A stretch of DNA of 37,814 nucleotides from Nitrospirota bacterium (GTDB lineage Bacteria > Nitrospirota > Leptospirillia > Leptospirillales > Leptospirillaceae): contig DAHVAL010000003.1 in NCBI GenBank assembly GCA_027314645.1, forward strand, positions 131,192 to 169,005, written 5' to 3'. Of the stretch, positions 1-37,814 are shown in pieces (within the stretch, counting starts at the first letter, position 1; every line of letters begins with the position of its first letter). Under the pieces are notes generated by a model. The model did no database searches. It worked only from the letters and a program-made list of their open reading frames with translations, and had not been told where the DNA came from. A program made the translations under genes and the position numbers.

Positions 1-434
1 CGGATGATCTTGAGGGAGAGATTGGCGTAATGGCAATGGACCCCCACAAAAAGGCAGACATCAATCTTGTTGTGCCAGATCGTGAGATTCGGGTGGTTCG
101 GATTGATTTCGAACTCCGGCTCGATCTTCGGATATTTCGGGCGATAGTCCGCCATGGGGATAATCCGGAGATTGTTGGACTCGGCGCACCGGAGAACAGC
201 GTCGGCAACCTTGCGGGACTCTTCCGACCATTGCCAGAGAACCATAGGACCAGGGAAAAAAGTCGGAACTTTGGCCGCTGCAAGCTTACGCGCAGCGGTC
301 TCGATAGCTTCCTCCTCCGAAGAAGGGACGCCCTCGATCAGGGCCCAACCGGGCTCTGGGGGAGAAACTCCCATGGAAATGGCAGCAGGGGGAAGGATTC
401 CTTCCGGTCCGGGAAGAACTTTATAGGTCGCCAC
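1..434 (-). CDS. 2-oxoacid:ferredoxin oxidoreductase epsilon-like subunit (CODH beta/ACS epsilon fold), C-terminus cut by window edge
   Basis: The gene starts at GTG 434 behind an AGAGGAG ribosome site six bases upstream and stays open to base 1, so only about the first 144 residues are visible. It is a paralogue of the protein at 7542-8123: both share VPTFFPGP, a WSE motif, DYRPKYPKI, EINPNHPNLTIWHNKID and FVGVHCH. Small proteins of this type, related to the CO dehydrogenase beta/acetyl-CoA synthase epsilon family, are known as an extra fifth subunit of the pyruvate and 2-oxoglutarate:ferredoxin oxidoreductases of Hydrogenobacter-type reductive TCA organisms. I infer the same role here: a cytoplasmic accessory subunit for CO2-fixing 2-oxoacid synthesis. 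If so, the other subunits should follow to the left of the window. A sigma70-like promoter lies at 506-535. The fold assignment is reasonably firm; which oxoacid enzyme it serves cannot be told. Confidence 0.65.
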   Translation of the reverse strand, partial: MATYKVLPGPEGILPPAAISMGVSPPEPGWALIEGVPSSEEEAIETAARKLAAAKVPTFFPGPMVLWQWSEESRKVADAVLRCAESNNLRIIPMADYRPKYPKIEPEFEINPNHPNLTIWHNKIDVCLFVGVHCHYANLSLKII

Positions 435-505
435 GAAAACTCCTCTCTGAATCATTCAATCACTGGTTTCTCACTATCAAAAACAAACTGAAAATTGATC
501 CAGGC

Positions 506-535
506 ATCTTATCATGGATCTTTTTTTGTGGTCAA
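506..535 (-). promoter_or_regulatory. Putative sigma70-type promoter for the left epsilon-subunit gene
   Basis: Read on the minus strand: TTGACC (535-530), an 18-base spacer, then TAAGAT (511-506). It lies about 70 bases upstream of the GTG at 434 and downstream of the PII-like gene, so the oxidoreductase gene can be transcribed independently of the dab genes. Confidence 0.45.
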
Positions 536-584
536 TTCACGGACATTTCCCGGAGTGACTCCCGGAGACCGCCGGAGATTCGGC

Positions 585-935
585 TCAGGGGCCTTCGGCC
601 TCCGGGTTTCCATGAATGAAGTGGTCCTGGCGGCTCACACCGACATCGGAGACATACATGATACCGGAATAGCGCTCGAACAGGGGGGTTAACCCCTCGA
701 GGATCAACTCGACCTTGTCCTCCCGAACGACCGTCATCAACAGGGCCAGACTGCTGTTTTCGTTGAAGATGAGATTGCCTTCGTAAAATCCGCTGTGTCC
801 CATGCCTGTGACATTGGGAATGATGGTGTACCCCGTCACCTGCACCTTGGACAAGAGGTCACGGACGAAGGGGAGACGCTCCCCGCTCACGATGATGTCA
901 ACTTTTTTCATGGGATAGAGACGGGCTTTTTCCAT
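585..935 (-). CDS. PII-like signalling protein of the DabAB carbon-uptake operon
   Basis: A 116-residue protein with the alternating strand-helix pattern of the PII/GlnB superfamily (VDIIVSGERLPFVRDLLSK, then GYTIIPNVTGMGHSGF, then VELILEGLTPLFERYSGIMYVSDV). The T-loop region around residues 40-58 does not look like the canonical GlnB loop with its modifiable tyrosine, so I call it PII-like rather than nitrogen-regulatory GlnB. Its ATG overlaps the dabA stop by one base (TGATG), so it is probably translationally coupled to dabA, with AAGGA as ribosome site. PII-like proteins (SbtB, CPII) linked to bicarbonate transporters sense adenine nucleotides or bicarbonate; the inference is that this one gates or reports on the Dab pump. 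An alternative start is Met9 (MKKVDI), which fits the PII N-terminus better but has a weaker ribosome site. Confidence 0.8.
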   Translation of the reverse strand: MEKARLYPMKKVDIIVSGERLPFVRDLLSKVQVTGYTIIPNVTGMGHSGFYEGNLIFNENSSLALLMTVVREDKVELILEGLTPLFERYSGIMYVSDVGVSRQDHFIHGNPEAEGP

Positions 936-3900
936 CAGGAGATCCTTTCTGACTCAGCGGTCGAAATCACTGGACTCCAGGCGCCGGACTTGTCGAATCG
1001 AAAGAATTCCCGGGCTTCCGGGTCGGCGGCCAGGAGGTTGATCCACTCGTTGTTGACAAGTCTGCGAAGCACCGGAGTGTTGCGGACAATACGGGCAAGG
1101 GTTTCTCTTGGAGATTCGACGAGAACGGTCAGTCGGACAGGTTCATGGAACAGCCGTTCCCCGTCCCGGACTGTCTGGGCGGGAAGTCCGGGGAGAAGGT
1201 CGCTTTCGTTCCCCCACATTACGCCAAACTGCCCGGTCACATTGAGGTAGATCTTGTTTCCGCCCCCGAACCTGAGCTCGTCCAGGGATGAAAAGTAATG
1301 CTCCGCATTGATCCATTGTCCCACCACCAAGGGGCCCGTCATGATCGCCTCGAGCGCCCGTCCCGACGGATCGAGCACAGGATCGTAGGAATGGAGAAAC
1401 GCCCTCCCCGCAAAATCGAGCGACACATCGGTCAGGCAACGGGTTCCTATGATGAACCAGGCGTTTCCTGAAAGTCCCCACTCGGGCCGAACTTCACTCA
1501 CGTCGCAGGAGCGCTGGATCAGATGGGACTCCTCCCGATCGGGCCCTGGGGACGTCCCGACACGCGGGAGGTCCCGGGCGCGCTCGGCACCCGACAACCG
1601 GCCCGCATCTTCGAGGTCCTTCCAAAGACGCCTGAGATCCCGGCGATGCGTGAGGGGAACCGACTCAAGGTCGATGAATTCCACCCGGTCGGTGACCGTA
1701 TTGTGTTCCCCCGCGAGGAAATGGGTATCGTAGGGGATCTCGATGCCCCGCTTTCTTAGAAGGTCCCTCACGGCGGGACTGTTCGCCATCTCCACGAACA
1801 CCCGGGCGTTGGATACCCCGCGATTTCCCCCGCACGCCCCGCAATCGAGGGCCGACTCATACGGGTTGTTCATGGATTCGGATCCATGTCCGCACACGAG
1901 GACCAACCGCGAAAAATTCTTCGTGAGCCCGATCATCTGAAGACCGTTTTCAACCTGGAACGCTTGCTCTTCCGGAGGGAATCCCATCGTCATGATGGTT
2001 TCCTGGAGAACGCGGGTCCGACGGACTGTTATCAGATAAAGGGACCGCAGCTTCCTGATAAATTCGGCTTCCTGGGTCATATTGATCCCAAGTTCCTCAC
2101 GGGAGCGAGTTCCGAGACGTCCGATGGGCCCCTTTTCCCCCAGCGCCTTTTGCCTCAAATCCTCGATGGTTTCCGGCGACGCGGAGCGCGTATGCGGGCC
2201 GAGAAGGTCCAGACAGGCCTTCCTTATACGGGCGTGCTGTTCCGCTTCGACCATGGCCAGCGCTTCGGATTCGCTCACCTTGGACACCGTCAGGGCCGTC
2301 GCGATTTCCGGCAGGAAGAGATCCCTCGCAAAGGACTTGAGTTTCCGGACCCAACGAGGAAAAAACGTCCGTCCTACAAAAGGAAGAAGATAAAACCAAC
2401 CGATCGCCTCCACCAAAACGTACGGAGTGATCACATGATCCTTGAGTTCATGGAAGAGATGGACCAGGGAGCGCGCTTTCTGCTGACGAAGGAAATGGCG
2501 TTCAGCCCGCCCAATTTCGTAGGCCCTCGGAAGCTCCCGTACCCGGTGGCGGGGGTTCAGAAGGACCGGTGCCTGGGACTGGACACCTTCCTTTTGGTAC
2601 GGGTGAAATCGGAAGGGTACCCCGAAGAATCCCGCCATGCCGTAAGTCGCATATCCTCCCACGGATTCGATATGGCGTCGGAGCCGTTCAGACCGGACAT
2701 CGATGCAGAACACAACTTGAGCGGCCGGACGAACTTCTTCCTGTAATGATGGTTCCCCCCCGCCCTTTTTCCAGGAACGGACCTTCTGGAGAAGCACGTC
2801 CTCAAGATGGGTTTCCAGGGAGAGCTGCCAGATTTCCTGGCGCCTGCTGGCATCGAAGGAGTCAAGCGCATTTTCAAGAATGATCCAGCCCTCCGGATCA
2901 ACAGAGCGCAACTCATCGGGCCCCCATCCCAGCGATTGAGCCACGTTGAAAAGGCGGCCGGCCCTCCTCCGTTCTCCTCCTTCAGCCCGAAGCGACTCGA
3001 TCAGCTCCTCCCTTAACCTGGAAAGACTTCCCCAAAGCGGATCTCCGGGTGGGGGAAGCTTTCCGCCGAATCGTCCAAGGATCGCCTGCCACGCCGGGGG
3101 AACGCCTGAACGGCTCACAAAATGCCGGGTGGCGGCTTCGTCGTGATGACGGTCGATCCATTCTTGGACCGCCGGAAGGTTTCCCGGGATCCCCAGAGTC
3201 CTCTGACATACATGGTTCAGGATGGCCTGCTCAAGAAACAATCGGACGGCAAGAACCATGACCATGTCGACTGGGTTGGCGAGGGTCCAAGGATCATCGC
3301 TTCTCGCCGACCGCCACTTGACATATCCCAGCCATCCCGGAAGAGCCATGACATGGCGCTCAAGGTAATCGGTCAGCCTGTCCCGGGGAACCTCCATGGC
3401 CCTGAGAGCCCCGATCAACGTGTCTTCTGGATTATCCGGAAGGGTGGGAAGCTCATGAAATGCCTCCGCCAGCCCCCATGACAGGATTTCCCGGTCGTGG
3501 ACGGCCATCGATCTCCATGTCCGGTAAAATCCTCTTTCTCTGTGGGGAAGATTCCAGGTCGAGACCCCTTCATCCAAAAACGCGGAAAGCCACTTGGTCA
3601 AAAGATGGTTGACGCGTTCTCCCCAAGTCGCTTCACCAAGGCCGTCCACCCACTCAAGGAGTGTCAAGGATGGTCCGGGCCGCGGACAGTAGTCCACTGA
3701 AGGGTCCGACCAGGAGGATCCGGGGAGTTTTTCGCGAACACTTCCAAGACAGGCCCCCCACAAATCTTTCATGTAGGCCGATTCCCGATCGGTTCCCGTC
3801 ACTCCCCCCATTCGGTTTTCATGAACTCTTCGAATGTCAGGATCGAGGTCTCGCCGGAGTCGGAAAAAGGCTGGCCGGCCTTCGATCATCAATGGGTCTG

Positions 3901-4306
3901 AGAGAGAGGGGGAATCCCACTCATAGAAAAAATGCGCCAGGACAAAATCCACGAGCCTCCGTGTTTCTCCCCCGGGACGGAGAGTCACTTTCTTTTGAAG
4001 CCATGGGCGGCCTTTGAGGAGTTGCATTTCAAGGTCTTTTGCCGAAAGACGTCCGCGGGCAAGAAGGTCCTTCCAGGTTCGGGTCGGAAAGACATCGCGG
4101 CTTCCGAACAGCTGTGAGGCCTTGCGGACCGCCTCAAAGAACGGCAGCTCCTCCAGTTCGTGAAGAGGGTTGTGGTGAATGAAGGTGGTCATTCGATAGA
4201 CGAAGGAAAGGGTTTCTCCTGCAAGTTCAACGTGGGAACGGAGCCCGATTCGCTGGCCGTCCGTCACACCGGTCATATCCCATTTTTCTGGCTGGATCTT
4301 TCCCAT
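935..4306 (-). CDS. dabA: Probable inorganic-carbon transporter subunit DabA (DUF2309)
   Basis: DabA is the peripheral, zinc-binding, beta-carbonic-anhydrase-like subunit of the DAB inorganic carbon pump, thought to hydrate CO2 unidirectionally to bicarbonate in the cytoplasm using energy from the membrane partner DabB. The zinc ligands known for the family (Cys, Asp, His, Cys) are all visible: C534 and D536 in FCIDVRSE, H807 in VCGHGSE and C822 in ALDCGACGG, and the 15-residue His-Cys spacing matches the characterised protein. At 1123 residues it is longer than Halothiobacillus DabA2 (about 830). Extra length lies N-terminal to the first cysteine (conserved FIHHNPLHELEELPF near residue 43) and in the C-terminal third (SGNAWFIIGTR, FLHSYDP, GPLVVGQWIN, YLNVTGQFGVMWG). 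The start is four bases after the stop of the upstream membrane gene, so the genes form one operon. Confidence 0.93.
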   Translation of the reverse strand: MGKIQPEKWDMTGVTDGQRIGLRSHVELAGETLSFVYRMTTFIHHNPLHELEELPFFEAVRKASQLFGSRDVFPTRTWKDLLARGRLSAKDLEMQLLKGRPWLQKKVTLRPGGETRRLVDFVLAHFFYEWDSPSLSDPLMIEGRPAFFRLRRDLDPDIRRVHENRMGGVTGTDRESAYMKDLWGACLGSVREKLPGSSWSDPSVDYCPRPGPSLTLLEWVDGLGEATWGERVNHLLTKWLSAFLDEGVSTWNLPHRERGFYRTWRSMAVHDREILSWGLAEAFHELPTLPDNPEDTLIGALRAMEVPRDRLTDYLERHVMALPGWLGYVKWRSARSDDPWTLANPVDMVMVLAVRLFLEQAILNHVCQRTLGIPGNLPAVQEWIDRHHDEAATRHFVSRSGVPPAWQAILGRFGGKLPPPGDPLWGSLSRLREELIESLRAEGGERRRAGRLFNVAQSLGWGPDELRSVDPEGWIILENALDSFDASRRQEIWQLSLETHLEDVLLQKVRSWKKGGGEPSLQEEVRPAAQVVFCIDVRSERLRRHIESVGGYATYGMAGFFGVPFRFHPYQKEGVQSQAPVLLNPRHRVRELPRAYEIGRAERHFLRQQKARSLVHLFHELKDHVITPYVLVEAIGWFYLLPFVGRTFFPRWVRKLKSFARDLFLPEIATALTVSKVSESEALAMVEAEQHARIRKACLDLLGPHTRSASPETIEDLRQKALGEKGPIGRLGTRSREELGINMTQEAEFIRKLRSLYLITVRRTRVLQETIMTMGFPPEEQAFQVENGLQMIGLTKNFSRLVLVCGHGSESMNNPYESALDCGACGGNRGVSNARVFVEMANSPAVRDLLRKRGIEIPYDTHFLAGEHNTVTDRVEFIDLESVPLTHRRDLRRLWKDLEDAGRLSGAERARDLPRVGTSPGPDREESHLIQRSCDVSEVRPEWGLSGNAWFIIGTRCLTDVSLDFAGRAFLHSYDPVLDPSGRALEAIMTGPLVVGQWINAEHYFSSLDELRFGGGNKIYLNVTGQFGVMWGNESDLLPGLPAQTVRDGERLFHEPVRLTVLVESPRETLARIVRNTPVLRRLVNNEWINLLAADPEAREFFRFDKSGAWSPVISTAESERIS

Positions 4307-4309
4307 AAC

Positions 4310-5632
4310 TTACCCTCCCGCGATAAGGCCCAGAGAGCCGATAAGGTCAAGCGCCAGAAGGAAAAGGGAGGCGAGAGAAAGCGCCCAGCCTTCGGAGGGG
4401 AGGACCTCTGAGGCCAGAATCATGTCAGAAGAGGAAAGGCGTGAAACCGACTCCCCCGAAAATAAGGTCCTCGCCCTTTCAACGACCAGCACAAATGTCA
4501 GGAACACCCCGATTACCGCGAGGACCGCGACTCCGACTGAAACGGAGGAGATCGCCTTGAGGAGAAGCCATTCGCCCAGGAGTCCTCCCACTACAGGGAG
4601 GCTCATCCCTTGAAAAGCCCCGAGAAGAAAGGCCAGTCTCAAAGGCTCCACATTGGTTCCAAGCGCCGACAATCCCTGAAAGGTGCGCGTTCTAAAGCGT
4701 TGTGAAAGGAAGGACAGAGAAAGACCAGAAAGGGCGGTGGCAAGCGGGAGAAGCAGTGCAAGGAAGAGAGCCCCGTTTCGCCCCTCCGGCAGGAATGTCA
4801 GGAAACCAGCGATCAAAAATCCCGTTCCCGCCGCCGTAAGGCCATCGGCCAGTTCCTCCACGAAAAGGGCGGTCTTCGCAAACAAAAGCCCCGAAAGTGC
4901 GGTCAGGATGCCCAGAAAAAGAATGGGCCAGAAGGGGATCGCCGCCTTCGCGGGAATTCCGCGGAGAAGATGAAAGACCAGGAGGGGGGGGAGGCAGACG
5001 AACAACGCCTGGTCTGTGCGAAGAAATCCCGGAAAGAGGACTTTTTCCGTCCGCCGGGGAAGTGGAGCTGGAAGGAGAAGGACGCTCGCCAGCAAAACGG
5101 CCAACAGGAAGCCCGGAGTTGAAAGACGGGGTTCCCCAAACATGGAGAGGGCTCCAATGACGAGTGCGGAGAGCCCAAGACGAAGGGGAAAAGATCGAAG
5201 GTAGGCGCCTGGGTAGGCTCCTCCATGAAGAAGGGAGGAGACGCAGAGGGCCCCCGCAAGAACCCCTCCTCCCGCAAAAAGATTCGAATGATCCTTCTGG
5301 AGAAAAACGACGCCGGAGAGGGTTGTCATCGCCGGAAGAAGGAATGGCGCCGGGGAGCGGCGTTCTTCCTCAGGAAGGGCTGCCAGGTAGCAAAGGATCA
5401 CGGCCCCGAAAGAGAGGGACAGGTAGAGACCCGTTTCGGGAAGCTGATGGCAAAGGCCGCAACCCCCATGAAAAACAAGAGCCAACAGAAGAAACACGCA
5501 ATACAATAGTACAGGCAGAAGCTCGAGAAGCATCGACTTTCTTTTTCGGGCGGACCTCGACCGGAAGAGCGGAAACAGAAGCGGCAGGAGGAGAACCAGG
5601 AGAATGGGTCCGGGAAGTGAAAAAACGGTCAT
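4310..5632 (-). CDS. Polytopic membrane protein between dabB and dabA, possible degenerate antiporter-like subunit
   Basis: Starts at ATG 5632 (MTVFSLPGP, ribosome site GGAGG), overlapping the 3' end of the dabB-like gene by four bases; the longer open frame upstream merely shadows dabB. The product has 440 residues, very rich in Leu/Ala/Gly/Phe, with roughly a dozen hydrophobic segments separated by short basic or acidic loops. Its position between dabB and dabA and its size suggest a second NuoL/MrpD-related membrane subunit, but I do not see the conserved lysine and glutamate helices of proton-pumping antiporter subunits that the dabB product shows, so any relationship is distant. Halothiobacillus DAB pumps need only DabA and DabB, so this extra membrane gene is notable. 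I do not recognise a named family with confidence; a role in the carbon pump is inferred from overlap and spacing alone. Confidence 0.85.
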   Translation of the reverse strand: MTVFSLPGPILLVLLLPLLFPLFRSRSARKRKSMLLELLPVLLYCVFLLLALVFHGGCGLCHQLPETGLYLSLSFGAVILCYLAALPEEERRSPAPFLLPAMTTLSGVVFLQKDHSNLFAGGGVLAGALCVSSLLHGGAYPGAYLRSFPLRLGLSALVIGALSMFGEPRLSTPGFLLAVLLASVLLLPAPLPRRTEKVLFPGFLRTDQALFVCLPPLLVFHLLRGIPAKAAIPFWPILFLGILTALSGLLFAKTALFVEELADGLTAAGTGFLIAGFLTFLPEGRNGALFLALLLPLATALSGLSLSFLSQRFRTRTFQGLSALGTNVEPLRLAFLLGAFQGMSLPVVGGLLGEWLLLKAISSVSVGVAVLAVIGVFLTFVLVVERARTLFSGESVSRLSSSDMILASEVLPSEGWALSLASLFLLALDLIGSLGLIAGG

Positions 5633-7332
5633 GCCTCCCTCCCCGGCAAGAGACTTCGAAGCCGTCCGGTAAGCCGGTCGAACGGCTCGATGAGGCGGTG
5701 CGACACAAAAAATTCGAGCATCCCCCTGTTTAAGAAAAACAGGTACAAGGCTTCCTGACGCGATAGGACCCAGGCCGGAAGAACGATTTCTCCCCGAACG
5801 CCCCGCAGAAGGGAGACCCCCCACCCCACGACGATCAATCCTGTGATGAGGAGAACGATCGGTGTGAACAGGACCCACCCGACGCCTCCCGAAGCGAAGA
5901 AAAGGGACCGGGCCGCCGGATCGGGATAAAGAAAGATATTGAATCGATGGGCGGCCTGAATGTACCCGAAAACGAAGAGAACCATGAGGACGGTCCAGGG
6001 GACCGCGGCAGTGAACGAATCAAACATCCGTGCCCGGGTGAGACTGATCGCCGCCTGGGACACTGTCACCCAGCTAAAGAAAAGGAATACGACCGTCCCT
6101 TCTTCGCGGGACAAGTGGATTCCTGCCAGTTGGTGCGCCCCCAGGAGGATGACCAGGGGAAGAACGAGTGTGACCAAGGCCGCCGGAAGAATTCTGGACA
6201 AACGAAAAACCTCAGGGGTCAGTGGTTCGATGGCCGTTCCCCTGGGAAGGACAGGGTCTTCCCGGGCGATATGAATCCCCATTCCCGACTCAAGAAACAG
6301 GGTGGCTTTAAAGATGCCGTGGGCAATCAGATGGAATACGGCTAAGGAGAACGCCCCCAGGCCGCACTCCATCGTCATGTATCCCATTTGGCCCATGGTC
6401 GAGAACCCAAGTTTTCTTTTCACATCACTTTGGGTCAACATGGTCGAGGAGCCGAAGATGGCGGTCAGAAATCCTGCGATAAAGACCACATGCATCGTCA
6501 TCGGAGAGTGGGCAAAAATCAGGGAGGTCCGATTCATCAGGAACCCCCCGATATTGACGATTCCGGCATGCATCAGGGCCGAGACGGGGGTCGGTGTCTC
6601 CATCGTATCGGGAAGCCACCCGTGGAGCGGAAATTGGGCGGATTTCGCCATGCATCCCCCAAACAGGCAAAGGGTCATCCCCATAAGACTCCCTTGGGAA
6701 ACAAGGGTGGGGGAATCATGGAGTAAAGCGGCCATGCGTTGAATATCCAACGTATGAAACATCCGCTCCGCCAAAAGAAGGGCGACAAGAAAAAAGGCGT
6801 CTCCGATCCGGTGGATGATGAAGGTTTTGTGGGCGGCCATGACAGAATTGGTGCGCAAGCGGTTGTGGGACATGAGAAGGGAAAGTCCTAAACTCATGAG
6901 CTGCCAGAAGATAAACAGGAGAAGAAGGTTCTGGCTTGTGACGAGAAACAGGAGAATTCCCGTCTCCACGCCGATCAGGGCGAAAAAGCGGCCATATCCG
7001 GGTTCACTTAAAAGGTATCGGAGGGAGTAGGTCTGAACGACCGCACTCACACCGGTGATGAGAAGGATCATCACCCCCGAAAGGCGATCAATCCCCCACC
7101 TGGGCGGATCGGTCAAACCCGGAAGATGGAAGGGAAGAGTGCAGAAGATTGGTCCGCTCGACACAACATGGACCAAAAACCACACTCCCAGGACAAAGGC
7201 CATGGCGGTCGTGCCAAGAGACATATACGCACGTCGGGAATGGCCAGATGGTCTGAGCCAATCGACAAGCAACAGAAGTCCTCCTCCGAAAAGAGGGAGG
7301 GAGGGAAGAAGGACTGCCAGCTCTGAATACAT
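5629..7332 (-). CDS. dabB: DabB-type proton-conducting membrane subunit (NuoL/MrpA antiporter family)
   Basis: Start chosen at ATG 7332 (MYSELAVLLP) behind GGGAGG; the product has 567 residues. The body is a NuoL/ND5-like proton_antipo domain: ETGILLFLVTSQNLLLLFIFWQLMSLG in the region of the conserved glutamate helix, then MAKSAQFPLHGWLPDTMETPTPVSALMHAG with the lysine- and proline-bearing helices typical of proton-translocating subunits, followed by KRKLGFSTMGQMGYM and HLIAHGIFKATLF. DabB is the membrane subunit that couples the proton-motive force to DabA. It is first in a tightly overlapping block dabB-membrane gene-dabA-PII-like gene, all minus strand. A lone NuoL-like gene next to dabA is diagnostic of the DAB system rather than of complex I. 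The C-terminus (GMLEFFVSHRLIEPFDRLTGRL) is amphipathic and resembles the lateral-helix region of NuoL. Confidence 0.9.
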   Translation of the reverse strand: MYSELAVLLPSLPLFGGGLLLLVDWLRPSGHSRRAYMSLGTTAMAFVLGVWFLVHVVSSGPIFCTLPFHLPGLTDPPRWGIDRLSGVMILLITGVSAVVQTYSLRYLLSEPGYGRFFALIGVETGILLFLVTSQNLLLLFIFWQLMSLGLSLLMSHNRLRTNSVMAAHKTFIIHRIGDAFFLVALLLAERMFHTLDIQRMAALLHDSPTLVSQGSLMGMTLCLFGGCMAKSAQFPLHGWLPDTMETPTPVSALMHAGIVNIGGFLMNRTSLIFAHSPMTMHVVFIAGFLTAIFGSSTMLTQSDVKRKLGFSTMGQMGYMTMECGLGAFSLAVFHLIAHGIFKATLFLESGMGIHIAREDPVLPRGTAIEPLTPEVFRLSRILPAALVTLVLPLVILLGAHQLAGIHLSREEGTVVFLFFSWVTVSQAAISLTRARMFDSFTAAVPWTVLMVLFVFGYIQAAHRFNIFLYPDPAARSLFFASGGVGWVLFTPIVLLITGLIVVGWGVSLLRGVRGEIVLPAWVLSRQEALYLFFLNRGMLEFFVSHRLIEPFDRLTGRLRSLLPGREA

Positions 7333-7491
7333 GGTGGACCTCCCTTTGTCCCGTGAATGGACCATTCGGGAACCCAGAAAACACACCTTTCGCCTTTTCC
7401 GTCTCCTCCGACACCCGGGGCAGCAGACGTAACAATCTTTTTCGAAGATCCGTCAGAGGTGGCCAGATGGCGATGGGAAGGGCGAATGCGC

Positions 7492-7524
7492 CAAAAGAAG
7501 GGAAGGGGCGAGTTCAGCCCCTTC
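7492..7524 (-). terminator. Intrinsic terminator after the right epsilon-subunit gene
   Basis: Perfect 8-bp stem GAAGGGGC (7502-7509) / GCCCCTTC (7517-7524) with a 7-base loop; on the minus strand it is followed by CCTTCTTTT. It sits 18 bases after the TAA at 7542, so the right epsilon-type gene is a single transcription unit separated from dabB. Confidence 0.75.
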
Positions 7525-7541
7525 TAAACTTGAAACCGGGT

Positions 7542-8123
7542 TTAGAATCCCCTGGAATTGGTTTTCATCTTCTTGAGAGATTCTGCCAGCTTCATGAAAG
7601 TTTCTGGAGAGGTATCGCGGACGGAAAGGTTCGCATCCTCATGACCGGCCATAGAACAATACGCCATCGTGTAGCAATCCGTCCCGCCCCGAATGATTTT
7701 GAGAGCCAGGTTTGCCTGATGGCAATGGACACCGACAAACAGACAGGCGTCGATTTTATTGTGCCAAATGGTCAAGTTTGGATGGTTAGGATTGATTTCC
7801 GTCTCCGGGTCAATCTTTGGATACTTCGGACGATAATCGGACATCGGAATGATCCGGACGCCCCCTTCGATCGCCGCCTTCTTGATCGCGGTCGCCATGA
7901 GAGCCGATTTTTCGCTCCACTTCCAAAGCACCAACGGACCCGGAAAGAAAGTGGGAACCTTGGCCTCTGCCAACATTCTTGCGCTTAATTCGATCGCTTC
8001 TTCCTGCGGCACAATCTTACCTTCAATGTGGCCCTGCCCTGGATCGGGAAGGGTGATTCCCATCATGGCTGCCGCAGGAGGCAGGAAGGCTTCGGGACCC
8101 CGCTGAACACGATAATTGGACAC
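7542..8123 (-). CDS. 2-oxoacid:ferredoxin oxidoreductase epsilon-like subunit (CODH beta/ACS epsilon fold), stand-alone copy
   Basis: Full-length 193-residue paralogue of the truncated protein at 1-434. The GTG at 8123 is chosen over the GTG at 8129 because AAGGGGAG then sits five bases upstream, and because the N-terminus (VSNYRVQRGPE) then aligns with that of the other copy (VATYKVLPGPE). Shared blocks include VPTFFPGPLVLWKWSE, RIIPMSDYRPKYPKI, INPNHPNLTIWHNKID and FVGVHCHQANLALKIIRGGTD. The family role is as described for the left copy: an accessory subunit of a ferredoxin-dependent 2-oxoacid synthase in the reductive TCA cycle. Unlike that copy it has no partner genes next to it: a strong promoter precedes it and a hairpin terminator follows. 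It may serve a second enzyme (pyruvate versus 2-oxoglutarate) encoded elsewhere, or have a separate regulatory role linked to the adjacent dab genes. Confidence 0.7.
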   Translation of the reverse strand: MSNYRVQRGPEAFLPPAAAMMGITLPDPGQGHIEGKIVPQEEAIELSARMLAEAKVPTFFPGPLVLWKWSEKSALMATAIKKAAIEGGVRIIPMSDYRPKYPKIDPETEINPNHPNLTIWHNKIDACLFVGVHCHQANLALKIIRGGTDCYTMAYCSMAGHEDANLSVRDTSPETFMKLAESLKKMKTNSRGF

Positions 8124-8257
8124 GTACACTCCCCTTTACTTCGATGACTTGTTGTTCGAGAAGACCTGTGGCCCCTTACAATGGCGGATTGGGGGACTGG
8201 GCCCTCAAGGTCCATTCAACGTCAAAACATCTTGATTTCGCACGCACTGGAAACTTA

Positions 8258-8286
8258 ATTCTAAGGGCCCCGTCCCAGGTCGTCAA
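8258..8286 (-). promoter_or_regulatory. Sigma70-type promoter of the right epsilon-subunit gene
   Basis: Minus strand: TTGACG (8286-8281), a 17-base spacer, TAGAAT (8263-8258). The expected transcript would carry a leader of about 130 bases before GTG 8123, longer than usual, with no riboswitch I can recognise. Confidence 0.55.
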
Positions 8287-8366
8287 GAAGTTTTCTTTAT
8301 TCATTTATTTTTTCCCAGAATCGGGAGAGCCTCGGGTTCTCTTATTCGGGAACAAAGATTTTTTCA

Positions 8367-8396
8367 TTGGAATCCTTCCCTTTCCCGGCCTAGACT
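8367..8396 (+). promoter_or_regulatory. Putative promoter of the dihaem cytochrome operon
   Basis: TTGGAA (8367-8372), an 18-base spacer, TAGACT (8391-8396), 20 bases before the ATG at 8417 and just upstream of the AAAGGAGA ribosome site. It is divergent from the promoter at 8258-8286, so the 8124-8416 gap is a two-way promoter region. Confidence 0.4.
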
Positions 8397-8416
8397 GAAA
8401 GGTAAAGGAGACATCC

Positions 8417-9127
8417 ATGACCAACCCCTCCCTCTTAGTGGTGCTATCCGCTTTTCTGATATGTTGTTTTTCCATTCCAGAGGCCCAGGCGGAAAATGTC
8501 CTTTTTGAGGCAGGAAAGAAAATCGCCCGGGCCGGGACAGGAAAAGCCGGAAGCATTGCCTGCATGGAATGTCACCGTCTCCGCGGAGGGGGAATGCCCT
8601 CAATCGGAAGCCCCCGGATCGCAGGCCAATCCGCCATTTACATCGCACATGAAATTCTTGGCGTCCAACAGGGGACGAGATACGCCCCCATGATGGCGGG
8701 TGTCGTCAGGGATCTGTCTCGAAAGGACATCCAGGCGGTGGCACGCTATTATGCAAGCGTTCGTTCCCCCAAGGTTGCCGAGATATCTCCCCCAGATCCC
8801 GCGCTAGTGGAGATAGGACGCAGCATTGCCCAGAAAGGGCTCTGGAAAAAGAACATTCCAGCTTGCGTGCTCTGCCACGGTCCCGATGGTCGTGGCATTC
8901 CTCCCCACTTTCCCTATATCGCCGGACAGAACAAGGGGTACCTCCTACGCCAGCTCCTTTCTTTTGCGTTCCTTAAAAGGAAGGACGATCCCCAGGGGTT
9001 GATGAGAGGAATCGCCCGTCGCCTGACCCATGAGGAACGAAAGGCTGTTGCCGAATACTTTGCCAGCCTGTCACCGCCACCAGCGGCAGGAAAAAGGGCA
9101 GAAGTTCAAGGGAGCCACCATCCATGA
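8417..9127 (+). CDS. Periplasmic dihaem cytochrome c (c4-like, TsdB-type electron acceptor)
   Basis: 236 residues with a signal peptide (hydrophobic to about residue 24, cleavage near EAQA-EN). Two haem-binding motifs, C49-MEC-H53 and C150-VLC-H154, sit in two similar class-I cytochrome domains, each with a following methionine candidate for the sixth ligand (M92/M93 and M196). This two-domain layout is that of cytochrome c4. The next gene, overlapping by four bases, encodes a TsdA-like enzyme, and TsdB, the natural electron acceptor of TsdA, is a c4-like dihaem cytochrome commonly encoded beside tsdA; hence the TsdB-type call. It would carry electrons from thiosulfate oxidation towards the terminal oxidase. 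A general periplasmic electron shuttle is the alternative. Confidence 0.85.
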   Translation: MTNPSLLVVLSAFLICCFSIPEAQAENVLFEAGKKIARAGTGKAGSIACMECHRLRGGGMPSIGSPRIAGQSAIYIAHEILGVQQGTRYAPMMAGVVRDLSRKDIQAVARYYASVRSPKVAEISPPDPALVEIGRSIAQKGLWKKNIPACVLCHGPDGRGIPPHFPYIAGQNKGYLLRQLLSFAFLKRKDDPQGLMRGIARRLTHEERKAVAEYFASLSPPPAAGKRAEVQGSHHP

Positions 9128-9927
9128 AACTCCTCCTCCGAATTCTCATCCTGGGCCTCCCTTTTTTCCTGATTCCGATGTCTCCCCCCCTATCCCCCGC
9201 CGCCAAGGCAGAGGAGCCAGACTTCTTTCAGCCACCTTCCGACAAGGAAATTCCTCCCGGTCCTTTCGGCGACCTGGTCCGACGCGGAGAACGAATTTTT
9301 ACCAAGACGGGTCAATTCGCAACACGGTACGTCGGAAACGACCTCACCTGCGAAAGCTGTCATCTTGACCGTGGTCGAAAACCCTTTGCCGCTCCTTTGT
9401 GGGCCGCCTATGTCAGCTACCCTCGTTTCCGGGCGAAGAATCACAAGGTGAGCCGGCTCGGAGAACGGATTCAGGGGTGCTTCCGGTTCTCCATGAATGG
9501 AACGCCCCCACCTCTCCACAGCGAAACCATCCGTTCGCTTGTGGCCTATGCCTTCTGGATGTCTCGCGGGGCGCCTGTCGGAACTCATATGAAGGGCGGG
9601 GGGATGTACCGCATGCCACCTTCGCGACTCCCACCTGATCCTTTTCATGGAAAATCTGTCTACACCGCAAGGTGTGCCCTATGCCATGGAGCAGATGGCC
9701 AAGGGACCGTTTCAGGGCATGATGTGGCCTTTCCGCCTGTTTGGGGGCCCCGATCCTACAATAAAGGGGCCGGCCTGGCAAAGGTGGCCAAACTCGCTGG
9801 ATTTATCAAGATGAACATGCCCCTGTCGAAGGGGGATTCCCTTTCCGACCAAGAAGCATGGGATGTGGCGGCCTTCATCGACCGCCAATCACGCCCTCCC
9901 GATCCCAGAAACGCCGCCACGCCCTAA
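9124..9927 (+). CDS. tsdA: Dihaem cytochrome c, thiosulfate dehydrogenase (TsdA) family
   Basis: 267 residues, close to the 264 of Allochromatium TsdA. A signal peptide covers about residues 1-29. Haem motif one is C76-ESC-H80 in NDLTCESCHLDRGRKPFA, followed by YPRFR and RIQGCFRFSMNG; C119 in that block occupies the place of the unusual cysteine ligand of TsdA haem 1. Haem motif two is C184-ALC-H188, followed by PPVWGPRSYNKGAG and FIKMNMP, where adjacent K229 and M230 match the switching Lys/Met ligand pair described for TsdA haem 2. TsdA joins two thiosulfates to tetrathionate in the periplasm, passing two electrons to TsdB, or works in reverse as a tetrathionate reductase. The start ATG overlaps the upstream cytochrome gene, so the pair is co-translated. 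Direction of catalysis cannot be judged from sequence. Confidence 0.8.
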   Translation: MKLLLRILILGLPFFLIPMSPPLSPAAKAEEPDFFQPPSDKEIPPGPFGDLVRRGERIFTKTGQFATRYVGNDLTCESCHLDRGRKPFAAPLWAAYVSYPRFRAKNHKVSRLGERIQGCFRFSMNGTPPPLHSETIRSLVAYAFWMSRGAPVGTHMKGGGMYRMPPSRLPPDPFHGKSVYTARCALCHGADGQGTVSGHDVAFPPVWGPRSYNKGAGLAKVAKLAGFIKMNMPLSKGDSLSDQEAWDVAAFIDRQSRPPDPRNAATP

Positions 9928-9967
9928 AATGTCCGGCAATCCACGGAGTATCTGAGAGGCGGCCCGA

Positions 9968-9996
9968 TTGCCCTCCTGTCCCCAAATCGGTATGAT
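9968..9996 (+). promoter_or_regulatory. Putative promoter of the hpnDEC operon
   Basis: TTGCCC (9968-9973), a 17-base spacer, TATGAT (9991-9996), upstream of the hpnD start region. No clear hairpin terminator separates it from tsdA. Confidence 0.4.
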
Positions 9997-10072
9997 CATT
10001 TGAAAGATCGTGCCGCTGAGGACACTCTGCCAACCCTCATGTCATCCACCCAACCCCCGGAGTCGGCCTTCT

Positions 10073-10978
10073 GTGACAAGCGTTTCTTCCATGGCCTTCG
10101 ACGAGACCGGCCTTGAACGGGCCCGTGCCGGAGTCCGGGGGAGTTCGTTCTATCGATCATTTTCTCTTCTTGACCCGGAAAGACAAACGGACTTGTTCGA
10201 CTTCTATGTCTTTTGCCGTCTTGTGGACGACCTGGCGGACGAACCTCGCACAGACATCGATGTATCCTCTCATCTTGAGGCATGGGCCTACAGCTTCTCC
10301 CACGATTTCGCTCCTCCTCCCGGATGGGACCACGCCCCCTTTTTTCTGAGGATCGTGGAAATCGCCCGGACACGGGGAATTCCCCCTTCCCTATTCGGGG
10401 ATATCGTCCGTGGAATGCAGGATGACCTTGGGGTCGTCAGAATCTCCGATGTTCCTGAACTTGAGAGATACTGCTATCGGGCCGCCGGAGCGGTCGGGCG
10501 CATCTGCATCCCCATTTTCGGGGGAGACCTCGATCGTTTGGCCCCCTATGCAGACCGTCTCGGCGAAGCCTTCCAACTGACCAATATTCTTCGGGATATT
10601 CGTCAGGATGCCGAACGAAACAGGATTTACCTTCCGGGGGACAGGATGCGCCATTTTGGCGTGAGCGACCAGGACATCCTCGAGGGTCGCATGCATCCTG
10701 GAATGGCCGCACTCCTGGAAGAAATATGGACCCGTTCTGAAGAGGATTACCGGTTGGCCGCTGCGCTTCTCACTCGTCCGGAAGACCGGCAAACGATGAT
10801 TGCCGCCCGGGCCATGGAAACGGTCTATCACGCGTTGCACAAGAAAATTCGTCGGACGGGATATGATGTCTATCGAAAACGGATCGGCCTCGGACCGGTT
10901 GAAAAGGCCCGGGCCCTCTTTTCCTTCTGGAGAGAGACCAGGAAAGACCGACTCCGGACCCGAAGGACCGGTTCGTGA
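10073..10978 (+). CDS. hpnD: Presqualene diphosphate synthase HpnD
   Basis: HpnD condenses two farnesyl diphosphates to presqualene diphosphate, the first step of the three-enzyme bacterial squalene route to hopanoids. The two aspartate-rich motifs of trans-isoprenyl head-to-head synthases are present: CRLVDDLADE near residues 49-58 and TNILRDIRQD near 170-179, the latter followed by RNRIYLP. The GSSFYRSF block near the N-terminus is also typical. The start is uncertain: GTG 10073 has GGAG ten bases upstream, whereas ATG 10091 (MAFDETGL) gives the more usual N-terminal length but lacks a ribosome site. The stop overlaps the hpnE GTG by four bases. Distinguished from HpnC by the NILRD rather than NFWQD second motif. 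Confidence 0.9.
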   Translation: MTSVSSMAFDETGLERARAGVRGSSFYRSFSLLDPERQTDLFDFYVFCRLVDDLADEPRTDIDVSSHLEAWAYSFSHDFAPPPGWDHAPFFLRIVEIARTRGIPPSLFGDIVRGMQDDLGVVRISDVPELERYCYRAAGAVGRICIPIFGGDLDRLAPYADRLGEAFQLTNILRDIRQDAERNRIYLPGDRMRHFGVSDQDILEGRMHPGMAALLEEIWTRSEEDYRLAAALLTRPEDRQTMIAARAMETVYHALHKKIRRTGYDVYRKRIGLGPVEKARALFSFWRETRKDRLRTRRTGS

Positions 10979-12387
10979 ACGGTCGGCCATGTGTCATCGT
11001 CATGGGCGGTGGACTGGCCGGGATTTCCGCCTGCGAGCGCCTCTCCCGCAATTCCGGCCGCTCCTTCGACATTGTTCTCCTCGAGGGACGTCCCCATTTG
11101 GGGGGGAGGGTGGGATCATATTATGACCCCGGCATTCGCCGGGAAATCGATACCGGTCAACATCTCTTCCTCTCCTGCTATACGGACACCTTGACCCTTC
11201 TCGACGCGTTGGGAACCAAATCCGGCCTCGTTTTCTATGACCGCCTTTACCTGCCCTTGTGGGACCGGGACAGGGGACTCAAACCCCTCGATATCCCTGG
11301 AAGCGACAATCCCATCGCCCTTGCCGGGGGCCTGCTCCAGTACGATGGACTTCCTTTTTCTTCGCGCCTCTCGTTTCTCGGCCTTACCCGCGCTCTCCCA
11401 AAAAACGACACCGATGTCGACCATCTCACCGCGCACGAATTCCTTCTTCGAGCCGGCCAATCGGAGTCGGCCATCGACCGATTTTGGGAACTTGTCATTC
11501 TTTCCGCGACCAATCTGCCTTCCCGAAAGGTCAGCGCGTCCATTCTGGTTCGCATTTTAAAGGAATCCCTTCTGAAGGGTGGCAGCCATTCTCGCATTGG
11601 ATACAACGCTGTTCCCCTTTCGGAGCTTTTTGTCCTGCCCGCCATGAAACTGTTCCGAAGCAGAGGGGTCGCGGTCCGAACGAAAACCCGGATCACAGGA
11701 TTTTCCGAGACATCCGGCCGGGTGACCGAAGTGTCATCCTCACGGGGGGTCCTTCAGCTTGGCAAGTCCGATCACCTGTTGTCCGCCCTTCCCCCCTGGG
11801 CGTTTGAAAAACTGGTCCCCCTTTCCATGCATAACTCCCCCCTGGTCGAACAAATGAGCCGTCTGGCGGTGGCCTCCCCCATTGTCTCGGTCAATATCCT
11901 GTTGTCTGATCCGGTCAATCTTCCTCTCATCACCGGATTTCACCAGTCAGATCTCCATTGGATTTTCAACAGGGATGCCATGGAACAGCGCCTTGTTCCC
12001 GAGGCCCGGCCCTGGTTCGACTGGTCGAGCCATCCGGAGGATGATTTCTACCCGACCCAAGTCATAAGCGCCACGGTATCCGGAGCCGAAAATCTTTTGT
12101 CCCTCTCCGACTCTGCCTTGGGCGAACTCTGCATGGACCATGTCCGAAAGATAGCCCCCCAGACAACGACCTCCATCAAAAGCGTCCGAGCCATCCGGGA
12201 TCGCTTCGCGACCCCCGTGCTCGGCGTCGGGCAAAGCACTCTTAGGCCGGAACCTCAAACCTTCCTCGAAAACCTCTGGATGGCGGGGGATATCGCTGAC
12301 ACAGGCTTGCCTGCGACCATGGAGGGGGCAATCCGGTCTGGATACCATGCGGCAGAAAAGATTCTGGAGGCACTCGGAGAACGATGA
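10975..12387 (+). CDS. hpnE: Hydroxysqualene dehydroxylase HpnE (FAD-dependent amine oxidase fold)
   Basis: 470 residues. The N-terminal Rossmann dinucleotide motif VIVMGGGLAGISACERL (residues 7-23) is followed by the FAD-contacting ELLEG-like and GGRVGSY segments (LLEGRPHLGGRVGSY), and the C-terminal FAD motif NLWMAGDIADTGLPATMEGAIRSG closes the fold. Together with its place between hpnD and hpnC this marks HpnE, which reduces hydroxysqualene to squalene as the last step before cyclisation to hopene. GTG start overlapping hpnD (GTGA) and ATGA overlap with hpnC mean that all three enzymes are translationally coupled. Phytoene desaturase-like enzymes share the fold, but the operon context makes HpnE far more likely. 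Confidence 0.92.
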   Translation: MNGRPCVIVMGGGLAGISACERLSRNSGRSFDIVLLEGRPHLGGRVGSYYDPGIRREIDTGQHLFLSCYTDTLTLLDALGTKSGLVFYDRLYLPLWDRDRGLKPLDIPGSDNPIALAGGLLQYDGLPFSSRLSFLGLTRALPKNDTDVDHLTAHEFLLRAGQSESAIDRFWELVILSATNLPSRKVSASILVRILKESLLKGGSHSRIGYNAVPLSELFVLPAMKLFRSRGVAVRTKTRITGFSETSGRVTEVSSSRGVLQLGKSDHLLSALPPWAFEKLVPLSMHNSPLVEQMSRLAVASPIVSVNILLSDPVNLPLITGFHQSDLHWIFNRDAMEQRLVPEARPWFDWSSHPEDDFYPTQVISATVSGAENLLSLSDSALGELCMDHVRKIAPQTTTSIKSVRAIRDRFATPVLGVGQSTLRPEPQTFLENLWMAGDIADTGLPATMEGAIRSGYHAAEKILEALGER

Positions 12388-13340
12388 TCACGCTCGAGGA
12401 TTCTTACAGGTTTTGCGCACAAGCGGTGGAACGCCACTATGAAAATTTCCCCGTGGCCTCCCGGCTTCTTCCCCCTGAAACCCGCCCCTCCATTGCGGCC
12501 CTCTATGCCTTCGCCCGAGCGGCCGATGACTTTGCCGACGAAGAACCTGAGACGGAAAAAGCCCTGGAGCTGTTGGCAGGATGGAGAACCCTTCTCTACC
12601 AAGCTTCGGAAGGGCCGGTCGATCATCCTGTCTTCCGGGCCTTGTCGGATGTCATGGCCCGGACCAAGGTCCCCGTCGAATGGCTCGACAACCTGATCAG
12701 GGCTTTTGAGCGGGACCGTGTCATCGTCCGGCATCAAACCTTCGAGGACCTGATCTTTTATTCAACCCTTTCTGCAAACCCGGTCGGCCGTCTTCTCCTC
12801 TGGATCCACGGGTTTCGGTCAGAATCCCTCTTCGCACGGTCCGACGCGATTTGCACCGCGCTCCAGCTCGCCAACTTCTGGCAGGATGTCGCTGTCGACT
12901 GGAAAAAGGGCCGGATCTATATTCCTCTGGAGGAGCTGAAGGTGGCGGGAATTCCTGAATCCGCCCTCGAGGGTCCGGTGAACACGGAGGAGTTCCGGAT
13001 GCGTGCCCAGTGTCTTAAAAACCGGCTTTTCGCTTATACCGCTGGACTTTTTTCAACCGGTCTCCCCCTTCCGAAGGCGGTGGGTGGTCGGGTCGGGATC
13101 GAACTCTCCCTGGTTTGGAAGGGGGGGGTCACCATCCTCCGGAAGGGATGGGACCCGGCCCGGCCCCTTTTGGAACGCCCCCTTCTGACGAAGGGAAGCT
13201 GGCTCAAAGCGCTCTTTCTTCCTCTCTCTCAGAAGTCCCTCGACCGAACCCTGTCCTCCCTTCCGGACAAACCCGAAATGGACAGACTTTTTGCCCGCGG
13301 GAGAGCGGTCTATGAGGGCAAGGCCACGGAATGCCTCTGA
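12384..13340 (+). CDS. hpnC: Hydroxysqualene synthase HpnC
   Basis: 318 residues, second squalene-synthase-like protein of the operon. HpnC converts presqualene diphosphate to hydroxysqualene. Aspartate motifs: FARAADDFADE (D48, D49, D52) and NFWQDVAVDWKKGRIYIP (D168, D172); the NFWQDV variant is characteristic of HpnC. FPVASRLLP near residue 22 and LPFVR-like hydrophobic helices later support the all-alpha isoprenoid synthase fold. ATG overlaps the hpnE stop by four bases. It is the last gene of the operon and converges on the serine hydrolase gene with only 12 bases between stops. No squalene-hopene cyclase lies in the window, so the rest of the hopanoid pathway must be elsewhere. Confidence 0.92.
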   Translation: MITLEDSYRFCAQAVERHYENFPVASRLLPPETRPSIAALYAFARAADDFADEEPETEKALELLAGWRTLLYQASEGPVDHPVFRALSDVMARTKVPVEWLDNLIRAFERDRVIVRHQTFEDLIFYSTLSANPVGRLLLWIHGFRSESLFARSDAICTALQLANFWQDVAVDWKKGRIYIPLEELKVAGIPESALEGPVNTEEFRMRAQCLKNRLFAYTAGLFSTGLPLPKAVGGRVGIELSLVWKGGVTILRKGWDPARPLLERPLLTKGSWLKALFLPLSQKSLDRTLSSLPDKPEMDRLFARGRAVYEGKATECL

Positions 13341-13352
13341 TGTTTGCTTCCC

Positions 13353-14432
13353 CTACTCCTCGAAGGTCTCCAAAACCGCATCGTGGAGAATCGGCCTGAA
13401 CTCCCGGATCCTATTGTTGGTACGAACCGGGTGGACACGGTTTGTCAATAACACCACAATCCGATCCTTTCCGTAATCAATCCACACGGAGGTTCCTGCG
13501 TATCCCAGATGCCCGATGGACGCACCAGGAGTCATCAAGCGGCCGCTCGAGGAGCCTTTAGTCGGGGTGTCCCACCCCAGAGCCCATTCAAGACCTTCCT
13601 GGCGGGAGCGAAAAACCTCAAGCCAGGCCCGGGGGAAAAATTCCCCTCCCACCCAAGGACGCGCAAGAAGCCACACGGCCTTGGCCGTACCAAAGAGGCC
13701 AGCATGCCCCGACACTCCTCCCAACACCCGGCAATGCTCGTCATGGACGATCCCGGTCAAAGGATCTCCCGTTACCGGATCAAGCTCGGTGGATGCGGCA
13801 AAAAGCCGACCCTGGCGAATCATTCCCTCCAGCGGGGAAGCAGGCGTCAGAAAATCCGCGCCGTCGATTCCCAAAGGCCCCGCGATCCGCTCCCTATATA
13901 ACAGGTCGAGTGGCTTTTCCCAGACTTTTTCAAGAATCCATCCCAGGAGCATGAATCCGAAATCGCTGTAAACGGCCTTCCCCCCTTTCGGCCCGGCCGG
14001 AGGAAGGGCGATAATCTCCTTCAGCAATTTCTTCTTCCGAGCTTCCGAATCTTCGGACAGATCGATGCGTTCATATAAAGGAGCCCACGCCACGAGGCCG
14101 GAGGAATGGCTTAATAGCTCACGGATGGTTGCTTCCCCGACCCATGATCCGGAGGATTCGGGAAGATGCCATTTCACCAAATCTGAAAGGGTAAGACGAC
14201 CTTCCGAGGCACTCAAGAGGAGAAGCGCTCCGGTCACAAGGGGTTTTGTGAGGGACGCGAGATCGAAGAGGGTCTCCGGAGTCACGACCGGTCCAGGGGG
14301 AGGAGGGGTTGTCCGGATGCGCCCCACCGCCACTTCCTCAACCAGCCCTTTCCGATTCCCCCAGGCGACAATCCCCCCTGGAAACACCCCCTCCGAAACA
14401 GCCTGTTCCATCAACGCCTGAATTTTTCTCAT
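13353..14432 (-). CDS. Beta-lactamase-fold serine hydrolase (class C/EstB-like)
   Basis: 359 residues, no signal peptide visible, so probably cytoplasmic. The three motifs of the serine beta-lactamase/penicillin-binding-protein superfamily are recognisable: S60-LTK63 (SxxK, in FDLASLTKP), Y155-SD (the YxN-like motif, in AVYSDFGFMLLG) and HLGYAGTSVWID near residue 315 in place of the KTG box. The HxGxTG-like final motif and the YSDxxFxLLG signature are those of EstB-type esterases and D-aminopeptidase-like hydrolases rather than true beta-lactamases. The substrate is unknown; peptidoglycan peptide or ester hydrolysis are possibilities. It is a single gene, divergent from tldD and convergent with hpnC. 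Confidence 0.85.
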   Translation of the reverse strand: MRKIQALMEQAVSEGVFPGGIVAWGNRKGLVEEVAVGRIRTTPPPPGPVVTPETLFDLASLTKPLVTGALLLLSASEGRLTLSDLVKWHLPESSGSWVGEATIRELLSHSSGLVAWAPLYERIDLSEDSEARKKKLLKEIIALPPAGPKGGKAVYSDFGFMLLGWILEKVWEKPLDLLYRERIAGPLGIDGADFLTPASPLEGMIRQGRLFAASTELDPVTGDPLTGIVHDEHCRVLGGVSGHAGLFGTAKAVWLLARPWVGGEFFPRAWLEVFRSRQEGLEWALGWDTPTKGSSSGRLMTPGASIGHLGYAGTSVWIDYGKDRIVVLLTNRVHPVRTNNRIREFRPILHDAVLETFEE

Positions 14433-14524
14433 TCCTTATCCTCACCGAATATTCTTGAAAATTCGGAGGCCTTTTTTATCCCTTCCCCCCCCGTTTTTCA
14501 TGGATTCCGTGCCTCTTTCCCCTG

Positions 14525-14530
14525 TATAAT
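14525..14530 (+). promoter_or_regulatory. TATAAT -10 box upstream of tldD
   Basis: A perfect TATAAT about 120 bases ahead of the chosen TTG start of tldD; no good -35 hexamer is visible. Transcription starting just after it would exclude an upstream ATG at 14533 as the start codon and supports TTG 14653. Confidence 0.35.
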
Positions 14531-14652
14531 GAATGGATGAAAGCTTCAAGACAAGGACTCCCGGCATCGATCCCTTGATCCGACATGAATGGGGACAAAC
14601 GACCGGCCTTCGACCCCCTCACCGAAATCGCAACCCTTCGGAGGATACTCCT

Positions 14653-16101
14653 TTGACATCCCACTCGCACGATATTGCCCTTTTTTTTGAAAATCAATTT
14701 GGAACTTCTCCGCGGCTTCTCGAAGGGATTCTTGGGGCAGCTTCCCTCTCCCCCACCGTGGATGACGCGGACCTCTACTTCGAATACACGGTCCGCGAGC
14801 ATTACAGCCTCGAGGACGGCATCGTAAAAAAGGCCGGACAAGACGTGAGCCAAGGAGTCGGTGCCAGAATCGTCGCAGGAGAGCGCACCGGGTTCGCCTT
14901 CACCGAGGAATTCGATCCGAAGGCGCTGACCCGCGCTGTGGAATCGGCCAGACGTATCGCCGACATGGGCGATTCGCACACTCCGGTCTCTGTGAGCCGC
15001 CCCTCCCGTCCCGCCTCAGACTTGTATCCTGTGTCGGACCCGACCCTTGACCGTCCCGTTTTGGAAAAGATCACCGTCCTCGAATCCCTCGACAGGCTTG
15101 CACGGGCGGAAAGCAGCAAGGTCGTCCAAGTGATGGCCTCCCTCGCCTCTGAGGTCAAGACCATTCAAGTGGTTCGTCGGGACGGAACGATCGTGGCCGA
15201 TCGGATTCCCTTGACCCGTATCAACATCTCTGTGATCGCGCAAGATGGAAACAACCGGCAAACCGGCTCATACGGATGGGGGGGGCGTACTGATTACAGC
15301 GGTCTCGTGACCGCCGACCGGCTGGCTCATGCCGCACGGGAAGCGGCCCGCCAGGCGCTGGTGAATTTGGCCGCCCGGCCTTGCCCCTCCGGGACGATGA
15401 ATGTCGTTCTCGGGCCCGGATGGCCCGGCATTCTCCTTCACGAGGCCATCGGACACGGCCTTGAGGGAGATTTCAACCGGAAGGGAACCTCGGCCTTCTC
15501 GGGGCGCCTGGGAGAGCGTGTCGCTTCACCGCTCTGCACCATCATCGACGATGGAACCATTCCCGGAAGACGCGGGTCCTTGAACGTGGACGACGAGGGA
15601 ACCCCCACTCAGAGAACCGTCCTGATCGAAAACGGCATCCTCAAGGGCTATCTCCAAGACCGGCAGAATGCGCGGCTCATGGGGACCCGTTCGACAGGGA
15701 ATGGCCGCCGGGAATCCTATGCCCACCCGGTGATGCCCCGAATGACCAATACCGTGATGCTGGCCGGAGAGTCCCACCCCGAAGAAATCCTTTCCACCCT
15801 TGACCGGGGAATCTACGCCGTCAACTTCGGCGGAGGACAGGTGGACATCACCTCGGGCAAATTCGTCTTCTCCATGTCCGAAGCCTACTACGTCGAAAAT
15901 GGGAAAATTCTCCACCCCGTCAAGGGCGCCACATTAATAGGGAACGGCCCGGATGTCCTGACGAAAGTTCGAATGGTCGGGAATGACATGGCCCTCGATT
16001 CAGGCGTGGGGACCTGCGGCAAGGACGGACAGTCGGTTCCTGTCGGGGTCGGACTCCCCACGATTCGAATCGACGGGATCACTGTGGGGGGGACCCACTA
16101 A
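14653..16101 (+). CDS. tldD: Metalloprotease subunit TldD
   Basis: TldD forms a heterodimeric zinc protease with TldE/PmbA that degrades unstructured peptides and matures small peptide products such as microcin B17. The catalytic HExxxH is visible as HEAIGHGLEGD (H263, E264, H268), preceded by GPGWPGILL and followed by GERVASPLCTIIDDG, all typical of TldD. TTG at 14653 is chosen as start because GGAGG lies eight bases upstream and the resulting 482 residues match the usual length (E. coli about 481); the open frame extends 40 codons further upstream without a ribosome site. The product ends with the TldD-type VGTCGKDGQSVPVGVGLPTIRIDGITVGG. tldE follows after 18 bases. No peptide-precursor gene is visible nearby. 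Confidence 0.93.
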   Translation: MTSHSHDIALFFENQFGTSPRLLEGILGAASLSPTVDDADLYFEYTVREHYSLEDGIVKKAGQDVSQGVGARIVAGERTGFAFTEEFDPKALTRAVESARRIADMGDSHTPVSVSRPSRPASDLYPVSDPTLDRPVLEKITVLESLDRLARAESSKVVQVMASLASEVKTIQVVRRDGTIVADRIPLTRINISVIAQDGNNRQTGSYGWGGRTDYSGLVTADRLAHAAREAARQALVNLAARPCPSGTMNVVLGPGWPGILLHEAIGHGLEGDFNRKGTSAFSGRLGERVASPLCTIIDDGTIPGRRGSLNVDDEGTPTQRTVLIENGILKGYLQDRQNARLMGTRSTGNGRRESYAHPVMPRMTNTVMLAGESHPEEILSTLDRGIYAVNFGGGQVDITSGKFVFSMSEAYYVENGKILHPVKGATLIGNGPDVLTKVRMVGNDMALDSGVGTCGKDGQSVPVGVGLPTIRIDGITVGGTH

Positions 16102-16119
16102 CATGCTAAAGGAGCTGCC

Positions 16120-17484
16120 TTGAGGAAAGAAATCAAAGACTTCGACAACGGCCAGGACGCCGTTGCCCATATCCTTGAGTCAGCCAAACGGGCCGGGGCA
16201 ACCTCCGCGGATGCCCTCTACGTTTGGACAGAGGAGGAAAATGTGACCGTCCGAAAAGGGACCCTTGAAAAGATCCAGGCTTCCCAAAGTCAGGGCCTCG
16301 GCATCAGGGTCTTCGTAGGACAGTCCCAATCCAGCATTTCGACCCGGGATCTCTCGAAGTCCCATATCGATGCCCTTGTGGAGCGCGCCGTGGCCATGGC
16401 CCGTCAAACGGCGGCCGATCCATTCGCCGGCCTTCCGGACAATCTGGAACAACCAACCATCGATTCCGCCGATCTCTTTCCGGAAGAAACGGAATTCCCG
16501 ACACGAGAGTCTCTTTTCGACCGGGCCCGGGTTGCCGAGGACGCGGCCTTAGCCTTTGATCCCCGTGTCACGAACTCCGAAGGGGCCGATTGCGCCCGTT
16601 CCCATGCGCGGATCGTTTTCGGCAATACCCTAGGATTTTTAAGCGGCTATCATAAAAGATCCTACTCCCTCTCCTGTTCGGTGATCGCCTCCGAGGGGGA
16701 CGCGATGGAACGCGACTACTGGTATGTGGTGGGACCTCTGTGGAACGTCACTCAAAAACCTGAATCCGTCGGCGCCAGATCGGCAAAACGGGCCGTCTCC
16801 CGGCTTCATGCCCGTCGAATCCCGACCTGCTCGCTCCCTGTTCTCTTCGATCCTGAGACAGCCCGAAGCCTCATCGGACATTTCACGGGCGCCATCTCCG
16901 GCTCTGCCCTCTATCGAAACGCCTCCTATCTTAAAGACCGCGAAGGGACACCGGTCATGTCGGAAAAGATGACGCTCAGGGAGGACCCCTTCATCCCTGG
17001 GGGGTTAGGCAGCCGGCCTTTTGATGGAGAAGGGCTCCCGACCAAGCCAAAAACGATTGTCCAACGCGGTATCCTGTCGACCTATCTTTTTGACAGCTAT
17101 TCCGCCAGAAAACTGAGAAGACACTCCACTGGAAACGCTGTCCGTTCTCTTTCGGACGGTCCGGGTGTAGGGATCTCGAACCTGATCGTCGAACCCGGCG
17201 AAAAAACTCCCGAAGAAATGATGGCCGGCCTCACCGACGGACTTCTCGTCACGGAACTGATCGGGTTCGGAGTCAATACCGTCACGGGGGATTATTCGCG
17301 AGGGGCCTTCGGTTACCGGATCAAGAACGGACAAATATCCCACCCTGTCTCTGAAATCACGCTTGCGGGGAATTTGGACGATCTGTACCGAGGAATCGTA
17401 GAAATCGGATCGGACCTTGAAATTCGATCTTCGATCAACACTCCCTCCCTCCTGGTGGAAGGCCTGCGGATTTCAGGAGAATAA
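16120..17484 (+). CDS. tldE: TldE/PmbA, non-catalytic partner of TldD
   Basis: 454 residues starting at TTG 16120 with GGAG five bases upstream; E. coli PmbA has about 450. It is homologous to TldD in overall fold but lacks the HExxxH zinc motif, as expected for TldE; the corresponding region reads DPETARSLIGHFTGAISGSALYRNASYLKD. The C-terminus (VNTVTGDYSRGAFGYRIKNGQISHPVSEITLAGNL) is the family signature. TldE shapes the substrate channel of the heterodimer. Co-transcribed with tldD. Confidence 0.93.
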   Translation: MRKEIKDFDNGQDAVAHILESAKRAGATSADALYVWTEEENVTVRKGTLEKIQASQSQGLGIRVFVGQSQSSISTRDLSKSHIDALVERAVAMARQTAADPFAGLPDNLEQPTIDSADLFPEETEFPTRESLFDRARVAEDAALAFDPRVTNSEGADCARSHARIVFGNTLGFLSGYHKRSYSLSCSVIASEGDAMERDYWYVVGPLWNVTQKPESVGARSAKRAVSRLHARRIPTCSLPVLFDPETARSLIGHFTGAISGSALYRNASYLKDREGTPVMSEKMTLREDPFIPGGLGSRPFDGEGLPTKPKTIVQRGILSTYLFDSYSARKLRRHSTGNAVRSLSDGPGVGISNLIVEPGEKTPEEMMAGLTDGLLVTELIGFGVNTVTGDYSRGAFGYRIKNGQISHPVSEITLAGNLDDLYRGIVEIGSDLEIRSSINTPSLLVEGLRISGE

Positions 17485-17486
17485 AA

Positions 17487-17935
17487 GTGCCGGGAAGACG
17501 GGCGAAATCGGGGATCCCGATCCATGACCTCTTGGCGACGCGCATCCGCACCCGGGCCTTCGACCCCGGCAAGGCCGGGGTTGGAAAAAAGCGTGCGGAT
17601 GTCTGTCTTCTGGGAACCGGAGATGGGCCATCAATGCGCCGCTTCTTGCAGCGATCATGGCCTTGTTGGTCGAAGCCCACGCCCACAGGGACTCGCCGCA
17701 CATCCCATGGGGGGGATTCGACGCCTCCCGATCGGCAAAAGAATTCGGAGTCCCCGAAGATTTCCAGCCTATGTCCATGAATGCGATCGGGCATGCGGGA
17801 AGCCCCGAGGCGATGGACCCGGACCTTAGGGAACGCAAACTCTCGGAAAGGGTTCGCGAACCCCTTTCTCAAATCCTCTTCGAGGGTTCCTGGGCCCATC
17901 TGATCAGGAACCTCAATGAAGATGCCGGGCTCTGA
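17487..17935 (+). pseudogene. Decayed nitroreductase-family gene (frameshift and internal deletion)
   Basis: An N-terminal piece in one frame from GTG 17487 reads IHDLLATRIRTRAFDPG, like the LLxxRRSxRAFDP start of FMN-dependent nitroreductases. The C-terminal piece is in another frame (about 17625-17935): WAINAPLLAAIMALLVEAHAHRDS, then WGGFDASRSAKEFGVPEDF, MNAIGHAGSPEA and REPLSQILFEGSW, matching the conserved second half of that family. The roughly 80 residues expected between the two, including most FMN contacts, are missing, so the total (150 codons) is well short of the usual 190-210. GGAGA and the adjacency to tldE suggest it was once part of that operon. A sequencing frameshift alone would not explain the missing middle. 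Confidence 0.7.
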
Positions 17936-18358
17936 TTCCATCTAGCAGGACTTCTCCCGCATTTTCGCAGGATTGGTCCCCTTTTTAGGTCTTCCTCATT
18001 CACACAGCCTCAATGACATCCTTGAAGAATGGGCTTCGCGCGTAATTTGCCAGGATCGGTCCATGAAATTCTCCTCCCTGGGCGATCCCCATTGCCCTTC
18101 AACCATCCCTTCACAGGCCTCCAATCCATGGAAAGACCCTGGGGCCCAGGCTCCCGAAGGGCTGCAAGAAGGTTTCACTGAAACCCCCGCCTCAGAATTC
18201 GGTTTCAGGGAGGGAACAGGAAATCCTGCCTTAAGAATTAAGGACCGCTCAAGATTACGGAAGGTCCCTTCCCTGAGTTTGGCGGGCCAACAACACCTTC
18301 TTGGCATATTGCTTGCTTACTGTCTCTGAACCTACCTTCAATTTCCCATCGATGCGAA
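17936..18358 (+). other. 423-base gap without a convincing gene
   Basis: Open frames here are short and lack codon bias or ribosome sites. The clearest structure is a perfect palindrome GGTTTCA-C-TGAAACC at about 18172-18186, with a further GGTTTCA half about 30 bases on; it could be an operator for the downstream exported protein. No certain promoter is seen. Confidence 0.4.
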
Positions 18359-18868
18359 ATGAGTCTCCTTGTGAAGAGGGGCCAGAGGATTATTCTTTCC
18401 CTCCTTTTTTTGTCAAACCTCGTGTCAGGTGGTCCGGTGTTCGCCTCCGCCCAATCCGCTTCACCCGCGGATCTTCGAACGCTGGTGATCCGAACCGGCT
18501 TGCCAGGGGTCAACATCCCTGTTCCCCGGACGAAAGCCTTTTCCGGAAGCAGGACCATGGTCTTCCGATTCCTTGGAACCCCCGCGTTCTTTGTAGGGAT
18601 CATCGTCCAGACCTTCGATTCGAAGGACCGGCTTCTTCACCACGGACTCTTCGACCAGGGCCCGATCGACGAAGTCCTGTCCTCGGCCCTCTTTCACAAA
18701 GACGAACGAATCGGAATCGTTTGGGTTTTTACTGAAAAGAACAGGAAGATTCTTCGGATACGGCAATTCGACAAGGGCAAAACCGTGGATGTCCCCCTCG
18801 AGAAGGCCCTCTATCTCATCGTCTCTAGAATCGGAACAAAACCCGACCTTGTGTGGGCCGCGCGTTAA
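18359..18868 (+). CDS. Exported hypothetical protein
   Basis: 169 residues with a clear signal peptide (basic SLLVKRGQR, hydrophobic IILSLLFLSNLVSGG, cleavage near ASAQSA), so probably periplasmic. The mature part (LRTLVIRTGLPGVNIPVP, then TMVFRFLGTPAFFVGIIVQTFDSKDRLLHHGLF) has an alternating beta pattern and no cysteines. I do not recognise the family. The ribosome site before the ATG is poor. The gene is followed by a strong hairpin terminator and stands alone. Confidence 0.7.
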   Translation: MSLLVKRGQRIILSLLFLSNLVSGGPVFASAQSASPADLRTLVIRTGLPGVNIPVPRTKAFSGSRTMVFRFLGTPAFFVGIIVQTFDSKDRLLHHGLFDQGPIDEVLSSALFHKDERIGIVWVFTEKNRKILRIRQFDKGKTVDVPLEKALYLIVSRIGTKPDLVWAAR

Positions 18869-18881
18869 CGATCTCTTTTGG

Positions 18882-18920
18882 ACCGGAAAGCCCCCGCTTT
18901 CCGGTTCTTCTCTTCTCCCG
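18882..18920 (+). terminator. Intrinsic terminator after the exported hypothetical gene
   Basis: Perfect 10-bp stem ACCGGAAAGC (18882-18891) / GCTTTCCGGT (18896-18905) with a CCCC loop, followed by the pyrimidine-rich TCTTCTCTTCTC and then TTTT. It lies 13 bases after the TAA. Confidence 0.8.
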
Positions 18921-19044
18921 TTTTCACAAGAGCCTGGCCGGACTTATCCTTGGTACGCCCCCTCACACAGGCGGATTGGCGTGAATATTGAGGGTGCTTC
19001 GAGCCCCATTCGAAGAATCGACGAAAAAACACGATCGGGAAGGA

Positions 19045-19434
19045 CTAATATCCTCCCGTATCGGAATGATCCTGGACCATCTCTTCCTGCTGGTCGGAGA
19101 GGTACCACATCAGTGAGGAAACCACAAGCGGAAGCAAGACAGTATGGCGATTTCCCGTCTCGCGAAGAAGGGTCCGGAGATCCTGTTTGATGGCTGACAC
19201 ATTGGTCGTATCGAGTATGATGTCCACCGCGCTCCCCAGATTTCGTACCGCTTCCCGATAGTCTTCGTAAAGAGTGATCCCGTCTTTCTGAACCTTTTCG
19301 ACGAGGGGATTCTTGGCATCGCGTTCGCACACGCCCACGATGCGGACTCGCTCCTTACCGATCTCCCTGAATTTCTCATAGAACCGGCTGCCCACATGTC
19401 CCAATCCGACCAGAAGCACGCTGACCGATTTCAT
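19045..19434 (-). CDS. Short NAD(P)-binding Rossmann-fold protein, function unknown
   Basis: 129 residues. The N-terminus VSVLLVGLGHVGSRFYEKF (residues 4-22) is a dinucleotide-binding GxGxxG motif, followed by RIVGVCERD, the usual acidic residue after strand two, and YEDYREAVRNLGSAVDIILDTTN, which resembles the NAD-domain of homoserine dehydrogenase/GFO-IDH-MocA proteins. The chain stops after that domain with LLPLVVSSLMWYLSD, so there is no catalytic domain. It may be a stand-alone nucleotide sensor or a remnant of a dehydrogenase. It lies 102 bases downstream of the pentapeptide-repeat gene on the same strand. Confidence 0.75.
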   Translation of the reverse strand: MKSVSVLLVGLGHVGSRFYEKFREIGKERVRIVGVCERDAKNPLVEKVQKDGITLYEDYREAVRNLGSAVDIILDTTNVSAIKQDLRTLLRETGNRHTVLLPLVVSSLMWYLSDQQEEMVQDHSDTGGY

Positions 19435-19536
19435 TGGACCCTCCAGGTTTGAGATTTGACTTGAACATTTCTCCGATTCTGGTCCTGACAGTGGTCAAAA
19501 AACAACCGAAAAAATATGACGATTTTATTTTTTTGA

Positions 19537-20085
19537 TCACGTGGATGTGTCGGAAGCACGACTCCCCCCGAAGCGGGCTTTCAATAAACAGACGTCAGCT
19601 AAGACCACCCGTTCAAGATTTGCCCGGGTGAAGGTTGCGCCGACGACCACCGATCCAGAGAGATCGGCGCGAGCAAGGTCCGCCTCGACCAGAACTGCAT
19701 GCGCCAGCGTGGAATAGGAGAGATTCGCCCGTCTCAAGCGGGCGCGTGTGAGGTTTGCACGGGCCAAACAGGCACCGACTAACGTCGCACGAGTGAGATT
19801 GGCTTCGTAAAGGTGGGCATCCGAAAGGTCTGCCTCGGATAAATCGGAACGGGAGAGCTTGGCCCCTGTCAGATCGCATTTGGCCATCTTCGCACCCACA
19901 AGTCTTGATCGCGTCAGACCGGCTTTTACAAGGCTTGTCCCCTCAAGAATGGAGCCTGAAAGGTCGGCATCCACGAAGTCGCACCGGGAAAGATCCAATG
20001 CCGTCAGGTTGAGCCCTCGAAGATCCTCACCGAAAAAGCTTCGACGACCCATTTTTCTATCCCGCAAGAATTCGTCCTGCGTCAT
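19537..20085 (-). CDS. Pentapeptide-repeat protein
   Basis: 182 residues, of which about residues 22-172 are tandem A(D/N)LxxA-type pentapeptides (for example ADLSGSILEG, AKLSRSDLSEADLSDAHLYEANLTRATL, ADLARADLSG). Such repeats fold into a right-handed quadrilateral beta helix. Functions in the family range from DNA-gyrase protection by DNA mimicry to scaffolding; nothing here identifies one. The C-terminus ends with a short hydrophilic tail (GGSRASDTST). No signal peptide, so probably cytoplasmic. Confidence 0.9.
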   Translation of the reverse strand: MTQDEFLRDRKMGRRSFFGEDLRGLNLTALDLSRCDFVDADLSGSILEGTSLVKAGLTRSRLVGAKMAKCDLTGAKLSRSDLSEADLSDAHLYEANLTRATLVGACLARANLTRARLRRANLSYSTLAHAVLVEADLARADLSGSVVVGATFTRANLERVVLADVCLLKARFGGSRASDTST

Positions 20086-20270
20086 TGCCTCAAATCCTCC
20101 CTATATCCCGAAGTCCGGCATCTCAATTCATACAGAGCACATTCTGACTCGTTCTATAGGGGAAATTTTGGCAAAAGGGATTTTTGGGAAATATGACGGG
20201 GATCATGCGGAACCCCTTTGGTTCGAGAATGTCGTGGAATCCGAAGGAAAAGTAGGAGGCAATAGGAGGA

Positions 20271-20295
20271 GGAGGGGTTGAACTTTCTCCCCTCC
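20271..20295 (-). terminator. Possible terminator hairpin after the outer-membrane protein gene
   Basis: Seven-bp GC-only stem GGAGGGG/CCCCTCC with an 11-base loop just after the stop codon at 20309 on the minus strand; the tract after it is pyrimidine-rich (TCCTCCTATT) but not a real T run. Confidence 0.35.
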
Positions 20296-20308
20296 CCTGA
20301 AAAAAATT

Positions 20309-21124
20309 TTAGAATACGAAGGTGGCGCCGAACTCGATGGGCATGAACCACATGGAGGAATTGTTGAAGGTATTGGTTCCTCCTGCCAGAGCTGTACCAA
20401 GTTGGCTTAATGCTCCACCAATCTGGTCGAGATAGGCCACCCGAATGTTTGCGAAGAGATTGATCCCCGTCAGAGTGTCAGAGATCTTGGCCAGAGGGGT
20501 CGTGATTCCTGCTCCTAGATCAAAATAAAGCGGCATCGATTGCCCGTAGAGGCTCACCGCCGGACCGGCATCTCCAAAAATCTGGGGATTGATCCAATTC
20601 TTGCCGCCCGTAAAGTCGTAGACGGCCCCCAACGTGATTGGAATGATCGGTGTACCAGCCTGTAATCCATTAAGGGCTGATTGTGTGCTTGGCCCAAAGC
20701 CAAAGGACATAATTTCAATCGATGCGGTGAGGGCAAAATGAGAGGTGATCCAATGCGTGGCCGTGACACCTCCTCCATACCCACCATTCAATAAGGGGTT
20801 GTCGAAGGTATCCATCCACCCGAAATTGGCGGAGAGAGAGGTCGATTTCGGAAGATTCCCGTCAAAGTTCGAAGTCCCTGTAGCTGCCTGGTTCATCACC
20901 GCCTGCTGCATCGCCATCATCTGGCCCATCGAGGAATTGCTGGCTGGATTGGAGGCATTGGGCAGGGACCCTAGAGACGAGGGGGCGGGAGGGGCAAGCG
21001 CCTCCCCGGCGAAGGCGGGGACTGAAAAGAGGACGGCGGAAAGGATCGCCGCAGATAAAACGGATTGAGAGAGGACGGTCCGGGTTATATTCCGGGCCAA
21101 AGACACGGTTCCCTGCTTTGCCAT
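20309..21124 (-). CDS. Outer-membrane beta-barrel protein
   Basis: Start chosen at ATG 21124 (MAKQGTVS) with GGAGGG six bases upstream; 271 residues. The signal peptide runs to about residue 40 (SVLSAAILSAVLFSVPAFA-GE). A low-complexity Ser/Asn/Pro/Met stretch (residues about 45-80) leads into alternating amphipathic strands: LSANFGWMDTF, GGGVTATHWITSHFALTASIEIMSFGF, IPITLGAVYDFTGG, LYFDLGAGITTPL, INLFANIRVAYLDQIGG and a C-terminal IEFGATFVF. A terminal phenylalanine after an amphipathic strand is the signal for insertion by the BAM complex. An OmpW- or OprF-like small barrel is likely; substrate unknown. The leader holds a palindrome at 21151-21165. Confidence 0.85.
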   Translation of the reverse strand: MAKQGTVSLARNITRTVLSQSVLSAAILSAVLFSVPAFAGEALAPPAPSSLGSLPNASNPASNSSMGQMMAMQQAVMNQAATGTSNFDGNLPKSTSLSANFGWMDTFDNPLLNGGYGGGVTATHWITSHFALTASIEIMSFGFGPSTQSALNGLQAGTPIIPITLGAVYDFTGGKNWINPQIFGDAGPAVSLYGQSMPLYFDLGAGITTPLAKISDTLTGINLFANIRVAYLDQIGGALSQLGTALAGGTNTFNNSSMWFMPIEFGATFVF

Positions 21125-21579
21125 ATGAACCCTCCTGAATGATGCGTAAGGGGAGAGGCTCTCCCTTTTTCCCGCCTTTCCGATCAAGCGGGTTGACTCC
21201 TCTTTTGCATCCGGCGTGCCAATGAGAGGGAAGGAATCGCTCAAATCAATCAAGAGAGTGTGAAAAAACAATTAAAATTTTTCGTGGTCGGCTTTGAGGG
21301 CAGGAGAGTCCAAGAAGACTTGTTTCGGGAAGGCATCGTGGAGTTTCATAGGTTTCATGTGGTTTCACGGGAGGGTCGCGTGCCTAAACGAGAGATCGGG
21401 CTCATTCCTCGCGTCGGGTCATGATCGTCTCGAAGGGAACGGAGAAGGAAAAGCCAGGCGGATTGGAAAGACAGGTCCACAACAGCCCGGGAAAGGACTC
21501 GGGCCGGATTTGATCAGATTATCTCTTTTTTCCCCAATCCGCCCGTTTTTCCCGAGAGGACGAAGTGATTCAAAGCCTT
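21125..21579 (-). other. 455-base gap: leader and promoter region of the outer-membrane protein gene
   Basis: No gene is supported. The minus-strand leader contains a perfect palindrome GGGAGAG-G-CTCTCCC (21151-21165) about 20 bases before the ribosome site; it could be an operator or a leader hairpin. An A/T-rich stretch at about 21265-21285 may hold the promoter but no convincing -35/-10 pair is seen, and no hairpin follows the cytochrome gene stop. Confidence 0.4.
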
Positions 21580-21942
21580 TTATTTGCTTTTTTTGAAGGT
21601 TTTCTCATAGAAAAGTACATCACGGATTTGTTGGGGGGTAAGCACATCCCAGAAATTTGGCATCACCATTCCGATCAATCCGTTTTTAATGATATTGATG
21701 TAGAAGGAATCTTCGTGCGTCCAGGTATTCGGGTCAGTAAAGTTTGCCGGTTGATGCATCAAACTCGGAGCGGCGATCCCGTTCCCGTCTCCTTTTACCC
21801 CATGACACTGGACACAGAGACCAAGATAGATTTTTTTACCCCGGACAGAATCTCCCGGCGATGCAAGGGCGGTTTCAACCCTAAAGGCTTCGAGAATTAA
21901 TGCCAGTATCATGATAAATCCTGCAATCGTTCTTGCGTTCAA
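21580..21942 (-). CDS. Small periplasmic monohaem cytochrome c
   Basis: TTG at 21942 is taken as start because GGGGAGG lies seven bases upstream; the open frame continues further upstream without a ribosome site. The 120-residue product has a signal peptide (IAGFIMILALILEAFRVETALAS), then SVRGKKIYLGLCVQCHGVKGDGNGIAAPSL with the single CxxCH, NFTDPNTW, and GMVMPNFWDVLTPQQIRDVLFY, where the methionine of VMPNF is the probable sixth haem ligand. This is a class-I cytochrome c with the 6-methionine after the MP motif, a likely shuttle between periplasmic oxidoreductases and a terminal oxidase. Its neighbours do not show which chain it belongs to. Confidence 0.85.
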   Translation of the reverse strand: MNARTIAGFIMILALILEAFRVETALASPGDSVRGKKIYLGLCVQCHGVKGDGNGIAAPSLMHQPANFTDPNTWTHEDSFYINIIKNGLIGMVMPNFWDVLTPQQIRDVLFYEKTFKKSK

Positions 21943-22120
21943 TATCAATCCTCCCCAAAAACGGTTGTCCGAAGTTGACGGCAAAAACATTGGACAGTGT
22001 ATCACAGACCGGTTGATGAACACAGACCCATGCAGAGGTGGAACTTCCATAGGATACAAGGAATTTTTGAAGGAAAGAACAAGGAGGAAATACAGAAAAG
22101 ATGCGTGGAGAAAATCATCA

Positions 22121-22169
22121 TGGTAGGCACGGGCGGTTTCGAACCGCCGACCTCTACCGTGTCAAGGTA
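22121..22169 (-). other. Attachment-site scar: 3' half of a tRNA-Val(GAC) gene
   Basis: On the minus strand the sequence runs from the anticodon loop (TTGACAC, anticodon GAC) through GGTAG, the variable loop, a T-arm GGCGG-TTCGAAA-CCGCC and the acceptor strand CGTGCCT-A-CCA. The matching 5' half (acceptor AGGCACG, D-arm, CTACC) is absent; upstream there is A/T-rich sequence with a poor ATACC substitute. A 3' tRNA half with CCA and no 5' half is the displaced attachment core left by an integrated element. Not a functional tRNA. Confidence 0.85.
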
Positions 22170-22273
22170 TTAAAAACCTATTTCCATACTCGCTGCCTTT
22201 TAATATTATCCATAAATTTAAATAAGATACAAAATAATAAACAACCATGATTAACCATCGTTTTCCGATATCA

Positions 22274-22294
22274 GTGTGCCAAAATTGTGCCAAA
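22274..22294. repeat. Direct repeat GTGCCAAA near the element's left end
   Basis: Two tandem copies (GTGCCAAAATT-GTGCCAAAG) about 105 bases inside the attachment core, in an A/T-rich stretch (22190-22300). Short direct repeats at such a distance are what integrase arm-type sites look like; this is inference only. Confidence 0.35.
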
Positions 22295-22339
22295 GAATTC
22301 TTCGATTGGTGGCTGTTTTCTGAAGAAGAGGTCAGGTGA

Positions 22340-23185
22340 CTAACCGATTCCCCCAGCCGGCAAAAAATCCCCTGTGGGATCTTCGCTCAAACTGATATAT
22401 TCAAGACGCCATTGATCCACTTTTCTGAGATCGGACAATGTTATTGAAGTGTCGGCCACGGCTTGGCAGTTCTCAAGCGCAATTTCATCCGAAGCCTCCG
22501 GAGTACCGTAGACGCTATGAAAAAGCTTGATGAGATCTCCCGCAACTTTTTCAGCCGCCTTTCTTACAGTGGAACCGCCTTCTATCGCATCGTAAACGAC
22601 CAAAATGGAGAGGAGATACGGGTCTCCGGCCACCAACTCATTGTTTCTCCCTTCGCCCAGATCGAAAAAAAGCCCGACCAGATTGCGGGATTCTGGCTCC
22701 AATATCTTCTCGATTTTTTTCTCGACCGTCTTTTTTCCGATCAACTTCCGGAGTCTGTTTTCGAATGCGTTGGGGAAGGCAGGTCTTCCATAACGGGCTG
22801 CCAGCCATTGCTTCAACGCGCGCTTCTGATTATCTGCCAACTTAAAACTCGGATCTCCCATTCGAAATTTTGAGAGTTTTCTCTTCTCGACCCGACTCCT
22901 GCCAGAAAATCGAAGGTCAAGGCAAAGTGATTGATCGGTCCCATCAGAAAACAAAAGGTGCAAACAACGTGGATTCCTTGCATTTACGAATTTTGGATCA
23001 GGAGATGAAGCTATCTCGCAAACAATGACCTCTACGAACTCCTCACCTTCATTCGGCAGATCGCAATCGTGGGAAATGACGATCACGCGATTCTTTGAGT
23101 CTTTGGGCTCTACCAGACCCAGTTCCCGAGCAACCTCGTCCGTCAAAACGTCCCCCTGCCGCCATAGGGTATCGCGCCCGAGCAT
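22340..23185 (-). CDS. Uncharacterised protein with ISHDCDL motif, third gene of a TIGR04255 cassette
   Basis: 281 residues, ATG 23185 with AAAGGG upstream. The N-terminus reads LWRQGDVLTDEVARELGL, then VIVISHDCDLPNEGEEFVEVIVCEI and VNARNPRCLHLLF; a conserved His-Asp-Cys-Asp in such a short motif suggests a metal or catalytic site. The C-terminal half (residues about 110-281) is helical and includes LVGLFFDLGEGRNNE and YLLSILVVYDAIEGGS. I have seen proteins with this motif only as unnamed hypotheticals in variable regions and cannot assign an activity. The gene follows the HTH gene by 18 bases and the TIGR04255 gene two genes back, same strand, so the three probably form one functional unit. 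Confidence 0.8.
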   Translation of the reverse strand: MLGRDTLWRQGDVLTDEVARELGLVEPKDSKNRVIVISHDCDLPNEGEEFVEVIVCEIASSPDPKFVNARNPRCLHLLFSDGTDQSLCLDLRFSGRSRVEKRKLSKFRMGDPSFKLADNQKRALKQWLAARYGRPAFPNAFENRLRKLIGKKTVEKKIEKILEPESRNLVGLFFDLGEGRNNELVAGDPYLLSILVVYDAIEGGSTVRKAAEKVAGDLIKLFHSVYGTPEASDEIALENCQAVADTSITLSDLRKVDQWRLEYISLSEDPTGDFLPAGGIG

Positions 23186-23203
23186 CTTGGCCCTTTCTAA
23201 AAT

Positions 23204-23839
23204 CTACTCAATGGAACCGGGAAGCGAGATATAGGACTGCCAATCATTTGTGGATTTGGACTTGGATGACGACAGACCGGATTTCCTGTAGGAATTCTCC
23301 ATGGCTTTGGCTTCAATGATCAGGGTCTTTACAGGCTCATCAATGCTCTCACCTGACCTGAAGAGATCCATCAGGGACCGCCCGCCAAAAGTCTTCATTT
23401 TTAACAATGACCCGGCACGCAAAACTTCCGACTTCCGAAAATCATCCGCTATCCGGCTGAATTCGGCTATCCGGGTACTTTTATCCTGCTCAGGAGTCGA
23501 GGTTCCTGACATCCACTTGTAAACGGTTTGACGAGAAACATCGAAAAGAAGGGCCAGATCCGAGATCGATGGGTCAAACACGCCGCGGATGTTTTCAATG
23601 TGCTCTGCAACTGTTCTCACATCAATCTGCTCAACATCTTCAAACGCTGCATCAGACGAATCAATAATGAATGGAACCCGCGTCTGGACATACGAACTCC
23701 ATCCACGAGCATGATCCATTGAATAGTTACATCCAGTTCCAGTCAGGAGGAGCATGCCAATACCTATAACGACATCTCTTACCACAAAAATCGGCTCTGT
23801 CGATGGAACCGTTTGCGTAGGTGCGGGAAAGATATACAT
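23204..23839 (-). CDS. HTH-domain protein with hydrophobic N-terminal segment, middle gene of the cassette
   Basis: Start at ATG 23839 (MYIFPAPTQ) with GGGGGA upstream; 211 residues. A hydrophobic stretch near residues 19-35 (VVRDVVIGIGMLLLTGTG) could be a membrane anchor or a buried strand. An XRE/Cro-like helix-turn-helix follows near residues 85-125: ISDLALLFDVSRQTVYKWMSGTSTPEQ, then a helical tail. The C-terminal 80 residues (LRAGSLLKMKTFGGRSLMDLFRSG) are unfamiliar. It lies 18 bases after the TIGR04255 gene. The likely role is autoregulator or DNA-binding component of the cassette; the TTGACA repeats at 24698-24734 are candidate targets. Confidence 0.8.
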   Translation of the reverse strand: MYIFPAPTQTVPSTEPIFVVRDVVIGIGMLLLTGTGCNYSMDHARGWSSYVQTRVPFIIDSSDAAFEDVEQIDVRTVAEHIENIRGVFDPSISDLALLFDVSRQTVYKWMSGTSTPEQDKSTRIAEFSRIADDFRKSEVLRAGSLLKMKTFGGRSLMDLFRSGESIDEPVKTLIIEAKAMENSYRKSGLSSSKSKSTNDWQSYISLPGSIE

Positions 23840-23857
23840 TATTTCCCCCAATTTTTC

Positions 23858-24643
23858 TCAGGCCCAAATAGCCTTGGAATGGTCTGTGGTCGTGGCTTCA
23901 AAAGCATTTTTGATTGCTTTATGTAACGAAACGATCTGGTTTCCGATTATGTCGAAATCAAGAGATATCTGACCCTCTGCGTAGTGATCCATATCAATGA
24001 CAGCATGGGAACAGACTTCTTTAATATCAAACCGAGCCTTCGGCAACAGCCCATGAGGAACAATACCGGGTGGGTAACCAAGCGGTGCGGTCACTTGGTG
24101 AACTCGAGCCATGAGTGTTCCTTTTTGCAAAAGAGGACCGCACTCGGTCTCGAAGACGGATTCGTACAAAGCATACTTCCTTATTGCACCAAAACGGATG
24201 CCGCAAAGTCCTTCAGCAAGATACTGATCGACGCTTTCACCCGGTTGAGGCAATACCGCATCAAGATACCGGAGTCCTAACCGACTCACATGATCAAGCT
24301 GCACTACTGCGTGGACTGTCTTGAGTCCACGCAACAGTTCTAGAATGAACTGCTCGTTCGTTTCGTAGTGCGTTGTATGGTAGGTTAAGGAAAAGTCGTT
24401 CAGTATAAATCCGGAGGTTCTATCCCCTTTTGTAAGCAACCAGGATATTGCCGGAACAATATTGGGAGAGATCATTTTTTGATCAGAGTGGGCAAACTGA
24501 AGATGCATCATTTGCAGCGGTTCAAAGAGGGTGTAGCCCTCCCGCCGAAGACTGTCCTGAACATCGCTCACATACTTGTTCATAGTTGCGACAGGACTGA
24601 ACTGAGCTTGAGCCAAGGCATAGTAGACAGGAGCATTGGACAT
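23858..24643 (-). CDS. TIGR04255 family protein, first gene of a three-gene cassette
   Basis: Start taken at ATG 24643 (MSNAPVYYALAQAQFSP); the ribosome site is weak. 261 residues. The N-terminus VYYALAQAQFSPVATMNKYVSDVQDSLRREGY is the signature of the sporadically distributed TIGR04255 family, whose function is unknown. Further features are ISWLLTKGDRTSGFILNDFSLTYHTTHYET and LDHVSRLGLRYLDAVLPQPGES. No transmembrane segment or known catalytic motif is visible. It heads the block of three same-strand genes with short gaps, preceded by a region of TTGACA repeats. Members are patchily distributed, which fits a mobile cassette; a defence or toxin-antitoxin-like role is possible but unproven. Confidence 0.85.
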   Translation of the reverse strand: MSNAPVYYALAQAQFSPVATMNKYVSDVQDSLRREGYTLFEPLQMMHLQFAHSDQKMISPNIVPAISWLLTKGDRTSGFILNDFSLTYHTTHYETNEQFILELLRGLKTVHAVVQLDHVSRLGLRYLDAVLPQPGESVDQYLAEGLCGIRFGAIRKYALYESVFETECGPLLQKGTLMARVHQVTAPLGYPPGIVPHGLLPKARFDIKEVCSHAVIDMDHYAEGQISLDFDIIGNQIVSLHKAIKNAFEATTTDHSKAIWA

Positions 24644-24697
24644 CTTCACACTCACGACTATACTCCTAGCAATAAAGGCGCATATTAAAATCATCGA

Positions 24698-24734
24698 TTG
24701 ACACTATGGTTGACAGTATACACTCCGGTTGACA
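24698..24734. repeat. Three TTGACA-type direct repeats, probable operator of the TIGR04255 cassette
   Basis: TTGACACT (24698), GGTTGACAGT (core at 24710) and GGTTGACACT (core at 24729), with a weaker TTTGACCG further on. Between the second and third lies TATACA. On the minus strand a TATACT with an upstream TTGTTT at 18-base spacing could be the cassette promoter, so the repeats would straddle it. Confidence 0.5.
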
Positions 24735-24864
24735 CTCGAAACAAGCGGGAGTTTGACCGACAGAGATCATTGGACACCGATTGGAGACTTCATTATCAGC
24801 ACTTAACCCCAAATTTGTCGTTTTCAAGGAAACCCATTATTGATGAACTGGAGAGATACTACCA

Positions 24865-24936
24865 ATGACTGATTCCGTAATCGGGATTGTTGTAATACTG
24901 TTTGGAATCCAATCCTTTAATCAAGAACGAAACTAG
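24865..24936 (+). CDS. Possible 23-residue hydrophobic peptide
   Basis: MTDSVIGIVVILFGIQSF followed by NQERN: one short membrane helix with a charged tail, the make-up of small type I toxin-like peptides. GGAG lies eleven bases before the ATG, a weak TTGGAC-17-TTATCA promoter lies at 24770-24798, and the hairpin at 24949-24992 would terminate it. Short and without homology evidence, so speculative. Confidence 0.25.
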   Translation: MTDSVIGIVVILFGIQSFNQERN

Positions 24937-24948
24937 GTGATCTCTGAA

Positions 24949-24992
24949 AAAACGCATGAATAAACCCACGCGCGCGTTTATTCGTGCGTTTT
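24949..24992. terminator. Long inverted repeat acting as terminator, overlapping a stop codon
   Basis: 17-bp arms AAAACGCATGAATAAAC (24949-24965) and GTTTATTCGTGCGTTTT (24976-24992) pair with a single T-G mismatch around a 10-base GC-rich loop; runs of T follow on both strands. The stop codon of the AlbA_2 gene (24978) lies inside the right arm, so translation termination and the hairpin are superposed. Probably bidirectional. Confidence 0.8.
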
Positions 24993-26681
24993 CATGATTA
25001 ACTCGTACTGGACAGCACGTCCCGTTCCTCCTATTTTTCTTAATTTCCCTTCATTTACAAGATGCTGAAGAAGCCGATAGGCCTGATGGCTCTTGATTTG
25101 ACAAAAGTTCGTTGCTTCCGCCCGCGAAATGGACCCTTTCTTTTCAGCGAAGGCAAGAAGTTTCTCTTCGAGACCCTTCCTCATCTCATGGGTGATTCGG
25201 AAAGGAGGAAGAACAGTGAGGGTTCCTGTGGTGATTGCTGACGAACTCGATTCTCCAGAAAACTCAATTCTTTTCGACTGAAGGTTCCGGCTCTTGAGGT
25301 CGTCCATTTTTCCCCGAATCTCCCGGGAAGATTTTTGCACGATGCGGGCTGCTTCTTCCAGGGAAAGAGTCCCTCGATCCCACCAGGCACGGAGTATGAG
25401 GAGATCGTCAAGGTCAAGCGAGCGGCCGGAAAGACCTTCCTCAGTCACCATCCGGACAAAAGGAAGATCAGGAAGCCTACCGGAAAGAACAAGCACCACA
25501 TCGGTCGATGTGGTCCTCTCGTAGGAGGGGACGGCTCTCCCGTTTCTGAGTTGTTCGAAGAAAATCGTATCGATCCCACGGGCGGTCCGTTCCACATAGC
25601 CCACCCGCTTGAAAGCATCAGCCAACCTCGGATTTCTCGGGTGAGGAGCCGTCACAAGAAGAGTCTCCATCGAAACCCCTTCGGGAAGCCCTCCGGGGCT
25701 ACTGATCTCTAAGCGGTCCTTACGCCATTGGATATACACGGCATTGAGACGTGTGTAGTCCCGGTGAATCAGGGCATTCGCAACCGCCTCCCGAAAAGCC
25801 TTCTCCGAATAATCCGGAATTCCGACCCGCTTGAATCCAACCTGGATTTCTGTTTCCCGGTAGCGAGCACGAAACCGTCCCAGCAATTCGTCCATCACCC
25901 GCAGAAGAGGCCACCGAAAAAAATCGTTGACGACGACCTGCCTATCCGACAACTCCTGAAAAGCCACTTCATGGGAAGGAAGAAAGCGATGCAGACTCTC
26001 TTCCTTCCCAAACAGGAGAAGCGCCAGAAGTCGTATCTCTGGACGGTCCTTTGGGCCATCCACACCTCCCAAGGCCCTCGCAAGATCCCAGTCGGACAAG
26101 GGAATCAGGGTCTGATCCCCCATGCCATGACTTTCTCGAATGGTCCGTCGAAACCTCTCGAACTCGAGAATATCAAGGTCGTTCCATGTGGCATCCGGAA
26201 CAGGAAGGGCGAGATACTCTGATCCGCCACGGTCGGAGATGTGTGACTGCATTTCATGGTAGTGGAAAGGAACACACTCCGGGCTCCCTTTTCCATCAAG
26301 TCTCCGTCGCAAATACTTGCCATCGGAAGTTCCGACGGGAAATCTGGCCTTGGGAATCTGAAAAACCAGAACAGATTTTCCGAGAATCGTTACCTCTTCC
26401 ACACGACAGATAATGGCAGGATGAGTTTTGCTCCCGATCATTGCCGCCACGCGGGAGAGGTTGGTTTTCGAATGTTCGTGACGAGGGCGGGCTCCCGTGA
26501 TCGCTCCGTCATCCTCGACCCCAACAAACAGATACCCCCATTCCTGATCATGCCGGTTGGCCAGGCAAACCACTGCCTCAACCAAATCCCTGTCGTTCAA
26601 GGACCCGGAACGTTCCCCCTTGAATTCGACATAGAGCGTTTCGCCCTGCTCAATCAGAGACCGAACTTCTTCAGGAGTCAC
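24978..26681 (-). CDS. AlbA_2/Schlafen-type ATP-binding protein, putative transcriptional regulator
   Basis: 567 residues from GTG 26681 (GGGGGA seven bases upstream). The N-terminal AlbA_2 (Schlafen AAA_4-like) domain covers about residues 5-150: ESxxxEFKG-like TLYVEFKGERSGSLNDRDLVEAVVCLANR, GYLFVGVEDDGAITG and KYLRRR. A GHKL-ATPase-like segment FREAVANALIHRDY (about residues 300-313) and EISSPGGLPEGV follow, then two winged-helix-like segments at the C-terminus (DLLILRAWWDRGTLSLEEAARIV; SISRAEATNFCQIKSHQAYRLLQHLVNEGKLRKIG). These proteins are common in mobile islands as presumed regulators or helicase-like factors; none of this shows the specific role. The upstream HTH gene is on the same strand 63 bases away. 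Confidence 0.88.
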   Translation of the reverse strand: MTPEEVRSLIEQGETLYVEFKGERSGSLNDRDLVEAVVCLANRHDQEWGYLFVGVEDDGAITGARPRHEHSKTNLSRVAAMIGSKTHPAIICRVEEVTILGKSVLVFQIPKARFPVGTSDGKYLRRRLDGKGSPECVPFHYHEMQSHISDRGGSEYLALPVPDATWNDLDILEFERFRRTIRESHGMGDQTLIPLSDWDLARALGGVDGPKDRPEIRLLALLLFGKEESLHRFLPSHEVAFQELSDRQVVVNDFFRWPLLRVMDELLGRFRARYRETEIQVGFKRVGIPDYSEKAFREAVANALIHRDYTRLNAVYIQWRKDRLEISSPGGLPEGVSMETLLVTAPHPRNPRLADAFKRVGYVERTARGIDTIFFEQLRNGRAVPSYERTTSTDVVLVLSGRLPDLPFVRMVTEEGLSGRSLDLDDLLILRAWWDRGTLSLEEAARIVQKSSREIRGKMDDLKSRNLQSKRIEFSGESSSSAITTGTLTVLPPFRITHEMRKGLEEKLLAFAEKKGSISRAEATNFCQIKSHQAYRLLQHLVNEGKLRKIGGTGRAVQYELIMKTHE

Positions 26682-26744
26682 ATCAATATCCCCCGGATTA
26701 AACAGAAAATCTCATTCGTGTACCCTAACCTCGAGCGGAAACGG

Positions 26745-27485
26745 TTACTTTTCTTCAGAAGGATCTTCAATTTCCGGAAATCTCTCAAGAATGTCTCTCT
26801 GGAAGACCCCCTTTTTCTCGAGTATCTTACCAAAGGACTCCCATTTCATCAGATTTTTTGGAGTCTCAACCTTTCCCTCAGCTTTCCACAAAATCCGGTC
26901 GTAATCTTCGACCGTAACGACTCCCTTTTCCCATTCGTCGAAAATCTCCGCGTCGATCAACAAAGTTTCCAGGCGACCCGATGGATGGACCGCCTGGAAT
27001 CGGCTCCTTGGACGCCAATGGACTTTTCCGGGAGGAAGGATGTGTAGTCCAAAAAGAGAAAGATCGGCTCCCCGAATGAGCGGAGAAAGAGTTGTCCTGA
27101 GATAAATCCGGACAGGGAGATTCCGGTCATAAAAGGCGACCCGGAGGGGAAAGGTCCATTCCGTGATATTCCGGCCGAGCGGGGCAAGTGTAATCATTTC
27201 CCAATTACTTCCCGCCCACTCCAGTGTGCGAACGAGGGGGCCCAGGTCCAGTTCCTTCAGGTTCCAGTTCCAGACATGGACCCGATCTTTCCTCAGCGTC
27301 CCTCCCGACACCCCCAAAGCCTCCAAAAGCCGGTACTGCTTGCCTACACCGATCGTCGTTTTTCCGTGCTTCAGCCAGCTTGACAGGTGCGACGGAAAAA
27401 CCAGGGCACTTTTCGCAAGTTGCAGATTTGTCATGCCAGACAAGACAAAAAGATCCTTAACGAGGGTATGGACAGATTCCGACAT
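26745..27485 (-). CDS. HTH-domain protein of unknown function
   Basis: Start at ATG 27485 (MSESVHTLVKD) because AAGGGG sits four bases upstream; the open frame runs about 110 codons further but crosses the divergent promoter and gene. 246 residues. The N-terminus has an XRE-like helix-turn-helix (LFVLSGMTNLQLAKSALVFPSHLSSWLKHGK). The rest (PVRIYLRTTLSPLIRGADLSLFGLHILPPGKVHWRPRSRFQAV, EWEKGVVTVEDYDRILW) is unfamiliar and rich in aromatic residues. It diverges from the small excisionase-like gene across a symmetric four-site repeat and probably shares that regulatory region with it. Confidence 0.75.
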   Translation of the reverse strand: MSESVHTLVKDLFVLSGMTNLQLAKSALVFPSHLSSWLKHGKTTIGVGKQYRLLEALGVSGGTLRKDRVHVWNWNLKELDLGPLVRTLEWAGSNWEMITLAPLGRNITEWTFPLRVAFYDRNLPVRIYLRTTLSPLIRGADLSLFGLHILPPGKVHWRPRSRFQAVHPSGRLETLLIDAEIFDEWEKGVVTVEDYDRILWKAEGKVETPKNLMKWESFGKILEKKGVFQRDILERFPEIEDPSEEK

Positions 27486-27517
27486 GCGTCCCCTTGACAT
27501 TCCATTAGTTACTATGA

Positions 27518-27558
27518 TTACATTTATTACATTACCGATCGTGTAATTCGTGTAATTC
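27518..27558. promoter_or_regulatory. Symmetric four-site operator between divergent HTH genes
   Basis: TTACATT at 27518 and 27527, and GTGTAATTC at 27541 and 27550: two direct repeats on each side, inverted with respect to each other. The TTACA/TGTAA cores are placed with exact dyad symmetry around 27536/27537 and nine-base steps. A TTGACA lies at 27494-27499. It is probably the binding site of one of the flanking HTH proteins; an iteron-like replication site is the alternative. Confidence 0.6.
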
Positions 27559-27588
27559 AGATTGTCGATGAAAACCGGAGGGGAGTCA

Positions 27589-27855
27589 ATGGAAATGCAA
27601 TTGGACAACGTCACAGGAAACCATCGTATTGCCGTCACAATCCGCGAGTTTTCACGAATGGTCGGGCTTTCTGAGCCATCGATCCGTGGATATCTGATGC
27701 GGGATCCTTCAAAACTCCCACCTACATTCCGAGTCGGAATACGGATCCTGTTCCGGATCGATGACATTGAGCGCTGGCTGAAAAACAGTCCGATTGAGAC
27801 TCCCCGGAGCACTCGCGGTCCGGGAAGACCGAGAAAAAAAGCGAAGCAGGGCTGA
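27589..27855 (+). CDS. Excisionase/AlpA-like small HTH protein
   Basis: Start at ATG 27589 with GGAGGGG five bases upstream; 88 residues. The core VTIREFSRMVGLSEPSIRGYLMRDPSKLPPTFRVGIRILFRIDDIERWLKN is a MerR/excisionase-type winged helix as in AlpA and phage Xis-like regulators. A basic tail (RGPGRPRKKAKQG, AT-hook-like GRPRK) follows. In integrative elements such proteins regulate excision or the replication gene downstream, which starts six bases later, so the two are probably co-expressed. Confidence 0.82.
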   Translation: MEMQLDNVTGNHRIAVTIREFSRMVGLSEPSIRGYLMRDPSKLPPTFRVGIRILFRIDDIERWLKNSPIETPRSTRGPGRPRKKAKQG

Positions 27856-27861
27856 CAGAGG

Positions 27862-29178
27862 GTGAGTACTCCAAAATCCCTTCCATTCCGAAAGAGGGTC
27901 GACGAAAAAGCCAGTCCGGAATTGAAGTATGTGGCCTATCTTTCGGAACGCAAGATCCCGGAGTCCGATCTCCCTCTGTTTGCTGCTCCCGATGAAGGAT
28001 CCGGAGTCCTCTACAAATGGGCCGGAACCCACTGGCAGATGATTTCCCCCTTCGACTGTGAACGAATGGCGTGGAAGTGGCTAACAGAGAACTCCCCAAA
28101 TGAAGCAACGCCCCGAAAAGCTCAATCCTGTTCCAACGCCGCCTGCCTTGAAATTTTCAAGATTCCCTCTCCCCAGATGACCGCGATCGTCATTCCGACA
28201 AAATCGGGATACCTGCACATCGGACAGACCGACCCTCCCTTGAATCTTCTGGATGCCGATCCCGCCCTCGGAATCACCTATTGTCTCAATTGCGCCTATG
28301 ACCCCGAAGCTCCCGCCCCTTTATTCAAGGCGTTCACGGGAGAAATCCTGCCCGACCCGGATGTGCGGGACCTCGTCCAGGAATATGCCGGATACACCCT
28401 CCTGGGAGATACCCGCTATCAGAAGGCCCAATGGTGGATCGGCGCAGGCGCCAACGGGAAAGGAACACTGGCCCAGATCGTCGCGGCACTCCACCAACGG
28501 GCCAGCGCCCTGTCTATCGACAGTCTGGACGGCTTCCGGCTGGTCCCGCTCCTGGATGCCACACTGATCTACGTCGACGAGACGCCGAAAAAGATCGACG
28601 AACAGCGCCTGAAAACACTTCTGTCCGGCGATCTTGTTTCCATCGACCGCAAATACCGGGATCCCGTTTCCTTCCGTCCCAGCGCGAAATGGATCGTTCT
28701 CGGGAACGATCTCCCCGCGATCACAGACCAGTCCGACGGATTCTGGAGACGCTGGCATGTTATCCCCTTCCCCGTTTCCTTTACAGAAGAGAACCAGAAA
28801 CCACTTCTGGCAAAACAGATCATAGAAGCAGAACTGTCGGGGGTTTTGAACTGGGCTCTGGAGGGACTCCTGCGTCTTCTCGGAAGAGGACATTTTCTTC
28901 CTCCTCCCCGCACGGTCAGGGAAGCGATTCAGAAGGGGAAGAAAGAGACCAACAACGTCCTGGGCTGGATCGATGATGTCGAACCCGTTGTCTCCGGAAA
29001 TCCGACAACTCCCAAGGACGATCTCTACGCCGCCTACCGGGAATGGTCGTTCAAAAACGGAACGGCTCCCGTTTCCTCGACCAAATTCTGGACAAGACTC
29101 CGCCAGATTTATCCGGAGATCGTCGAAGAACGGGAAGGTTCCGGCAAACGCCGGAGGATGGTCAATGTTGTTCTTTGA
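27862..29178 (+). CDS. D5/P4-type SF3 helicase, replication protein of the element
   Basis: 438 residues from GTG 27862, six bases after the preceding stop; the ribosome site is poor, so translational coupling is likely. The SF3 helicase motifs are seen as Walker A GAGANGKGT (K200, T202), Walker B LIYVDE (D239, E240) and sensor-like SAKWIVLGNDLPAI, then GFWRRWHVIPF, the signature of phage/plasmid P4 alpha-type and D5 helicases. The N-terminal 150 residues contain a D5_N-like segment (YCLNCAYDPEA, FKAFTGEI, DLVQEYAGYTLLG) but no primase (TOPRIM) motif, so the priming function is missing or encoded separately. The protein would unwind the element's origin. Confidence 0.9.
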   Translation: MSTPKSLPFRKRVDEKASPELKYVAYLSERKIPESDLPLFAAPDEGSGVLYKWAGTHWQMISPFDCERMAWKWLTENSPNEATPRKAQSCSNAACLEIFKIPSPQMTAIVIPTKSGYLHIGQTDPPLNLLDADPALGITYCLNCAYDPEAPAPLFKAFTGEILPDPDVRDLVQEYAGYTLLGDTRYQKAQWWIGAGANGKGTLAQIVAALHQRASALSIDSLDGFRLVPLLDATLIYVDETPKKIDEQRLKTLLSGDLVSIDRKYRDPVSFRPSAKWIVLGNDLPAITDQSDGFWRRWHVIPFPVSFTEENQKPLLAKQIIEAELSGVLNWALEGLLRLLGRGHFLPPPRTVREAIQKGKKETNNVLGWIDDVEPVVSGNPTTPKDDLYAAYREWSFKNGTAPVSSTKFWTRLRQIYPEIVEEREGSGKRRRMVNVVL

Positions 29179-29326
29179 CGATCCCGATTCCTCGACATCG
29201 GAATATTCCGGAAGAGCCGACGAGAGGCCGGATTGTCTTGGGATATGGCAAGACCGGACGTCCGGGGTTGCCTGTTTCGGCCGGGTCCTTTCCAACCATG
29301 GGTGGACGCGGAAAACCGTTGCGTGA
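29165..29326 (+). CDS. Small hypothetical protein overlapping the helicase 3' end
   Basis: 53 residues (MLFFDDPDSSTSEYSGRADE and on to WTRKTVA). GGAGG lies seven bases before ATG 29165 and the frame overlaps the helicase stop by 14 bases, an arrangement usual for coupled genes. No family recognised; could be a chance frame. Confidence 0.35.
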   Translation: MLFFDDPDSSTSEYSGRADERPDCLGIWQDRTSGVACFGRVLSNHGWTRKTVA

Positions 29327-29428
29327 CAGACCTCCCGGACATCCGTCCGACCTGTCCGGGGACTTTCAGAAAAACATTTTCCCGCATAGGCGTGCGCACG
29401 CATTAGTTCCAAAAACAATCCGGACGGG

Positions 29429-29722
29429 TTGGACGAGCTTACAGAAAAAAATCAGGAGAAGGATTTTAAACGTCCGACCAAGGCTGGATGCACCCCGGAC
29501 GCCTATTCATGCCCGGACGAATTTTCATGTGTCAAAACGAATGATACATCGGAGTCTGGCCGGGAATGGGGATGGGTGTGCGGCTCTGTTGAACACGGGA
29601 AAGATCCGGACGAGATTAGCCGGCAACTCGAGATCCGGGCTCGCAACCGGGGAAAGAATGACCCTGAAGGATATGCCAGACGGACCGTCGCGAGGGCGTT
29701 GTCCTTCACGGGCCAGGTCTGA
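29429..29722 (+). CDS. Conserved-looking small plasmid-type protein
   Basis: 97 residues from TTG 29429; no ribosome site is obvious, so the start is uncertain. The C-terminal half (KDPDEISRQLEIRARNRGKNDPEGYARRTVARALSF) has the helix-turn-helix pattern with paired arginines typical of small proteins encoded beside plasmid replication genes. Four cysteines in the N-terminal half (C21, C28, C34, C51) could bind a metal. Function unknown; located between the replicative helicase and the ParA-like gene. Confidence 0.6.
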   Translation: MDELTEKNQEKDFKRPTKAGCTPDAYSCPDEFSCVKTNDTSESGREWGWVCGSVEHGKDPDEISRQLEIRARNRGKNDPEGYARRTVARALSFTGQV

Positions 29723-29845
29723 AACGAGGAGAGGGAAAAACGAATGCGGGCGGAGTTCCCGGAGCCCGGACGCCGCAATGCCAGAGTTGTCTGGCAGGTG
29801 AGCGGAAATGGAAGCAAAACTCAAATCACAGGACAGGGAGGAAAA

Positions 29846-30571
29846 ATGAAAAAGACGATCTATCTCTCTCACGGCGAAAAAGGCGGAGTCGGAAAGTCAA
29901 GAGTGGCCATGGTTCTGGTCGATTATCTGATGAAGACCGGGAATCCGGTTGCGCTTGTCGAAGGTGACAAGTCCGGAATGGATGTCGGCCAGCGGTATTC
30001 CGGCCTGGTCGAGACCGGCTATATCAATTTGAACCGCCCGGATGCGATGGAAGAGGCCTTTTCAAGTCTGGGACGGTGGCTCGAAGACCATGCCAAAGAC
30101 AAAAACGTCGTCGTGAACCTGCCCGGTCAGGCCTCGGACACGCTCGACCAGTTCGCCGCCCTGCTCGGAAATGTAGCGGAAATGCTGGGGTACGACCTTT
30201 CCGTTTTCTATTCGGTCGGTCCCCTGGATCTGCATACAGGAAACCTTCAGAACTCCATCCAGACCGGACTGATGTCCGCCTCCCCACTCTCCCGCCAAAT
30301 CGTCGTCATGAGCGAACACGGAGGGCCGGTTACCGGGTTCCACTGGTTCGTATCGAAAGCCCGCGAGAAATTTCTTGGGGCGGGCGGAAAAGAAGGAATC
30401 ATGCCAAAACTGAAACCCGACCACCTGGAAAAAATGGTGCGGGAACTGCCGGGCGGGTATTCGGCCATGCTCGACCGGAATAGCCAGATCAAAATTGCCG
30501 ACCGGGCCCTTCTCTTCAACTGGCTAAAAACCGCTCACGAGGTTGCGGCATTGGGGGTGAATCATGAATAA
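29846..30571 (+). CDS. ParA/MobD-like P-loop ATPase
   Basis: ATG 29846 is chosen for GGAGG six bases upstream; 241 residues. The deviant Walker A GEKGGVGKS (residues 10-18, K12 and K17) is that of ParA/MinD-type partition ATPases and of the MobD-like proteins of mobilisable plasmids. VALVEGDKSGMDVGQRYSG resembles the switch I region and VVVNLPGQASDTLDQF the Walker B/switch II region, with the NLPGQ motif seen in plasmid transfer-associated members. It overlaps the next gene by eight bases. It could serve partition of the excised element or mobilisation. Confidence 0.82.
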   Translation: MKKTIYLSHGEKGGVGKSRVAMVLVDYLMKTGNPVALVEGDKSGMDVGQRYSGLVETGYINLNRPDAMEEAFSSLGRWLEDHAKDKNVVVNLPGQASDTLDQFAALLGNVAEMLGYDLSVFYSVGPLDLHTGNLQNSIQTGLMSASPLSRQIVVMSEHGGPVTGFHWFVSKAREKFLGAGGKEGIMPKLKPDHLEKMVRELPGGYSAMLDRNSQIKIADRALLFNWLKTAHEVAALGVNHE

Positions 30572-31283
30572 CCCCAGCTTGAGAGACGGAGTCTTGTCGA
30601 ATGTCCCCGAAGCGGCTCACAAGGGCCTCCTTGAACTGGCTCTGGAGCATGGCATCAACAACCCCGACGACCCGGTCTGGGCCATGGTCGGTCTGGCCTG
30701 GTCTGCAGCCAAAGGAGCGGATCTGACCCGGGAGACGCTTGAAACCATCCGGAAAGAGACGGCCTCCATTCCCGAAAAGATTATGAAGGGCACCGAACAG
30801 GCGGGGGAGAATATCCGGACGATCATCGATACGGAGATCACCGAAAAGATGGACGATCTCCGGGGAACTCTCGTCAAAGACATCGACAAGGCCGCCGGGA
30901 GGGGAGCTGAGGCGATCCGCAAGGCACAGGACGGTCTGGACGACGATATCGACAAAAAGCGGGAGACCGCCGTCCAGGAATTTGCGACAGCCGCAGGAAA
31001 AGCGGCCGAATCCCATGCCAGATCGGCTTTCGAGCGGGCCCGGACCGTTTCGTGGGCCACGGTTGTCCTCTCTCTTCTTGGGTCCGCGATTATCGTCTCC
31101 GGAGGAACCATCGGACTGGGCTATCTTCTCCATCGGGTCACTCCGCCGGAGATGAGGGTCTGGTCCGACCCGGATGTTCCGGGCAAATACGAGTTTCAGT
31201 TTGAGAATCCGATCCGGTCAAAAAATCTTCCGGACTGTCCCTCCGGTTTCCAATGCTGGGATTTTAACTTTCAACAGAATTGA
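30564..31283 (+). CDS. Coiled-coil membrane protein (MobE-like position)
   Basis: 239 residues, ATG 30564 inside the end of the ParA-like gene. Residues about 60-155 are charged and helical (ETLETIRKETASIPEKIMKGTEQAGENIRTII, KMDDLRGTLVKDIDKAAGRGAEAIRK), a likely coiled coil. One transmembrane segment follows at about 163-186 (SWATVVLSLLGSAIIVSGGTIGLGYLL), and a short tail with two cysteines ends the protein (DCPSGFQC). Position and make-up resemble membrane partners of mobilisation ATPases; I do not recognise the family. Confidence 0.75.
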   Translation: MNNPSLRDGVLSNVPEAAHKGLLELALEHGINNPDDPVWAMVGLAWSAAKGADLTRETLETIRKETASIPEKIMKGTEQAGENIRTIIDTEITEKMDDLRGTLVKDIDKAAGRGAEAIRKAQDGLDDDIDKKRETAVQEFATAAGKAAESHARSAFERARTVSWATVVLSLLGSAIIVSGGTIGLGYLLHRVTPPEMRVWSDPDVPGKYEFQFENPIRSKNLPDCPSGFQCWDFNFQQN

Positions 31284-31306
31284 CCTTTAACCGAAGGGAG
31301 AAAGAA

Positions 31307-31690
31307 ATGAGCCATCGAATCATGATCACCATTCCGGACAATTCCTATCACCATTTGAAAGAATTGAGCACGCTCTACCAGGTTTCCCTTTCTGCCTTGG
31401 CCGGCTCCATGATCGAGGAGAAACTTTCCGGCAGGCAGGGGTTCGAGGAGGAGACCCGGGAACTGTTCGGGAATATCACAAGACGCCTGGGAAAGATGGC
31501 CTACAAACTCTCCCGAACCGAAATCCTGCTCGACGAATTTCTGGACGCCTATCTTTTCTATACGCCGGAAGTTCCCAAGGATTTTCCGGGACGGGACGCC
31601 TTGTATCAATCTGCGGACAATCGGCACAAGGCGCTTCTCTCCTCCGTCCAGGACCGGCTCAAGAACAAGGAAGAGTTGATTCCGGAGTGA
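31307..31690 (+). CDS. Ribbon-helix-helix DNA-binding protein (relaxosome/partition accessory)
   Basis: ATG 31307 follows GGGAG by six bases; 127 residues. MSHRIMITIPDNSYHHLKELSTLYQVSLSALAGSMIEEKL has the strand-helix-helix periodicity of ribbon-helix-helix proteins. The remainder (ELFGNITRRLGKMAYKLSRTEILLDEFLDAYLFYTPEVP) is helical and resembles the oligomerisation part of MobC-like accessory proteins. The three-gene order ATPase, membrane protein, RHH fits a mobilisation or partition module; its DNA site may be the palindromic region at 31951-32047. Confidence 0.72.
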   Translation: MSHRIMITIPDNSYHHLKELSTLYQVSLSALAGSMIEEKLSGRQGFEEETRELFGNITRRLGKMAYKLSRTEILLDEFLDAYLFYTPEVPKDFPGRDALYQSADNRHKALLSSVQDRLKNKEELIPE

Positions 31691-32076
31691 CGCGATCAGA
31701 GGAGAGCAAGATAAAAGAGGGTGTTGCGCGGCGGCAAAAAAATGGCCGCAATCAGCCTTCCCGACTGCAACACCAAGCTTTTCGGTATTGCAGTTTCAGA
31801 TCTTGTCAGCTTCCGTCGGGCCTCTTCCGTGATACGGTCAAATGCCCCAACCCCGGAAAGCCTTGGAATTGGCCATTTTCGAGAGAATTCTCCGAAAAGG
31901 ATCATTGGTGCCATTTTTTCCCTCAATGCTCCTCTTCGAACCGTATTTTGACCTCGTCTTGTCCTGTATAGGTCTGATTCCCGACAATCAGGGGTAAAAC
32001 AGGACGACAAGCGAACCAAAAAGAGGAAGACTCAGACCAATACAGGCCCCATTAAGGGGAAAAGGAGGACAATCAG
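31691..32076. other. 386-base palindrome-rich non-coding region, possible oriT or control region
   Basis: No open frame is convincing. Left structure: GTGTTGC (31722) / GCAACAC (31767) enclosing GCGGC/GCCGC around an A-run. Right structure (31958-32046): CCTGTATAGGTCTGA (31963-31977) pairs with TCAGACCAATACAGG (32032-32046), one mismatch; nested inside are CTGATT/AATCAG with a 6-base loop (31974-31991) and CTTGTCCTGT versus ACAGGACGACAAG. It lies between the RHH gene and a small HTH gene. Confidence 0.5.
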
Positions 32077-32424
32077 ATGCCAGTCAGGATCACTCCGAAA
32101 AGAATGACGGCCAGAGTTGCCGCCTACAGCGATGCGATCAAATCGGCAAGGGCAGAAGGACTGACCTGGAATGAAATCGGGTCACTGATCGGAATCGAGA
32201 GCGGAATCAAGCTGAGACGGGCTTTTGTCCGGGCAACAGCAGGGATCGAATCCGGCCGTCTGGCTCCTCGACAATTTCCCTTTCCAGGATTACAATCGGT
32301 CCAATCTGATGAATTGCCAGTCATACCCGACACATCCAAGGCGATTTCTGAATCCCGGGTCATCCAAGATAAGAGCCCCTTTGGGAAGAAACGCGAACCG
32401 ACGATCAAATTCGACGACGATTAG
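32077..32424 (+). CDS. Small HTH-like basic protein
   Basis: 115 residues, ATG 32077 with GGAGG eight bases upstream. IKSARAEGLTWNEIGSLIGIESGIKLRRAFVRA (residues about 20-52) is a helix-turn-helix of the kind found in small plasmid control proteins. The C-terminus is basic then acidic (FGKKREPTIKFDDD). It probably binds the palindromes immediately upstream. No family name can be given. Confidence 0.7.
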   Translation: MPVRITPKRMTARVAAYSDAIKSARAEGLTWNEIGSLIGIESGIKLRRAFVRATAGIESGRLAPRQFPFPGLQSVQSDELPVIPDTSKAISESRVIQDKSPFGKKREPTIKFDDD

Positions 32425-32589
32425 AGCCTGTTCCTGGCGTTTCTCTCTTCGTCCACTTCCTCTTTGAAATTGACCAGGGTCCAAAGAGGCCTCCCATTGG
32501 AGGGAAAAAAGATCGTGTCTTGAAAAGCACCAGATAATTCGGCCCGGATTCGCAGATCTCTCCAAAACCTTTCTTGACGGGAGGTCTCC

Positions 32590-33867
32590 TTGTCTGATTT
32601 TCGCTTTCTTCACGCAGCAGACATCCACCTCGACAGTCCTCTCCGGGGCTTGTCGGGTCAGGAAGGCGAAAGTGCTATGAGAATTCGGGGAGCCACCCGG
32701 GAAGCCCTCGAGAACCTGGTCAGCCGGGCCATCGATGAGGAGGTCTCCTTCGTGATCATTTCGGGAGACCTCTATGACGGAGACTGGAAAGACTACCGGA
32801 CAGGACTTTTCTTCGTTAAACAAATGGGACGCCTTTCGGAAACCGGGATCTCCGTCTTCCTGCTTTATGGAAATCACGATGCCGAGAGCCAGATCACCCG
32901 CCGGCTTCTTCTCCCATCCAATGTCAGGACCTTTTCTTCAAAAAAGCCAGAGACATTTACACTTCCAGAGATCGGCGTAGTCCTGCATGGCCAAAGTTTC
33001 CGGCAGCGAGATGTTACAGATAACCTTGCCACCAATTATCCCCCTCCCGTTCCCGGGAATTTCAATATCGGTGTTCTTCACACAGGTCTAGGAGGCATGG
33101 GAGGCCATGTCAACTACGCTCCCTGCACTCTCGACGAACTCATCAAAAAAGGCTACGACTACTGGGCGCTCGGCCATGTTCACCAGACGACGGTCCTTCA
33201 CGAGTGGCCCCACGTTGTCTTCCCCGGAAACATCCAGGGGCGGCACATCCGGGAGACGGGTCCCAAAGGTGTCTGCCTCGTGACCGTTAAAGACGGGGAA
33301 ATCCGGGAGATGACGACAATCCCGGTCGATGTCGTGCGATGGGCTCGGCTTTCCGTGGATGCCGAAGGATGCCATCGCATGACCGAGGTCGTCGACCGCA
33401 TAGGAGCGGCTCTTGAAGAGGCTGTGACAACCCGGGCCGACGGTCGCCTCCTCGCCTGCCGTATTGAAATTGCGGGGCGCACCGGAGTTCACGGCCAACT
33501 CCTGTCTTCGGAAGAATCACTGGTCTCCAATACCAGGGCCGCGGCCTTGGGCCTTGGCTCCGATCGGGCCTGGATCGAAAAGGTGGAGGTGTCCACTCGC
33601 CCACTCGTCGATGAAACACTGTTGCACGACCGGGAGGATGCCCTGGGAGAGTTTTCTCATCTGCTGGAACAGGCAAAAGACGACAAAGACCTTCTGGACC
33701 AACTGGAAGGAGACATTGGCGGACTGGTCCGAAAGCTTCCCCATGAAATTCGCACAGATGCCGAAGATCCGACACTGGAATCCGCCATCAAAGGCGATTA
33801 CGGAACCATGATCGACCAGGTGAAATCCTTCCTCATGGCGCGGCTATCCCCCGCTAATGGAGAATAA
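32590..33867 (+). CDS. YhaO/SbcD-like metallophosphoesterase (DNA nuclease subunit)
   Basis: TTG 32590 is the start (GGGAGG five bases upstream); 425 residues. All Mre11/SbcD-type phosphoesterase motifs are present: ADIH (D11, H13), SGDLYDG (D60), YGNHD (N95, H96, D97), LHTG (H164) and LGHVHQ (H196, H198). These bind two metal ions for exo/endonuclease activity on DNA ends. The C-terminal part (residues about 265-425) is helical and should contact the ATPase partner. The partner gene follows after three bases. The pair resembles B. subtilis YhaO/YhaN and SbcDC; on a mobile element it may process replication intermediates or invading DNA. Confidence 0.9.
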   Translation: MSDFRFLHAADIHLDSPLRGLSGQEGESAMRIRGATREALENLVSRAIDEEVSFVIISGDLYDGDWKDYRTGLFFVKQMGRLSETGISVFLLYGNHDAESQITRRLLLPSNVRTFSSKKPETFTLPEIGVVLHGQSFRQRDVTDNLATNYPPPVPGNFNIGVLHTGLGGMGGHVNYAPCTLDELIKKGYDYWALGHVHQTTVLHEWPHVVFPGNIQGRHIRETGPKGVCLVTVKDGEIREMTTIPVDVVRWARLSVDAEGCHRMTEVVDRIGAALEEAVTTRADGRLLACRIEIAGRTGVHGQLLSSEESLVSNTRAAALGLGSDRAWIEKVEVSTRPLVDETLLHDREDALGEFSHLLEQAKDDKDLLDQLEGDIGGLVRKLPHEIRTDAEDPTLESAIKGDYGTMIDQVKSFLMARLSPANGE

Positions 33868-33870
33868 CCC

Positions 33871-36800
33871 GTGAGGCTCGGCCGGCTCGACCTCATCCGG
33901 TACGGACGGTTTACGGACCTCTCCCTTGCGTTTCCCGTCATGACTCCGGATCTCCATATCATTTTCGGACCGAACGAGGCGGGGAAATCAACAGCCCTTT
34001 CGGCAATAGAGGATCTTCTCTTCGGTATTCCTCACAACTCCCCGCTCAACTTTCTCCACGACTATTCCAGTCTCAGAGTCGGAGCCGTTCTGGAAAAGGA
34101 GGGGGAAGGTCTCGAGATCCGGCGCCGGAAGGGCTCCAAGGAAACTCTCCTCACGCGGGACGACAATCCGATCATCACGGGAGAAACCATCCTCGGCCCC
34201 TACCTCACGGGGGCCGACCGATCCTTCTTCTCCCGGATGTTCAGCCTCGACAACGAAAGATTACGCCTCGGAGGAAAAGAGATCCTTGAAGCCCAGGACG
34301 AAGTCGGCCAGATGCTCTTTTCTGCCGGATCCGGGTTGAGCGGGCTCCGGGATATACTTCGAGGGCTCGAAGAGGAAGCCGACACCCTCTGGTCGTCCCG
34401 AAAAGCTGCCAAGAGGACTTACTATCAGGCGGACGATCGCAGAGAGGAGGCCGAGAAAGATCTTCGCGTACATCTCATCACCCCAACAAAATGGCTGGAG
34501 GTCAAGGATCTTCACGATGCCGCCCAGAACACTTACGATACCCTTGAAAAGGAAATCGAGAAGAAAACATCCGAAAAGAGGAAGTTGGATCGCATCCGCC
34601 GTTCCTACCGGAATGCCCGGGGAATAGAAGAAATTGATCGGGAACTTTCCACTCTGGGAGATGTTCCCGCCTTTCCGGAGGGAGCCCTTGAAACTCTTCT
34701 GGCCGCGGAACGGAAAGAAGAAACGGCAATGGCCGAGGTTCGGATACTGACCGAACAACTCGAGACCGCCCGCAGAAAACTTTCCGAACTGACGTTCGAC
34801 GAAACGCTTTTCCATCATGAGGAAGACGTCCAGAAGCTCCACGAAGGAAGAATCCATGTACGGGACGGGAAAGCCTCCCTTCCAAAGCGTGAAACCGAGC
34901 TTGCCGCGACAAATGGCCAATTTTTGCTTTTGGCATCGGCTCTCGGATGGAAAGAACAAGAAGTCGGCGCTTTAATAGAACTCATTCCTCCACGGGGCAA
35001 GACGATCGAAGCCCGCCGTCTTTTGACAAACAGGGGCACGCTGCTGTCTGCGGTTGAAGCCGCCCAACAGGCCCTCGGAGAATCGGAAGACAAGCTCGGA
35101 AACCTTTCCCGGTCTCTGGAATCTTTGGGAACTTCAGCCGATCTGTCCATATTGGCCGCAGTCGCAAAGAACGCCCATGATCAGGGGGATCTCTCGGCCC
35201 ACATCCGGACCGCCAAAGCGGAACTCGATGCCGCCCTTGAGGAACTCAAGCGACTGGCCGGTTCGGCGATTCCCCCTCCCGACGCGGCGATCCTCCCGGG
35301 GAAGGTTCTGCCTCCCCGAGATATGGTTCAGGCCCACCGGGACACCGTCAGGGATCTTGAAAAGAAACAGCAGGAAATCTCGGAACGGATTCGTTCCGCC
35401 AGACAGGACCTCACCCGACAACGCAAGGCCTATGAACATCTTGTCCATGATGAAGAAAGGATCGCACCAGAGGTTCTCGGGCAGGCCCGGCAACACCGTG
35501 ACGCCGGATGGACCTTGATCCGCCAGATTTATATCGAGCATCTTTCCATCCCTCCGGATGTGGTCCGGAGTTTCACGAAGGAGGGGGAAGAATTGATCGA
35601 ACCCTATGAGGCCGCCGTCGGCAAGGCGGATGAGATTGCTGATCTCCGGGTCGAAAAGGCTGAAGCCGCCGCCCGCCTTGTGGTGATGGCTCGTCAAATC
35701 CAGGATCAGGAGGAAAATCTCCAGGAACTGGAAAACGAAAAGTCCGCCCTCGACACGGACAGCCAATCTCACGACGACGCATGGAAAAGGATGTGGTCTG
35801 GATTGCCTTCCAACCCTCTCGCTCCCGACGTCATGCTCGAATGGCTCGGGATTCGAAAGGAGTGGCTCGGAGCTCTCGAACGGAAATCGGAAATCGAACG
35901 AAAGCTTGAGACTCTTCTCAGTCAGGAGGAGGAGACACGACAGTCCGTCCTTTCCGTCCTATCGGGGAATGGCTCAACCGGATTCGATCTATCGGCCCTT
36001 TCCGGCCTTCCTCTTTCTGTTCTCCTTAAAAGAGTTGATGCGATCCTTTCCGAGAACGACCGAATCCAGGAACAAAAGCAGAATCTTGAGGCTGAGATAC
36101 TCCAGGCAAGAGCCCAGATCTCCCGGAAAAAAACCTCCCTCGAAAAGGCCGAAAAAGCCCGGGCGGACTGGGAGGAGCAGTGGTCCTCGGCGGTCACGGA
36201 TCTCGGACTCGACCCTCGTTCCTCATCTGAAATCGTTACAGGGCAGGTGGATTCGATCGAGGACATGCGTACCGTCGCCGTGCAGATCAATGAACTCCGT
36301 CACAAGAGAATCGGAACTATTCAGCGGGATTGCGAGGCGTTTGCCCAGGAAGTCCGGAGAATTTTACCGATCCTGGCTCCGGACCTGACCGCGTTGGACG
36401 CCGAGGAGGCTGTCTTAAGGCTCGAGAGACGGCTGGACGATGCAAAGAAATTAAACGAGATCAAGAAGGAGAAGGATGCGTCGATCTTCGCTCTCGATCA
36501 AGAGATTGGCACATTCGAGTCCTCCCTGAACGAAGCCCGAGAAATCATTTTCCGTCTCAAGTCGCTGGCAGGGGTTGAGGAGATTTCGGAATTGAAGGCC
36601 GCAATCTCGAAATCCGATCGGGTGAGCGGTCTTCAGGAGGAAAAAAAGCGGCTCCTCCGGGTTTTGACCGAAGAAGGGGACGGGCTTCCTGTTCCGGATC
36701 TCCTGGCCGAATGCGAAGGGGTCGACCTCGATCAAATCTCGGCAAGGGAAGAATCGGTGTCTCAGGATCTCGAAGCTTTGCGCAAACAGCTTCTCGAAGC

Positions 36801-37395
36801 CCGGGACCGTCGCATGGAAACTCGGAGGGCCTTCGAATCGGTGGGAGGAGATGATACTGCGGCAAAATCCGAGGCCAAGAGGCAGGAAGCCCTTGCCGAA
36901 ATGAAGGAGATCGCAACTCGTTACACGCATGTGCGGACTTCAGCCATTCTTCTCAAATGGGCCATCGACCGCTACCGCCGTGAAAAACAGGCTCCTCTCC
37001 TGAAAACCGCCAGCAGTTTGTTTGCCCTATTGACGGGACATTCCTTCGTCTCACTCCGGATCGATTTCGACGACCAGGACCGCCCTCAATTGGTCGGAGA
37101 ACGGTCAGACGAGTCAACAGTCCATGTCTCAGGAATGAGCACGGGTACGGCCGACCAGCTTTATCTTGCTCTTCGGGTCGCGTCAGTTCTGGAATACCTC
37201 GATCGGGCGCCGGCTCTTCCGTTTATAGCCGACGATCTGTTCATCAACTTCGACGATGAGCGTGCTTCGGCGGGATTCAAAGTCCTGAGCCAACTGGCCG
37301 AGAAAACACAGGTGATTTTTTTCACCCATCACCGCCATCTGGTTGAGATTGGAAAGAAGAGTCTCGGGTCTTCCATTTCAGTAATCTCACTGTGA
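33871..37395 (+). CDS. YhaN/SbcC-like SMC-family ATPase
   Basis: 1174 residues from GTG 33871, three bases after the nuclease gene stop. The N-terminal AAA lobe has MRLGRLDLIRYGRFTD and Walker A FGPNEAGKST (K39, S40), the YhaN-type P-loop; the C-terminal lobe has the ABC signature-like MSTGTADQLYLALR (S1090 onwards) and Walker B FIADDLF (D1121, D1122), then FFTHHRHLVEIG, the His-switch region. Between lie about 800 residues of long coiled coil broken near the middle (PSNPLAPDVMLEWLG), where a zinc hook would be; I see no CxxC, so it is hookless like YhaN. It couples ATP to DNA-end processing by the nuclease subunit. Confidence 0.9.
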   Translation: MRLGRLDLIRYGRFTDLSLAFPVMTPDLHIIFGPNEAGKSTALSAIEDLLFGIPHNSPLNFLHDYSSLRVGAVLEKEGEGLEIRRRKGSKETLLTRDDNPIITGETILGPYLTGADRSFFSRMFSLDNERLRLGGKEILEAQDEVGQMLFSAGSGLSGLRDILRGLEEEADTLWSSRKAAKRTYYQADDRREEAEKDLRVHLITPTKWLEVKDLHDAAQNTYDTLEKEIEKKTSEKRKLDRIRRSYRNARGIEEIDRELSTLGDVPAFPEGALETLLAAERKEETAMAEVRILTEQLETARRKLSELTFDETLFHHEEDVQKLHEGRIHVRDGKASLPKRETELAATNGQFLLLASALGWKEQEVGALIELIPPRGKTIEARRLLTNRGTLLSAVEAAQQALGESEDKLGNLSRSLESLGTSADLSILAAVAKNAHDQGDLSAHIRTAKAELDAALEELKRLAGSAIPPPDAAILPGKVLPPRDMVQAHRDTVRDLEKKQQEISERIRSARQDLTRQRKAYEHLVHDEERIAPEVLGQARQHRDAGWTLIRQIYIEHLSIPPDVVRSFTKEGEELIEPYEAAVGKADEIADLRVEKAEAAARLVVMARQIQDQEENLQELENEKSALDTDSQSHDDAWKRMWSGLPSNPLAPDVMLEWLGIRKEWLGALERKSEIERKLETLLSQEEETRQSVLSVLSGNGSTGFDLSALSGLPLSVLLKRVDAILSENDRIQEQKQNLEAEILQARAQISRKKTSLEKAEKARADWEEQWSSAVTDLGLDPRSSSEIVTGQVDSIEDMRTVAVQINELRHKRIGTIQRDCEAFAQEVRRILPILAPDLTALDAEEAVLRLERRLDDAKKLNEIKKEKDASIFALDQEIGTFESSLNEAREIIFRLKSLAGVEEISELKAAISKSDRVSGLQEEKKRLLRVLTEEGDGLPVPDLLAECEGVDLDQISAREESVSQDLEALRKQLLEARDRRMETRRAFESVGGDDTAAKSEAKRQEALAEMKEIATRYTHVRTSAILLKWAIDRYRREKQAPLLKTASSLFALLTGHSFVSLRIDFDDQDRPQLVGERSDESTVHVSGMSTGTADQLYLALRVASVLEYLDRAPALPFIADDLFINFDDERASAGFKVLSQLAEKTQVIFFTHHRHLVEIGKKSLGSSISVISL

Positions 37396-37470
37396 AAACT
37401 CAGGTGTACAAGACCGGAGAGTCTTAAACCCTGATCATTATTTTCGTGAGCACATGCTGAGAGGCGGCAA

Positions 37471-37814
37471 TCAAAGAATCGCGATTTCATCATCCAGATG
37501 GATCGCGTCCGCTGGAAAAAGCTCGAGTTCAGCAATTTGGTGCTTAGCAAGTGCGACATCGGCAGTGAAAAGCACGACGACAAGATCCTTTAAAGCGCGC
37601 GTGCAACATACGTAAAACAAACGTCTTGTCCTTTCGACAACTGTTTCCTTGCCCTCACGCATGTTCCCCCGATCTTTGTCAGACAGCGCTTTGATCCCCA
37701 AATATTTGTTATAGGAAAATTGGACATGTGTACCCTCGTCATCGTCGAGGATTACGAGTACGCGCTCAAACTCAGCACCTTTAATGCCTTGCTGTGTCGA
37801 GAACGGAGAATCGT
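37471..37814 (-). CDS. UvrD-type superfamily 1 helicase, C-terminal end (Gabija GajB-like), continues past window
   Basis: Only the last 114 residues are visible, open to the right edge. FSTQQGIKGAEFERVLVILDDDE is helicase motif V of UvrD/Rep proteins, and ERTRRLFYVCCTRALKDLVVVLF is motif VI with its conserved arginine. The YNKYLGIKALSDKDRGNMREGKET insertion between them, in my recollection, is shared with the UvrD-like helicases that partner OLD-family nucleases, including GajB of the Gabija defence system. If so, an OLD-type ATPase/TOPRIM nuclease should lie to the right. It converges with the YhaN-like gene across 75 bases. Confidence 0.75.
   Translation of the reverse strand, partial: DSPFSTQQGIKGAEFERVLVILDDDEGTHVQFSYNKYLGIKALSDKDRGNMREGKETVVERTRRLFYVCCTRALKDLVVVLFTADVALAKHQIAELELFPADAIHLDDEIAIL

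Follow-up and report, generated by a model that had tools for sequence, protein, structure and literature searches.

A mobile three-gene unit headed by a TIGR04255 protein as a candidate toxin-antitoxin-type module in a Nitrospirota integrative element

The window that we analysed is a stretch of 37,814 nucleotides from a Nitrospirota bacterium (GenBank assembly GCA_027314645.1, contig DAHVAL010000003.1, positions 131,192 to 169,005 of the forward strand). It contains three intact genes on the minus strand, here called A, B and C. Throughout, we used the gene starts of the homologues (GTG 24655 for A, ATG 23839 for B and ATG 23185 for C); the open frames of A and B extend to 24694 and 23851, respectively. 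The features of the locus are as follows.

22128–22172, minus strand: tRNA 3' half (Val/GAC-like by reading of the sequence), probably left over from an attachment site at the element edge
22340–23185, minus strand: gene C, 281 residues, ATG start at 23185; protein with a predicted MazF-like fold and W-x-QG, HDCD and W/LA.RY.R motifs, candidate toxin
23057–23074, minus strand: SHDCDL motif of C (residues 38–43), with C41 and D42 invariant in 118 homologues
23204–23839, minus strand: gene B, 211 residues, ATG start at 23839; helix-turn-helix protein, candidate antitoxin and repressor
23459–23569, minus strand: helix-turn-helix of B (VSRQTVYKW), from the HTH_3 match and alignment; helix type tracks operator presence
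23732–23791, minus strand: hydrophobic N-terminal stretch of B, ending in a conserved G-T-G (residues 34–36)
23858–24655, minus strand: gene A, 265 residues, GTG start; TIGR04255 family protein, constant partner
24698–24734, minus strand: putative operator, four tandem same-strand TGTCAA-type sites 48–79 nt before A, spacing 12-7-12
24729–24734, 24717–24722 (degenerate, TGTATA), 24710–24715 and 24698–24703, minus strand: the single operator sites

With these starts, the gaps between A and B and between B and C are exactly 18 nt each, so the earlier sequence-only reading, which had described three same-strand genes with 18-base gaps, held. Its start of A, at 24643, had to be corrected, this being an internal ATG whereas the homologues use the GTG at 24655. 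Also borne out was its claim that the genes lie in more A/T-rich DNA than the chromosome, with a GC content of 45–48% in the cassette against 52–61% across most of the remaining window. Its placement of the genes at the entry of an integrative element is supported by the tRNA 3' half, which ends at about 22172, 170 bp from C. Only this half, and no full tRNA, is present at 22128–22172, and no second copy of it was found in the assembly; the far attachment end of the element is off the contig, which stops at the window end. The unit is present in 2 of the 14 genomes of the genus that were searched and adjoins an element end in both. In the close relative that carries it (G028), the cassette is 92% and the tRNA-end DNA 80% identical at the nucleotide level, with extra DNA separating the two. 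Because the relative shares these two segments and nothing beyond them, the unit behaves as cargo at the attachment end of the element.

The next gene along the element (24978–26681) encodes a Schlafen AlbA_2 and RecG-C-terminal-like protein that is distantly similar to proteins of defence. The element core (27862–37395) encodes a P4-type primase/helicase, a ParA/MinD-like protein and an SbcD/SbcC-like pair, the large protein of which matches PADLOC LmuB at 1e-16. Elsewhere in the window, positions 4001–6000 show a strong AT skew (0.26–0.42) across minus-strand membrane-protein genes, which is likely a coding effect of their hydrophobic products.

Using C alone as the query against plasmids, phages, genomes and viral contigs, we gathered 128 loci with a C identity of 20–84%, a few of them being identical or nearly identical loci, and then located A and B in these loci by profiles. 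The order A-B-C on one strand was found in 124 of the 128 loci, far above chance. Among the exceptions, L045 and L126 start at contig edges, L128 is a short and weak match, and L079 has B and C with no A found. The genome records cover Pseudomonadota, Nitrospirota, Verrucomicrobiota, Chlamydiota, Actinomycetota, Myxococcota, Bacteroidota and Deinococcota, and the plasmid records add Cyanobacteriota; we state the spread as at least eight phyla, several of the assignments depending on metagenome bins. The copies are almost always on plasmids, prophages or integrative elements. These results show that A-B-C is a fixed, mobile unit. The sequence-only reading had proposed co-occurrence as a check, which is met almost without exception, and had offered rare co-occurrence, or membership of B and C in unrelated housekeeping families, as a refutation, which failed. 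An adjacent, co-oriented gene pair kept across genomes, as expected of a type II toxin-antitoxin system, is provided by B and C in essentially every locus, their identities as antitoxin and toxin being inferred. A few copies of C look broken. In Meiothermus taiwanensis (L004, 5941–6789, and L076) the conserved WRQG is interrupted by a stop at its W, as read in L004, and the candidate toxin is likely inactivated with A and B intact; in L040 (4292–5118) C is in two pieces, a probable frameshift or stop.

C was described from sequence alone as an unnamed protein with an ISHDCDL motif. This description held: the protein has VISHDCDL, and no family was matched in Pfam, NCBIfam or PADLOC. It matches the unnamed phage family phrog_34320 at 4.5e-5. 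The AlphaFold model of C (pLDDT 88.8, pTM 0.72) returned MazF chains as 12 of its 13 best PDB matches, with a probability of up to 0.99, target TM-scores of about 0.42–0.57 and E-values of 0.01 or weaker; all 13 are chains or complexes of MazF-type toxins. The similarity covers the first ~140 residues; a C-terminal domain of ~140 residues is extra. A direct profile comparison between C and PemK/MazF fails (0.7%). In hhalign, C matches a short third-gene family with the motif QGD..TQ[ST]CDL (93%, E 2.5e-7), and this family in turn matches PemK/MazF (84%, E 7.8e-6). PF02452 was not matched by the C of the window, nor was it among 25 of the 32 families matched by 80 C proteins, and the catalytic Arg (RP motif) and Thr (PIT motif) of MazF are not conserved in C or in the intermediate family. 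Conserved instead are W-x-QG, C41-D42 and the RY.R motif. Direct membership in MazF is thus rejected on Pfam and the catalytic residues, and modelling predicts that C has a MazF-like fold without being a PF02452 member. The suggestion that ISHDCDL is a metal or active site was not upheld as regards the metal: a metal site has not been shown, since the histidine is replaced by Q or G in some members and only C-D is invariant, within a predicted MazF-like fold. That C is a toxin is inferred, and its target and reaction remain open.

The assignment of the first gene to TIGR04255, a family of unknown function, was confirmed at 124.4 bits against a cut-off of 30, over residues 17–277 and the whole domain. 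The model of A (pLDDT 93.6, pTM 0.90) folds as a tandem alpha/beta sandwich. Its closest structural matches were S-adenosylmethionine decarboxylase, TATA-binding protein and a phage SAM lyase, with low TM-scores throughout; SecB was not matched by family or fold. R37, R125, R129, E165, D221 and D223 are conserved within the C-type subfamily of A. Across the whole TIGR04255 family, P9, Y97, Y130 and F252 alone reach about 90% and there is no invariant catalytic set. Conservation of this kind points to binding by A more than to a catalytic activity common to the family. A was also considered as a member of PADLOC systems and rejected, with no match even when four divergent members were included. 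No paper naming TIGR04255 was found in the open-access literature searched; subscription papers, preprints and supplements (e.g. the tables of PMC9122126) were outside this search, and the unit may be listed there.

The reading of B as a helix-turn-helix protein with a hydrophobic N-terminus also held, on a weak HTH_3 match (E 2.5e-4) and a 19-residue Kyte-Doolittle mean of 1.88. Of 124 B proteins, 56 have a stretch that reaches at least 1.6, and the conserved G-T-G often comes after it. In many homologues (e.g. L017, L027, L049, L055 and L090) the stretch is short or weak, and a G-T-G-like motif persists. Upstream of A lies a head-to-tail repeat, TGT[C/A]AAC, usually placed every 12 bp and sometimes as two pairs (12-7-12). 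We counted it in the 200 bp upstream of A in 71 non-redundant loci (C below 80% identity) and found two or more copies in 63, with 164 copies forward and 7 reverse where 16 were expected in all. Inverted-repeat operators showed little excess (5.85 versus 5.46); it was the direct repeats that stood out. The pattern was first seen in a repeat screen, so we place weight on the controls and on a further test with modules. Three control regions gave the operator in 0–1 loci. In the second test, a separate survey of TIGR04255 loci sharing some genomes with the first set, the operator was found in 15 of 32 B-type modules with a MazF-like gene 3 and in one of four with another gene 3 (a zeta toxin), and in none of the 102 modules with a non-B gene 2. 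Loci without the operator mostly have changed recognition helices (RR, RP or RA instead of RQ), and about eight loci with an RQ helix also lack it. Because the operator is confined to B-type modules and the recognition helix is mostly altered where it is missing, B rather than A most likely reads the operator, although this rests on comparative genomics and binding is inferred. With the same reservation about binding, the upstream operator for autoregulation that is expected of a type II toxin-antitoxin system is present, as a conserved tandem operator found only in B-type modules. One locus (L265) has a B-like helix-turn-helix gene 2 and a zeta toxin instead of C with two operator copies kept, a natural toxin swap.

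As a change to the sequence-only reading, the cassette is a single branch within a far broader set of three-gene modules that TIGR04255 heads and whose toxins differ. TIGR04255 is carried by 28 of 274, 15 of 190, 21 of 194, 23 of 141, 47 of 246 and 15 of 198 genomes in six surveyed groups, that is, by 8–19% per group. Among 141 placed loci, a same-strand next gene within −40 to +60 bp was found in 133 of 139 and a third gene in 126 of 135; gene calling was mechanical here, and a few third genes (tRNA synthetase, Band_7) are plainly unrelated neighbours. The third genes belong to many families, including 45 MazF-like QGD..CD proteins (29 of these matched by the C profile), HEPN, PIN, Toxin_YhaV (6.6e-46), Zeta_toxin (5.6e-10), HNH/PtuB, DUF7689, a possible HicA (0.045) and several unknown ones, and three match PADLOC PDC-M32 B. 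The families of gene 2 and gene 3 covary, with 682 same-same pairs against 169 after shuffling (maximum 274), and the gene 2 preceding YhaV has a weak match to the PrlF antitoxin (0.0058, below the cut-off) after an 84-residue extension. The tree of A clusters by module, with 30 changes against 67.7 shuffled and a least possible number of 6, which indicates repeated switches. At the sequence level, the position of A is constant across bacteria, and the antitoxin-toxin pair that follows it is swapped. Because toxin families stand at gene 3, genes 2 and 3 covary, a PrlF-like protein stands at gene 2 and the A tree switches, we infer that the toxin is encoded by gene 3 and its matching antitoxin by gene 2, with A as the partner that stays constant. 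Two traits considered as common to gene 2 were not upheld: a hydrophobic N-terminus occurs in only 26 of 139 and belongs to B-type modules and some others, and a short N-terminal motif (GTG/SSS-like) across all module types was found in 12 of 47 against 9.4 by shuffling. In L145, L147, L173, L227 and L233, TIGR04255 is followed by a distinct gene 2 and by a third gene of an unnamed family (HVGLLY...LHLAR/LGW), possibly an unknown toxin type. The genome of the window itself carries a second TIGR04255 module of another type (L247, G000:C41, 193–3039), composed of an integrase, A, a WDGY gene 2 and an unknown gene 3; it, too, lies beside an integrase.

A link to defence comes from the surroundings of other copies. 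In 27 loci the unit lies 39–356 bp from a convergent P2 portal gene, mostly with a replication gene upstream. Of 5,426 complete E. coli genomes, 18 have one version of the unit, which lies in P2-like prophages in the interval from DinI/gpA to gpQ, and one further genome has a second version at the same position. One E. coli P2-prophage copy is at NZ_LR890508.1, 1373236–1375585. The gpA-gpQ interval of P2 is a hotspot shown to hold anti-phage systems (PMC9122126), and it also carries non-defence cargo. Placement in this interval applies to the enterobacterial homologues and not to the copy in the window. The flanks of other copies contain Thoeris, Druantia, MzaDE and methylase genes as well as integrases and terminases, with no background rate to set these against. 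No P2-like phage isolate with the unit was found among 50,697 phage records.

The closest functional parallel is with the TAC systems, such as CmdTAC and MqsRAC (PMC5105189, PMC6377645, PMC9519451, PMC11618068), which like the unit have three genes in a mobile, defence-linked setting. The chaperone of these systems is SecB-like; it protects the antitoxin and, in CmdTAC, senses a capsid protein (PMC5105189, PMC11618068). As in TAC systems, the TIGR04255 modules join one constant partner gene to exchangeable, unrelated toxin-antitoxin pairs. TAC antitoxins can have extra terminal extensions; possible counterparts are the hydrophobic G-T-G N-terminus of B, a feature that is not general in gene 2, and the 84-residue extension of the PrlF-like gene 2. 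In contrast to TAC systems, the constant partner is TIGR04255, with a predicted SAMDC/TBP-like fold, and no SecB-like gene is present; it is the first gene rather than the last, and B has its extension at the N-terminus, the addiction domain of TAC antitoxins being at the C-terminus. By analogy, A may correspond to the SecB of TAC systems while being unrelated to it. Compared with MazF/PemK (PF02452), C has an N-terminal domain that models on MazF and a profile link through the QGD..CDL family, but no PF02452 match and no catalytic Arg/Thr, having invariant QG, CD and Arg instead, plus the extra C-terminal domain. The toxins of PrlF-YhaV, zeta-toxin, HEPN, PIN and possibly HicA modules recur as gene 3 behind TIGR04255 in the sister modules, whereas the canonical pairs have no TIGR04255 gene. 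The antitoxin of the canonical YhaV pair is not known to have an 84-residue N-terminal extension. PanAT networks (PMC8832971) also pair a constant protein with many toxins, but they have two genes and an unrelated domain, and in the TIGR04255 modules the second gene varies with the toxin; the Panacea (DUF4065) domain had no Pfam match in A, B or C. The A protein of the PADLOC candidate PDC-M32 ends in the gene 2 domain of the commonest sister module (E 2.4e-9), but that system does not include TIGR04255 or the B and C genes.

On balance, we lean towards reading the unit as a mobile tripartite toxin-antitoxin-type module, probably anti-phage, with toxicity, neutralisation, binding and defence all inferred. 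Where the sequence-only reading had left defence, toxin-antitoxin and element maintenance undecided, the balance of evidence is towards a unit of the toxin-antitoxin type whose role is likely defence. B would repress the operon at the tandem, 12-bp-spaced TGT[C/A]AAC sites upstream of A and would restrain C. C would act as the toxin through a predicted MazF-like barrel with Q-G-D, C-D and Arg in place of the MazF catalytic residues. A would probably stabilise B or the B-C complex, perhaps via the hydrophobic N-terminus of B with its G-T-G, and may sense infection, by analogy with the SecB-like protein of CmdTAC. Against this reading, no toxicity, neutralisation, binding or phage data exist. 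The direct comparison of C with MazF fails and the catalytic residues are gone, A has low fold TM-scores and is not SecB, the hydrophobic N-terminus is not general in gene 2 and the P2 hotspot also has non-defence cargo.

Several other explanations share parts of this evidence. The unit could be an addiction or maintenance module, in which these toxin and antitoxin parts would penalise cells that lose the element and would not serve to stop phages. The mobile setting of almost all copies, the autoregulatory operator and the position beside an element end in both carrier genomes of the genus speak for it, but the exact placement in the exchangeable P2 anti-phage hotspot speaks against it, and simple addiction needs no constant extra gene A; we consider it unlikely. 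We also find little reason to expect that A is a direct, broad-range toxin neutraliser like the Panacea antitoxin domain, with B mainly a repressor or adaptor. A is the sole constant gene among modules with unrelated toxins, and constant antitoxin domains with many toxins exist (PMC8832971). However, it is gene 2, not A, that covaries tightly with toxin type, a PrlF-like antitoxin occupies gene 2 before YhaV, and the A tree has many module switches (30 against the least possible 6).

Two further explanations appear very unlikely. B might be a membrane-tethered regulator, held by an N-terminal anchor and released by phage membrane damage to switch on the operon or C, as the hydrophobic stretch in 56 of 124 B proteins, often with the G-T-G after it, might suggest; but many homologues have only a short or weak stretch and still keep the G-T-G-like motif, which suits a binding motif better. 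Alternatively, A might be an enzyme or ligand sensor for S-adenosylmethionine or a nucleotide, making the unit a ligand-triggered switch. The best folds (S-adenosylmethionine decarboxylase and phage SAM lyase) and the six charged residues conserved in the C-type subfamily are in its favour, but the TM-scores are low and the family as a whole has no invariant catalytic set.

Returning to the toxin-antitoxin-type reading, a bolder form of it, which we hold to be as open to doubt as to belief, is that a large class of tripartite toxin modules is built around TIGR04255 as a constant hub that had not been recognised. This hub would be a chaperone or infection sensor unrelated to SecB, arming MazF-like, YhaV, zeta, HEPN, PIN, HNH and unknown toxins with exchangeable antitoxins, and the toxin in the module of the window would combine a MazF fold with a new chemistry. 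With its conserved operator the module can easily be found and tested, and the E. coli P2-like prophages provide laboratory-ready copies of the unit. TIGR04255, a family of unknown function, gains a testable role that would apply to many modules. Known TAC systems have so far used SecB-like chaperones; if our reading is true, an unrelated partner would mean that the layout of toxin, antitoxin and helper has more than one origin, and this unrelated constant partner would offer a new way to study phage sensing by such modules.
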